A DNA stretch of 64,000 nucleotides from Siphonodentalium dalli (Eukaryota > Mollusca > Scaphopoda > Gadilida > Siphonodentaliidae). The stretch spans positions 30,382,987 through 30,446,986 of the forward strand of contig CP136063.1 in the NCBI GenBank assembly GCA_032622095.1, in the 5' to 3' direction. Positions 1-64,000 of this stretch are shown in pieces. The notes under the pieces were generated by a model. The model did not search any database. It was given only the letters and a program-made list of their open reading frames with translations, and was not told the origin of the DNA. The first letter of the stretch is position 1. Each line of letters starts with the position of its first letter. The position numbers and the translations under genes are program-made.

Positions 1-1
1 A

Positions 2-1177
2 AGACTTTCTGATTCTTACAGATTAGCATCCAAATCTATGTCTGGTGCTCAGAGTGGAAATGCCAAATATTATAATCGAAAGCTTCGTGGTGCAACTATA
101 CATGTAGGTGATAGAGTCTTAGTAAAGACATTAGCTTTCGAAGGCAGACATAAATTGGCAGATAAATATGATTCTGAAGTTTATACTGTTAAATCTCAAC
201 CTAATTCTGACATTCCTGTTTTTAATTTAGAAGATGACAGTGGAAAGCAAAGAACTTTACATAGGAACCACTTGTTGCATATTGGTTCTCTACCCTTTGA
301 CTTTCCAGATGACGACACAGCCCTTAAATCTCCTCTTGAACAGAGAGATGCTGATGCACCAATTGTAGATCCTCTTATCCCACCTGTACGGCCACCAGAG
401 CCTAAGGTGCGGAAACGTCGTATTTCAGGTACTGGTAGTGTTACTTCACGTGATGAAGTTTGTGATAACCATATTAATGGTTCAGACCATATAGATGGTT
501 CAGATGAAGAATCGGTGATTTGTTTTGTTCCACAGGGCGTTGCAGGTATAAAATCTGCTCCTAATGCAGTGGACAGTTCAGCTCCATCTCGTCGGGGTGA
601 CGACTTTCCTGCGAGATTGGAAGCTGGTGGTATTTCTTCTTCCTGTGGTGACGACCGCACTCAAATAGATGAGTTCAGGGAAGTTAGAACTGATGTCGGT
701 GATGACAGTAATGTTGATATTTCAGCTACACAGGATTCGACAGGTCAACTTGAACTTCGTTCCACAGGTGATAGCAATGATGAGGCTGATGAGAATAATG
801 ATGATGAAGTTGTTGATATTGTCCGTGTACCTTTAGCACCTATTGCAGAAGATACTGTTGTTGTTGATGGTAATGTTGATGGTGCGAAAGCGAATGTTTC
901 AGGTGATGATGGTGCCTCGAGTAGTAGTCAGAGTGGAGACAGAGAAAGAATTTCTCTTTCAGCGTCCATACCAAAACCAGTACCTAGAAAATCTAGCAGA
1001 GCAAAGAAATCTCCATCATGGATGGGTGATTATATTTCAAATAATATTCAAACCATTTCAGGTGGAAAAGATGAATATAAGAATCAGCTTTTGCGTAAGC
1101 TTATGGAAAATCAGATCTGCACCAATGTAGCTCCAGATGTTCTTCAGTCCATTCTGAAGACTATATTGGATGAATAA
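2..1177 (+). CDS. Ty3/gypsy pol polyprotein, integrase C-terminus (partial, runs off left edge)
   Basis: The frame is open from base 2, so the first methionine at 38 is internal and the true start lies outside the window. The first ~90 residues look like the end of a Ty3/gypsy integrase: a basic YYNRKLRGA segment, then VGDRVLVKT, then a GPY/F-like barrel ending in HRNHLLHIG. This region packs the integrase C-terminal domain and often influences target choice. The remaining ~280 residues are acidic, low-complexity tail, with a late basic PRKSSRAKKSPSWMGDY motif of the kind common at gypsy pol C-termini. The ORF is followed by 664 bp of non-coding DNA, a polypurine tract and an LTR, which fits the 3' end of an element. 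RT and the integrase catalytic core are off-window. Confidence in the family is high; completeness cannot be judged. Confidence 0.85.
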   Translation, partial: RLSDSYRLASKSMSGAQSGNAKYYNRKLRGATIHVGDRVLVKTLAFEGRHKLADKYDSEVYTVKSQPNSDIPVFNLEDDSGKQRTLHRNHLLHIGSLPFDFPDDDTALKSPLEQRDADAPIVDPLIPPVRPPEPKVRKRRISGTGSVTSRDEVCDNHINGSDHIDGSDEESVICFVPQGVAGIKSAPNAVDSSAPSRRGDDFPARLEAGGISSSCGDDRTQIDEFREVRTDVGDDSNVDISATQDSTGQLELRSTGDSNDEADENNDDEVVDIVRVPLAPIAEDTVVVDGNVDGAKANVSGDDGASSSSQSGDRERISLSASIPKPVPRKSSRAKKSPSWMGDYISNNIQTISGGKDEYKNQLLRKLMENQICTNVAPDVLQSILKTILDE

Positions 1178-1841
1178 GATTTTCATTTTCAGTTCACTCA
1201 CTTATATTCAGTGATTCCATATTACTGATATGTCAGTTTCAATGATGTGTGTATACATTGGACATAGGCGTTGTCCTGTTGTGTTAGTTGTTTTTATGTA
1301 TTGATATTATGTATTGTTAGGTATCACTTATCATCTTCGTACGATCAGAGATATTTCCACTTATTCCAGCTGACGATCCAGTGTAGAGCTACGACTCATA
1401 TGAGGTACCAGTTTTCAAGGAATTCTATTTTTGTTCGTTATATACTCTATGAGGTGATAAAGTGTTCCTTTCTATATATGATTATGATTTTAACATATTT
1501 GTGTTGATTGTTGTGTATTCATGATTGAAGTTCTCAGATAGACCAGCCAGTGTGAATCAGTGGTGATTCCATTTCAGTGGTGTTGTGTGATATATTCACG
1601 TTGTTTACTGTCTACGCCAGATAGTGAAGATTAAGTTGATTAAGTGAAGTTATATAATGCTGATATTTTATTTCAGTTCTGAAGATAGGTCGGTGTCAAG
1701 GTTATCTCTGTGTATGAGAATTTTATAGATGATAATTTTCCATTATCAGTTGCAGAGTTTGAAAGTCATGTATATTTGCGACATTTCCTTTCAGTATTGG
1801 TTTAAATGACTAGGGAGTCATTTTGTCAACAGAGGGGAGAG
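1178..1841 (+). other. 3' non-coding region and polypurine tract of the left-edge Ty3/gypsy element
   Basis: No convincing ORF lies between the pol stop and the LTR; a 78-codon reading frame at 1271-1507 has no recognisable features. The last bases, 1831-1841 (AGAGGGGAGAG), are a classic polypurine tract for plus-strand priming and abut the LTR exactly. There is no env-like ORF. Confidence 0.7.
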
Positions 1842-2549
1842 TGTGACCGTGCTATTTTATATACCAAATCAGTATATGCCTTTATTACATGCTACACATG
1901 TATACTAACTAAGTTATTAAACCTAACTCACTAATATACATTTTATAGCCGCATTGTAATCATTTCATTCCACGTACTTGGTTCATTCCATTTCGCGCTA
2001 TTCCGTTCTGCACATTCCCCGTTTCCTAGTCTCATTGCTGATCTGTATTTTGCTATTTCCTATTTCTACTTTCGCCCAATATCTCATCCACTCTATTCTC
2101 TATCTTTTATTTACCGCCCAATCTGAGATCTAACTGTCGGGACACTGAGGTGTTTTAGCCAATCATAGGTAAGCTTATTTACCGCGCTTTCTCAGTCCGT
2201 ATTTCGTCGCCAAGGTGTACGCATCGCAATATCGTATAACACTCTCAGTGTTATCCTAATTTCTTCATGCTCGAAGAATGTTAATAAGTTTAAGAAGTAA
2301 TATATGAATACTACATTATGACATCTGACCTATGCTTTCCAAAGGATGGTATGTAATATTTGTTATGTTTTCACCCGTTATTATCGCTTATATATTAATA
2401 ATATTGTCTTCGGTTTTGAAACTTTAGTGTTGTCACATTTGCATATATATATTTGCCCCATAATGTATGGATTTAGGAAATCGCACGCTGCGTTCATAAT
2501 ATCCCTTTTATACCAGCAATATAGGTTTTATTTCTAACTGTTCGTCACA
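1842..2549 (+). repeat. 3' LTR of the left-edge Ty3/gypsy element
   Basis: The LTR begins TGTGAC immediately after the polypurine tract and ends GTCACA, a perfect 6-bp terminal inverted repeat with TG..CA ends, about 708 bp. The matching 5' LTR is outside the window, so the right boundary cannot be confirmed by comparison; an alternative end at 2615 (TCACA) is possible. The target duplication cannot be checked. Confidence 0.65.
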
Positions 2550-2976
2550 GTTAGGATTGTGTCAAAATAGTTGTTTATATCGACAATAGGGAAGTTGGTT
2601 TTTGACACAATCACATTTCACATATTTATTTATATCCATTCTGGATATATATTTTGGTAGCAACTACAACCTATGTATTTGTTCACCAGGGTCCTTTTTC
2701 TCGTTGGACATCTCTCGATTGATGTTGGATGTTCGATGTTGTGATGTTGCTGTCAAGCTGTCTGTGTAGATGTTATGTGATGTCATCCATATGTGTCTTG
2801 TGATGTTGGATTGTGTTCCGTTTGGTATTGCATGATGATGAGTATCGAATAAATGCATGATGAAGACTTTTAAAGGTAGGCTCAGTTTACTATAGACCCT
2901 GCCAGATGATCAAGACTCAGAGCCCCATAAATGTTTGTGATATAGCGACATGGTTCACAAAAGACCCACCCCTGTG
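2550..2976. other. Intergenic, with one short hairpin
   Basis: A 13-bp inverted repeat (GATTGTGTCAAAA at 2555-2567 with its complement at 2600-2612) could form a hairpin, or could be part of the preceding LTR if that is longer than annotated. Nothing else is recognised. Confidence 0.4.
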
Positions 2977-3186
2977 CTCTACTACACTATTTTTTTCGAC
3001 TCCTAGCTGAGGCACCTACTGAAATGTGCCAAAATTTTGTATAAAACACAAAAATCAATATGAGGCTCTTGGGTTGGGAGAAAAATAATCCACCATGACC
3101 CGAGAAGTGGGCGTGGAAAAATCTCACCTTCGAGTTCAGACTATGGACGAGCCTCATGTTCGGCAGAAATATCTCACTTTATTTCA
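2977..3186. repeat. Dispersed repeat R1, copy 1
   Basis: The segment from the TTTTTTCGACTCC motif through the CGGCAGAAATATCT motif recurs with moderate divergence at 40286-40475 and, shortened, at 63505-63596. All three copies are in the same orientation in the window. No termini or target duplications could be defined, so its class is unknown. Confidence 0.65.
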
Positions 3187-3282
3187 CCAATCAACTTCAA
3201 TCAATACTTTCTCATATGTTCTGTCCATCTAATTGTTTACTTGTTGTTTGTCTGTTTTATCTAAATTACTCTACCTGTGAAG

Positions 3283-4448
3283 TAGTCCAAGTCTTCTTGT
3301 ACTAAAACCAGCTAAGATATTGGGATGGCGTTGCTGGCGTTTAGTCCAAGCCCGCTTGCATACCAATCCTACCACATGAGTTACGCCCACGATCTGTGGC
3401 GGGAATTTGTGGTGTATTTTACTCGATTTACCTAGCAAATCAATACATGATGCTATATACATCGGAAAGGCTTACATCTAATGGTCATAATGGTGTATAA
3501 TAATCTAACTTTAATGTTAAATTACACATAGAATATTCCGGTTGATTGCCACAAACATCGATTTGTTTCTCTGTTTGTTTACGTTTTAACCGAAAGCCGA
3601 AGTGGTCCGAATAAGTTCGGCATAATCCGCTGTTTGTTCTGGGAATTCTACTTTCCGTTTCTATATATAGCGCGGGTTTTCCGAACAAAAATGGCGAAAA
3701 CCGATCGCCCGAAAGTCCAGTTTTCTATGTGCTTTCAGAACAATTCCCGCACTAAAAACTTAATGACATAATGGAGGATCAGAACGGTAGTTTTGTTGAC
3801 AATTATCGCAAGCAACTTGTCAAAATTGGAGCAAATTAGATCTCTTGTGTCTGACTTGCCATGCGTGTGGTGTGCATTTTGACATCTGTGTTGATAAAAT
3901 AATCGGAGAACCGAATCACACAGTTTCGAAATATAGTTCTTCCGTTTTAGTGGGACTTTTCAAACTTAAGGTTCATTTATTTAGTGTATTACATTTATAT
4001 CTCCAATGTTTAATTAATCTATTTATTATTTTATTTATTGACACACATAATTATGATTACAATGGAGAATTCATCGTAATTTGCGTTGTTGTCCAAAATC
4101 TACGGAATATTTTCAACGGAAAATGCCGAACACAGTTCGCAAGGTCAACCGAGTTCGCATACTTTTAAAAAATTGTAAACATTGAGGTAAATGTCTCTTT
4201 TCGCATTAAATTACCGTTTTAAATTCACAACTGATGTGGGTTTCAGATAAAATAGCATGTCTTCTGCGGAAAATATCCGTTTATTGTCGCAATTGTGATA
4301 TTTTATTTCATATAATTGTGGTTTTATTTGAGCGGGTCACTAACGCTTAAGCCGTGTCATAAGCGAGCATATAGGGCGGTCTTGGACTAAACGCCAGCAT
4401 CGCCATCCCAATATCTTAGCTGGTTTTAGTACAAGAAGACTTGGACTA
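3283..4448. mobile_element. Non-autonomous TIR transposon (MULE-like), 73-bp TIRs, 9-bp TSD
   Basis: The first 73 bases (starting TAGTCCAAGTC) are repeated in inverted orientation at the right end with only two mismatches. The element is flanked on both sides by the direct 9-bp repeat CCTGTGAAG (3274-3282 and 4449-4457), the expected target-site duplication. Long TIRs with a 9-bp duplication suit Mutator-like elements; hAT elements give 8 bp. Each TIR also contains an internal repeat of its own tip (TAGTCCAAG near both TIR ends). The 1.0-kb interior has a 107-codon frame at 3845-4168 with no transposase motifs, so the element is presumably mobilised in trans. The intact duplication and TIRs suggest a fairly recent insertion. 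Confidence 0.85.
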
Positions 4449-4744
4449 CCTGTGAAGTTGACTTGATTGTCAATAAACTTATCTGAAGTAACGTGCATTA
4501 GCTGAATTTAGAACTGACAACGCGTGTAAAATGGGTCGATTAAAATACAAATTGGTGCACTTGAATGCGCCAATAATAGTTTTCTTGGCCTCCCATAATA
4601 CATTTTATTGGACGATCCACCCGGTAATTCCGAGTGTTTGTCTATAAACCAAATGGTTTTGTAAAGTTTGTATACGCCCGTTTGAGAAAAACGGTTGTAT
4701 TGTGTAAATAGGTTGTCCGGCCGTCTGTCGCCGGTCCGTCCGAT

Positions 4745-5425
4745 TTTGTTTTCCGTATGGTAACTTAAGATTAAATTGAGTGAACAGAACCTAATTTGGT
4801 ATGTAGTGTTTACCACATCAAAATACAGATCGAGTTAGAATATATAGGTTTCGTCCGTATTATTGTTACTGAGTTATACCCCTTTTGCGACCTGATTTGC
4901 GGTTGCCGGATGATAACATTAGATTGAATCGAGAGAACAGAACAAAATTTGGTATGTTAGTATACCACATCAAAATATAGATCAGGTTCGAATATGGGTT
5001 ACTTCCGCTTGATTGTTAATTAGTTATGTCCCATTTTCGACTTACATTTTACCTGATTTGCGGTTTCCGGGTGATAACTTTTTTAGACTGAATCAAGTGA
5101 ACTGAACCACATTTGGTATATTAGTTTACCACCCCAAAATACATATCAAGTCCGAATGGGTTTCGTCCGCATGATTTTGACTAAGTTATATCCCTTTTTT
5201 TTAGATATATATTTTACCTTATGTGTGGTTTTCGGATAATAACTTTAGATTGAATCGAGTGAACAGAACCAAATTTGGTATGTTAGTTTATCATATCAAA
5301 ATTCAGATCAAATTCGAATATGGGTTTCGTCCGCATGATTTTACTGAGTTATGCCCCTTTTCGACTTAGATTTTACCCGATATGCGGTTTCCAGATGATA
5401 ACTTTAGATTGAGTCGAGAGAATTT
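4745..5425. repeat. Tandem array, ~150-165 bp units, about four copies
   Basis: The phrase GAACAGAACCAAATTTGG recurs at about 4782, 4934, 5099 and 5261, each time followed by a variant of a 'TTTCGTCCGCATGATT..GAGTTATGCCCC' pattern and a 'GCGGTTTCCGGATGATAACTTTAGATTGA' pattern. Unit spacing is 152, 165 and 162 bp. Units have diverged with small indels, so this is an old array. Confidence 0.75.
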
Positions 5426-5483
5426 CTCAGTCAAAAATACCACACTTGAAATTATTGTGTTTTATTTTTGTTATTATTTCGTC

Positions 5484-6086
5484 TTAAAGGGGTACTGTAC
5501 GCCATTTCCATATAACTTTTCCAATAAATTTCCGATAATAACACCGATCTATTATCGATAATATATAGTAACATAAGTAATTTGAGTCGAAGATGTATTC
5601 TGTTAACGCTCATGTTAATATGCTATCTTAAATTTAATAATTTAAAAGTTGATAATTTAATATAAATTGAATTTATGGCTGGAGCCATAAAATGGCGTAA
5701 ATTGTAATACCAATTTCCGTGTACCGGACGTAATCAAATTATAATTGAGGATACTGGATTAGTAAACCCATTGCACACACGATTGGTTGAAACATTATGC
5801 GGATACGGGGAGAAAACTCAAGCCACTCACTGACTAGTGACGATAAATGAGTATATGGGACTAGTATGCATATATAATATAAGTTTTATTTGATACATTT
5901 GGTTGAAAAATGTACAAAAATTACTCGACAACGACAATTTGTATTTTTGCATTCCGGTAAATTTGTCATCCGTAACACTACTTCGTACTCAACAGACTTT
6001 CAAATAATGGAAAATTTGTTACCTTATTCTCCGAATCGGAGTCTATAGAAACCAACAACAACATTTGGCGTACGATATCCCTTTAA
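5484..6086. mobile_element. TTAA-flanked MITE, family A
   Basis: TTAA-AGGGGTACTGTACGCC at the left and its imperfect complement ending CCCTTTAA at the right bound a 603-bp element with no coding capacity. The right third is repeated at 12724-12887, and both ends recur at 38965-40124. TTAA at both ends is the target duplication. Termini beginning AGG (purine-purine) after TTAA fit Kolobok-like elements better than piggyBac, whose termini begin CC; this superfamily assignment is inference. Confidence 0.75.
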
Positions 6087-6353
6087 GTCAAAGGTTTCAA
6101 ACAAATTAAACTAAACCTTGCCTCACTCTACTCCAGAAACGGCGTAGTATGCCCCGCCCCGATGGTGTGCTAATGTGGATGTTTATATACATGGAAAACG
6201 GCACAAACGTGTCAATAACATGCAATCTACGCAATATTTATGATTTATATAAGAACAACCTATATCTGTTATATACTATTCTTTCGTTTTTGGCGGTTTT
6301 AGCGGATGTGACTATTTTACCAGCTATTCCCACGACAAAGATCGCCCGTATCT

Positions 6354-6803
6354 TTAAAGGCCCACTTAATTTTCGAACCCCCAGATCACATTATATAAAA
6401 CATATACCATATTATATATCATTTGAAAGAGGAAGCTCCGAAACGTTGTATTATCAACTTATGTGGTGAAATAAACTATGATCTCATTAGTTTCTGCTAT
6501 GCCCAAAAACTTAAAAAACGCATCTATGTGTATTATTTTCAATGAAAGAGGAATAACTCTATTGAATTATTAGAAGAGTTCCCCCTTTTTCAACATAATT
6601 CAACAGAGTTATTCCTCTTTCATTGAAAATAATACACATAGATGCGTTTTTTTTAGCATAGCAGAAACTAATGAGTTCGTAGTTTATTTCACCAGAAGGT
6701 TGATAATACAATGTTTTGGAGCGTCCACTTTCAAATGATATATAATATGGTATATATTTTATATATGTCATCTGGGGGGTTCTAAAATTATGTGGGCCTT
6801 TAA
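6354..6803. mobile_element. 450-bp fold-back (near-perfect palindrome) with TTAA ends
   Basis: Bases from TTAAAGGCCCAC to about 6570 are the reverse complement of about 6597-6803 with few mismatches, leaving a loop of roughly 25 bases. The outer tips read TTAAAGGCCCAC and GTGGGCCTTTAA, so the whole palindrome behaves like a TTAA-inserted MITE with arms of about 215 bp. Open frames on both strands here are mirror images of the arms and not genes. Confidence 0.75.
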
Positions 6804-8200
6804 CGTTTATTTGCACAAAATTACACAATAACATTTTTGGTCTATGCAGGGCGATAAACGAAATTTAGTTTTCGACGCCACCGATGAAGAGTTAATGTGT
6901 ATATAGAATGATAGATTAATACATGCACAATATAATAAAGCTTATACTCACCAAAAATACATGTATATATAGGAAATGTGATGATTGTATCAAATATTAA
7001 TAAAAATAACAATAGCAATAAAAATTCAAATTTACAATGTGTTCAGTTTGGTTTCTGTTTCAGTTCATTTTGTATTTGTCAATATCGTCTGTTGCAAACT
7101 CCATAGAGCGCTCTCTACGTTATCACTACGAAATAGCACTGCCATAAGGACATTTTTTTATAACAATTTCTTACATGTTTTTAATTCTTATGTTTTAGGG
7201 TTACAATTGTCTATGTCTGGCTCAGTTCACATTGTTCTTATCAATACCGAAAAAATACCAAAAGAATTAGCATTATTGCAAACTTTTGGTGGTCAAAATA
7301 AGATAATAAGTGAATAAATATAGTTCCGACGATTTACTGCGCTAAAAATAGACTTCCCGAACTTGTGTTTTTGTAAAATGGCGACATTAGATTCTATGAA
7401 TTTTATATCTGCGTATCAACATTCTAAAGATTTAATCAGAGTTAAGCATGATATGAATTCTTGACTCGAATGGAATCGGATTAGACCACTTCACCAAAAG
7501 CATGTTTGGTTTTAGTGGGTCTTTACATACATATATCTGAACAATGGCAATGTTTATTCAATTGTGAGGACTGCAATTTGCAAATTTCTCGAAAATGTGT
7601 GACTGGAAGTGTAGATAATTAGATTTTCTTCTCTTCTCACTGGACAGGAGACAGTCACAGCGTGACAGTGGAGCTGAGGCTAGCGCCGGTAAATTAATAA
7701 CTTGAATCTGTCAACAATAGACTAATGGATTATTTCTATGGTATGTACATCATGTATTTACTAGTATTTATCTTATAGTTATACAATTCCTCGAGTCAAA
7801 ATATTATAGTATGCCGTTGGCTTTGTGGATATTATTTAAGTGCGTCTGCACCCGGCCAAGTCCATGTTTATTTACATCGCATGCCATTCGAGTCACGTTA
7901 AAATTAAAACAATTTTATTTTAAATAATGCAGTGTGAATTTGTGTCATGTCACACGTAAACCGAAACTCGTGAGTCATGTTAAATCGTGTCTTGATAAAT
8001 ACTAAAATAACAGATGATTGAGTATCAAAGCTGCTGACCATAGACATCATTGATGATATCAATTGGAAACCAAATTCAAATTGACATAGATAATTGCGTT
8101 TAAACGCACTAATGAATCTCTAATATCCACACGTATCCTATATTTGTTCCACCCATTGTACCATGGACTACATCATTTGAATTATTGGGAGTTTATGTAA
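6804..8200. other. Intergenic; nothing recognised
   Basis: AT-rich unique-looking sequence. A 110-codon frame at 6985-7317 has no recognisable domain and unremarkable composition, so it is not called as a gene. Confidence 0.4.
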
Positions 8201-8209
8201 TGTGGCTAA

Positions 8210-8420
8210 TTGAGCTTAATCACAATAAGGAATATTCCTTATTGCGCTTAAGGGCAATATGAATATTGCAATAAGAATATTCTTTATTGTGCTTAAGCGC
8301 AATTAGAATACTTATTTTATGTGCTTAAAAGCGCAATATTTAAGAGATTCCTGAATTTTTAAGCAATAGGAGCTTTCCATATTGTGGTTTCATTATTGCG
8401 TTTTTAAAAGCTCAATTATT
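8210..8420. repeat. Cluster of short palindromes (AATATTCCTTATTGCGCTTAAG-like)
   Basis: Variants of AATAAGAATATTCYTTATT and of GCGCTTAAG / CTTAAGCGC recur in both orientations about six times. It can fold extensively. It may be the remains of nested fold-back elements; no termini are defined. Confidence 0.45.
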
Positions 8421-8624
8421 TATTAAATGTCAATTTGGCTTCCCATAGATCTCACACAGTCAATCATTCAATGTTATTTTTTTAACATTTTGAATTACAT
8501 GTACAATTTAATAAATTTATTATACTAAATTGTATTGTAACTATTGTTATTGTCCTTATTCCCCATACAGCATGTGCAGTTGTGCACATATTTTATGATA
8601 GACTAGTGAGTACTATTATTACTG

Positions 8625-8969
8625 ACGAAGGGGTCACTCTTACCAAAAAAGGGAAGGGTACACATGGTTTGAAAATGTGCTGAAGGGTACACAGGGTTTG
8701 AAAATGTGCTGAAGGGTACACAGGGTTTGAACATGTGCTGAAGGGTACACAGGGTTTGTGATCGACATGGACATCATTACTGAAATTATCCGTTTGTTTT
8801 CAGTACATTTTAATATTCATTGGAATGTAAACAATTATTCTCTAACAGAAATTATGGGGGGGGGGTTGTACGGAAACTGAATTGTCCCACATTTATAACG
8901 TCATAATAACGACATTTCAAATCATGTGTACCCTTCAGCACTTTTTTGGTGAGAGTGACCCCTTCAGCA
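8625..8969. mobile_element. Short TIR element containing a 29-bp minisatellite
   Basis: The left end (GAAGGGGTCACTCTTACCAAAAAAG, then AAGGGTACACATGGTTTGAAA) is matched in inverse at 8918-8969. Between them, 8653-8758 holds about 3.7 direct copies of a 29-bp unit (CTGAAGGGTACACAGGGTTTG + AAAATGTG) that derives from the TIR's own inner part. A run of nine G residues follows. The target duplication is not clear. Confidence 0.6.
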
Positions 8970-9740
8970 TTAACACTCGTACTAGTAGTAGTTAATACTG
9001 CACTACTGTCAATATTCCAACATCACTTTACATCAATCATCAATTCAAAAACTGGTCTTTTTATGTGTTGAATTTAGTTTAAACTTTTTATAAAAAAAAG
9101 CCTGGTTGAATATCTACCATATGGTGCGTCGTTCCTACCCTCAATCTGCTGTCATTGAGACGTTCAACGTTATTTTGCTATTTTGCATGCGAAGAGGTAG
9201 ACTGCTTGAGACCTCGTGGTAGATACATTCACTCCAGGCATTCAACTTTTTGGATCTAAACTTTGACAATTTAGCCAAACACACTATTTTCATATCAGTG
9301 ATGATTGATTAATTGATTGGGGTTTATTGTCGCTTTACCTTCAATCAACATTCTGTACGAAGTATCTAATTACGTTCTTCGTATGTTTACATAAATATTC
9401 TCACCTTTACTAAAGATATTCTTCTTGTATAACGGCTCAAATTCAGTGGTCTTGGTCCTTATTGGAGTCGAAACTGTGATCAACACCAACAAACCAATAT
9501 GGCTACCATTCTGAGACAACGTGCAGATAGTGTTTTATCAGTGCGCATGTCTGTACTCGATACACATATCTGTTCAAGTGTTTACACATATGTGTAAATA
9601 TAGAAAAACATACACAACATGTGTATACACATGTATACAATACTGTATAGATATTGGAGGTACACACCATGTGTACAGTGCCAATGGCATTCTACCTACA
9701 CAGTAGTTTGCAGAGAGTACATGTACACGAGATAAACAAC
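8970..9740. other. Intergenic with a weak inverted pair
   Basis: A GCCTGG.TGAAT..ATCTACCA motif near 9101-9126 recurs in inverse near 9207-9236, possibly a small TIR element of about 136 bp. Otherwise nothing is recognised until zinc-finger block A. Confidence 0.35.
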
Positions 9741-9770
9741 GGATACATGTATATATGACTACGCGGTATC

Positions 9771-9800
9771 TGACGTCACGAGATAGACAGCGGATATATA
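9771..9800 (+). promoter_or_regulatory. CRE-like TGACGTCA and TATATA upstream of zinc-finger pseudogene A
   Basis: A perfect CRE palindrome (TGACGTCA, 9771-9778) lies 53 bp before the ATG and a TATATA motif lies at 9795-9800. The same arrangement, with identical spacing to the ATG, precedes paralogue B (24238-24245). CREB/ATF factors bind this octamer; function here is inference. Confidence 0.45.
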
Positions 9801-9823
9801 GGACTATCTGACTATTCTACACA

Positions 9824-10334
<511 letters not shown>

Positions 10335-10654
10335 GTTGGTGACATTTAATATGTTCGTCGAAGGAGGATTGGAAACAATCTTAGAATCCAATGACAGAGC
10401 GGAAAAGGAGGGCAAAATGAATCTTATCCCTAAATTACTATTTCTGTGGCCTCAAGGATAAAAAAATATTTTATTTGAGTCGAGGAACTTATCTATCAGA
10501 ATTAATCTTCTTCGTAAATTAGCTTTGCACTATGAACTGTATGATTGGGAGGCCTTGCTCAAATTATATGCAGTACTAGTATGCAGTGGATTCCGCACAT
10601 AGAGTTTGGTGAAAGCTTATAGGAAAAATAACCCCAGTGAAGATCCATCTATAC

Positions 10655-10912
10655 TTACTATTAGAACGGTATACATGAGATCCTGTGTATCAGTAGCCCC
10701 TTTATTACTATTTGAACGGTATACATGATACACTATTTATCAGTAGCTCAATTCTTACTATTATAACGGTGTACATTAGATCCTATGTATCAGTAGCCCC
10801 GTTCTTACTAAATATTGTAACGGTATACATGAGGCCCTATGTATCGGTAGCTCCATTCTTACTATTAGAACGGTATACATGAGACCCAATGTATCAGATG
10901 CTCCATTCCTGT
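10655..10912. repeat. 50-bp minisatellite, five copies
   Basis: Units starting TTACTATTAGAACGGTATAC occur at 10655, 10705, 10755, 10805 and 10859, each ending near CAGTAGCCCC. The same locus has about two units in block B (38642-38740) and one in block C (62188-62225), so the copy number has changed since duplication. Confidence 0.75.
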
Positions 10913-10990
10913 AACCACGCCTCGTTGATAGAGGGTAACTAACGATTCGTATCAACATGAATTATTTCATTAGATATGTATCAGAAATGG

Positions 10991-11518
10991 TTAAATATGG
11001 ATTATCTCTTTACATAACAATTTTTAAATAGTTGCGTGGGTATAAAATAATAGATATGAACTGAAGACCCATGTCGGGAAAAGTTTCTATCAATTAATAT
11101 TGATTTTATTTCGAATATTAAATCGGGACCGTTCGTGTTACTATTTTTAGAACAGACCATTCGGATGATACCATATTGCGATATAGAGCACTGGGCTGTT
11201 CCTACGGCTACACAACTAAAGTCAATTGTCACAGATTGGTTGTTTGTATTGTTTTATTCCACATATATAAGCGCTAATAAGTATAATTAACGTTTATTTG
11301 TGACAAAATTGTTACATAAAATTTCTGGTCTCTGTTAACGGTAACCACTATTGTTCGCTAGCTGAACAAACACACATTTTTAGACCAGAAAATATTCGAG
11401 ATAAAATTAATATTAATCGATAGAAGCATTTCCGGACAGGAGTCTTCGATTCAAATCTAATAGTTTATACCCCGGTAACTATATAATGCACGTTTACAAA
11501 GAGATAATCCACCTTTAA
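10991..11518. mobile_element. TTAA-flanked MITE, family B, copy 1
   Basis: A 528-bp element bounded by TTAA with TIRs of the type GGATTATCTCTTT / AAAGAGATAATCC. Blocks B (around 38819) and C (around 62312) are uninterrupted at this point, so the insertion site and TTAA duplication can be read directly. Its minus-strand 76-codon frame (11002-11232) is shared by other copies only because the element is repeated. No transposase is encoded. Confidence 0.8.
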
Positions 11519-12194
11519 TTGGTTAATTCTGTTATTCGTGGTCGCATTTTGTTACAAATAACCATAGCGAGCGCCACGTATGATTAAATGTTGTGTTAGA
11601 TTTAATGTAACATACACAATTCCCGTATTCTTTTCCCAAAGATGATAGCCATACAGCCATCCGCCTTAAATCATTGATATTTATTGTGAAATAATTTGCA
11701 CGCCATGCCACATATTTCTAAGAACAAATTTTACTTGAGCGCGAATAAATGTAAAATGTGTCGATCCTCTCACTCGTGGGTACCAATCTTCTCATTTTAA
11801 TAGAAATGACCAATGTTAGGTCCTAGTATTGCAAATATATACTTACTATTAGAACAATATACATGAGATCCAAGGTACCAAATTTGGTATGTTGTTTACG
11901 ACACCAAAATACAGATCTTTCTTGTCCGAGCAAATATATCAACCATACTTTGTCGGTTCGAATTTATCATGGTGGTGGTATGTCAGCACCGCCGGTGCAA
12001 TCTCTTATTTGCAATTGATTTTGATACATCAAAGTTTTTGGCAGGATATTTTCAAACCAGTGGAATAAGATACATACAAATGACCCATTAAAGCACCAGC
12101 CAAATATGCATATTACTTGGTGTATTTAAGACTTACGAATAAATCACCGATTTGACTCGGAAAATTGTTATATGTATCATTTTACCATCATCTA

Positions 12195-12705
12195 TTAAAG
12201 GTACTCAATCCGATTAAGCACCCCTAACTTTCTTTTTCTTTGGCTCTTGACGTTTATAATTTTCTCGAGATGTGTACTAATAATTGCCACAGAAACACTT
12301 GTTCAGACGGACGAAGATGGATAACTCTGGTTGGTTGGTTAGGGTTTATCGTCGTTCTAGTCGCACACGACACACACACGACGTTGTCAATTTTACGGGT
12401 GGAGGAAAGACCACGCAGAGGCTTAATTTCACCGGGAAATCTCCCCACTGCGTGTAGAAACCACCGACCCCCGGAAGGCAACTGACAAACTTGCTCAGAT
12501 ACACGATTCCGGTTACCCTCCCTATGACGGGGTTCGAACCAGCTTCTACAGCGCTGGACGGTATGTGACGGTGCAAACCACCTGGCACTCTATCGACTGG
12601 ACCATCGGGGGCCCCCGTATAACTCTGAACTCAAGTGGTAATAATAACGCAATTTTTACCGAGAACATTCTTTTGATGGCGTGTTCTGGGCCACAAACAA
12701 TAGAG
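12195..12705. mobile_element. TTAA-flanked MITE, family C (left part, split by a SINE)
   Basis: It begins TTAAAGGTACTCAATCCGAT, as at 63004, and is homologous to 52290-52744. A SINE sits inside it (12330-12618). Its right end is missing; after 12705 the sequence jumps to the end of a family B element. Confidence 0.65.
12330..12618 (-). mobile_element. tRNA-derived SINE, 9-bp TSD
   Basis: On the minus strand a tRNA-like head has an A-box-like segment (TGGTCCAGTCGATAGAGTG) and a B box (GGTTCGAACCC), the internal RNA polymerase III promoter. A ~190-bp body follows and the 3' tail is AACCCTAACCAACCAACC. Direct repeats ATAACTCTG at 12321-12329 and 12619-12627 flank it. The paralogous site at 63201-63209 has a single ATAACTCTG and no insert, confirming a precise target-primed insertion after the block duplicated. 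It would depend on a LINE for movement. The tRNA head is not a functional tRNA: stems are imperfect. Confidence 0.85.
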
Positions 12706-12887
12706 ATACAAAGAGATAATCCTGCTTTAACAACGACAATTTGTATTTTTGCATTCCGGTAAATTTGTCATCGTAACACTACCTCGTACTCAACAGACTT
12801 TCAAATAATGAAAAACTTGTTACCTTATTCTCCGACTCGGAGACTATAGAAACCAACAACAACATTTGGCGTACAGTACCCCTTTAA
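12706..12887. mobile_element. Chimeric MITE ends: tip of family B joined to right third of family A
   Basis: 12706-12727 reads ACAAAGAGATAATCCTGCTTTAA, the right tip of family B. It is followed directly by 12724-12887, which matches the right third of the family A element at 5925-6086 and ends CCCCTTTAA. The shared TTAA is the junction, suggesting insertion of one element at the TTAA of another, then deletion. Confidence 0.65.
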
Positions 12888-13369
12888 ATTAAAGACTTTA
12901 AAAAGCCTGACGAAGATCGTTTGTGATTATATAAATATAAATTTATTTAACTTTTAGGGAAATATGTTAGCTACTCAGAGAAATAATGTGAAGGTGGTAA
13001 AATATGTAATATTATCAATATTTTATTAGATCAGAATTATTAGGAATATTTATTATTAACAATCTTTTTAACAATAATTACTAAACCATCATTTGTTAAT
13101 CTACACTGCACGCAAATCTTTGCGCCCCTCTTCCACTTAATTTCTATCTGCTGCCTTACCTCTTTTAACTTTAGCCCAATCCCACCGTGAGTACTTCTCA
13201 TTCACGTTTGCCGCCATTGATATAGTTAGTTTTCTCATATAAACACAATAGAGCGTTTTTTTTTGTTATCGCAGTGCTGTAAATAGTTATAATTGTTGGA
13301 AGTCTCCATGTTGGAGCATTAATGGTATTTCTACTTTTTTTAGCTATGGAGCTATAGTCATCACTCCTC
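12888..13369. other. Intergenic; nothing recognised
   Basis: AT-rich, no coding or repeat signal beyond simple-sequence runs. Confidence 0.35.
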
Positions 13370-14115
13370 GTCCGTCCGTCTGCCCGTCCGTCCGTTTGTC
13401 CGTCCGTCAACTTTTTAAAAAACATCTTCTCCTCTGAAACCATCATACCGAATTGGTTCATATTTGGTGTGGATGTTTCCTAGGTGACTCTCATTCAGAT
13501 TTGTTCAAATGAGGTCACTGGGTCAAATAGTTGCGAAACTAGGGCCATAACTCTATTTCTCCACAGTAATTCTTACAACAACTTCTTGTCCATAACCATT
13601 GTGCCGATTTAGCTAATATTTGGTATGGAGGGTCCTTGGGTGACTGGTGTTCAGATTTGTTCAAATGAGGTCACCCGGTCAATTAGTTGAGAAACCAGGG
13701 CCATAACTCATAGTAATTCTTACAATGACTTCTTCTACAAAAATATTGGGCCGATTTAGCTTATAATTGGTAATGAGGGACCTTGGGTGACTGGGAATCA
13801 GATTTGTTCAAATTGGGTCACTGGGTCAATTAAGGGCAGAGCCAGGGGACATAACTCTAAAAACCAAAAAATTACATTTTTGCATTTTGATCATATTTGG
13901 TGTTTTGGTGTGGATGTTCCCTAGGTGACTGTCATTCAGATTTGTTCAAATGAGGTCACTGTGTCAAACAGTTGCGAAACCAGGGCCATAACTATATTCC
14001 TCCTTGGTAATTCTTATAACGACTTCTTGTCTAGAACCATTGTGCCGATTTAGTTTATATTTGGTATGTGGGGTCATTGAATGACTGGGGTTCAGATTTG
14101 TTCAAATAGGGGTGG
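13370..14115. repeat. Tandem array of ~155-bp units headed by a CCGTCCGT simple repeat
   Basis: It starts with a CGTCCGTCCGTC-rich tract, then about five diverged units each containing 'ATTCAGATTTGTTCAAATGAGGTCAC', a 'GAAACCAGGGCCATAACTC' phrase and 'TTTGGTATGGAGGGTC'. The ATTCAGATTTGTTCAAAT phrase falls near 13495, 13650, 13797, 13934 and 14091. This arrangement is familiar from bivalve genomes; relation to described bivalve 160-bp satellites is inference. Confidence 0.75.
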
Positions 14116-14690
14116 AGCCAGGGCCAAAATTCCCCAAAAAATAATAAAAAATTCAGGAACTTTAAGATCAATTTAACATTAAAAAAAATTATTACCCCCC
14201 CCCCCACATCACCCAGAACCCCACCCTGCCCCTAACCAACAGCATTCCACCCTATCTCATCTCCTAACTCACAGGTAAATAAAGTATTTTTTATTTAAAT
14301 AAATTAAAAAACATTTAATTAAAATTTTGAAGAACTTGTGACATTACATCTTTGTGGGGGGGGGGGGGTAGAGTAGGTACCTCTGAAATCAGGGGTTTGG
14401 GAGAAAAGATGAACAGACAGATTACAGAAATGTTAAGTAAATTCCTTATAATACTAGTATCTGTGCATTCCAATTACAAGGGCACTCTGCTTATGTAGCT
14501 ATAGGCAGAATCCCCAGGGAGTGTATTCATGTCAATCATAATTAAAATGAGATTAATGGTGTTATCAATGAAGCACCCTTGTTGTTTACATTATCACTCA
14601 GTGGTCATTAAAATCAGATTAATTTCATTTTCTCCAAGAGTGTCTGTAGAATAAGGTTCCCAGAGGGTGAATTTATGGGAAGTATCTAGC
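14116..14690. other. Intergenic with long C- and G-runs
   Basis: A run of about 10 C near 14195 and a run of about 11 G near 14356. No gene is seen. Confidence 0.35.
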
Positions 14691-15760
14691 GTCTCAAGAT
14701 CTCATTCTGCTTATGCCTCATCTTCTGGGAAGTATCTATAGTATCAAATTTACATTGTTGTTAGTTAAATTTCCCTTCTAGGAAGTTTCTGTATCCCTTA
14801 ATTTGCAGAAGATAAAATTCATGATTGAGGTTCCCAATGGGTGAACATCACCAATTTCAACTGGGGAACTTCAATCTTATTCTAGGTCTTCCATAGCAGT
14901 TGAGGGCCTTATCAGAATGAGGTCCCCAGAGGGTAAATTTTGTGATACTAACCCGCTGTGCAGGATAGCGTCACTAAATTCACCCTCTGGGGACCTCATT
15001 CTGCAAATAACAGACAGACTATTTCAAGGCTTGATTGTATAATACAGTGTGTTGCTTGAGGCCAGACATGCACAATGTTGGAACAGACATGCTTTTAATG
15101 ATGCTATCCCACACAGCGGGCTAGCATCACCATATTCACCATTTGGAAACCTCATTCTGCTTAGGCCTCATCTTCTGGGTAGTATCTATAGTATCAAATT
15201 TACATTGTTGTTAGTTAAATTTCCCTTCTAGGAAGTTTCTATATCCCCTAATTTCAGAGGATAAAATTCATAATTGAGGGGCCCAATGGGTGAACATCAC
15301 CAACTTCAACTGGGGAAATTCAATTTTATTCTAGGTCTTCCATAGCAGTTGAGGGCCTTATCAGAATGAGGTCCCCAGAGGGTGAATTTAGCGTCACTAA
15401 ATTCACCCCCTGGGGACCTCATTCTGCAAATGACAGACACACTATCACACTATTTCAAGGCTTGTTGTATAATACATTGTGTTGCTTGAGGCCAGGCATG
15501 CACAATGTAGGAACAGACACGCTTTTTGTGATGCTATCCCGCACAGCAGGCTAGCATCGCCAAATTTACCCTCTGGCGACCTCATTCTGCTTAGGCCTCA
15601 TCTTCTGGGAAGTATCTATAGTATCAAATTTACATGGTTGTTAGTTAAATTTTCCTTCTAGGAATTTTCTATATCCCCTAATTTGTAGAAGATAAAATTC
15701 ATAAATGAGATGCCCAATGGGTGAATATCACCAACTTCAACTGGGGAACTTAATTTTTAT
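14691..15760. repeat. Tandem array of ~440-bp units with internal inverted repeat
   Basis: The phrase CCTCATCTTCTGGGAAGTATC recurs at about 14717, 15166 and 15596, and the sequences between are homologous. Each unit contains an inverted pair (CAGAATGAGGTCCCCAGAGGG and its complement) near 14918/14985 and 15363/15402; in the second unit the loop has shrunk to a few bases. About 2.4 units in total. Confidence 0.75.
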
Positions 15761-16260
15761 CCTTATCAGAATTGTGAAAATGGTATCACAAAGTCAAATA
15801 AGGGCAGAGCAAGAGACTTAACTACATAGTAATTCTTAAAATATGTTTGCAAGAACTAGTTGGCTTATATAGAATCGAATGTTCTTCTTGACTGCAATTC
15901 AGATTTTGTTAATGGGGTCACCTGTTCAAATAGGGGCCAAGCGAAGGACAGTTTCCCTCTTAATATGCTTCCTTCACAAGGACCATCAGGTCTATTTGAC
16001 TGATATTTATGATATGTATGAAGGGTTCTTTGGTGCCTGGGATTCAAATTTATTCAGATGGGGTCACCAGGTTAAATAGGGTGGGACCAGGGACATAACT
16101 ATATGTCTCTATAGTAATTCTTAAAATGTCTTCTCAAGATAGTTTGGACTATTTAGCTTACATATAGTATGGAGGAATTAGGAGGATCCTTTAGTGACTG
16201 AGATTCAGATTTGTTAAAATGAGGTCAACCTGTCAAGAAATGGCAGGCTATGGGGAGTTA
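15761..16260. repeat. Degenerate copies of the 13370-14115 array
   Basis: Phrases such as GGGGTCACCTGTTCAAATAGG, GGACCAGGGACATAACTATA and GATTCAGATTTGTTAAAATGAGG continue the same unit after the 440-bp array. That array therefore probably expanded inside, or was inserted into, the 155-bp array. Confidence 0.6.
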
Positions 16261-17876
16261 ACACTTTTGTGTCTAATAAAATCATCGAAATACCAAATTC
16301 ATTAAAACATCTACCTTGGAACCACCTGACTGATTGGTCTGATATACATGTAATGTGTTTAGGTCCATGGATAATTGTGCTTCAAACATGTTTAAATGGT
16401 TTTAGAAAAAGGCGCTTGTGAGATTGGAAATTTCCAACAATTGAGAAAGTTTGAGGTGTCGGTTGTGAAATTCCAACCTAAGACTTGGGAGTCTGGATCC
16501 CGGTCGGGAGGGGACTTGTTGAGCTGGAGGAGGGGGGTGATCAGTAGTGTACAGTTGGCAATTTCAAGGTGGATTTTTACCAAGCTACATACTTGAAGTC
16601 TCTCTAGCCACATATCCTGTTTAAATCTACTTCTTTTAAAGTGATTATGAAAAGTTCTGACTGTTTTGGTCTCCAGAGTTCCAGTCTTATCAGTCTTTGC
16701 AGTCCGGTGAGCGACCCCACAGTCATTGACTGTCTTGTATATATTCATACCCTAGTTCTATATTATATAGTATATACACATTCTAGATTAGGTATCATCT
16801 ATCTTTCTAGGGTCTAGTTTCCAGACTTCACATGTAGGTTATTCAACATGATATTCGTCGGATCCATAGATGTTATCCTATATTACATGTCGCAATGTGA
16901 TTCATCACCATCGATGTATTGTATCGTGCTGTATGTTATTTTGAGAGAGAAGAGAACATTGTAATGAAAACAACTTTTCTTATTCTGCACCCCAACCAGC
17001 CCACCTGCAACTTTCAGGAGTAAAGTGAAATATATGGCTTTAAGTCTTATAGTCTATATGTAGACTGCTAGCTGGAAATATAATAGACACAGGGCTATAA
17101 TGAGCTACGTAAAAGTTAAAGGGCATATGTCGACATTACCGACATTCATATGGCATTAGCAGATTGCTGCATCCAGTAGAATGGTACTATTATAGTATCA
17201 CACTGTGTTCATGAGTGAGCCACTTAAAGGTGCAGCACCTACTGCATGCTAAAACTATAGTTTAAACAGTTTATATGTTGGCATATATCTACACGTACAT
17301 GTACATCCAAGTTATAAATTTATCTATCCCTATTTAAAAAAAAAAATAAGCTATATGTATAACACCAGCTACATGTACCTATCGCATTAATTTTCAGTTG
17401 TCCATGTCATGTAACAAATAAGCATATTTTAAACAGGTAGGGCCTACATGGATATATCATTTCATCATTCATTTGTAAGACAGTTTCTCTAACTGGGACC
17501 CACTTATAATTCCATGCAAGACTATAAATATTTTAGCAAATAATTTAATATTAAGAAGTCCATATCCATGGTACCACATTCTGACATTAATTATACAGTA
17601 CTATAGTAAGTGTTGGCAGTGGGTTAAGAAGGGGCAACTTGATGCACTGGAGAATATTTTTATATTCCATATACTCTTGACAAATATTTCAAGAAACTGG
17701 ATTTGAATTCATAATTTGATGACACTCTGTTGAGACACTTCTGACAGATGGAAGCAGGCGCCGGTAAAACAGATGCCCGAACAAAGATGTTAATTTCCGT
17801 CGCACGTCTTCTTTCATACATTTAGTTTTGTTCAACTTAAACATCGTGATTTGTCTGTCAAGCAGGCAAAACACAC
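16261..17876. other. Intergenic; nothing recognised
   Basis: Contains a 118-codon minus-strand frame (16392-16748) without recognisable domain or start context, and simple A-runs. No gene is called. Confidence 0.35.
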
Positions 17877-17878
17877 GG

Positions 17879-18134
17879 CGCCACGATAAAGGATATTGTT
17901 GGTAATATATAATTAGAGAAGCTGGTTCAATCGAAACGTTTTATATAAGACAATGACAAGATAATAAACCAAAGCACATGCGAACGCAGTAGGTGTTCGA
18001 TTGAGAAACCGAGTTAACACAGTAGGTGTTCGATTGGGAATCCAAGGAAACACAGTAGGTGTTCGATCGGGAATCTCTATACCGGACGTACCGTAACTAC
18101 GCCGAACAAGTAATGCGAACCAATGTTATGGCGC
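17879..18134 (-). repeat. 3' LTR of the 17.9-23.4 kb element
   Basis: It shares 256 bp with the other LTR without a visible difference. On the sense (minus) strand it has three direct copies of a ~33-bp unit containing TCGAACACCTACTG, then TATATAA, the order expected of U3 enhancer repeats followed by a TATA box. Confidence 0.85.
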
Positions 18135-18135
18135 A

Positions 18136-18149
18136 GCCTCTTTTCTCTT
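18136..18149 (-). promoter_or_regulatory. Polypurine tract
   Basis: On the minus strand AAGAGAAAAGAGGC lies immediately upstream of the 3' LTR, the expected plus-strand primer site. Confidence 0.7.
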
Positions 18150-18183
18150 ATAAAGGAACTTTAAAACAAATTAATTACACAAA

Positions 18184-19278
18184 TTAAACATCTTCCTCGC
18201 TGAGGACATAGTCTGACAAATATCTCGGTGGATGTTTCTCGCGAGTTGATCTTCTGGGACTACTAGTACTCTCTGTGTCTTCACACATAGAAATTTCACT
18301 TGGTATTGTTTGTGGAACTGGTGGTGGACATACTGATACAGCACTGTCTGATTCATGACACAAGTTTTCACCATCTTCATCTGGAATGCAAGTCAGAGTA
18401 TGTTTAGGAGTGTTATTGTTAAGATTGATGTCGGTGGGAACTTTGTAACACTCGCTACGTTTTAAGCGATAGGAAGAGTTCCGAAGTTGAGATCCAACAA
18501 ATTTCTTCAAGTTACACCATGAACCGTCTATGCTTGTTACTAAATACCGGTCACGGGGTTTGTGCTTGTCTCTATCTGAATATATATAAACAAGGTCACC
18601 AATCTTCATATTTGTATCAACAGGAAGTTTCCCAGATGGTGATTTTGAAATCTCACTAGCAGGATGATTCAACGATCTTTGAGCACTCTGTTGAGAAATT
18701 AAGTCACAGTCTTTAATGGGTAACTGTTCACCGGTATACTGATCACGTTGGGTCCACATTTCATTTGCCGAAAGTCCGCGTGTCCGAATTCGTGAATTCA
18801 ACTGAGAAATTGCCACTGCAAGATTAACAGAAGTGAGAATGTCAGACCGGTTATATTGACGGGCAAGCTCATTTTCTACTTCTTGTACAGCCCTTTCAGC
18901 AAAAGGATTTTTGTTACAGTTCTTTGTCCTTCCGAGCTCGATAGCTACGAGATGGCTTTTTAAGAGACTGTCCTTGCATATAGCTTGAAAGCCAGGTGCT
19001 GGATCAGTACGCACAATAGTTAATGGACCTCCAGAGGGTTTTAATTTCAGACACAACTGTAACAAGGCATTGCGCAAAGTTTCTCCACGCTCATTGTCAA
19101 TAATAATTGCATCTGTGTATGAAGTAACACATTCTCGAATTACGAAAATGAATTGTTTATTTCTTCTGAAGACGTCAGCAGCGAATGTAGAACCAATAAT
19201 ATCAGGTGGGGGCTCCTCTGAACTTTGTTTCTGTAAAGTTTTTGGTACGGATCGGAGAGAGATGCACATGCGTGGCAC
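18184..19278 (-). pseudogene. Integrase catalytic core and C-terminus, frameshifted from pol
   Basis: This frame picks up integrase where the main ORF loses it. It carries a D,D-35-E triad: first Asp in FAADVF, second in RTDPAPGF, and Glu in FAERAVQE exactly 35 residues after the second Asp. A C-terminal domain (VGDLVYIYSDRDKH-like) follows, and a basic RRSTREKHPPRYLSDY tail. The zinc-binding N-terminal HHCC part sits in the upstream ORF and ends ..CHACAS. The two frames overlap at 19140-19278, with the switch (a -1 shift) near the ATCTCTCTCC sequence around 19265. Recoding inside integrase is not usual for this family, so a 1-nt indel is the simplest explanation. The first Met is incidental. 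Confidence 0.85.
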
Positions 19279-22200
19279 TGGGCAGACACAGTTTCGATAA
19301 TATTGTCCATATCCAAAGCAAAGAAGTACCGATGTAATACCATTTTCAGCTGGTGAGCAGAAGGATGGCTTAGCTTGATATGGAGAGCAGTAGCCACACC
19401 GTCTATAAGATTGCGAGGAATAACAATACGTTCTCGGTCATGAGTTAGAGCCTGTTCGTGCTTCACGACAAGAAGACCATCTTTTGCAACTGTGACAGAG
19501 TTCAGATACCGCTTGATGTCTCGAATGTTAGTCACTTTCTTGGAAGGTCGGGTTCCCTGTGTCAAGTGAGAATGAGTACGTCGAAGGTCATAGCATTCAG
19601 ACTGAGCCTGTAACCATGTAGACCTATTCACAAAGGGAAATCTCACATCCCCAGAAAGCACATCCTGTACACTTGTTTGACGAACAACAGAATCGGCGGT
19701 TTGTTGTATGAATAAACATATGCGGCACTCAGGATTGAAACACTCTGGTGCATTTCTGCTAGCGAAATCGGACATCAAATTCACACTACCAGGTAAATGG
19801 CGAACTGATACCTGGTATCTACTGACGACTGACAGAAATGTCGACACACGCGGGCTTGCAGAAAATTCACCTCTACACAACTTCTCAAAAGCCTGTACGC
19901 ATGGCTTGCTATCGGTGAGTAAACATGTTGGATCACAAGACTGAATGATGAATGCACTGAAATGCTTTATGGCTGCCGCGATACTTAATGCTTCAATTTC
20001 ACAAGGCAGCCATCGAATTTGTTGACTTCGCACTTTAGCACTGAAGAAGCCAGCCAACATCAACTTTTTGTTGCGAAGCACATATAACGTAGCACCAATA
20101 CCATTTTGCTTCACTGAACCATCGGTCACGATCCATAAAGAGTCATCTGCTCTTGGAAGCACAATTGACTGACAAGTAGACAAATGCTTTTGTGCTACTT
20201 TGAATGAAGAACACTGGTCGTCTGACCACTTTATACACTCCTGAGAAGCTCGACCGGCAATCATCGCATCAAGTGGAGCAAGAATACGAGAACACTGAGG
20301 AATCACACGCGATAGGACTTTATATGCTCCTATGAATGACTTCAAACCTTTCACTGTGGATGGAGGCACACATGTAGTAAGCGTAGTGACACGATGTGGG
20401 CTAGCACTGAGTGAACCATTTGACCATATCCAACCGAGAATCGATGCACGTTGAGGCACAATTACTGTCTTAGCGGCAGACAGTCGCAAATCTGACTTGC
20501 TGAATGCTTGAAGAACACGGCTCCAATTCAAAAGTAGTTCCTCCAGAGAATTTCCACCACAATAGAGATCATCAGCAAGCTTAACCACCACGCCTTCCAT
20601 GAGTAGGTCACCGAGTACACGTGAAAGAAGCTCTTCAAGCGCTGTTTCGGATCCTGGCATCCCCATGGCTGACCGCATATACACTCGCACTCCGCGATAT
20701 GGTGTTACTACTCCACAGTACTTTGTAGACTCTCGAGATAGCGGAATTTGATAAAACGAGCTTGTAAGGTCTGATACAGCAATATATTTCCATTGGCCGA
20801 TAATGCGTAGTGTTGAATCAACATCAGGCATCATGGATGGCGGAGGTTTGCTGTAGCGGCCGACATCAGCGAATGCTGTCACCAGTCTGTAATTACCATT
20901 CGGCTTTTTCACCAGGAAAGATGGATTAAGGTATTCAGCTACGACACCTGCATCTTCTGGACGTTGAAAAACACCACGCTCTTCAAGCTCATCAAACTTT
21001 TGTTGAAGTTCAACGAGTTTGTCTCGCGAGTATTGCGGCACATGACCTTTTCTTTGAGGAGGCTGAACAGGGCCCATGTTGACGACTGCTTGAAATGGAC
21101 CACAGGAACCGTTATAACCAGGATAGGCAGGGTCAAATACATGATCATAATCAGAAAGTACATCCAGGAACTTCTGTTTGATCTGCGGCGAAAGAATGTT
21201 GTCAGGATCCAATTGTACGGCATCAGAATGGTTTTTGTTGGTAGAAATGACATTATTACCGGTAGATGTAGGTACTGAAGTGCCGATAGGTGAAGGTGTC
21301 ATTATATTTAAGACCTGGCATATGTGTGAGCTTTTGTGGATAGTCTTTGCTTCAGGTGTGTTGTTTACAATTCTGATAGTTCCACCTACACTGCATATCA
21401 CATCTGGTGGAGGCCAGATTTCATCAGGTTCTGGGCACTTCTGCAGGTCGGGGCGAGGTTCAACAGCGACTGTGGAATCGGCATCTATGTCATCAGGCAA
21501 TTGTAATTCAACAAACTCTCCTGGCCAAACTGTTGTTGTTGTTGGGGGACCACGCACCACGTAGGCTTCGGCACGTCGAACACGATGTGGACCCGACATA
21601 CGAGGAGGTGATCCATAGACAAATATAGTCCCATCTCCAATAATAACTTCATTTCTGGCTGGTCTAACCATTATGTCATTAACGTTCATAAACGGAACAC
21701 CGGCAAGAATGTCCACATCCAATTGGTCTACAACCAATGCTTCAAGACTGAAGGTATGGTTATCTCGAGTCAACTGTAGACGAGTTTCTCCAGTAACAGT
21801 TAGTGGGCTGCTACCGTCTGCCTGAATTGCTGATTGGCAAGATTTCGTCACTTTGAGACCTAACTGGTGAGCAACTGAAGATTTCAGCATATTAGTTTCA
21901 GCCCCCGAGTCGATGATGATGGAAACTGGGTGATGCTTGTAGTAGGCAGCCAGGAAAGGTGATTTTCGCACTTGCACTCGTCTGGTTGGAATAGTAGGAG
22001 TATTCTTGACAGTTTCACAACTGTTGTCCAATCCAGTGTTCTGTATTTGCTGACAAATTTCTTCATCATTAAAGTTATCATCAGTGATCAGGACGGACCG
22101 AGCTCTGGTCATGAACTTTTTGTCGCGTGCAGGTAGGTGAGGACACATACTCAGGAAGTGACTGAAATCAGGTCGACCAGCCTGTTGACAAAGCGGGCAG

Positions 22201-22760
22201 CATTTTTGTCTGTTACCCGATGCTGCTTGTGGGAAGACTTTTGGAGAAGCTTTCCGGTCATAGTTAGTGGTAAATGCACGCATAACTTTTGTTTCTTCTG
22301 CAGAAATGACTTCATCTATGAGAGAATCCAACGCCATCGAAATTTCGGGTTTTATTGTAGCAAGCGAGCGAGAGCGTAATTCTGTACCATAACGTTGTTT
22401 TATCAACTTAGGTAAGTCCTTGTGTAACAGTTGCAGCCATATCAGAACAATGAGGTTGTCAAGTGTCGGCGAGAGCTCTTCATCTTCATCGGGTTGAGCA
22501 CCATGGTGTGATATGCCACCATCCCGTTTCATTAGACTGTCGTCGATGAAAGCCGATAATCGTTGGAACAAGTCTTCTGGGCGTTCATCGGGGAGATGCT
22601 TGATGTTTGCGAAGTCGATGAAGTGACTGCCTGTTGACTGAAAGCCAAAATGTTGACGGATTGCCTGCCAGACGCTTTCAAGCGATGTCGAGTTTTTCAA
22701 AATGGTGTTGCGTGAAATTATTGGGCAGAAGTTGGCGATTTGACCCAGCAGCAATTCCAA
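19140..22760 (-). CDS. Ty3/gypsy-like Gag-Pol: nucleocapsid, protease, RT, RNase H, integrase N-terminus
   Basis: A 1206-codon frame continuing from gag after an in-frame TAA; its first codon is TTG, not a real start. Residues 1-180 are helical gag; 187-206 hold a zinc finger of the form CPLC..H..C; the aspartic protease motif IDSGAETN is near residue 284. RT follows (VSDLTSSFYQIPL, AMGMPGSE), with the catalytic box reading LADD instead of the usual YxDD. Then come the gypsy-type connection (GLKSFIGAYKVLSRVIP), RNase H (VTDGSVKQNGIGATL) and an integrase HHCC zinc domain (HPSAHQL, CHAC). The last ~35 residues are frameshifted nonsense; the catalytic core continues at 18184-19278. The product would be processed into virus-like-particle proteins. 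The LADD variant is unusual. Confidence 0.85.
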   Translation of the reverse strand: MELLLGQIANFCPIISRNTILKNSTSLESVWQAIRQHFGFQSTGSHFIDFANIKHLPDERPEDLFQRLSAFIDDSLMKRDGGISHHGAQPDEDEELSPTLDNLIVLIWLQLLHKDLPKLIKQRYGTELRSRSLATIKPEISMALDSLIDEVISAEETKVMRAFTTNYDRKASPKVFPQAASGNRQKCCPLCQQAGRPDFSHFLSMCPHLPARDKKFMTRARSVLITDDNFNDEEICQQIQNTGLDNSCETVKNTPTIPTRRVQVRKSPFLAAYYKHHPVSIIIDSGAETNMLKSSVAHQLGLKVTKSCQSAIQADGSSPLTVTGETRLQLTRDNHTFSLEALVVDQLDVDILAGVPFMNVNDIMVRPARNEVIIGDGTIFVYGSPPRMSGPHRVRRAEAYVVRGPPTTTTVWPGEFVELQLPDDIDADSTVAVEPRPDLQKCPEPDEIWPPPDVICSVGGTIRIVNNTPEAKTIHKSSHICQVLNIMTPSPIGTSVPTSTGNNVISTNKNHSDAVQLDPDNILSPQIKQKFLDVLSDYDHVFDPAYPGYNGSCGPFQAVVNMGPVQPPQRKGHVPQYSRDKLVELQQKFDELEERGVFQRPEDAGVVAEYLNPSFLVKKPNGNYRLVTAFADVGRYSKPPPSMMPDVDSTLRIIGQWKYIAVSDLTSSFYQIPLSRESTKYCGVVTPYRGVRVYMRSAMGMPGSETALEELLSRVLGDLLMEGVVVKLADDLYCGGNSLEELLLNWSRVLQAFSKSDLRLSAAKTVIVPQRASILGWIWSNGSLSASPHRVTTLTTCVPPSTVKGLKSFIGAYKVLSRVIPQCSRILAPLDAMIAGRASQECIKWSDDQCSSFKVAQKHLSTCQSIVLPRADDSLWIVTDGSVKQNGIGATLYVLRNKKLMLAGFFSAKVRSQQIRWLPCEIEALSIAAAIKHFSAFIIQSCDPTCLLTDSKPCVQAFEKLCRGEFSASPRVSTFLSVVSRYQVSVRHLPGSVNLMSDFASRNAPECFNPECRICLFIQQTADSVVRQTSVQDVLSGDVRFPFVNRSTWLQAQSECYDLRRTHSHLTQGTRPSKKVTNIRDIKRYLNSVTVAKDGLLVVKHEQALTHDRERIVIPRNLIDGVATALHIKLSHPSAHQLKMVLHRYFFALDMDNIIETVSAQCHACASLSDPYQKLYRNKVQRSPHLILLVLHSLLTSSEEINNSFS

Positions 22761-23000
22761 TTATGTGACCTTTTGTGCAGCTGTTCGACGAGTGGCTGCT
22801 GCTATGGCATCACCATCATTAGTAAACCCACGAGAAGGATCGGCACGTGTCTTCTTACCCCATTTCACACCATCAACCAAAAAGGTTGCAAAATTTGCAT
22901 CTAATGACAATGTATAGTGGATGTTAGCTTTCCAACTTTCGAAGGAAGTCACGCTTTCGTCTTTTGTTAGGCACCATTGTTTCGGCGCACGACATGCCAT
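22761..23000 (-). pseudogene. Gag N-terminus, ended by an in-frame TAA
   Basis: From the ATG at 23000 (MACRAPKQW; an upstream ATG at 23021 adds seven residues) a gag matrix/capsid-like segment ([25 protein letters not shown]) runs to TAA at 22761-22763. The same frame reopens immediately downstream, with sequence that continues gag, so a single nonsense codon interrupts the polyprotein. Either it is a point mutation or the codon is read through; the rest of the element also carries a frameshift, which favours decay. Confidence 0.75.
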
Positions 23001-23119
23001 TGTCCTTGATCGATTTTGCACGACACCGTTTAGTCGGGAACCACTTCGAACGTGAAAACGATTAACTCTTCAAGATTAAATAAAACCACGTGTAGCCGGC
23101 GTAAATTCCGCGTGTGAGT

Positions 23120-23137
23120 CCGTTGAAGCTGCCACCA
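23120..23137 (-). promoter_or_regulatory. Candidate primer binding site
   Basis: Directly downstream of the 5' LTR on the minus strand the sequence reads TGGTGGCAGCTTCAACGG, starting with the TGG that pairs with a tRNA CCA end. The priming tRNA was not identified. Confidence 0.5.
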
Positions 23138-23393
23138 CGCCACGATAAAGGATATTGTTGGTAATATATAATTAGAGAAGCTGGTTCAATCGAAACGTTT
23201 TATATAAGACAATGACAAGATAATAAACCAAAGCACATGCGAACGCAGTAGGTGTTCGATTGAGAAACCGAGTTAACACAGTAGGTGTTCGATTGGGAAT
23301 CCAAGGAAACACAGTAGGTGTTCGATCGGGAATCTCTATACCGGACGTACCGTAACTACGCCGAACAAGTAATGCGAACCAATGTTATGGCGC
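23138..23393 (-). repeat. 5' LTR of the 17.9-23.4 kb element
   Basis: It matches the 3' LTR over 256 bp with no difference seen by eye, including the three enhancer-like repeats and TATATAA. Confidence 0.85.
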
Positions 23394-23559
23394 GGCCTTT
23401 GATTTATTTCTAGGAGTTGAAAAGCCCGGGGGGATTCCCCAGTCTAAAAATAGATGTATCCGTCCGCACAGTTAACAAGTTACCATCCTTATGGCAGTGG
23501 TATCTTAGCGTAGCGATGAGAGATAACTCTGCCTGGAGTTTGCGTCTGTTGGTCTCAAG

Positions 23560-24237
23560 ACGAGAGGTCCGGTTCATTTTCCGGCACGAAATTATCGCCG
23601 TCTCTGATTCCGGTTACTTAGATTGAATTGATCAGAAACCTAATTTCACTAACATCTTGTCTCTATTTGGTGAAATACCCATCAGTTGAACGACATATAT
23701 TCTTTATTGCCTCTTTTTGGGGAGAGAATGTTGTGACTTTAAACCGCCCGGTAACACACTTACTCACATGTAGACTGTGTATTCATCTATCGTTTCGTGG
23801 ATGGTACTTCTAATCACAACCACATATTTAGACGCACGTTTATTGCGCACAAGACGGTATTTCCTTCGTTCGATTGATACGAGATCCTTCCTTATTTTCT
23901 TCTTCTTTTAACTATCCACCCATTTAGGGCGAAACATTCTGGTATGTACATACCAGGGTATGTACAGTATCTAGATTAATAAAACAACAATTGATTACAT
24001 GTCACGGAGATGTGCAGGTCTGACTAGTCTGTGCAAAATTTTACTTGTGAACAGTTCACGAATATCTTTAGCCAAGAGACGGAGATCGGTATCTTGAACG
24101 GTCTCGCTGCCACGGGCGAGGAGAAATCATTGAACATCGATGGACCAAGAATGAACTGCAGCTTATCTATAAATATAGCCACTACCGGTACATGTACACG
24201 AGATAAACAGCGGATATATATGACTACACGGTATATC
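23560..24237. repeat. 5' flank of zinc-finger block B (paralogous to 60560-61000)
   Basis: From GAGGTCCGGTTCATTTTCCGG through the CGCACGTTTATTGC region the sequence parallels 60560-60880, upstream of copy C. The last ~110 bp before the ATG instead match copy A and contain two direct copies of a GAGATAAACAGCGGATATAT motif. Confidence 0.7.
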
Positions 24238-24245
24238 TGACGTCA
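24238..24245 (+). promoter_or_regulatory. CRE-like TGACGTCA upstream of zinc-finger gene B
   Basis: A perfect CREB/ATF palindrome 53 bp before the ATG, at the same distance as in copy A. A TATATAGG motif lies between it and the ATG. Confidence 0.45.
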
Positions 24246-24290
24246 CGAGATAAACAGCGGATATATAGGACTATCTGACTATTCTACACA

Positions 24291-24572
24291 ATGGGAGATG
24301 CTAACCTGAATAACCATGAGACCACCAACACAGAGAATAAACGACATCATTGTGACGTATGCGGGAAACTGTTCGCCACTCCAGGCAGCTTGGTGAGACA
24401 TAAGATAATCCACACCGGCGATTATAAGCCTCACCATTGTGATTTATGTGGAAAATCATTTAATACATCGAGCAGCTTGGTGACACACAAGAGAATCCAC
24501 ACCGGCGATAAGCCTTACCATTGTGATATATGCGGGAAATCGTTTAATACGTCGAGCAACTTGGTGACACAT
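24291..24572 (+). pseudogene. C2H2 zinc-finger protein, paralogue B, 5' part (split by retrotransposon)
   Basis: Starts MGDANLNN like the other copies. It encodes two full fingers (HCDVCGKLF.., HCDLCGKSF..) and most of a third ([18 protein letters not shown]), then hits the inserted element at 24573. Reading on into the LTR adds eight residues and a stop at 24596, so the present product would be a 101-residue, two-finger stub. The reading frame resumes without loss at 36415; the interruption is exactly one 5-bp target duplication plus the 11.8-kb element. No introns. Before the insertion the gene would have had 11 fingers and was otherwise open up to the degraded last finger. Confidence 0.9.
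24568..24572. repeat. Target-site duplication CACAT, left copy (right copy 36410-36414)
   Basis: CACAT flanks the 24573-36409 element on both sides, and the uninterrupted gene sequence in paralogues has it once (GTGACACATCAGAG). A 5-bp duplication is typical of Ty3/gypsy integrase. Confidence 0.9.
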
Positions 24573-24835
24573 ATTGTAAAAATTGGCTGTATATAATAAC
24601 CAGTTACAATATAATATATAATAATGAACATACTTACTATTAATACATCTTGACACAAACGAGGATTACAAAGGATATAAACTGTAGAATATACGTCTGG
24701 ATGGTTCGGTTTCTTTTTTGTTCTGATTTCTCCGGTTGCTGGTCCACTCGATTTCGACTCCGGATCCTCAGTATAATTTCCGGTCTAATAAGACTTTCTG
24801 CACCATATTTCCGGTTTAATCCCAATTTCACAACA
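24573..24835 (-). repeat. 3' LTR of the TatD-bearing element
   Basis: 263 bp, sense strand TGTTGTGAAATTGG..CCAATTTTTACAAT, with inverted tips. It contains several CCGG(A/G) motifs, two of them ACCGGAAAT (ETS-like), and a GTAAGT donor-like motif. No difference from the 5' LTR was seen. Confidence 0.9.
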
Positions 24836-24851
24836 CTATTCCCTTTTCTTA
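24836..24851 (-). promoter_or_regulatory. Polypurine tract
   Basis: Minus strand TAAGAAAAGGGAATAG directly abuts the 3' LTR. Confidence 0.75.
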
Positions 24852-25350
24852 ATAAAAGCTGTTTCCCCCCGTGACGAAATGAATCCCAATTTCTGAATGA
24901 TGACTCCAAAGTTTCTTATTGATAAATGGCGAATCCAAAGTTGTTGAAGAATGATGAATCCAAAGTGTTTTACACAGAACTTTACACAATCACAGAAGTT
25001 CACAACACAATAACATAAAAAATAACACTGCACCTACTGGCGTACAGCGTCGGAATGAAACAGTATGTCATGATCATACAAAATGTCAGTCAAGGCAGTT
25101 TACAAATCCCTGGTGGTATATAATCAGTCCTGTAAGGTTTACCGGACTGACTCCAAGGATGTGTATAATCAGCTTTACTGACTTGGTCTCCAGTTGGCGG
25201 TATTGTTAATCAAAATGAGCACTCTCTAAATTTTGGAAAGTAGTAGTAATGAGCAGAAATTTGAGCATGAGAGTGTCTCCTATGAGCCGAAAACCCAAAA
25301 AATAATTTGGAACACCTGATCAACTGACATAAGTAGGGTGAATATGGAGT
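24852..25350 (-). other. 3' non-coding region of the element
   Basis: About 500 bp between the ORF3 stop and the polypurine tract, with no coding signal. Confidence 0.6.
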
Positions 25351-28251
25351 TTAACGGTTGATCGGCTGGATGCCATACAGTCTTTGGGCATTTTCCTGTG
25401 TCCGAGCTAACACATCCTCCGGGGATGTTCCCAGGATCCGTGCTAAGGAGACAGCAACCTCCCCAATGACTGCAGGGGTGGTAAAAGGACGTCCCTGCGA
25501 ACCGAAATGGGGTGCGTCAGACTCTAAAAGTAACCTGCCTGGCTTGATGCTTCGAATAGCATCTTTCTGGACTTCATTAAAGCCGGCACAGGCTGTGGTG
25601 ACCCCGAAATAAGTGTTAGGTCTGAGATACGACCACCGGTCAACCATTTCTCTACATCCCGTGAAACAGTGGAAATGAATCGCTTGATGTTCGCGGGTTT
25701 CGGTTCTGACTTTATCCAGGGCGTTGTAGCTGACATCCTGACCCATATGCTGGCCAGGCCCCCCTCTTAAATGCATAATTAGGGGTTTGCCCCACAAACG
25801 CACCATCTCCAAAATTTGCCGGAAGAGATTATCCTGAATCAGTTGATCGCTATCCGGTAAAATAATGGAACGATCAAGACCAATTTCGCCGATAGCCACG
25901 ACAGCCGGGTGTGCTATTAAAGCCTTGAATTTATTCATTGTGGCTGGAACCAGTAACTGCTTGATTTTTTTCGGATGACACCCGACAGCAACCTTCCACT
26001 GAGAATCACAGGATAAGGTGTTGATATCTGGGTAATTATCGGGGTCGCAATAAATCTGGACGCCACCGATGACAGTGACGGGAAAGGACACCGAAATGTT
26101 AGTTGCCTGAATGGCTTCCAGTGCTGTGAATCTAGCATTCAGTTTGTGACTTTGACACATTCGATCAAGATGAAAATGAGAATCGATTCCCGTTAACTTC
26201 CGTTTTGGAATGCCAGACTGGCGAGCTAGTGCTTTTGTCATGGAGGTTAACACAGCTTTATAAGTCGGCTTTGGAAGGGTAACGGGAGTCGATTTGATGG
26301 ATGATGATGATCTAGCAGTTTTCACGCTGCTGGTAGGCTTAGTCGGCTTTGACACAGGAACGGGAGCCGACTTGGTGGATGATGATGATCTAGCAGTTTT
26401 CACGCTGCTGGTAGGCTTAGTCGGCTTTGAAACAGTAATGGGAGCCGACTTTGATGATGATGATCTAGCAGTTTTCACGCTGCTGGTAGGCTTAGTCGGC
26501 TTTGAAACAGTAATGGGAGCCGACTTTGATGATGATGATGATCTAACAGTTTTCACGCTGCTGGTAGCCTTAGTCGGCCCTGTGGTTGAGGGTTCGACTG
26601 GTAAGGTGTTGGTGCCTGTCTGAGATAAACAAGCTTTCTTTGCATCGGCTGTAACAGAAACCGGATGGGTACGTTTCCGCTCGATAGGCAGGGGATTATT
26701 CGCCCTGTACTGTTGTCTGGCTTCATACGTGTATTGTTGCCGGGCGTCGCAGATTTGCCTATACCGTTCCTTCCTCCTCTGCTTCCGGGTCAGACCGCTC
26801 AAAAGGTTGGTCGGAACCGGAGTAGATTTGGGCGGTTGTACAGGTGAGGTTGATATAATTGGTTTCACCGTTGCGGCCGAATTGACCTCGTGTTCGACTG
26901 TATAAAAATCATGGATTATGCAGGCCGCTGCTATAGCCGTGGGAGCTCGCTCGGGTTTGAAAAGGCCAGAGGCTGAAATGGTGGCCCGAGCTTCATTTAA
27001 CTCATCGACTGGGATTCGATTTTTGACAATGCGATCCCTCAGAATATCCATCAACCAAAAGTGGGAATTCGACTTTTGGAATTTCTGTATTTCACTGTCG
27101 GGCAGTTTATTTAGAATGGCTGCCAAGACCCGCCAATGGGTCAAACATGCGTTCGAATTGATCCGCGGTGCTATGCTGAACCCACTTGCTGGAGGGGTCA
27201 CTCCCATATCAGAGCCAAATGTTCGGATATGGTTGAGTGCCATTACTCCCAAGAAACAGGGCGTAGGAATTGCCTTTAAGTCCCAGTGTTCGTTAAGTAA
27301 ATATCTTAGCTTGGTGAGACGAGATTGCTCATCCAGCTCCCGAACATCTGGGCACAAAACTGCAGCGAAATGACTTAAGTCGTCCCTAACCTGTTGACGA
27401 AATATTTTGGGCACAGCCCCATAAATGTTGTCAAATTGCCACCAGCATGGTTTAACATGCTGCGTGTAAAAGTGATGCCGTTGCTGGCCCATAATAGGAC
27501 GGTCACAGTCCTTAAACACACAATGGTCGGGAAGTTGTGTGTCTCGACCGCCGGTACTAACTTCCTTTGACCCTGAAAAGGAAGAGCTTTGTGAGGCTAT
27601 GGTTACAGTTGGAATTTTAGCTTTTGGTGGGCCCACTTGGTCACTTCCAGTGTCGTCCAATATAGCATGAGATATATATCTCACGCACTGTTCGTCCACT
27701 ATGCAAGCTGGTGGATGGAAGGCTTCCTCAATCAACTTGCATAGAGGGTTAACGTTGGCAACCGCTTGAGTCTGTATTGGCTCGCTAACGGCTGGTGTTT
27801 GCTGTGATAAGTTTTCATCAGAGTCCACCTGCATAGACTCGACCGCTTGAGTTTGAATGGACTCAGTCACGGGAACCTCAGGCAGACTCGTCAGGAAACT
27901 TGGATAGAACAGGTCTATTATAGATTTGCCTTCCGTGGGGGATACGTTAATTTCCTCCTTTGCCGAGGCCGAATTAGCCTCACTCACTTCGACACCAATC
28001 AAGTTATCGATAGACTTTAAAATGTCTGATACTGGCAAAGGGGATAACATAGGTTTGGAAGAATTATCCAATTGAATATTAGGCAAATTCATACCTGCTG
28101 CATCCATAATTTCAACCCGCTCCCCACTGGACGAATTGTCCTCTGGCGGCTGGCTGTGCTCCTCATCAGAATCGATGTGCAGAGCCTCTGTGTCGACAGC
28201 AGTATTGTGCTCCTCATCAGAATCGATGTGCAGAGCCTCTGCGTCGCTCAT
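25351..28251 (-). CDS. ORF3: retrotransposon-encoded TatD-family metallonuclease with C2H2-like motif
   Basis: 966 residues. The N-terminus has a doubled EALHIDSDEEH motif in an acidic, disordered region. Residues 244-265 form a C2H2-like motif (C244-x4-C249-x10-H260-x4-H265); about 270-450 is probably helical and unrecognised. About 480-670 is basic Ser/Lys/Pro-rich with four copies of a ~25-residue SVKTARSSSS repeat. Residues 688-966 are a complete TatD domain: DSHFHLD (H692, H694), GEIGLD (E789), MHLRG (H827), HFHCFTG (H861) and LESDAP (D912), i.e. all metal ligands of this family. TatD proteins are metal-dependent DNases; human TATDN2 is reported to act on R-loops. Position after pol is that of env in retroviruses, but no signal peptide or membrane segment is visible. 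A role in cDNA or hybrid processing, or against host DNA, is inference. The start ATG at 28251 overlaps the stop of a short upstream ORF (ATGA). Confidence 0.93.
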   Translation of the reverse strand: MSDAEALHIDSDEEHNTAVDTEALHIDSDEEHSQPPEDNSSSGERVEIMDAAGMNLPNIQLDNSSKPMLSPLPVSDILKSIDNLIGVEVSEANSASAKEEINVSPTEGKSIIDLFYPSFLTSLPEVPVTESIQTQAVESMQVDSDENLSQQTPAVSEPIQTQAVANVNPLCKLIEEAFHPPACIVDEQCVRYISHAILDDTGSDQVGPPKAKIPTVTIASQSSSFSGSKEVSTGGRDTQLPDHCVFKDCDRPIMGQQRHHFYTQHVKPCWWQFDNIYGAVPKIFRQQVRDDLSHFAAVLCPDVRELDEQSRLTKLRYLLNEHWDLKAIPTPCFLGVMALNHIRTFGSDMGVTPPASGFSIAPRINSNACLTHWRVLAAILNKLPDSEIQKFQKSNSHFWLMDILRDRIVKNRIPVDELNEARATISASGLFKPERAPTAIAAACIIHDFYTVEHEVNSAATVKPIISTSPVQPPKSTPVPTNLLSGLTRKQRRKERYRQICDARQQYTYEARQQYRANNPLPIERKRTHPVSVTADAKKACLSQTGTNTLPVEPSTTGPTKATSSVKTVRSSSSSKSAPITVSKPTKPTSSVKTARSSSSKSAPITVSKPTKPTSSVKTARSSSSTKSAPVPVSKPTKPTSSVKTARSSSSIKSTPVTLPKPTYKAVLTSMTKALARQSGIPKRKLTGIDSHFHLDRMCQSHKLNARFTALEAIQATNISVSFPVTVIGGVQIYCDPDNYPDINTLSCDSQWKVAVGCHPKKIKQLLVPATMNKFKALIAHPAVVAIGEIGLDRSIILPDSDQLIQDNLFRQILEMVRLWGKPLIMHLRGGPGQHMGQDVSYNALDKVRTETREHQAIHFHCFTGCREMVDRWSYLRPNTYFGVTTACAGFNEVQKDAIRSIKPGRLLLESDAPHFGSQGRPFTTPAVIGEVAVSLARILGTSPEDVLARTQENAQRLYGIQPINR
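26290..26585 (-). repeat. In-frame ~78-bp coding repeats in ORF3
   Basis: Four nearly identical copies encode SKPTKPTSSVKTARSSSS-type units rich in Ser, Lys and Pro. Their near-identity suggests recent expansion; they form a basic linker before the nuclease domain. Confidence 0.85.
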
Positions 28252-28274
28252 TCTATAATCTTACTCGTACTCAT

Positions 28275-28292
28275 GCTGAAAATAGAAAGAGG
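28275..28292 (-). promoter_or_regulatory. Candidate 3' splice site for the ORF3 mRNA
   Basis: On the minus strand CCTCTTTCTATTTTCAG ends 24 nt before the ORF3 ATG, a strong polypyrimidine-CAG acceptor in the gap between pol and ORF3. A GTAAGT donor-like motif lies in the 5' LTR at 36206-36211 (minus strand). Together they would make a subgenomic mRNA as for env. Inference from sequence only. Confidence 0.5.
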
Positions 28293-28350
28293 CCTTACAG
28301 ACTGATTTATGGCTGAGCATGAGAGTTCGAGTAGAAGCTTATAAAACATA

Positions 28351-31300
28351 TTAACATCTCGGGCATCGATAGGTGTCTAATTGATCAGCTTCTTCCTGTG
28401 TAATATTAACACATTCACCATGGTACCAATCATTGCAATAATCACACTGGAGCATCAATTTTCCACCCCATTTTTTCTGACATACGCAAAAAAGGCCAGT
28501 GGATCTCTCAAGTGTGACTTCTCCCGTCTCATGGAAGCGTTTTAAACATTTAGTTAGCCATGGCGGAATGGTTCGATCGTGACACTTTTTCAGTCGATCG
28601 TGATTTACCACATTGGTGGCACTTTTAAAAAATATTTTAAAAAGGTATGGCGTGTATACTTTAGCAATTATGCCTGGACCTTTCCAAAAAGAAGAAAGTT
28701 TTCGGGCTTTGCCTTTCTTTGTTGCGGTGTCCAACAAGTATACTAAATCACCAAGCTTATATTCAAATTTGTTAATTTTAACATCATAATCTCGCTTCAT
28801 TTTTTTACAAGCAGCCTTCAAGTGCTCACGCGCGAGTTCATGACAATCTTTATACTCTTTCACCAGCGTTTGCACATATTCGGCCGCGTTTTCATATTCT
28901 GGTATTTTTGAATTAAAATTAAAAACGAGATCTGACGGGTGATTTACCTCACGTCCCAGCATCATTCTATTTGGTGTAAAACCCGTAAGACGGTGTACCG
29001 ATGATCGCATGGCCCCGGCGAGCTGTGAAAGATACCTATCCCAGGAATTCTGGTTCTTATCAATATAACACCGGACGGCATTCATCAATGTCCGATTCTG
29101 GCGTTCTGCGGCCCCATTCGAGGAAGGTCGATATGGCGTGGTACGTGCCTTATGGATCTGAAGCGCTTCACACATAGCTGTGAACAGCTTTGATTCAAAA
29201 CACGACCCTTGATCAGAGAAAATTTGGAATGGGCATCCAAATCTCGAAAAGAACTCTTTAACAGCTGTGTATGCTGCTGTTTCGGCAGTCTGATCGGGTA
29301 ATGCTATAAATTCGACCCATTTGGTGAACTGACAGGTCATAACCAAAATATATTTATTTCCCTTCTGGCTGAGTGGCAACGGTCCCAAAAAATCAATATG
29401 TACACGTTCCATTGGGGCCCCAGCGTGGAAAGAAACCTGCTCCCATTTAGCATGTCGAACCGGTTTCTTGCCTTGATTACACTGGGGGCAGGCCGCCACG
29501 AATGTTTCAATATCTTCGCTAACCCCATACCAATAGTAATTTTGCCGTATCCGTTCTCGGGTACGGGTTACGCCCTGATGCCCTGATGCCGGAATATCAT
29601 GGGCGAGGGTCAGAATTTCAGTGGCAAACTTTCGTGGAATAACCAAGACTTGTTGGGAATCCCGCTTGATTTTGTACAACAATTTATTTTTTATGAGGAA
29701 ACGTTGCCGGTTTATCCAAATATACTTAGTAGCTTGGCTACTAATAAAAAGTTCACCTTCCCTGGGGTCTTTTCCAGTTTCTAACCACCCAATCACAGGG
29801 GCTAAGTCAGGGTCATAACGCTGAAATTCAGCGAGTTCGTCCAGAGTACATACATCCGCTAGGAGGGCATTATCCTTGGGGGTAGTGGTCTGTCGCACCC
29901 TGACTTCAGGTTTTAATCCCGATGATATTTCTAGGTCAACCTGGGAATGGGTCCAACCCGTGTTCGAACAGACGGAGTCTGTTGGTTCGTAGGGATCTTC
30001 CCACTCATCTCCCGGCTCCCACGAAAAACCTAGGGGAGGGTTTGGCTGACTATCTGTCTGGCGAATTGCCGGACTGGCGCTCTCAGATAGTTCGGCAAAC
30101 GTAATGGAACCTTTGGTTAGGGGAACCACATCGTCCACAGCATTTTCGAATCTGGTCCAGCTATTAAACACCCGAGTGCAATATTTACACCCACCACAAG
30201 GGAGATCAGAGAGTTTACACCCTGTGAAATACTCTTCACATGAGCCGTCCGCAGGAATTCTGGACAGCGCATCGGCATTTACGTGCAATGTTCCCTTGCG
30301 ATGCTCAATAACCATATTATACTCACCGAGTTCCTCTAACCACCTTGCAAGTTGTCCCTGCGGTTCCTTAAAGTTCATGAGCCACCTTAGGCTACTATGA
30401 TCAGTCCTTACCAAGAATTTCCGACCTAGCAGGTAGTGGCGAAATTGACGTATGAATCGTACTACTGCAAGAAGTTCTCGCCGTGTAGTACAATAACGCC
30501 GTTGTTGTGGGGACAGCACAAAACTACCAAAGGCGATAGCTTTCTCATTACCATCTTGGACTTGAATTAATTCCCCACCGATGGCAAAATTACTACTATC
30601 ACAGTCCAGAATAAAAAGGTCAGTTGAATTTGGTAGGCTCAGCACAGGTGGCGAGGTCAGCGCATCCTTGAGCCTATCAAATGCAACCTGCTGTTCTGGG
30701 TTCCATTTAAATTTATGTTTACCGGTGATGTCATATAGAGGTCGTGCTAACTCTGCATAATTTTTTATGAATAACCGATGATAATTAACTAGCCCACAAA
30801 AACTTTCTACCTCTCTAGTATTCTGGGGTACAGGCCAGCTTTGGACAACCTCTATAGATGATTCCATCATTTTCACACCTTGCTCACTCACAATTCTGCC
30901 CAGAAATTCAATACTTTTCTGAAAAAACTCACATTTACTGGGCTTGAGTTTAAGATTATATTTTCGGAACCGAGAGAGTACTTTTTCGATGTTTTCCAAA
31001 TGATTTTGAATCGAATTGCCCATCAGAACAACGTCGTCCAAGTACCCTAAACAGATATCCCAGTTCAGACCGTGCAATACCAAATTGATAACCCTACACC
31101 AAGTAAACGGGCTTCCAGTTAGGCCGAACGGCATTTTAATGAAATTGAAAATCCCGTATTTGGTCAGAAAGGCTGTTTTAGCACGGTCTTCGTCACGTAC
31201 GGTAACCTGATGATACGCAGCCAAACAGTCTGCCTTTCCGAACCACGAATTTCCACTAAGTGTGTCAAGACACTCATCAATTCGAGGCAAGGGGTAGACG

Positions 31301-32543
31301 TCTTTGCGGGTCACCGAGTTTATGACGCGATAGTCTATGCACCAGCGAATAGAGCCGTCCCGCTTTTTAACAAGGACAGGGGCTGATGCCCATTCCGACA
31401 CAGAGGGCTCGATGACCTTGGCCATCAAAAGCTTTTTCAAATGAGTTTCCTCTTGGTCGGCAAAGCATGCTGGGGTGCGCCTCATAGGCTGCTTAATTGG
31501 ACGAGCTCCCTCTAAAAGAGGAATACTATGCTCGATTTGGGAGAATGTACCCAAATCAAACTCGTCTTTTGCAAACACGTCTTGAAATTCCAGAAGTAGT
31601 TTTTCAAGGCGGGCTATGTCAGGCCCTGACAATAATTTCGAAGAGCGCTCAAATAGACTCTGTAAATATCCTGGAAGGGTGGAATTACCCACCAGGCGAT
31701 CTCCAGCGCTATTATTTGGGGAGCTCCCCGGAGATAAATAGTCCGGAGCAGATTCCGGCTTGGGCGCGCATGACTTGACGGAGTGTTCAATCACCTCATC
31801 AACTTCATAAGCTTCACCCACACATTGTAATTTATCTAAGATTATCTCTGAATGTTGAGAATTTATAAAACATACTTTTGGGGGGCTATACCCCGAGTGC
31901 AAAGTAGGCAAAATATACTCACCAAGTTGTTCATTGGGTTCAATAGTAAAATCAGCTAATGGTGGAATCGTTTCACACTGCAGTAACACAACTGACTGAG
32001 GGGGTATAACTGTTCGCTGATTGACTATAATTCTAGAAATTTTAGCCACTTTTGGTTTTACCTTGGGAATTGTAGGAATCCGACTCTTTCCCAAAAAGAT
32101 AGAACCTTTATTTGCCCCAATTTTTGCATCGTATTTAGTGAGAAAATCCATCCCAAGAAGCATGGGATCTTCAATGGGTGCTACATATATATTTTCACTA
32201 CACTCGAGTTCCCCAATGGTAATGTCTATGGGTCCCACCAACATACCTTCCATGTGACCATCACGAGCCGCCGTATTAAAGTGTAGAGATTTAATTAAGG
32301 GTGGCTCAGGGCTGAGTTGGTGAAACAATTTGTCAGAGATAATCGTAACATCGGCGGCTGTGTCTACTACTGCTTGGGTAACATGACCAGCTATTTTGAC
32401 CGGAACCTTGATGGCGGAGGCTGATTTAATTTGTTTAATAGTTAATTCCGGTTTGATTTCACCAGACGTTACATTTTTACCAGTTACGAGGTCATGAATT
32501 ATAATTGGGATCGGGCTCAGACCTCGGAAGTTGCCCCGTTCCC
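28351..32543 (-). CDS. Pol: protease, RT, RNase H, integrase with C-terminal PHD finger (-1 frame to gag)
   Basis: The frame is open from the slippery site at 32544-32550 through the gag stop, so Pol is probably made as Gag-Pol; no ATG is needed. Domains in order: aspartic protease (VVDTAADVT near 32360); RT with FGKADCLAAYHQV, MPFGLTGSPFTW and the YLDD box (about 31035); RNase H (ILDCDSSNFAIGG, about 30600); an integrase zinc domain HHCC (about 29560-29450); and a D,D-35-E core (HIDFLGPLP, FSDQGSCFE, NGAAERQNR, the last Glu exactly 35 residues after the second Asp). A GPY/F barrel (FWKGPGIIAKVY) follows. The last ~47 residues form a PHD-type C4HC3 zinc finger (CVC..CDYC..WYHGEC..CPRC). PHD fingers read histone H3 tails, so this may steer integration, as chromodomains do in chromoviruses. 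All catalytic residues are present. Confidence 0.95.
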
Positions 32544-35375
32544 GTTTAAATCCTCCTTAAATTTAACTTTATTATCCCGGTTAGGGCGATTTTCAGGATT
32601 CCGTGAAGGGCAGTCTCTTTGAAAATGCCCCACCCCCTGACAGGCATAGCAAATGACCTTGGCCTTGGGAGAGGGTGACCTTGACCTACTTTTGAAATCT
32701 GACTCTTTTTTATCAAAGTGAGAAATTGTGCCAGACTGTGGCTTATTGGTCGCCATCTTTTCTAAAACAGTTGTTAATTTCTCCACTGTCTTTTGGAGAG
32801 TTTCCATATTAGTTTCCAAGGCGAGCATACGTGCCTTGGAATTTGAATTATCGCTCGAAGTTTTCCAACTTGGAGCGCGGGGCGAAAATCTACGAGGGCC
32901 TGGTGAATCACCGGTCTCCGAATCGGAACCCTCGCGCTTGCCTCGGAAGTTGTATCCTCGCTGCTTTGGTCTACCACGACCAGTCTGTCTTACAGACCTA
33001 ACAGGAGAGGTTTCATCATCAGTATCCGATGAAACATGGCGCACGTCTTTGCGAGACACTTTGCTGCCATGAATAGCAGCATAATTGTGTTGATGCCATC
33101 GGATTCTGTTGATGGCTTGTTCCATGGACTGAGGTGTTTCCATGGTAACAAGTTCGGCCGCCCTGGTGTCAGAACAGCCTTGACAGAAGCGCAAGACCGC
33201 TTGCTTGAAGGTAAAATTGGCCGGACATTCTTTAAAGGCACGTGTGGCCAATGAGAGAACGGTCTCGGCCCATTCTTCCAGCGACTGACCAGTGACTTGC
33301 TTTGCTTGTTGGAATCGAATTTGGGTCGTTTCGGGCAAGTCTTTAAATCCGAAACGATTTTCCAACCCGTCAAGCAACTGAACAACTGTCAGATAGGGAT
33401 CACGCTCGGTAAGCAGCGTAAAATACTCGCTCGCTTTTCCTTTTAAACACCAGCAGAGAGCCTGCTGCTGCTCATCCCATCCCCAACGTTGCGACTGGGC
33501 ATACAAAGTGAATTTCACCCTGAAGGCTTGCCACGAGTCGATACCATCATACGAAAACCCTTTTGGCATATGAGGCAGTCGATAATCGCCCTGCCTTCCG
33601 TGAGGAGCGACTTGTTGATTGTATGGTTGATAACCTCCCGGCCCTGGACCAATTTGATTCATCCCGGGGTTTCCCATCCCCTGATTTCCCGGATTCTGTA
33701 TCCATTGATTTCCCGGGGGTGGTTGGTTATACCCAGGGTTCTGCATCCCTTGATTTCCCGGGGGCGGTTGGTGGTAACCAAGGTTATGCATCCCTTGATT
33801 CCCCGGGGGCGGTTGGTTGTAACCAAGGTTCTGCATCCCTTGATTCCCCGGGGGCGGTTGGTTGTAACCAAGGTTCTGCATCCCTTGATTTCCCGGGGGC
33901 GGTTGATTGTAACCCGTTCCCGATACATTGGGTCCCGGCTGAACCTGGGCATGAGAGCCTGGGTTTCTATAACCCGACATATCTTGATTAAACTGACCGA
34001 AGCCAGCTTGAGTGGTACCAGACCCTGGACCCCATGGGTTTAAGGGCCCGGTTGGCGTTGGATCGGTTGGCGGATTTAACTGTGCAAAACTAGTTTGACC
34101 CATGCCAGATTGAGTAGTTCCATAGCCTTGATGCCCGGTTGTTGCATATCCAGAATTTGGATTTAAATTGTAGTGTTGGCTACTCTGTGGTTGTGATCCG
34201 GCATAACCACGATTAGGTTGGTTGTAACCTGGCTGAGCGGGTTGACTCCATTGATATGATTTTCCATATGAGGAGGTGTATGTGCTGGCTATGGTCTGAC
34301 CATATGTACCAGACGTGGTGGCCTGGGTATAGACAGGACTATTTTGCATAGGCGGCACTCGCCCGTCACCTGCATATGCACCCTGCTGAGCGGCCGCATA
34401 GCTGCTCATTGGCGTAGACGTAGCAGGGGGTACAAAGCGTGACGATACCACTGTCGAATTGGCAGTTACGGTAGCTGCTGACGCTTGGCCGTGATGAACA
34501 AATGATGCAGCGGGGGCTACCACTGTTGAATAGGCAGGCATTGTAGTCGACGCTTGGCCACAGAATGAATAGGCCGATGAAAATGATGCAGCCTGTGGTG
34601 CCCCAACTGTAGAACTAGCAGTTACAGCTGCCGGCTGTTGGCCAAAAAGACCATAGGATGGTATAGCAGGTAGTGTCGGGCGAAACCCTGGAAACGGTTC
34701 GCCCGCACTTCGTGCTGGGTTGGAAACCATGGGGCTAAACCAAGCAACGGGTTGTGAAACGGTAACAGCAGCAGCTGCTTGTGTCCCATCGGCTTGGGCG
34801 CCATGTGTGATGTCACCCTGAATCTGGGATTCAGACCAGCGACGTCTTGTGAATTCTGGATCGGTCCTCGGATTTGCGATGGGAGAATAACCTTTCGCAA
34901 ATAAGGCCGCCATTTCCTGACTACTTGGGGGAGAAGGTGGGTGTGTTAGCTTACGCCTCACACTCTCCGGCATCTGCTCACCCCCGGCATCATGGAGAAC
35001 CATTTTCTCGGGGGTTGTTAAACCAGATGGCGGCTTCTTCTCTGTCTGGGGAGGGGTCAAGGGTGACTGGCTTCTTGCGTAATCCTCCCTTCCCTCACCA
35101 TCAGACTCAGACTGATAGTTGTTGGGGTCCGCATGAGCCCTCGGTACCCAGTTATCAGCTTGGGACTTTGAAGTTGGGTGACTAAAGTCAATCACACTCA
35201 ACTGATCCCTTGAACTTCTGAACCGGGGTACGAGACTAAGATCCCTTTGTGATATTAGAGTTACCTGCCGGCGTAACTGAATTATATCGGCGGCAATTTG
35301 GGGACCCACATGAGGAATTTGTTGCAACTCTTTCCAATTAGCTGTATTTATGAAAATCTTCATGTTGACCAACAA
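32517..35375 (-). CDS. Gag with N-terminal helix-hairpin-helix and CCHC zinc knuckle
   Basis: 952 residues, much longer than a typical gypsy Gag. Residues 9-36 (NTANWKELQQIPHVGPQIAA..) match the ComEA-type helix-hairpin-helix, a sequence-independent DNA-binding motif. Residues ~40-600 are disordered, rich in Pro, Gln, Gly, Tyr and Ser, with a 15-residue repeat (GYNQPPPGNQGMQNL) at about 485-570. About 601-770 is the Gag capsid-like domain (PKGFSYDGIDSWQAF.., later FRFGFKDLPETT-like and SLEEWAETVLSL). A basic stretch precedes the CCHC knuckle C909-x2-C912-x4-H917-x4-C922. The start at 35375 is followed by MKIF; the first ATG was chosen. It would assemble the particle and bind RNA. The low-complexity tract could drive condensation; that is inference. 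Confidence 0.92.
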   Translation of the reverse strand: MLVNMKIFINTANWKELQQIPHVGPQIAADIIQLRRQVTLISQRDLSLVPRFRSSRDQLSVIDFSHPTSKSQADNWVPRAHADPNNYQSESDGEGREDYARSQSPLTPPQTEKKPPSGLTTPEKMVLHDAGGEQMPESVRRKLTHPPSPPSSQEMAALFAKGYSPIANPRTDPEFTRRRWSESQIQGDITHGAQADGTQAAAAVTVSQPVAWFSPMVSNPARSAGEPFPGFRPTLPAIPSYGLFGQQPAAVTASSTVGAPQAASFSSAYSFCGQASTTMPAYSTVVAPAASFVHHGQASAATVTANSTVVSSRFVPPATSTPMSSYAAAQQGAYAGDGRVPPMQNSPVYTQATTSGTYGQTIASTYTSSYGKSYQWSQPAQPGYNQPNRGYAGSQPQSSQHYNLNPNSGYATTGHQGYGTTQSGMGQTSFAQLNPPTDPTPTGPLNPWGPGSGTTQAGFGQFNQDMSGYRNPGSHAQVQPGPNVSGTGYNQPPPGNQGMQNLGYNQPPPGNQGMQNLGYNQPPPGNQGMHNLGYHQPPPGNQGMQNPGYNQPPPGNQWIQNPGNQGMGNPGMNQIGPGPGGYQPYNQQVAPHGRQGDYRLPHMPKGFSYDGIDSWQAFRVKFTLYAQSQRWGWDEQQQALCWCLKGKASEYFTLLTERDPYLTVVQLLDGLENRFGFKDLPETTQIRFQQAKQVTGQSLEEWAETVLSLATRAFKECPANFTFKQAVLRFCQGCSDTRAAELVTMETPQSMEQAINRIRWHQHNYAAIHGSKVSRKDVRHVSSDTDDETSPVRSVRQTGRGRPKQRGYNFRGKREGSDSETGDSPGPRRFSPRAPSWKTSSDNSNSKARMLALETNMETLQKTVEKLTTVLEKMATNKPQSGTISHFDKKESDFKSRSRSPSPKAKVICYACQGVGHFQRDCPSRNPENRPNRDNKVKFKEDLNGNGATSEV
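32544..32550 (-). promoter_or_regulatory. -1 ribosomal frameshift site UUUAAAC at the gag-pol overlap
   Basis: On the minus strand the heptamer T-TTA-AAC sits in the exact phase required (gag codons TTA, AAC), 8 codons before the gag TGA (32517-32519). The -1 frame is open from there into the protease. Downstream, CGGGGC and GCCCG could form a stem, with an inner ACTT/AGGT hairpin. UUUAAAC is one of the most efficient known -1 slippery sites. Confidence 0.8.
33660..33925 (-). repeat. 45-bp coding tandem repeat in gag
   Basis: Five to six copies of a 45-bp unit encoding GYNQPPPGNQGMQNL; the central copies are almost identical, suggesting recent expansion. Confidence 0.85.
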
Positions 35376-36146
35376 ATCACTAAATATTAACCACTATGAA
35401 ACCTTGCACTACCTAGACGCTAAGTAAAATATAATTACAACCAATTTCCCATAGAATCTAGGAAAACTACTCTATATTTTACCACATCTATTTTTATCCA
35501 AAAAGAAAATAGTAACGAACAATAGAGAATATATTGTTCTATTCAACATGCAAAATACGCGAAGAGATGACCATCAAATTACAACAAGAGCGAAATTGTT
35601 TCCATCTTCCGTCTTCTCCGGTCAAATATCAAAAACCTAAATAAATGGATCTTTAATAATTCACGTACAGTGATGTCGATTATGTAATTAAACCGACTGG
35701 AAAATCTGTGCGAATTGGACAATAAATTTCCAGCGATAACATATTTTGAAAGTGGCGAGAAGCAAAAATTGCTGCAAAATCACTTTAATAAATTGATTTA
35801 TGGGGAAGCATGCACAACACAGGAATTCCGGATGTACAAGTGGTGTGATGAAAAATTTAACCCAGAATTGAAGCAGAGATTTCCATGTGGAATTCACCGG
35901 AAAAAATTCAAAGTTATTTCAACACTCTATTCCCACAAAAACAAAAAAACAAAAACCCACCATGCGTAAAAAGCAAGGAGAATCCATTGAAATAAGCATG
36001 GAAGGCTAAATGAGTAAGCAAAGTGAAAAAACAAGCTATAGAAGGCAATAGAATAAACCACGCTGAAATCACGTGGAAATTGGGGTAGAAAAAATACGAG
36101 AAATTATTCCGCAAAAAACATCAAATAATTAACGACTAACGTCAGT
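35376..36146 (-). other. Leader between 5' LTR and gag
   Basis: About 770 bp without long ORFs. The bases right after the LTR (ATACTGACGTTAGTCG on the minus strand) do not begin TGG, so no standard tRNA 3'-end primer site is visible. The packaging signal presumably lies here. Confidence 0.5.
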
Positions 36147-36409
36147 ATTGTAAAAATTGGCTGTATATAATAACCAGTTACAATATAATATATAATAATG
36201 AACATACTTACTATTAATACATCTTGACACAAACGAGGATTACAAAGGATATAAACTGTAGAATATACGTCTGGATGGTTCGGTTTCTTTTTTGTTCTGA
36301 TTTCTCCGGTTGCTGGTCCACTCGATTTCGACTCCGGATCCTCAGTATAATTTCCGGTCTAATAAGACTTTCTGCACCATATTTCCGGTTTAATCCCAAT
36401 TTCACAACA
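36147..36409 (-). repeat. 5' LTR of the TatD-bearing element
   Basis: No difference from the 3' LTR was seen. The sense-strand GTATATTC motif is a possible TATA box and the GTAAGT at 36206-36211 a possible splice donor about 200 nt into the LTR. Confidence 0.9.
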
Positions 36410-36414
36410 CACAT

Positions 36415-37134
36415 CAGAGAATCCACACCAGAGATAAACCTTACCATTGTGATATATGCGGGAAATCGTTTAATTCTTTGAGCTACTTGGTGACACATAA
36501 GAGAAACCACACCGGAGATAAACCTTACCATTGTGATATATGCGGGAAATCGTTTAATCGATCGAGTGCCTTGGTGGTACATAAGAGAATCCACACCGGA
36601 GATAAGCCTTACCATTGTGATATATGCGGGAAATCATTTAATCGATCTGACATATTGGTGATACATATGAGCATCCACACCGGAGATAAACCTTACCGCT
36701 GTAATATATGCGAGAAATCGTTTAATACATCGAGCTACTTGGTGACACATAAGAGAATCCACACCGGAGATAAACCTTACCGCTGTGATATATGCGGGAA
36801 ATCATCTAATACATCGAGCGACTTGGCGACACATATGAGAATCCACACCGGAGATAAACCTTACCATTGTGATATATGCGGGAAATCGTTTAATACGTCG
36901 AGCAACTTGGTGACACATCAGAGAATCCACACTGGAGATAAGCGTTACCATTGTGATATATGTGGAAAATCATTTAATCAATCGGGCAGCTTGGTGACAC
37001 ATAAGAGAATCCACACCGGAGATAAACCTTATCGTTGTGATATATGCCGGAAATCGTTTAATACATCGAGCTACTTGGTGACACATAAAAGAATCCACAC
37101 CGGGGATAAACCTAACCATTGTGACGACACATAG
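36415..37134 (+). pseudogene. C2H2 zinc-finger protein, paralogue B, 3' part
   Basis: It resumes in frame at the codon after the split finger. Eight further complete fingers follow, of the type [15 protein letters not shown] joined by HTGDKPY linkers; one linker reads HTRD and one finger has ICGKSSN. The array ends abruptly at HCDDT and TAG (37132-37134): relative to copy A, most of the last finger (from GTGATATATGC to TTGACGACACA) is deleted, probably by recombination between short repeats. The residues at DNA-contact positions differ between fingers, so the ancestral gene had a distinct specificity. It now lacks a start and promoter of its own. Confidence 0.88.
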
Positions 37135-37400
37135 CAGAGTCCACACCGGAGATAACTCCACATACATCTCCCCAAATTGAGTTGGTGACATTTAATACAT
37201 GTATGTTCGTCGAAGGATGATTGGAAACAATCTTAGATTCTAATGACAGAGCAGAAAAGGAGGGCAGAATGAATCTTATCCCTAAATTACTATTTCTGTG
37301 GCTTCAAGGGTGAAATATATTTGATTCGAGTCGAGAAACCTATCTATCAGAATGAATCTTCGTAAATTAGCTTTGCACTATGAACTGTATGATTGGGAGA
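37135..37400. repeat. 3' flank of zinc-finger block B
   Basis: It parallels 10320-10550 and 61860-62085 up to the GTATGATTGGGAG motif, where the LINE fragment begins. A 6-bp insertion (CATGTA) relative to both paralogues creates TACATGTA at 37196-37203. Confidence 0.75.
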
Positions 37401-38640
37401 GATCTTTATTGCCTCCTTGAAGGAGAGATATGTGTACAAGTATATACATGCTTATAAATTCAATAGTGACATACATTGTATATCAATTTCACTTGCATAA
37501 GGTCAGTTAATGAGTGTCCGTATGTATGTGAGCGAAAATGTTATAGTATTTACATCTTAGCATTTAGATCCGCTTACAACAGTTTGTGTCCAGTGAGAAT
37601 ATCACTCGTATATATCCCTGCATGTATGGACACTCAGCACTAGATATATGTTGTTGGTTTGTACATAATATCGAGCAGTGATGAATTATGCTAAGTCACA
37701 TGCGAGTGGGCTGTAAATTTTGCCCTAATTAGGGAACACATAACAAAAAGGAAAAAAGCGGCTATATCGATAAATGAGTCCCGACAGTGACCCACAGCGT
37801 CCAAGAGTGATGGGTGTTCACTTCCCAAGATTAGGGAAAAGAAGTCGTCCTTCACTAGACCGGAAATAAAGAGATATATTTCGATGCCACAACAATCGAT
37901 GACCCGTTCCCAGAAACTATTTCTCAGCAACAGGATCGGAAGTGACGAGCACGTGAACAAGGCGTGATCCAGCTCTTGGTCGTATGTATTTAGGCACTGA
38001 CGACATATACTATTGTTTGGGTATGTTGTCTTGTTCAGCAGAATCGCAAGGTTATTGTATTTCGAGGAAAATGTCGGTTGTGAACGCATGCGCTTCCAAA
38101 CATACCACCCAGATAGCGGATCAGGTACAACCTTCCTGAACACACACAGGTCAGAATCATTTTCGACTGACGCACGCCATGAAGATATATAGCACAGTTT
38201 TACTGTCTCTCTCACTATACATTTCCACACATATTTTGTTTGGAAAATCACCTAGGTCTAACAATTTATCCAGAAAAGAGTCAAGTCGGTACGCCCTCAA
38301 TATAGTTATTATCTCCGTGACGAATCCAGATACAGGTCTTTTGTACAGCCGCTGCAAATGAGCTTTGATGAGGAAAATTTTCAATGGATCCTGTTTGTGA
38401 AATGGAAGGTTTATAAGGCTACCAAGAAAGCACAGTTTACGTATGTGTATTTCCTTCTCCATTGGTAAGATACCCAATAGTCCGAGAGCAAGTTTTGTAT
38501 TTGTTCGTTTTGGTAGAGACTGGGCAGATTTTACACAGGTACGCAATGAACGTTCTATGGTGGCAATAGCAGTCGTTTGTTGTAGAGGGATAACCTCATA
38601 ACCGTATAGTGCTTTCGGTTGAACCACAGTCTTGATAATA
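37401..38640 (-). mobile_element. 5'-truncated LINE (non-LTR) fragment
   Basis: Inserted in block B between sequences that are contiguous (apart from ~100 bp) in block A. It carries the C-terminal part of a LINE ORF2 and ~290 bp of 3' non-coding. No clear poly(A) or target duplication was found. The paralogue's ~100 bp between GATTGGGAG and TATACTTACTATT is missing here, so insertion was accompanied by a deletion. Confidence 0.7.
37691..38627 (-). pseudogene. LINE ORF2 C-terminus (RT thumb to terminal zinc motif), frameshifted
   Basis: Two overlapping minus-strand frames (38157-38627 and 37691-38251) together give the end of a LINE reverse transcriptase. The first begins with PKALYGYEVIPL, the LYG-type motif after the RT domain, and continues LGLLGILPMEKEIHIRKL. 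The second contains a C-terminal CRQCLN..LDHALFTC motif, the usual CCHC near the end of CR1/Jockey-type ORF2. The frame change lies in the 38157-38251 overlap. RT palm and endonuclease are absent. Clade assignment is tentative. Confidence 0.75.
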
Positions 38641-38641
38641 T

Positions 38642-38740
38642 ACTTACTATTAGAACGGTATACATGAGACCCTATGTATCAGTAGCTCCGTTCTTACTAT
38701 TATAACGGTATACATGATACACTTTATGTAGTTCTTGTAA
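38642..38740. repeat. 50-bp minisatellite of block B, about two copies
   Basis: It has the same unit as 10655-10912 (TTACTATTAGAACGGTATAC..), followed by the shared TGTAACCACGCCTCGTTGATA flank. Confidence 0.7.
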
Positions 38741-38964
38741 CCACGCCTCGTTGATAAAGGGTAACTAGCGATTCGTATCAACATGAGTTATTTCATGAGA
38801 TATGTATCCGAAATTTTTAATTGGTTAATTCTGTTATTCGCGGTCGCATTTTGTTACAAATAGCCATATATAGTGCCTTGTATGCTTAAATGTCGTGTCC
38901 GATTTAATGTAACATACACAATTCCCGTATTCTTTACCCAAAGAGTGTTATACAGCCATCTACC

Positions 38965-40124
38965 TTAAAGGGGTACTGTACCCCAATTTCAATAAATTCC
39001 CGGTGACAATAGCGATCTAATATGAATATTTTATTATATACTTGCCCATGAATTATAAGGTTTTAGCAGTGAGATATAAGTGATATCCCACTAGTGAGAT
39101 ATCGATATCTCACTGGTATTATTGCGCCGTATGGATCCTCATGTGTGTAGTCAGGTTATATACTTCATAGTGAATGATTTCCTGCACACATCATGCACTG
39201 ACATTCATTGGGGTGCCATCGGCAAGTAACGAAAGTATATAATAAATACAAAATCTATACTTTTTGAGTGTTTTAAATATGGGACAATTTTTTTGGGCGT
39301 AATGTGTCAGCATGAAATTTCTGATGTATTGACATTCATTGGGGGCCATAGGCAAGTAACTAAAGTATATAATAAACAGAATATCCACACTTGTTCAGTG
39401 GATATGGGTTAAATCTCATGAGTGATGACAAAACATTTGAATTTCCACTCGTGGCTAAAGCCACTCGTGGAAATTCAATGTTTTGTCATCACTCATGAGA
39501 TATAACCCATATCCACTGAAAAAGTGTAGATATCCACTATATATTATAAAATAACTAATTTGAGTCGACGATGTCTACTGAAAACGTTCCGGTTAACAGG
39601 CTATCGTAAAAGTAAAATTGAATTATTTAATATAAATTCATTTATGGCTGGAGTCATAAAATGGAGAATTATGCCATTACAAGTTACCGTTCTTGAAATC
39701 GCATATGTTGCGTGTATTTTATCGACGGCCGTTCGCGAACATTATTGAGTTTCAAACAAAACATGTTACCTGCAAAATAAGGCCCGTTATAATCGATTCG
39801 GAAAAAAGGAGAAAGAAACAAGAGTCATAAAGCGTCAAGTATTTTATAGGGAGTGAGATTGTTCGATGGAAGAGATTGAATGCATCAATCGAAGCTGTGA
39901 GCAATGAACTTCCGGTTCTTCCTGCGACCTGCGTCTTCTCAGGTTGAAGGTCAAAAACATGGCGCGTAGTTTGAAATCGTAATATTTTTTTTTCCAAGAT
40001 CAATATTTTCTTCGCTAAATTAGGTTTATACGAAACTCATAACACGAACACAATCTAACTTGAAAGTTATTTCAATGGGAGTAAATAAAAAAATCGCCTA
40101 TCTTTGTGTACAGTACCCCTTTAA
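38965..40124. mobile_element. TTAA-flanked MITE, family A, with a nested insertion
   Basis: Ends TTAAAGGGGTACTGTACCCC and GTACAGTACCCCTTTAA match family A. The uninterrupted paralogues (11660-11680 and 62462-62475) read CCTTAAATCA at this point, so the TTAA was duplicated. The segments next to both ends match 5484-6086, but about 39037-39540 is extra and contains two ~140-bp direct repeats (around 39190 and 39330) and a 123-bp palindrome, indicating a second element inserted inside this one. Confidence 0.75.
39396..39518. repeat. 123-bp near-perfect palindrome
   Basis: CAGTGGATATGGGTTA..ATCTCATGAGTG and its complement flank a small centre (CCACTCGTGGCTAAAGCCACTCGTGG). It lies in the nested insert inside the family A MITE. 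Confidence 0.8.
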
Positions 40125-40285
40125 ATCATTCATGTTTATTGTGAAATAATTTGCACGACATGCCACCGATTTCGAAGAACAAATCTTGAGCGCGAATAAA
40201 TGCAAAAATGTGTCGATCCTCACACTCGTGGGTACCAACCTTGTTGTCATTTTAATAGAACTGACCAATTTGTTAACGTTGCGAT
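40125..40285. repeat. End of zinc-finger block B
   Basis: It continues the paralogy with 11670-11810 and 62470-62610 (GTGAAATAATTTGCACGACATG onward), then switches to repeat R1. Confidence 0.65.
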
Positions 40286-40475
40286 TTTTTCGTCTCCTAG
40301 CTTAGGTATCTACCTAAATGTTCCAAAATTTTGTGTAAAACACAAAAATCAGTATGAGGCTCTTGGGTTCGGAGAAAAATAATCCACCATCACCTGGGAA
40401 GTGGGCGTGGAAAAATCTCACCTTCGGGTCCAGACTATGGACGATCCTCGTGTTCGGCAGAAATATCTGCCACCT
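40286..40475. repeat. Dispersed repeat R1, copy 2
   Basis: Homologous to 2977-3186 over its full length, followed by a run of ten C. Confidence 0.65.
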
Positions 40476-40618
40476 CCCCCCCCCCCCGCACTCGGGGTGA
40501 AATCTTTCCACCCTACACCACAGGTCATGATGGATAATATTATTCTTATCTCAACCCAGCTTCTGCGCCCACGTGTTTCGCGTTAAGATTTTTCTATTTA
40601 TGGCATTCAGTCTTTCGA

Positions 40619-41100
40619 TTAAAGATGGCTTATCTCTTTGTAAATATGTATTATATAGATACCGGGGTATAAAATATTAGATCCGAATCGAAGACTCCTG
40701 GCCGGAAATGCTTCTATCGATTAATATTAATTTTTTTTCTCGAATATGTTGTGGTCTAAAACGGTGTGGTTGTTTAGCTAACGAACAGTAGTGGTTACTG
40801 TTAACAGAGTCCAGAAATTTTATTGTGTAATATTGTCGAAAATAAACGTTAATTATAGTCATCATCTCTTATAACTATGGAATAAAACCATACAACCAAT
40901 CATTGATTATACACATTATCGATTATAACTACATGTATGGAATAAAACAATACATTCATTCTGGGACATTTGACGTTCGGTGCGTATCTATAGGAACAGC
41001 CTAATCCTTTCTATCGTTATATGGTATCACCTGAATGGTCTGTTCTAAAAATAGACAAATAAACGGGCCCAAAAATATTCGAAATAAAAATCAATAATAT
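40619..41100. mobile_element. MITE family B, copy 2 (right end missing)
   Basis: It starts TTAAAGATGGCTTATCTCTTTG and follows the 59706 copy to the AATATTCGAAATAAAA region, then breaks near 41100 at AAGCCCACGTAG. It contains a ~60-bp internal duplication (ATTATACACATTATCG..GGAATAAAACAATAC), one arm of which has the extra CATGTA that makes TACATGTA at 40930-40937. Confidence 0.7.
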
Positions 41101-43396
41101 GACCATACGTAAACGTAATAAAGCCCACGTAGATTAAATCTGGCAGTTTGCGATACGAAATACATTTATAATAATTACCGCTTTTGAATTATACCGGTAT
41201 CGAAATTAATCGACGAAATTGATGTGACAAAGATAAAGGGAAATAAGGACATTTCTTCCTGTGCTCAAATAGAACTTGCGAAGAGGTGTTCTTTTGTGCG
41301 ACACTGTTAACATTTTCACAACATTTTTTACTCGATGCGTTTACTGGTAACACCGAAGATCTGGTCTGCTTGACAGCGTGGAAATATAATAAAATTACAT
41401 TACAAAATGCTCCAAGTTGTGTGTTGAAATTCTGCACTACATGTGGGGTGATTACAGGGTGTGCTGTATAGCTCATGGTGTGTTGCTACACAGCTAAGTC
41501 ATGTAGTCCGAAAATATCCAACGTCTGTTCAAATCTGAGATAGAAATGCTTATTTGCATAAGTTGGAGGGAATTGTGTGAGCAAATGGTAACGTCGTACA
41601 GTATAGTACAGTTCACAATCCGAAGAAACAAGTCGTGTTACAGTCATGTCACAAGCATATGGGTGCTCGTCCCATATCCCAACTAAAGAACACATGTGTG
41701 ACATTAAGAACTAACCGGCACGATAGAACATAGTGACATTAACGGATTGACAGACCCATGTCACAGTATATGTCGCAAGCATATGAACGCATGCATTTGA
41801 CACTATATCACTACGTGGGATACATACACAAAACCGCACGCGTATGTTATTGGTATCCGTATATCGAGCGATTGCGACCCTATAGGTGTCATCCTTGCGC
41901 GACGCAGGCATGCACATAATTCCCAAAATTCAGTCATACCAGAGTTAAGAATATTGTACCCAAATATACAAGTTATGTCACACCGTTATATAATCGTTAT
42001 TTGTTTGTGTGTAAAGCGTTCCTACATCAATAATTTGTACACTGCTACTACGTCAATAAATTTTCAGTCAATATATTCCAGGATATGTTAATCAACTTCG
42101 GAACGCAATGTGAAATTAAGAAGTATCCACGATTAAATACAATGTCCCACTACCAGTTGGACAGACTATTGCCATTATAACTAGTGGTTGTCGCAAGCAT
42201 GTGGATGCACTTATGACACGATATCAATGTCGCATGCTTGGTATGGAATATATACACAAAACTACATGTGTGTGTTACTGTTGTCAGTATATCGGACGAG
42301 TTCAATGGCGTAGGATAGCACAATCTGCCAAAAAACAGTATTATTCTCATTAAAAGACGCATGCATGATTATCATACACTGTCGGCCAGTAACAATCATG
42401 CAACTGGGTCTGTTTACCACACGCTCGATCGATATATTATAACTGACTCTTCCCCACCGATGTCTCTATATCCCTTCAAGATACATGTTGCCTAACACTG
42501 TTTCTTGAGTGAAAGTGCTCAATTTCAGGTAAAAAACGCATAGATTTAACCATAAAACCTGCATTTTAGTAACTTCATTTGTATTCTTCTTGCGATAATT
42601 GTCATATCTGCTTCAAAATAACACGGACACCAAACACCATCAGCACCAAAATTCAGTCATACACGTAGTGGAGAATACTGTACCCAATTACTGGTTGTGT
42701 AAACATTTTAAGGCTTTATTTTTTGTACACTGCGCTACTACGTCAATAATGCAATGTTCAGTCCATATGCCAGGATCCATTAATCGATGTCGCAACCATG
42801 TGAGCGCCCCTTCCGGAATATCGACGTACCCAAACTCTAGAACGCATGCAATGTGAAATTAAGAATTAACCACAATTGAACATAGAATACCACTAACGGA
42901 TTGGCAAACTATTGCCATATACTGTATGTCGCACGCATATGGACGCACTTGACACGACATCAATATCGCACGCTTGGTACGGAATATATACACAAAATCG
43001 CATGCGCGAGTTACTGTTGTCGTATATCGGACGAGTGCAGTGGCATAATGATCGCAAGATCAGTCAAATACAAACTGGTATCCTTACGCGACGTATGCAA
43101 GTATGTCATATACCAGGGGGAACTAACACACATATGCGGCTGTTAATAACACATTGGAACGGCATATTCTAACTGACCCTTCCCCACAAGTGTCTCTACA
43201 TCCCTGCATTATGGATGTTGATCAACACGGTTTCTTTCATGAAAGTGCCAAATACATATAACGATATATACCCATAGATTTAATCACACAACCTGGAAAT
43301 TGTTAGTATTTTATTCACTGTCTGTATTTTTCCTGCAATATTTGTGTATCCTCTTAATGCTGGGAGCTGCATTCTTGTGGTATTAAAGACCATGTT

Positions 43397-43456
43397 CCAG
43401 TGCCTTCTCTTATATAGGAAGCCTCGTATATGTAAGAGAATGCGTTGGCACAGGGT
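43397..43456. repeat. Short fold-back, copy 1 (copy 2 at 48068-48162)
   Basis: CCTTCTCTTATATAGG faces TATATGTAAGAGAATGCGTTGGCACAGGG; the same arms (TGTGCCAATGTATTCTCTTATATA / AAAGAGAATGCATTGGC) occur around 48078-48152. Confidence 0.55.
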
Positions 43457-45033
43457 TTTTCGTAATATTTCCGGAAACTCAAGTTATGACATTGTTAAAT
43501 TTAGTAGACACCACGCACTATCAGCATCAAAACTCTAATAGCAGGTAGCGTTGAGAACACTGTACACAATTACTGGTTATGTCATAAGTGTAAGGCCGTA
43601 TTATATATTTTAATGCACTCTCACATTACCCATTTTCACACTGCGCTGGTACACCAATTAAGGATTTTCAGTCTCTATTCTAGTATGAGTTGATCAATGT
43701 CGCAACCATTATTACCATATGTTCGTCCATTCTGGAATATCGACATACCCAGTCTGAGTGAACGTCGACTCAATATTTGAAATATAGAGTCTGGAGCTTA
43801 TGTAGCCAAAACCATTTCTATTCAGCGAAGAGCTTCCCCAAAATGACGTCACGGATTTAAAAAAATACATCGATGATTGACAGGTGTCCCCACGTGTTAT
43901 TTGTTGTGCTTCGCAATAGTAATGGCCTGTGTCGCAACATAAAATTACAGCAGATAATATTTGTCGTGTGTGCGACTATTCTTTTTCGGGAGATGAACTC
44001 GCTGCATCACCCGGAAAGCTGCATCCGAGAGCAAAAAATAAGGTCGTCATCAAAAATGATGCTTTAGAACTATTTAAAAGCATAACATTAAGTCATTTCC
44101 TCGGTGTTAACTTTCAGATGATTTTTTTACGACAAATAATTTGATTTGCAAACCATGGCGTAATAAAGTAAATCAAATACACGGACGTGAGTGAGTTCTA
44201 TTTATATTTATGGGAGGCCAAGTTGGTACCATGCGCAGGCCCATCTATCAGGTCTAGCACATCCTTCAAATTAATCCGAATCGTACCGAATATATAATTT
44301 CGAAGCCATTGTTTCTGTCTGTTGTATTTGCAAGCATCGCTTTCGATCGGAGAAATTCCGCTCTGTTACTCCGCCCACTGACACTTGTTTATTAACCCAT
44401 ACGGTTTCATTGGACGGAAAATAATTTACGCAATCAATCAGATTACGGAATCCCGAGGACTTGGAAATGAGATTTCGATGTTATCCGTCAGACCTTATAT
44501 TCAATGTTGTAATGAATATTTAGGTATGAGTTTACTCAGACTGCGACATACCCAACTATGGAACGCATTGTGAAATTATGTAATAACAACATTGAACTTC
44601 CTACCACTAATGGGTAGACAGACTATTTCCATAGTGTATGTCGCAAGCATATGAAAGCACTTGCCACCATATCAATATCACTCGCTCGGTATGAAATATG
44701 TTATACAAAACCGCATGTGTGTGCTCGTTTCGTTATCTGACAAGTGCAATGACGTAATGATAGCTTGACCTGTCAAATACACTTCCACGATCGCACATAA
44801 TTTCATAAACATTCCGGAAGTCCACACCGCATCTTAACATATTTTCAATGTGTCTGTTCCTGCATGTGCAATGGAATTGTGAAATTGCCAGTTTGAAACT
44901 GAATTGTTTTCCGATTTTAATGCAATTGCTTGTAGCTACAGGTACCTGCTTAAATATAACTGACACCACAAACCGTCAATATCAAATCACAATCATACCA
45001 AATTGAGCTGAGGACACTGCTACCAATTTCTGG

Positions 45034-45150
45034 TATACCACGATGCCAGTCTTATTAAAACTAGACCTAACTTTCATTACTTTCAACTTACGTTGAGAGT
45101 TGACTGTAAGGAAACCTTGGTCTAGTTATTACTAGACTGCCACGATGCTA
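45034..45150. repeat. Small inverted repeat
   Basis: CCACGATGCCAGTCT..ACTAGACC and GGTCTAGT..AGACTGCCACGATGC bracket the segment; the outer CCACGATGC is in direct orientation and may be a target duplication. Confidence 0.4.
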
Positions 45151-45560
45151 AAGCTGTAGTTTTATGTTGGTTATACTGAGTAAATACGTCAATCATTTTC
45201 CACAGCACTACTGCATCAATAAAGGATCTTTCAGGACGTGTTCATCAACGTCACAACTGTATGGACACACCTCCCAAAATATTGAAACATCACGAGTCTG
45301 GAACACATTGTTAAGAATAGAAATGACCAAATTAGCAGACTCTTGCCATCGTGTATATCGCAAGCATATGGACGCATGTGCCACTACCGGTATATCAATA
45401 TGAAACGTTGGTATGCAATATATACACACAACTGATTACGTGTTTTCCTGTCGTCGGTTTACCATATGAGTGCAAATGCGCAAAGATAGTACAATTTTCT
45501 GCACGAACAGTGAAATACCTCATGCGTTATTGTTATGGGATCGCATGAGTTTCATAAACT

Positions 45561-46375
45561 TGGGGCCATAGCACCGATGTATGTTCTTTCTTTGAATGTC
45601 TAATTCAACATAATAATTGCTGTTTGCAGTCATGTTTCAGGAACTTATATAGCTATAGTAGTATATGTACCCTGATGTATGTAAGGCAAAATTATAGTAA
45701 ATATTTGTATGTAGAGGATCTCACATGAGTTTATATTTTGTAAGGAATCTATCAATCGAGATAACTAAATTCGATTTGAGCCGAGGTTCACCGAGACTCA
45801 AATAGAATTTAGTGGATGAAGTTGATAAATTATGTATAAAGTAGAATGAGTTTGATATACCTTTTACCACATGATCAAATAAATGTGAAACGCGAAACAA
45901 CAAAGTATTCATTGAATAAAACTATCATAAACGTCAGCAACCGCAAGTCATTTAAATAATGACGTGACGTCATCGCACGTGCTAATATTACACGGGTGTC
46001 TTACCAATAATTATGAACCTGGTTTTGTGAGTTAATTATGTGATAAACTGTGATATTAAACGTTCGTTGAATAACAGGAAATAGTGCCAGGAGACCCTTT
46101 ACTTCCGGTCTGTCTATTTACACTCCATATATTATGTCTTCCAATATTTTTCCAACCAGCTATAATCATGAAGAGTTTGAAAAGTTATGTCATTATATAT
46201 ACACCATTAAATACATCAAAGTGTCTTGATTTATCTGGGACTATTTCTTTACACGCGCAAACAATGCACAGTTACATGAAAAGTCACCCCATGTCTTATA
46301 GAAGCCAATGTTAGTTTTGCGTCCCATTTGTTAATTTAAGTAGGTTTTGTCGAGGCTTTAGATCATGTAATAAAT
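45561..46375. other. Intergenic; nothing recognised
   Basis: AT-rich; short frames only. Confidence 0.35.
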
Positions 46376-46535
46376 ATAATCTATAACTCGTCCCCAGAGT
46401 ATAGGCTATAGCGGAATTTTCAAAACTCGTCCACTACATTAGGTCAGGACCTCAACAAAGGCTCGTCCAGTTCTAATTTATATTCTGGACTCGTTCTGTA
46501 AATTCCGCAATAAACTGGGGACTCGTTGTAGATGC
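46376..46535. repeat. Small TIR-like element with ACTCGTCC motifs
   Basis: ACTCGTCCCCAGAGTATAGGC..GCGGAATTTT on the left is matched in inverse by AAATTCCGCAATAAACTGGGGACTCGT on the right. Further ACTCGTCCA / GGACTCGTT motifs lie inside. Confidence 0.5.
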
Positions 46536-48067
46536 TCTCTTTATTGCACACCCTGATCCCTGGAACATGACAAATGTGGCAAGAATGAAAAAATACCAAC
46601 CGGTTTGATGGAAGTATCTCATTCTGATAACAATATATTGCTTTATAGGAGAATTTGAATTTAGTTCAAAATAATATGATCATACTGTTGGCCCAATATT
46701 TTATTAATCAGAAGGCAATCACATCACCCAGGAGTCGTCATGTCTTTTCATTGCACTTTCTGTTAGACATTATATGTACAGCCACCTTCAAATGTAAATT
46801 ATGACACTTTCAAATGTAATAGATTTACATTCTCCAGAATTGAAGCAGTGTATATTTTCCTTAGAACAAGTGGATCAATACCCTGTACTTTCATAAGATG
46901 TTAACTTTTGCACTGAATAATAAATACACATCAGCTTCCTTGAGTTAATTCCTTGTTACCTCAGGACAAGAATCACTATAATGTGTGCACATATTACACA
47001 TGTGTGCCTCCACGCCAAAAGTATCAATTGCACACATGACTACCTCCAATATAATTTAGAATAGATGGTGTATTTTCTGTTATCCTGTTTTCTCATCATT
47101 TCCCTTTCTAGTAGTATTATAAGGGAGCTGAAGTTTGTGTCCTTGGTGTTGATATTGTCTTTGTGTGTGACTAACATTCCAAGAAGAAAGCCCACAGAAA
47201 ATAGTGGATTTGACATTTGTCTCATCATAGTCAGGATACAACAGTTCCATTTAATCCCTGATTGTGAATTTTAATTTTACAACTGTCCACAAAAATTGTC
47301 TGATGCCTTTTAAAAATGTATTCAGAACCAGTAAATGTCAGATCACAGAGTTGAACTTCTGATAGTTGACATAGTTCTATAGTTATATGTGTGATAAGCA
47401 GGATGTAGATCCAAAATATCCCTGAAAATAGAAAATAAAACACTTTAAGTATACAATAATAGAACATACACAATACAGACATGATTTTAACAAGTGTGGT
47501 TGCACAACTAATCAATTGATCAAGTGTATGCTGCATTTTACATGTAAGTACTATGGCTTCTTTTCATGGAGTTTGAACTGTTAAATAAAAGGAACGACTG
47601 ACAGTCCTTTTTTATGCCAAGCAGTTTGAACTACCGAGTACAACCATGTAAATTTTGCTGACATCTAAAAGCATTGTTGTCAACATTAAAAATAAACAGT
47701 AGTAACTACTACTGTAGCTGGGATACCAGGAGTTTGCTTTAATGAGGGTTAAATAATTATTGTGCCTACAAGTCATCCAAGCTAATTATTAGTGTCTCTT
47801 TGATTTGCCGCACCTACCATATTCCATGAGACAGTTCCCCCCACATATATTCTAAGCTGATGACAAACACTCTTTATTGCTAATTATTAGTGCCACTTTA
47901 AAATCATCTGAGAAACACAGCACCTATCCTACGACAATCCATGGGTCACGTTACAGTACTCAGGGCTGTGTATTAATTTTCCTACATATATTAGCTTCTA
48001 AGCTGATACTACTTAGGCGATGCTATATTATTAACCCTTTCCTAACTGGAGCTTCCTGAAATTTTGC
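46536..48067. other. Intergenic; weak direct duplication near 47780-48000
   Basis: GCTAATTATTAGTGYC occurs at about 47780 and 47879, with similar text following each. No gene is seen. Confidence 0.35.
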
Positions 48068-48162
48068 AAAAACCCTGTGCCAATGTATTCTCTTATATAT
48101 GCGAGTCGCCAATGTGGCACGTCACCTACTAGTATAAAAGAGAATGCATTGGCCAAGTCTTT
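48068..48162. repeat. Short fold-back, copy 2
   Basis: See 43397-43456; AAAACCCTGTGCCAATG heads the left arm here and trails the right arm there. Confidence 0.55.
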
Positions 48163-48291
48163 CCCAGGAAAAGGGAGCGATTGCTCCCACACCTATAATT
48201 ACTGGCAATATTTTATTCGCAGGTGCCAAAATTTGCACTTGTCAAAATGTTCACGATCACTGTAATAGTTGATTAAGGTATATACATGTAG

Positions 48292-48658
48292 GCTGGACAA
48301 AACAAGTGTCCACTTAACCGCGGTGCGGTTAGCGTTGCCACCGCGGCCGAAATGCAACTACACTGCGGCTCCACCGGCTAACAACAGTTGGGCTGCGGTG
48401 TACTTGCCATTCGGCCATGGTGTAGTTGCCGCGGTGTACGTTCATTAAACTGAAAAAAGATGATACAAACCCGAAATCTAACCACGATGTACATGCCATT
48501 CGGCCGCCTTGTAGTTGCCTTTCGGCCATGGTGTACTTGCCGCTCGGCTGCAGTGTACTTGCCGTTCGGCCGCGGTGCTCAACTGCAGTTTCAAACTCTG
48601 ACACCGCGACCGAACGGCAAATACACCGCGGTGCCAATGGACACTTGTTTTGTCCAGC
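48292..48658. mobile_element. GC-rich TIR element with 30-bp subrepeats
   Basis: GCTGGACAAAACAAGTGTCCA at the left end is perfectly inverted at the right end, 367 bp apart. The inside is far more GC-rich than the surroundings and holds about eight variants of a ~30-bp unit (TTGCCGTTCGGCCGCGGTGTAC). Overlapping frames on both strands are a by-product of the repeats. The target duplication is not resolved. Confidence 0.75.
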
Positions 48659-49873
48659 GGGGTATTTATAACCTTTCCAATCAGTTAAATTATGGCATGT
48701 GAAAAGTTTAACTGGACATATGTCTATCCCACAATTCTACAGGTATTATTTTTTGTTTTGCCTTATATGATTGAGGATTATCAACCATTACTTAAACAGT
48801 TGCTAGTTTGCTACTATGATGCTAATAAGACATATATCTTTCAAGCTAAGTTTGCAGCGGTACAAGTAATTTAAAATGGTTGAGTTTTAACATGTACATG
48901 TATGTTTCCATGGTACTAGTAACTGCGATGAACAGTGGCTTGTCACTGGGGAGCCACTGACCATGCACATGAGAAGTTAAATGTACTTTGAGAAAAGTTC
49001 TACTTGTGTGAAACGAAAGGAGAACAATGTAATTGTACTTGCTCTCACTGATCGTTCAGTTAGCTGACTAAACAATAAAAGAATTGAAGACAGACCAATT
49101 GGGTTTTAACATATTAAACCACAAATCATGTATGGTAGCGATTTCGCATTCAGTAAGTTAATCCATTTTTATATCTCAGCATACACATGGATAGGCCTAC
49201 ATGTACATGGGGAAACTAAAAAAATGCATGGTTATAAATGATCATGATGGAAGGCTTGCATGTTAGTTGTTTCGGTTTAATGTATAGTGTTTTCACAATG
49301 GAGTTGTGTTAAACATTTGTTTTGTATTTATAACAGGTAGAGGCAAAAGTGTGTAACGCTAAATGTTCGGCAAAAACATTATCGCTGTCGAGGAAAAAAA
49401 ATTAGGTTTGAGGTCCTGAACGTGGATTTTGGTCAGTCGAAACATGGAAGTTTTTTTGTTTTTGGCCTTTATATATGTACCGGTACTGGTGCATGCAGTA
49501 TATTTACATGTATGTTGTGCATGGCGGTTCTCAAATATATTCAACATCGATTAAGAACTGTATCTGTAGCTGCGTAAATTTAAAACTGAGCGAAAAATAA
49601 TAATGTTCATACATGAGTGTCAGAGAGACTATTATAATATTACAAATATTAGGATGAAAGTTAAAAAAAATAATAGCTGGATCCAACAGGATCCAAGACA
49701 ATTCCCGCAACGTACGGTATTTCCTTGCAATCATGATTAACCTGAAGATGAAGTGTATAAAAATACTAGTAGTGTGACGGTGAGGCCATTTGGTATTGCA
49801 GAATAGCAGAATGGGTAATAATCACAACCCAAAGGGTTGTTTTACAGTAACATAAGCGACGCAAGTATAGTTG
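48659..49873. other. Intergenic; nothing recognised
   Basis: Contains several TACATGTA octamers (48895, 49198, 49505) and one TACCGGTA (49478) but no coding signal. Confidence 0.35.
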
Positions 49874-50226
49874 TGACGTCAGTAATTTCTATACCCTATC
49901 AACATGAAAAAATTGTTTTTACATCCGGGCGATTCAGACCTATGGGGCCTATGGTGGCCGCCATGTTGGAATAGAATTGTCAAATTAATAAAACGAATTT
50001 ATTTTTCTTCTTCGACCAGCCTCCCTATAGCAACACTATTAAATTTGAAAAACAAAATCAACCTTATTCAAAATTAAATGCTTAATGTGGATTTAGCTGA
50101 CGCGGGCGCATAGCATTCGGCAAACCTCGCCAGATTCCGTACCGTTACAGTTAGAATATTACGTCCCCTGGCAGGCCATAGCAACGTTGGAAATGATGAC
50201 GTAATTTCGTTACAAAATGGTGGCGC
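49874..50226. promoter_or_regulatory. Candidate host promoter: CRE and YY1-type motifs
   Basis: TGACGTCA (49874-49881), GCCGCCATGTTG (49957-49968, YY1-like), TGACGTAA (50197-50204) and AAAATGGTGGCG (50215-50226, YY1-like on the other strand) fall within 350 bp. Such clusters are typical of TATA-less metazoan promoters. No first exon with coding sequence was recognised downstream, so the gene served, if any, is unknown. Confidence 0.3.
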
Positions 50227-52289
50227 TCTCTTGTTTGCGAAATTTGAAATGGAATTGCTTGTTATTGTTATCGCTCGTATTTTAAATGTACAACGGTATC
50301 ACAGCACGTAAGCGTTGAGAACAAACGAGAAACCACAAGCGAAGATAGCACTACGAGCCAATTACTGAAATGACTTTAGAGTCATTTTGAAGCAGTCAAA
50401 AGAAGAAGAAGAATAACAACAACATGTCAACAACAACAACTTGTTAAGTTGTTTTGAAGTTGAAGTGAACTGTGTTCAAAGTGAAAATCAGTCAGTCGGA
50501 AAGAAACTCAATGACGAATCTGTGACTGAAAAAAATATGAAAATGAAGGTCACTGGAATGGAATGTGGACTGGTCTGTGCAGACTGCTCACCACGGCGAT
50601 TTGACTTGTTCTGTTATTGTTCAATTTTAAGTCTGTTTTCACCTGGACTGGTTTAGTGGTTAGACTTAGAGTTTCAACTGCAAGCATCAAATCGTTCAAT
50701 CTACTAACTACTTCTCTAAATAGTAAATTTAATTGTTAATATCTAACACTGTCATGTCAAACCTCAACTTGGGTCAAGGAAATCAGAAAATGGACATTTT
50801 AGAGCTGACTGATTTACTATACACAGTATAGTTCAATCATGAACCGTTGAACGTAGCGCGTAGCTGGAACTTGTGCCAGTTGTGGACGCAATAATCGGTG
50901 AAAGCGTTCATGTGGCTTACTAATCTAATAATATTAGGATTGTATTAGTCAATTTAGTGATTACAGATTACTAAATTTAGTTATCAACGACTTCAGCCTC
51001 ACCCACTCACTGTGAATGTGACTCAGGTCAAAATACAATTCTAGCCATCTACAGTCGACAGACTCGACACACAGATGTAACAAACATGTGAAGCCCAGTG
51101 AATTGGTGACTAACAAAGTGAGTCATTTATCTTCTTGTTGAGTGAAGGAAAAGAAAAACATCTCCCAATCCCACTTGGTCTCGGCACTGGTGAGAGGTGA
51201 GAGGATATGCTTCCGGGCCAACTTTCCATCTGTGTGTGTGAATTCTGTTTCCTGTGATGGACACATCAAGTTAAATTTAATAATTATATTGCACGGTGAT
51301 TAGTTTAAATAGCATTCACACATATTAAATAATTCATGATTTTAACACTGTTCTCGATTTAAACCTTAAGCATAAAGCGGGAGCTTGATCAGCATGGCTA
51401 GCATATATATATTAACTAGTGGCTATTTGTGGAAAAATTATTAAATATAGCCCTGCGAACTTGCTATTGTCGACTTGACACATTGGGATTGGAATAATAT
51501 GTTGAACTGTCACGACCTTCTAGTTATACATGTACATGACTAATGTAGTAATGAGGCAATCATATAAATGTTTAATCTAGTAGCATTTTCTCAGACCATG
51601 CCATGAACATCTATGTATCTATGCCTGTCAAAAATAATGCCATTCCTGCCGAGCAATTATTAAAATGTTCATATACAGTAGATATACTATCAGATGCCTA
51701 TTAACCAATAGTGTCAGCATGTGTCGCATGATTAGTAATTTTAGATAAAATTCTCAACGATCATTAAGTTTTTTGGCAAAGAGACATATATAGAATTAAA
51801 TTGAAATCGAATTAAATAGAATTAAATTTCCATCAATATTGTTAATTTCAGTCTAGGTCTCCGCTATCACTATTGTTGACCATCACAATGATTAGACATC
51901 TGAGAGTACGATAAAAGCTCACAAAAGTCACGAACAAGCATGCAATCTCGAGCTGGGACCACCCTTAATACTTGTTTCTTATCATCTACTTCACAGAAGG
52001 GGTCACCCCTAAGTAGTAACCATATAGGAAATGCACCAAACATATCAATATTGCACAATGACATCAGTTTGTTTGATCTAAAATATTTATCCACTCCAGC
52101 CCCAAAACAAAAGTCATTTGGCAAATTATCTCATTCATTTTTGAAGTGCCTATCATCTACTGAAGTTGGATCCTACCACAGGCCATAACTTATGTCTCAT
52201 TGAGTCATTGTGCCCCATCCACGTAACCCGTTTTCATAAAAATGTATTCAGTATTATATGTAAATTTATCCAATAAAGATATTTTTCCC
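50227..52289. other. Intergenic or untranslated; nothing recognised
   Basis: AAGAAGAAGAAGAATAACAAC and AACAACAACAACTTG simple tracts near 50400-50440; a short frame (50441-50656) has no recognisable domain. Confidence 0.35.
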
Positions 52290-52744
52290 TTAAAGGTCCT
52301 CAATCCGAATCAATAGTCCCCATATCATCAGATTCCAACAACAAGAAGATTTTTTGAAATGCCGCTTCAGTTGACAGAATCGATTAATTGCTCCAAAAAA
52401 ACTGCAGTCAATTATAGCATAAAATTGACAAAAACTTGTAATTTATCAACTTTTTGCTCAACGAATATTGCTGATTTGTCAAACATCTGACACACACACA
52501 AAAAAACAGTTGATTTTAGAATTATCCATATTCATCTGCAATTTGGTCAGAAAAAGTATTCTCGTCTGCTGTTTACTGGCCAATGCTGGGCCACCTAAAA
52601 TTAAAATGATAGATTTTAAAAATCGGTATCTGATCACTCTGAGCTTTGATTTTGTGGGTTCCTCGACTTGAATCAAATATTGTTCACCTCCGAAGTCAAG
52701 GAAATAATAATATGCGAGGGTTAATTCGGATTGAGTACCTTTAA
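52290..52744. mobile_element. TTAA-flanked MITE, family C, complete
   Basis: TTAAAGGTCCTCAATCCGAAT at the left and ATTCGGATTGAGTACCTTTAA at the right; 455 bp, no coding capacity. Homologous to 63004-63347 and 12195-12705. Confidence 0.75.
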
Positions 52745-52999
52745 AATTGCAAAAATTAAATAAAATAATTTTGCCTTGAAAATTGGTCGCTTGGACAGAT
52801 TCAACCTTCACCTGGTGATTGCATTTTGAAGAAATATAGTAAAATGTGCTATATGGCTAATATCGCTTGACTGGCACCATGGATATTGGTCTGGAAATTA
52901 GAGAAATGTTAGAGGCAATATCTCACTCTGACCCATGTCTATCTGTGGCCCACATTCCTCTACATCTGGTGCTGCAAATAGGTTTATTTGTACCTAAAT

Positions 53000-53289
53000 A
53001 TTCACATATGTTCATAAGGTTTGCTATTCTGGGCGTATTTATACCAAGTAGTTATTATTACCACGATTTTAAAGTTATCCATCTTTATCTGGAAGACCGC
53101 CCGTTTGATCTCGTCCTTATGGCACGATCAGGCCCAGAAACAATAAAAATAGCAAAATGCAAAGATCGATATCTAATTAGTCTGAGCTTTGATTGGTGGG
53201 TTCCTCGACACTAATCAAATATCCCCCCCCCCCACCGAAACCAAAGAAAGAGTAATTTAGCAGCGTCTTATCGGATTGAGTACCTTTAA
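53000..53289. mobile_element. MITE family C, right part
   Basis: Ends TCGGATTGAGTACCTTTAA and shares CTGAGCTTTGATTGGTGGGTTCCTCGAC with the 52290 copy. The left end is not found; it contains a run of about 11 C. Confidence 0.6.
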
Positions 53290-53489
53290 GTTATTACCTT
53301 CATAAAAAGAGTTTTATGATAAAGAACCCTCTCAAAACTTTAGAATATAGAATGAACTTCAAAATAACAAGTTATAAAAACCTTCTGAATATCGAGGAAT
53401 ATAGAGAACCTTGGGAATGGCGAAACTTCGGTATAATGAAACTTTGGGAATAGCGAACCTTTGGACATATTTTTGAATTATTTAATTTA

Positions 53490-53910
53490 ATTTCAAAAAT
53501 TGAAATGGTTCAACACCGAGCAGTCAGATATATCTTCAATATTTACAACTACCCAAGCAGCCCCACAAACATGTTAAACATTCTTAAATGGCCTAGCTAC
53601 TCTTAGCAGTAGAAGAGACTTCTCCTCTGGTATCCTCTTCCATAAAATCAGATATAATCATGTAAACATCACTGACTCTGCTCCACTAACACCCACACGA
53701 GACCACAAACTTCTCCGCCCCTTCTATCGACCGAAATACCTCAGCACTTCCTTCTATCCCCGAACTATTTCTCTCTGGAACAAAATCCCAACCGATACTG
53801 CAAATATTCAAGACACATCATTGTTTAAGGATGCCCTCCACAGTCACTTATATGAACCCGGTAAGAGCAAGCAGGGCTCCTCCACAAAACCACCACCAGC
53901 GTCAAAATAA
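53490..53910 (+). pseudogene. LINE ORF2 C-terminal relic
   Basis: Conceptual translation gives the end of a CR1/Jockey-type ORF2: IEMVQHRAVRYIFN, then (after a 1-nt shift near 53594) SRRDFSSGILFHKIRYN, then FYRPKYLSTSFYPRTISLWN and SLFKDALHSHL, with a stop at 53908-53910. These match the conserved 'RRAARFV..', 'SFFPRTI..WN' pattern of such LINEs. About 150 bp of 3' tail follow, ending in TGTAGATGTAGATG repeats, the kind of 3' microsatellite used by these elements. Heavily 5'-truncated; a different lineage from the 37.4-38.6 kb fragment. Confidence 0.75.
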
Positions 53911-54107
53911 TGGTACATAAATTCCAAATGCTCTTGATTTTAATAACAAACAAAAAAACAAAAATTCTTTTACCCATGTAATTATATTTTATTCATGCGC
54001 CCCCTAATAATCCTCAGTTCATTGAGGGTATGGGGTATACTGTAGATGTAGATGGAGTGACATGTCGCCGTCCTACGGTCCATATATACGTACTGGCGTG
54101 ATCGTAT

Positions 54108-56052
54108 ATACCGTAAAATGGGGTGACTTTGCCACCAACGGGGTGACTTTGCCACGTCACTGAGAAAAAGTTAAGAATTAACAGCTCAGCAACAATAACC
54201 AGATAGCAAAATGTTTCATATGTTCTAATGATTTTACAAGTTCAGATTATATCACATGTGCCACAAAATTTGATGTATACAAATTCTGAAGGTCAAGGTC
54301 ACCACCTGACCTTTATAGAACATTTTGGCAAATTTTCTACATAACTCCAAATTTGTAGGGTTTCTTCGAGACCAGCAATGATACATACCTAAGGGAAAGT
54401 TCATGTTTATTGCGATTTGGTCCTGTTTCCATGAATATATTTATTTTTCCTGGTATTAGATTATTTAATTGTAATTTGGAAAAAAAAACAAATTTCCATG
54501 TGAGAATTGAAATCGCTCGGGGTCACTTTGCCATAGTGGCAAAGTAACCCCGCATCAAATTAGAACAGAAAAATTTACAAGCCACATATATTTATATAGA
54601 ATCTATCACTTAACTTCAGTTAATACTGTTATTAGTATGAAAACTTGCATCTTCATGTATAAAAATTTAGCATGGTATTTCCTAATAAGCCCTATTGCAT
54701 AAAAACTGCAAAAAGCCTATAGATGGATATTTTTACCATTGATGGCAATACCGTTTCGAACCAATAGAATACATGTATTTGTACCATTTTAGAATCATAG
54801 GTTTTATTCAGCCATGACTGTGGTGACATTAAGTTACTAAGGCATTATCAAGCTCACAAATCTTCTCATTGCTTGGTAAACCTGTTGTTATGTGGATTTC
54901 AGTCATTGGGCAGTATTTCTAATACAGGTGAGGGGGTTGATATATCTTATACCACAAAAACCATCGCGGTCACCCACCTCCACGCAAAAACATCTCTGAT
55001 GTGTAATCACACCACTCCTCAAAGTTAATTCACATGTGTGTGCTGGTCACATACTACAGTATCAAACAATAGGACTATAGTAAACATATGAATACCCGGT
55101 ACAGGTGTAAAATAAAGTGATTCAAGTGATCATCACAGATTACTATGCATTAATCCAGATGCCCAGTGACTGTATTATACGGTATGTACTGGATTAACTG
55201 TAATTATGGTCTATCACTCATTTACAAAGTATCGGTACATTCATCACAATCTGAGCAGATACATGTATCTTGGTGAGATCATCACCATAATCCATTGTAT
55301 TGGATGCAATCTGGAGAAACATGTGACTGGAAATTCTTAAGAGTATTTAGCTTAGGGCATGCTTTTTTGTGACTTTTCAGTGATAACCAAGACGTTCTTG
55401 CGGAGTGAAGTTTATGACATCGTCCCATCAGTAGCATAGTTTTCGCCATGTGACACCAAAAACAGCCTATCCTAGTAGTTGCACAATATTAGCACATGTA
55501 TTATTTTGACAATTATGTGTTCTCTATATTTCATAATCAAGATTATAAAGACATTAGTGATGCAGACCAGACTGGACCACCCTAGGTGGTCCAGTGCGTG
55601 GTCCAGTCCATTGACTAGGCAGTCCTGTCCGGTCCAGGCCATTCTGGTCTGGTACCCTTGTATGAAGTTGGACTGGTCCAAAGCGGTCTGGTCTACTTAT
55701 ATGTGAATGAATGACCCTTTTAGCAAAATCTATACATTATACTATACCAGGCCCATATAAAATGGACAACAGATACATGTGGCACTGTTATTTTCAACAC
55801 ACATAGAAGCATACAGAGAATCGTACCGACATGTGGCAAAGTCACCCCAACCCATGGGGTGACTTTGCCACCCAACTTTTTCAGTACATGCTCTCATTCC
55901 AAACATACATGGACTATAACCACACATGAAATATATAGCATGAAGTTACCTGAGTTAAATGACTGTAGAACTGTTTTCTGAATTTAGCTTGGGCCTGAAT
56001 GCTACATAGAAATATGCCAAAAAGGTGGCAAAGTCACCCCGTTTTACGGTAT
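54108..56052. mobile_element. TIR element(s) with GGGGTGACTTTGCCAC ends
   Basis: ATACCGTAAAATGGGGTGACTTTGCCACC at the left and its complement at 56024-56052 bound 1.95 kb. Internal copies of the tip occur at 54136-54154, as a head-to-head pair at 54518-54553 and again at 55832-55874. This is either one element with repeated subterminal motifs or several nested copies. No transposase ORF. Confidence 0.65.
55561..55692. repeat. GGTCCAGT inverted-repeat cluster
   Basis: CTGGTCC / GGACCAG variants occur at least eight times in both orientations, with a nearly perfect palindrome ACTGGACCACCCTAGGTGGTCCAGT at 55570-55594 and outer arms AGACCAGACTGGACC / GGTCTGGTCT. Confidence 0.6.
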
Positions 56053-57057
56053 CGCAAGTTGGCCAGAAATACAGGCGCTCAGGCTATGAAACATACATTT
56101 ATCATTTTATAGATGGACGTACGTGTTTTGGGTTGTCCATACGTACTGACGTAATCATATTAATACCAGTTTACTCTGACAAGTTTCAAAATTGAAAACA
56201 AACTGTTATATTAATAAATGTACTGTAGTCAGTGTTGTGTACGGCAGACTTATTGTATTATTCCATACTTTCTCATCAGGATTATTACCGTGAAAACAAT
56301 TGCCATCGCCGTGTGTCGGTGTTCTATCATTCGACAATTAAGTCAACATTATTATGACAACAATGCGAGAATTCGATCGCTTCCGTCCTGTGTAGTGTGT
56401 AAATAATTTCTGGTTGCAGGTAATGGCACCTTTGACAAAACTGTGTTCATAAATTAATTTTGTCGCTGTGTACGTAATATAGTACTCGCAAGTATAATCA
56501 CAAATGAAGTAGATAACTTGATTCGTTCAAATTGTAATTTCTAAATTTGTTGCAAGAGTGAATCGTGGAATTATGACTTTGAACCCGAGTCACTAAACTT
56601 GGAGTCAACGGTCAACGGTCAGTCTGCCATCGCCTGGAAATTGGCTGGAGTTGGTGAATTTGTTACATTCGCCGCCAAACAAGACGTACAATGGTACACC
56701 ATACACCCGATAATGATCATGTACATGTACTCACCTTGTATATCATAATGTAAGCAGTTTTTCTCTCGCCCAACGCGTGTGTTGTAATTAGTAATTCGAG
56801 GAAATAATAATCCGAGGTGGCATTTTTCAACTTTGTTTGAAAAGCATCACTTGCCTAACAACCGTCTGTGAGCAACGTTGATTCTGATTGGTTAAGACAA
56901 ACGCGATTATCCAATCGCTGCATATGTGGCTCGGGAAGACGAGTTCAAAGTTCAAAGTGTGTCAGGGTCATGATATATTTTTAGAAACTTATTTTTCGTT
57001 CAACAGTATTGCAGATTCAATGCTCTCCCAGCGTCGAGTGCGTACGCCCAGTACCAT
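56053..57057. other. Intergenic; nothing recognised
   Basis: Direct repeats such as GGTCAACGGTCA near 56610 only; no gene. Confidence 0.35.
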
Positions 57058-57106
57058 CTAAAGCCCACGGCTCCGCCCCTGCGGGGCGTCGCCTACGTGG
57101 GCTTAT
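57058..57106. repeat. GC-rich hairpin
   Basis: TAAAGCCCACGGCTCCGCCCC and GGGGCGTCGCCTACGTGGGCTTA pair across a short loop. The tip AAGCCCACGTAG also marks the break of the family B copy at 41090-41110. Confidence 0.6.
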
Positions 57107-57202
57107 TAACTGATAGAAGCCTAAATGGACAGGGGTCTTCAGTTCATATTAATTATTTTATACCCAGGCAACTATTTCAAATTTGTTAATTAAACAGATA
57201 AT
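57107..57202. mobile_element. MITE family B, right-end fragment
   Basis: TGATAGAAGCCTAAATGGAC..ATAATCCACC matches the right end of the 59706 copy. Confidence 0.6.
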
Positions 57203-57376
57203 CCACCGAGTGTAATGCATATGATTATTCACAAGCGTAATTAATGGATCAAAGCTAAAACACTCACATGGGGGTTTCTGTGTGTAGCATTTAAAACAAC
57301 TCAAGCTTATCCATTTGATTCATAACTTGTCAACGATAGTCTACAAACAATTTAATGCCTTGGTGTAACTTTCCCC

Positions 57377-57902
57377 AATAAGATCGATTATCTATTTACA
57401 TAACAAATTTTAAATAGTTGCGTGGGTATAACATAATAGATATGGACTGAAGACCCCTGTCCGGAAAAGCTTCTATCAATTAATATTGATTTTATTACGA
57501 ATATTAAATCGGGACCGTTTATGTTAATATTTTTAGAACAGACCATTCGGGTGATACCATATTGCCATATAGAGCACTGGGCTGTTCCTATGGCCACGCA
57601 CTGAAAGTCACATGTCCCAGATTGATTTTTTTTATTGTTTTGTTCCACAGATATAAGCGACAATGAGTATAATTAACATTTATTTGTGACAAAATTGTAC
57701 AATAAAATTTCTGGTCTCTGTTAACAGTAACCACTATTGTTCATTAGCTGAACAAACACCTTTTTAGACCAGAAAATATTCGAAATAAAATTATTATTAA
57801 TCGATAAAAGCATTTCCGGACAGAAGTCTTCGATTCAAATCTAATATTTTATACCGCGGTAACTACATAATGCATGTTTACAAAGAGATAATATACCTTT
57901 AA
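57377..57902. mobile_element. MITE family B, copy 3
   Basis: Full-length relative of 10991-11518, same orientation, right end TTAA at 57899-57902; the left TTAA is lost. Confidence 0.75.
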
Positions 57903-58566
57903 ATGAATTCGCGTGGATCTGAATATATCTTCTGCTCTGTTCATAAGTACATATATGTGTTATCGTTCTATTCAAGAAAATAGGATAGATATGGATTATC
58001 AGTTTCATGTATGTACTATGCAGACATACATGTATGATGACAATCAAATCCATATTAAATAGTATCTTATCTCCGTTCGCACGGTATCTACATTGTATAG
58101 TCTCTACATATTTAAACCATGCAGTATACATGTATTGGTTGCTTTTAAGATTTCTTAAAAGCGGTAATATTCCGGAAAAATGAGAATTCCTTCATACATC
58201 TTTCTGAAATTCGAACATGTGTAGGGTTTCCCATGACTTGCGTGTCGGGTCCTTCCATTGGTCAATTAATTTAGTTCACTATTTCCTAGACAATTCACTA
58301 CACGTCACCGTTTCTCTTTACAAAAGAGACGTTGATTGGTTGTTTTTGTTGACAGTAGTAACGTTTGACATTTGTGTCTTGATTACAGGTAAAATTTCAT
58401 TCGAATTTTGAGCTTCAAAGCGCTCGAATCACATTTTTTTCCCACCCGCCCAAAAGTTTCCCTTCAAGTTTTATATTCGAATAAGAGTGGGCAGATTTAG
58501 CCAAAAATATGTTCAAAATATATATATATATATCTATAAATAGACCGAACACAACGCGCATCTTAA
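57903..58566. other. Intergenic; (TA)n near 58517
   Basis: A simple ATATATATATATAT tract and no coding signal. Confidence 0.35.
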
Positions 58567-58673
58567 TCGAGACTCTTTTATCGAATGAGTTGCGGATGGC
58601 GCAAGGATATATTTCGCGAGAGCGAAATGTATCTTTGCGCAGTCCGCAACGAGTTCGATAAAAGATTCGAGAT
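58567..58673. repeat. Strong hairpin, ~45-bp arms, 4-base loop
   Basis: TCTTTTATCGAATGAGTTGC.. pairs with ..GCAACGAGTTCGATAAAAGA across a CGCGAGAGCG centre, with few mismatches. If transcribed it would form a pre-miRNA-sized stem, but there are no other signs of an RNA gene; it may also be a small fold-back element. Confidence 0.7.
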
Positions 58674-59034
58674 TATGATACAAGTTATGTTCTGTATTTA
58701 TTCTACACCGTTCAGTCAGATAAGTTCAATTCACGAATGTCACCTCCATGGTTACTTTAGCTACGTTTATTGTGATTTAAGTCTGACAAATAACCAGTAA
58801 TTATGGGGGATCACCGGAAGCGGATGATCGACGTAATGTACGTAATCTTTCTTGGCGACAACGTCAACAGGAATAGTTCCGGCTTGTATTCCACTAGAGG
58901 TATACACTCATATGTATTCAATGGCTGGGATTCCGTTGAATACATGTGCCTCACGTCAATGGGTGTGGAATAAATATTGTAATTGTTTAATCAGATTTGA
59001 TTTGATTTGATTAATTGCAATATTGCCTATTGAG
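58674..59034. other. Intergenic; nothing recognised
   Basis: Unique-looking sequence. Confidence 0.3.
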
Positions 59035-59215
59035 AAAATAATATGAAACTATGATTTTTTGACAACTCGCAATAGGTGCCTATTTGCGACGGTCCCCGAA
59101 TTCGCGGAGTTCCCAAAAATTGTCGAAATATGTTGATTATAATGAGGGAACGTGTGCGTATATGTCAATTGATACGTATTTTAAACAAATAGTGACACCG
59201 TCATCAAAATAGTGG
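59035..59215. repeat. Direct repeat pair D, copy 1 (empty site)
   Basis: ATTTGCGACGGTCCCCGAATTCGCGGAG..GATACGTATTTTAAACAAATAGTGACAC is repeated at 59580-59709 plus 60230-60250, where a MITE separates the two parts at TTAA. Confidence 0.7.
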
Positions 59216-59569
59216 TTTGTTCTATCAATCAGATCACCACCATCATCATCGTCGTAATATGGAACTAGTCTTGCGACTTTTCGTCTCAATAGTATCATTT
59301 GCAATGCTTGTTTACAAATATATGTATCGTCATTCGATATTTACTTGTTTACTTTAGTAAAAAAAAAAAGGAAAATAATAGTCAACCAATTGGGAGAGAA
59401 CTTACAAAAAGGCCACAAAAGGCTTGCTGTCTCATCCCATTCCAATCTGAACCCATAATCATCCTTCAGCATTTTTGTAAAATATTCATCTTGTTTTGTA
59501 TTGGGAATAAATAGTGTTTACACCAACTGAGAGCCTGGAAATAATTTATAACCCATTGGGAGCCCGTTG

Positions 59570-59705
59570 TGAAAATTCGCAGTAAGTCCATCTCTGCGGA
59601 TGTCTATTTGCGGAGATCCCTGAATTTGCGGAGTTCACCTAAAATGGTCGAAATATGTTAATGTTAATTAGGGAACGGGTGCGTAGCCTATATGAGATAC
59701 GTATT
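59570..59705. repeat. Direct repeat pair D, copy 2 (occupied site)
   Basis: See 59035-59215; continues after the MITE as CAAATAACGACACG. Confidence 0.7.
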
Positions 59706-60233
59706 TTAAAGGTGGATTATCTCTTTGTAAACATGTATTATATAGTTACCGGGGTATAACATATTAGATTTGAATCGAAGACTCCTGTCCGGAAATGCTT
59801 CTATCGATTAATATTAATTTTATTTCGAATATTTTCTGGTCTAAAAATGTGTGTTTGTTCAGCTAACGAACAACAGTGGTTACTGTTAACAGAGACCAGA
59901 AATTATATTGTGCAATTTTGTCACAAATAAACGTTAATTATACTCATTATCGCTTATATCTGTGGAACAAAACAATACAAACAACCAATCTGTGACATTT
60001 GACATTCGTTGCGTAGCCGTAGGAAAAGCCCAGTGCTCTATATCGCAATACGGTCTCATCCGAATGGTCGGTTCTAAAAATAGTAACATAAATGGGCCCG
60101 ATTTAATATTCGAAATAAAATCAATATTAATTGATAGAAGCTTTTCCGGACATAGGTCTTCAGTTCATATCTATTATTTTATACCCACGCAACTATTTAA
60201 AATTTGTTATTTAAAGAGATAATCCATCTTTAA
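59706..60233. mobile_element. TTAA-flanked MITE, family B, copy 4
   Basis: 528 bp from TTAAAGGTGGATTATCTCTTTG to ATAATCCATCTTTAA, inverted relative to the 10991 and 57377 copies. The empty homologue at 59181-59190 shows the TTAA duplication. Confidence 0.8.
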
Positions 60234-60559
60234 ACAAATAACGACACGATTTATAGCAGGAACACAATGACTCCGATTTTTGGTCCACATTTAGAGACTT
60301 CTGGTGTGGTAAATTAGAAACCTACAGTAATATGGCATAGTTTTTTGTAATAACTTGAAGGATTAGTTGTTTTAACGGAATTCTGCGGCATTGCATTCAT
60401 GTAACCAATATATTTTTGATTTTTTTTATAATTTATATTTATGTGTAATAATATAATCTTGAGGGCGTTACCATTTCTGATTATGTTTTTTTTTTTTGCT
60501 ATATACACGCCCACCGTTCTACTGTGCGACATAAGCGCTCGCATCTGTCAATATAGTAT

Positions 60560-61021
60560 GTTATTCTCGATCCGAGAGTTCCGGTTCACTTTCCGGCACA
60601 AACTTATCGCCGTCTCTGGTTCCCGTTACTTCAGATTGAATTATCTCTCATTGATCAGAAACCTTATTTAATATTATCTTCTCTGTATTCGCTGAGGTAT
60701 CCAAACAGTCGAACGACATACTACTTTATTTGCCATTTGAAGAGTGATATGTTGTGACTCTCAACCGCCCGGCAGTAGGATCACGTGTAGGCTGTGTATT
60801 CATCTATCGTTTCGTGAATGGTGCTTCTAAACACAACCACAAATTAAGACGCATGTTTATTCCACACAATACGATATTTCCACCGTCCTTTGTTCGATCG
60901 ATGCGTGTTCCTCCATTAACGTGAACTGTATTAAATTACAGTTACACTGTGCTGCATCTGTATCATATACGTCCGAGATCCCAATCTGGTTTTGGATATA
61001 ACTATCTTACAATTACACACG
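60560..61021. repeat. 5' flank of zinc-finger block C
   Basis: 60560-60880 parallels 23565-23875. The promoter-proximal part differs from copies A and B and has no CRE octamer. Confidence 0.65.
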
Positions 61022-61873
<852 letters not shown>

Positions 61874-63003
61874 GTTGGTGACATTTAATATGTTCGTCGA
61901 AGAAGGATTGGAAACAATCTTAGATTCAAATGACAGAGCAGAAAAGGATGGCAGAATGAATCTTATCCCTAAATTATTATTTCTGTGGCTTCAAGGGTAA
62001 AAGATATTTGATTCGAGTCGATGAACCTATCTATCAGAATGAATCTTCTTCGTAAATTAGCTTTGCACTATGAACTTTATGATTGGATGGCCTTGCTTAA
62101 ATACTATGTGGCATGCAGTGGATTCCACACATAGAGTTTGGTCAACGCTCATGGGATGATAACCCGATGCAGTAAAGATCCATTTATACTTACTATTACA
62201 TGATACCCAATGTATCAGTAGCTCCGTTTCTGTAACCACGCCTCGTTGATAGAGGGTAACTAACGATTCGTATCAACATGAGTTATTTCATTAGATATGT
62301 ATCCGAAATGGTTAAATGGTTAACTCTGTTATTCGCTGTCGCATTTTGTTAAAATACCCATAGCGAGCGTCATATATCATATATGCTTAAATGTCGTGTT
62401 AGATTTAATGTAACATACACAATTCCCGTATTCTTTTCCCAAGGATGATAGCATACAGCCATCCGCCTTAAATCAATCATGTTTATTGTGAAATAATTTG
62501 CACGACATCCCACCGATTTCGAAGAACAAATCTTACTTGAGCGCGAATAAATGTAAAATGTGTTGATCCTCTCACTTATGGGTACCAATCTTCTCATTTT
62601 AAAAGAAATGACCAATGTTAGGTCCTAGTATTGCAAATATATACTTACTATTGAAACGGTATACATGAGACCCAATGTACCAAATTTGGTATGTTAGTTT
62701 ACGACACCAAAATACAGATCTTCGACTTTCCTGTCCGAGCAGATATATCAACCATACTTTGTCGGTTCGAATTTGTCATGGTGGTGGTATGCCAGCACCG
62801 TCGGTGCAATCTCTTGTTTGCAATTGATTTTGATACATCAAAGTTGTTGGCAGGATATTTTCAAACCAGTGGAATTAGACACATACCAATGACCCATTAA
62901 AGCACCACCCTCATATGCATATTACTTGGTGTATTTAAGACTTACGAATAAATCACAGATTTGACTCGGAAAATTGTTATATGTATCATTTTACCATCAT
63001 CTC
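61874..63003. repeat. 3' flank of zinc-finger block C
   Basis: Collinear with 10335-12194 minus the family B MITE and with only one minisatellite unit at 62188-62225. It serves as the empty-site reference for several insertions. Confidence 0.7.
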
Positions 63004-63347
63004 TTAAAGGTACTCAATCCGATTGAGCACCCCTAACTTACTATTTCTTTGGCTCTATGTGTAATAATATTTGATTCGAGTCGATGAACCTATACATCAA
63101 AGCTCAGAGTGATCAGATATTGATTTTTGACGTTTGTAATTTTCTCGAGATGTGTACTAATAATTGCCACAGAAACAATTATTCAGACGGACGAAGATGG
63201 ATAACTCTGAACTCAAGTGGTAATAATAACGCAATTTTTACCGAGAACATTCTTTTGGTGGCGTGTTCTGGGCCACAAACAATAGAAATAACAAAACTTC
63301 AAAAATTGATATCTGATCACTGAGCGTTGATCGGTAGGTTCCTCGAC
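63004..63347. mobile_element. MITE family C (right end missing), SINE-free
   Basis: TTAAAGGTACTCAATCCGATT start, homologous to 12195-12705 without the SINE; breaks near 63347 into a family B right end. Confidence 0.65.
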
Positions 63348-63472
63348 TCGAATTATTCGAAATAAAATTAATATTAAATCGATAGAAGCATTTCTGGACA
63401 AGATTAAGATAGAATAGTGTATACCCCAGTAATTATATAAAACATGCTTACAAAGAGATAATCCTCCTTTAA
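63348..63472. mobile_element. MITE family B, right-end fragment
   Basis: TTCGAAATAAAATTAATATT.. to AGAGATAATCCTCCTTTAA. Confidence 0.65.
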
Positions 63473-63504
63473 CATGAACTGGTAAAGTACGGCAATTTTC
63501 TAAC

Positions 63505-63596
63505 GTTGCTATTTTTTTCGACTCCGAGCTGAGGTACCTACTGAAATGTGCCAAAATTTGGTATAAAACACAGAAATCAGTATGAAGCTCTAACGT
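63505..63596. repeat. Dispersed repeat R1, copy 3 (short)
   Basis: It matches the first ~90 bp of 2977-3186. Confidence 0.6.
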
Positions 63597-63610
63597 CAAA
63601 TTCCATGCTG

Positions 63611-64000
63611 ATTAATATATACTATAGAGGGGCCCTAGATGATACATTGGGAGAACGACACCCTAAAAGACATGTGCTTACTGTCGTTCTTCATTAATAT
63701 ATACTATACAGGGCCCTAGATGATACATGGGGAGAACGACACCCATAAAGACATGTGCTTACTGTCGTTCTTCATTAATATATACTATACAGGGGCCCTA
63801 GATGATACATGGGGAGAACGACACCCGAAAAGACATGTGCTTACTCTCGTTCTTCATTAATATATACTATACAGGGGCCCTAGATGATACATGGGGAGAA
63901 CGACACCCGAAAAGACATGTGCTTACTCTCGTTCTTCATTAATATATACTATACAGGGGCCCTAGATGATACATGGGGAGAACGACACCCGAAAAGACAT
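63611..64000. repeat. 82-bp satellite, five visible copies, continues past the window
   Basis: Units starting ATTAATATATACTATA begin at 63611, 63693, 63774, 63856 and 63938 (period 81-82). The first copies differ at a few bases while the later ones are almost identical, as expected at the edge of a homogenising array. Confidence 0.9.

What the first reader, a model, noticed from the sequence alone, without database searches (positions are those of the whole stretch)
25351..28251. An LTR retrotransposon carries a TatD-family nuclease as its third ORF
Seen: the 966-residue ORF3 lies between pol and the polypurine tract inside an element with identical LTRs and a perfect TSD. Its last 279 residues contain every TatD metal ligand (HxH, E, H, H, D) in order. 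Established: TatD proteins are metal-dependent nucleases, and TATDN2 is linked to R-loop processing. Inference: the nuclease acts on the element's own RNA:DNA intermediates, on host R-loops used as targets, or on competing nucleic acid. I know of no described retroelement with this domain in the env position. Host gene lists with many 'TATDN2-like' genes in molluscs may partly be copies of such elements.
Basis: partly seen in the sequence, partly recalled or inferred. Interest (0 to 1): 0.95.

Follow-up and report, generated by a model that had tools for sequence, protein, structure and literature searches.

The report
Retrotransposons carrying a TatD nuclease gene
A family of virus-like jumping genes in an animal genome carries, in the place where viruses keep their coat gene, a conserved nuclease of the TatD type, and some relatives also carry an RNA-repair enzyme, which hints at an unknown way for such elements to process or protect nucleic acid.

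Summary
Confirmed and extended. ORF3 (966 aa, minus strand 28251-25351) ends in a complete TatD domain and lies between a Ty3/gypsy-type pol and the polypurine tract of an 11.8-kb element with identical 264-nt LTRs and a 4-bp TSD. It is neither a chimera nor a one-off capture. The unnamed host genome (2.23 Gb) holds nine full-length copies at 99-100% identity on seven contigs, 9 of 9 with LTR pairs and TSDs. A second family keeps the order with integrase 91% but TatD 69% identical. Six more classes, picked by open-frame length, have ORF3 behind pol in 6 of 6; LTR pairs were seen in 5, TSDs in 3. Three also encode a Tpt1/KptA RNA 2'-phosphotransferase. ORF3 has a zinc finger and an orphan helical module before TatD and no membrane segment; 6 of 8 families show a splice-acceptor-like site before it. 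TatD is constrained between families 1 and 2 (dN/dS about 0.1) and groups with mollusc and urchin proteins, apart from TATDN2-like genes. Best reading: an accessory nuclease that processes RNA or DNA ends for the element; the substrate is unknown. The papers searched showed no description of it.

The parts
24568..24571 (-). target-site duplication, 3' side (TGTG in element sense)
   Evidence: 4-bp TSDs in 9 of 9 full-length copies
24572..24835 (-). 3' LTR, 264 nt, TGTTGTG...TTTTTACAATA
   Evidence: identical to 36146-36409
24836..24850 (-). polypurine tract (AAGAAAAGGGAATAG in element sense, one T inside)
   Evidence: sequence next to the 3' LTR; a purine-rich tract next to TGT also in the 5 further classes given
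25351..28251 (-). ORF3, 966 aa: acidic N-terminus, C2H2-like zinc finger, helical module, repetitive linker, TatD nuclease
25354..26187 (-). TatD nuclease domain, ORF3 residues 689-966; metal ligands H692 H694 E789 H827 H861 D912
   Evidence: Pfam E 8.3e-34; AlphaFold2 pLDDT 95.6; Foldseek best matches are TatD proteins
26222..26578 (-). tandem repeats spaced 75-78 nt in the linker of ORF3 (KPTKPTSSVKTARSSSS-like)
27076..27546 (-). zinc finger plus helical 'HWR' module, ORF3 residues 236-392, shared by the 21 ORF3-type proteins aligned; no fold match
28276..28297 (-). 3' splice-acceptor-like site ending 24 nt before the ORF3 ATG
   Evidence: 1.4% of other stretches of the element score as well; like sites in 6 of 8 families
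28351..32556 (-). pol open frame (first TTG at 32328; frame open from 32556): protease-like AVVDTAADVTIIS, RT, RNase H, integrase, PHD finger
28354..28488 (-). PHD finger at the integrase C-terminus, nearest to PHF2, BPTF and PHF8 fingers
   Evidence: Pfam E 4.1e-10
32517..35375 (-). gag, 952 aa as listed, CCHC knuckle; its open frame overlaps the pol frame by 37 nt in the -1 frame
36110..36145 (-). primer-binding-site region (CTGACGTTAGTCG...)
   Evidence: family 2 copy L038 reads CTGGCGTCGTCGACAGGATTCGAACC here
36146..36409 (-). 5' LTR, 264 nt
36410..36413 (-). target-site duplication, 5' side (TGTG in element sense)

Best explanation
This is a recently active Ty3/gypsy-type LTR retroelement from a large group whose env-position gene codes for an accessory nucleic-acid enzyme instead of an envelope. 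Shown: ORF3 with a TatD nuclease domain lies directly behind pol in eight families of one genome, inside an LTR pair in seven of them and with matching TSDs in five; its metal ligands are conserved; three of six sampled further classes add a Tpt1/KptA RNA-end enzyme to the same protein. Inferred: ORF3 is made from a spliced sub-genomic RNA; its zinc finger and helical module tether it to nucleic acid or to a partner; the TatD domain trims or destroys RNA or DNA ends. My committed mechanism is that it removes or repairs RNA strands and ends that would otherwise stop the element: remnants of RNA:DNA hybrids in its cDNA, R-loop-like hybrids at its own loci, or ends left by a host nuclease, with KptA mending or marking RNA termini where present. 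I put about 0.4 on this group of RNA-end and hybrid roles, and about 0.95 on the identity of the element and its cargo.
For: Identity. Persistence: family 2, with pol upstream in 12 of 15 copies read, a shrunken pol plus a gag trace in 2 more, none in the stretch fetched for 1, a 3' LTR in 15 of 15 and matching TSDs in 6 of 6 copies with both outer edges in view. Six more classes: pol directly upstream 6 of 6, TatD in 6 of 6 and KptA in 3 of 6, LTR pairs in 5 of 6 with TSDs in L051, L052 and L053. Constraint: TatD dN 0.24 against dS 2.4-2.7 between families 1 and 2. Genome-wide: 150 of 529 TatD candidates scored, all 150 over cut-off, 90 of 150 in frames of 500 aa or more; 33 of 150 have KptA within 5 kb upstream on the same strand, 0 of 150 downstream, 0 of 150 on the other strand. 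Expression: acceptor-like site before ORF3 in 6 of 8 families. Substrate by analogy: passages of PMC12709183 say E. coli TatD is a 3'-5' exonuclease on ssDNA and RNA and human TATDN2 an RNA 3' exonuclease and endonuclease that resolves R-loops; medaka tatdn2 is needed in germ cells.
Against: No transcript, protein or activity data. The TatD clade is distinct from TATDN2-like genes, so the TATDN2 substrate need not carry over. pol already has RNase H, so a second hybrid nuclease would need its own reason. KptA is present in only part of the families (3 of 6 sampled; 33 of 150 TatD matches), 46 of 83 KptA matches have no scored TatD within 5 kb downstream, and in L051 a recalled catalytic Arg reads Lys. 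Two of eight families lack a good acceptor site (L051, L052). No TSD was found for L049. ORF3 is more diverged than pol between families 1 and 2 even at synonymous sites, so ORF3 and pol have partly separate histories. In the close pair window-L035 the constraint is weaker: dN/dS about 0.26 for TatD, 0.55 for the N-terminal part, 0.9 for the linker; most other family pairs are saturated at synonymous sites.
Confidence: 0.62

Rival explanations
1. Replication aid: the TatD enzyme acts inside or beside the particle, trimming the tRNA primer, the polypurine primer or cDNA flaps and 3' ends before integration.
For: E. coli TatD is a 3'-5' exonuclease (passages of PMC12709183); ORF3 stays linked to pol across families.
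Against: A separate open frame, with an acceptor-like site before it in 6 of 8 families, suggests a separately made, non-structural protein; pol already has RNase H.
Confidence: 0.25
2. Counter-defence or competition: ORF3 degrades host nucleic acid (guide RNAs, antisense hybrids, rival element cDNA) and so evolves fast and is swapped between elements.
For: ORF3 is more diverged than pol: integrase-PHD 91% identity against TatD 69% and N-terminal part about 51% between families 1 and 2; KptA added in some families.
Against: The dS gap (0.73 against 2.4) fits exchange of a module at least as well as fast adaptive change; no dN/dS above 1 was seen in the pairs computed where both could be estimated.
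Confidence: 0.25
3. Passenger: a captured host TATDN2-type gene carried along without use.
For: Retroelements do pick up host genes (general knowledge); degraded copies with stops exist; in the close pair window-L035 dN/dS is only moderately low (0.26 for TatD, 0.55 for the N-terminal part).
Against: Long open frames in eight families, conserved ligands in 21 proteins, TatD dN/dS near 0.1 between families 1 and 2, and one clade that holds mollusc and urchin proteins are not expected of a passenger.
Confidence: 0.04
4. Host multi-copy gene family into which LTR elements happened to insert nearby.
For: The genome also has TatD frames that show no element around them in the short stretch read (301-302 aa, TATDN2-like with a CCCH-like finger).
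Against: Same order and strand; LTR pairs enclose ORF3 in seven of eight families and TSDs match in five (families 1, 2, L051, L052, L053).
Confidence: 0.02

Closest known systems
Orchid Ty3/Gypsy elements with an AlkB-like m6A RNA demethylase ORF (PMC9289625; abstract and section 12 seen)
   Same: A Gypsy-type element with an additional ORF for an RNA-acting enzyme of cellular type.
   Different: Other enzyme, other kingdom, found in Phalaenopsis only in that screen; there the activity was shown in vitro, here it is not.
CsRn1-clade elements Boudicca and Saci-3 with an env-like third ORF (PMC2582038; passages seen)
   Same: Ty3/gypsy, third ORF; a 4-bp TSD is reported for PwRn1 of the same clade.
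   Different: Their ORF3 resembles envelope proteins; clade gags have CHCC and a tRNA-Trp PBS, whereas this gag has CCHC and ORF3 is a nuclease without membrane segment.
Human and fish TATDN2 (PMC12709183; passages seen; its domain layout is recalled)
   Same: TatD nuclease domain at the C-terminus of a longer protein.
   Different: A host gene; the element TatDs form their own clade apart from TATDN2-like proteins and carry a zinc finger and helical module that had no fold match.
Tpt1/KptA RNA 2'-phosphotransferases (TRPT1; PDB 7yw2, 7yw3)
   Same: Three ORF3s hold a full-length domain, best PDB matches E 3e-25 to 3e-29.
   Different: Fused upstream of TatD in a retroelement ORF; a protein search with L051 found ten proteins, seven named as oyster, with KptA as their only listed Pfam domain.
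Errantivirus and other env-bearing LTR elements (PMC12440569 introduction seen)
   Same: An extra gene added to an LTR element; the env position and spliced expression of env are recalled.
   Different: No envelope features here.

Membership tests
Ty3/gypsy (Metaviridae) LTR retroelement | RT, RNase H, integrase in that order in pol | tested here: met
   Pfam stretches 320-478, 542-670 and 897-1068 of pol
Ty3/gypsy (Metaviridae) LTR retroelement | LTR pair, TSD of 4-6 bp, polypurine tract | tested here: met
   the 4-6 bp range is from the abstract of PMC12440569
Ty3/gypsy (Metaviridae) LTR retroelement | gag with CCHC knuckle | tested here: met
   PF00098 E 7.2e-06; CYACQGVGHFQRDC
Ty3/gypsy (Metaviridae) LTR retroelement | retropepsin | tested here: inconclusive
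   no Pfam hit on the pol stretch scanned, which starts at the first TTG; AVVDTAADVTIIS lies upstream of it
Ty3/gypsy (Metaviridae) LTR retroelement | place inside the Ty3/gypsy RT tree, and clade | not tested
   no named reference RT set at hand
CsRn1 clade | CHCC gag motif | tested here: not met
   gag has CCHC; definition from passages of PMC2582038
CsRn1 clade | tRNA-Trp primer-binding site | tested here: inconclusive
   PBS region CTGACGTTAGTCG; not compared with a tRNA-Trp sequence
Troyka | 3-bp TSD and CG...CG ends | tested here: not met
   4-bp TSDs and TG start; definition from the abstract of PMC12440569
env-bearing retrovirus-like element | ORF3 with membrane segment | tested here: not met
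   highest 19-residue Kyte-Doolittle mean 1.3 in ORF3 and 1.1-1.7 in the seven other ORF3s computed
TatD nuclease family | TatD fold and ligands HxH, E, H, H, D | tested here: met
TatD nuclease family | metal-dependent nuclease activity | not testable with these tools
   needs a bench assay
Tpt1/KptA (L049, L050, L051 only) | full-length domain | tested here: met
   PF01885 E 2.5e-41, 7.6e-48, 1.6e-44
Tpt1/KptA (L049, L050, L051 only) | catalytic Arg-His-Arg-Arg set (recalled) | tested here: inconclusive
   read by eye as present in L049 and L050; L051 has Lys in the IRAxQGHS motif

The most novel reading that the evidence does not exclude
Marine-animal LTR retroelements have gone through an old radiation in which the env slot holds a nucleic-acid repair kit (TatD nuclease, in some families joined by a Tpt1/KptA RNA-end enzyme, on a new zinc-finger and helical scaffold) that defeats RNA-based host defence or rescues damaged element RNA and cDNA, and that is exchanged between element backbones as retroviruses exchange env. 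Many 'TATDN2-like' genes in mollusc and urchin gene lists would then be copies or domesticated remains.
Probability: 0.35. Interest if true: 0.92.

Novelty: new variant of a known kind. Interest (0 to 1): 0.85.

Why it matters
Extra domains in LTR elements are called rare (abstract of PMC9289625), and they can show new sides of the contest between element and host. Here a nuclease family known from DNA repair, R-loop removal and germ-cell genome protection is carried by several families of mobile elements, some with an RNA-end enzyme beside it. If the enzyme works on the element's hybrids or on host silencing RNA, it opens a testable route by which retroelements escape control in the germ line. 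It also warns annotators that multi-copy TATDN2-like genes may be transposon genes.

Tried and rejected
Whole ORF3 against the protein database: nothing at E 1e-3, probably because search words come from the fast-changing first 500 residues; the TatD part found 73. KptA-ZnF part of L051: 10 proteins, KptA their only listed domain. IMG/VR: 35 stretches matched a pattern, none encodes a relative. GTDB genomes: 80 loci kept of 541 relatives, all 80 with bacterial titles, 24-33% identity, nine of them taken as outgroup rows. Fold of the zinc-finger and helical module: no match at E 0.001 in PDB or BFVD; treated as orphan. Read-through from pol into ORF3: rejected, the relative frame varies between families. 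Membership of CsRn1 or Troyka: rejected on gag motif and on TSD and ends (see membership rows). Chimera and chance proximity: rejected by TSDs. The first alignment of the zinc-finger fragment, A3, was dropped because its tail misaligned; A4 was used instead. In the tree input P0056 was left out (under 200 profile positions) and one of nine bacterial rows gave no usable domain; 11 near-duplicate or long-branch rows were dropped and 3 added before the second tree. The 513-aa class (zinc finger, HWR, TATDN2-like TatD) was not followed; its status as element or gene is open.
Full report
Anatomy. The element is on the minus strand of the window, 36409 down to 24572, 11,838 nt. Its LTRs are 264 nt and identical; it is flanked by TGTG on both sides. 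In element order it carries gag (CCHC; the frame overlaps pol by 37 nt in the -1 frame), pol (RT, RNase H, integrase, then a PHD finger), ORF3 and a polypurine tract. It sits in an array of 84-nt units that read by eye as C2H2 zinc fingers. ORF3 is 966 aa; Pfam TatD_DNase covers residues 689-960 at E 8.3e-34, and phmmer finds nine TatD-family sequences in the PDB. AlphaFold2 on an alignment of 63 rows gives pLDDT 95.6 and pTM 0.92; Foldseek ranks TatD proteins from S. aureus, T. maritima, human TATDN3, E. coli and human TATDN1 on top.

Mobility. In the window's own genome (2.23 Gb, 9 contigs, unnamed) ORF3 has 81 matches, with only 47 of 4435 first-look candidates scored; nine are full length at 99-100% identity without stops, on seven contigs. 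For all nine I read both ends. LTR pairs are present in 9 of 9; 8 of 9 are identical inside the LTR (the single differing base shown for seven of them is the base just outside it), and the ninth differs in length by one base, so its ungapped count is not meaningful. TSDs: TGTG, GTGA, GAAT, ATAT, ATAA, ATAT, GTAG, GGAC, ATAT, 9 of 9. I infer recent movement with ORF3 inside.

Family 2 and older copies. Twenty further ORF3 matches were fetched (L018-L037); pol, whole or in part, lies upstream on the same strand in 18 of 20, and in none of the stretch read for L026 and L037. Fifteen of them (L018-L032) form a second family whose 3' LTR is found in 15 of 15; of ten 5' regions fetched, seven showed a 5' LTR, six with the outer edge in view, and 6 of 6 have matching 4-bp TSDs: CAAC, ACAG, CAGT, GTGT, ACTC, GTAT. 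Between families 1 and 2 the integrase-PHD part is 91% identical (dS 0.73, dN 0.05) but the TatD domain is 69% identical (dS 2.4-2.7, dN 0.24), and the N-terminal part is about 51% identical with saturated dS. TatD is thus constrained over that distance (ratio about 0.1). Against this, in the close pair window-L035 the ratio is about 0.26 for TatD, 0.55 for the N-terminal part and 0.9 for the linker, and the deeper family pairs are saturated. The higher dS of ORF3 than of pol means that the two do not share one history: exchange of the module is the simplest reading, with saturation as a caveat.

How widespread. The Pfam TatD model finds 529 first-look candidates in this genome; 150 were scored and all 150 pass the curated cut-off; 90 of 150 lie in open frames of 500 aa or more, 71 of 150 in 700 or more. 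I picked six classes by long open frame, not at random (L048-L053). In 6 of 6 a pol that aligns with the window's integrase-PHD part (47-63% identity between distinct classes, 68% for L048-L052) lies just upstream on the same strand, and ORF3 is open over 950-1492 aa. gag was not read for these six. TatD is confirmed in 6 of 6 and a Tpt1/KptA domain in 3 of 6 (L049, L050, L051), with tRNA 2'-phosphotransferase 1 structures as best matches. In the five classes given to the 3' end shows a purine tract followed by TGT; L048, in whose tail I saw none by eye, was not among them. LTR pairs were found in 5 of 6, identical over the 196-378 nt that align; TSDs are TTAC (L051), GATC (L052, whose 5' LTR carries an insertion) and ATAT (L053). 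For L049 I found no TSD, for L050 the outer edge was not in the stretch, and for L048 no 5' LTR was in the stretch. The KptA model gives 83 matches in the genome (150 of 154 candidates scored). 33 of 150 TatD matches have KptA within 5 kb upstream on the same strand, none downstream and none on the opposite strand; 46 of 83 KptA matches have no scored TatD within 5 kb downstream.

Protein architecture. Across 21 aligned ORF3-type proteins, seven from this genome and 14 from the database, C244, C249 and H260 of the finger, R374 of the HWR motif and H692, H694, E789, H827, H861 are invariant; D912 is at 90% or more (a Lytechinus protein has Ala). The finger and helical module (residues 236-392) is predicted at pLDDT 89.6 but matches nothing at E 0.001 in PDB or BFVD. 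The highest hydrophobic average in ORF3 is 1.3, so I see no membrane segment. An acceptor-like site lies within 40 nt before the ORF3 ATG in 6 of 8 families, where no more than 4% of other stretches of the same sequence score as well; L051 (12%) and L052 (61%) do not support it. The scoring rule is my own simple one from recalled splice-site rules, and families 1 and 2 are not independent.

Relatives and origin. A search with the TatD part, limited to proteins of about 530-1690 aa, returned 73 proteins: 16 carry an animal name (Pinctada 5, Saccostrea 3, Argopecten, Dreissena, Ruditapes and Haliotis 1 each, Lytechinus 3, Strongylocentrotus 1), one is filed under a Sedimenticola MAG (I suspect host DNA in that bin), and the other 56 name no organism. 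Cluster sizes run up to 209 sequences, which may be element copies or repeated sequencing. In the first tree the ORF3-type TatDs form one clade (100/99) of 69 rows, the 11 rows of this genome's elements and 58 of 72 database rows, among them mollusc and urchin proteins. The second tree shows it again (100/99, 62 rows), apart from bacterial TatDs and from two TATDN2-like TatDs of this genome (L134, L136; tree). Elements of this genome need two changes on the tree (one origin is not ruled out), so the lineage is probably older than this genome's families. Whether the database proteins sit in LTR elements could not be read here. A passage of the giant squid genome paper (PMC6962438) names TATDN2 among genes in or by its Hox cluster beside a pogo-type and a ZMYM1 gene, which fits but proves nothing.

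Function. Passages of PMC12709183 state that E. coli TatD is a 3'-5' exonuclease on ssDNA and RNA, that human TATDN1 and TATDN3 have AP endonuclease activity, and that TATDN2 is an RNA 3' exonuclease and endonuclease that resolves R-loops; the paper itself deals with tatdn2 in medaka germ cells. By analogy ORF3 is an RNA/DNA-end or hybrid nuclease; KptA mends or marks RNA ends (recalled knowledge of Tpt1: removal of 2'-phosphate and ADP-ribosylation of RNA ends). None of this is tested. Whether it serves replication, counter-defence or both is open.

Prior art. Searches of the PMC open-licence library: TatD+retrotransposon+LTR gave 4 papers, TATDN2+transposable element 6, two of Tpt1/retrotransposon/TatD 26, 20 listed, phosphotransferase+retrotransposon+KptA 3, two of TATDN2/mollusc/gene family expansion 201, 15 listed, two of TatD/Gypsy/Ty3 1,218, 10 listed, two of TATDN2/gypsy/retroelement/TatD DNase 1,538, 15 listed. 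No title or start of abstract listed describes a TatD-bearing retroelement; of the papers only the giant squid one was opened (one passage). Most subscription journals are not in the library, and Repbase was not searchable. In the mollusc LTR survey PMC6238403 the terms TatD and PHD occur 0 times in the main text. Extra domains in LTR elements are known (PMC9289625 abstract and section 12; PMC12440569 introduction), so I rate this a new variant of a known kind, with unusual breadth.

Limits. Counts of matches are lower bounds. RT clade placement was not tested.

Noticed in passing
window 28354-28488; pol ends of family 2 and L048-L053: The integrase ends in a PHD finger (Pfam for the window; alignment or eye for the others); its nearest solved relatives are PHF2, BPTF and PHF8, known (recalled) as H3K4me3 readers, so insertion near active promoters is a testable idea.
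   Followed up: partly
window 17874-23398, minus strand: A second LTR-flanked element: 266-nt repeats at 99% identity, protease, RT, RNase H and integrase zinc-binding hits in 19140-22760, a further 364-aa frame (18184-19278) without Pfam hit; the bases outside the repeat edges taken do not match as a TSD.
   Followed up: partly
window 24337-24571 and about 36434-37107: The element sits inside an array of 84-nt repeat units that read as C2H2 zinc fingers.
   Followed up: no
L135 (and 513-aa matches on C1, C3 and C8): A further multi-copy class: 513-aa open frame with zinc finger, HWR motif and TATDN2-like TatD; element or gene is unknown.
   Followed up: partly
L038 1078-1103: One family-2 copy has a primer-binding site reading like a tRNA 3' end (CTGGCGTCGTCGACAGGATTCGAACC), while five other copies read CTGACGTTTGTCG and one CTTACGTTGGTCG there; the tRNA was not identified.
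   Followed up: no
protein P0071 (1493 aa, cluster of 209 sequences): A database protein with a CCHC knuckle, a zinc finger, an HWQ motif and TatD in one chain, which suggests a gag-TatD fusion in another lineage.
   Followed up: no
window 35223-35360, gag N-terminus: Weak helix-hairpin-helix hit (PF12836, E 5.9e-06, 26.7 bits against a cut-off of 27) at the start of gag.
   Followed up: no
protein P0033: A 973-aa ORF3-type protein is filed under a Sedimenticola MAG; likely animal host DNA in a symbiont bin.
   Followed up: no
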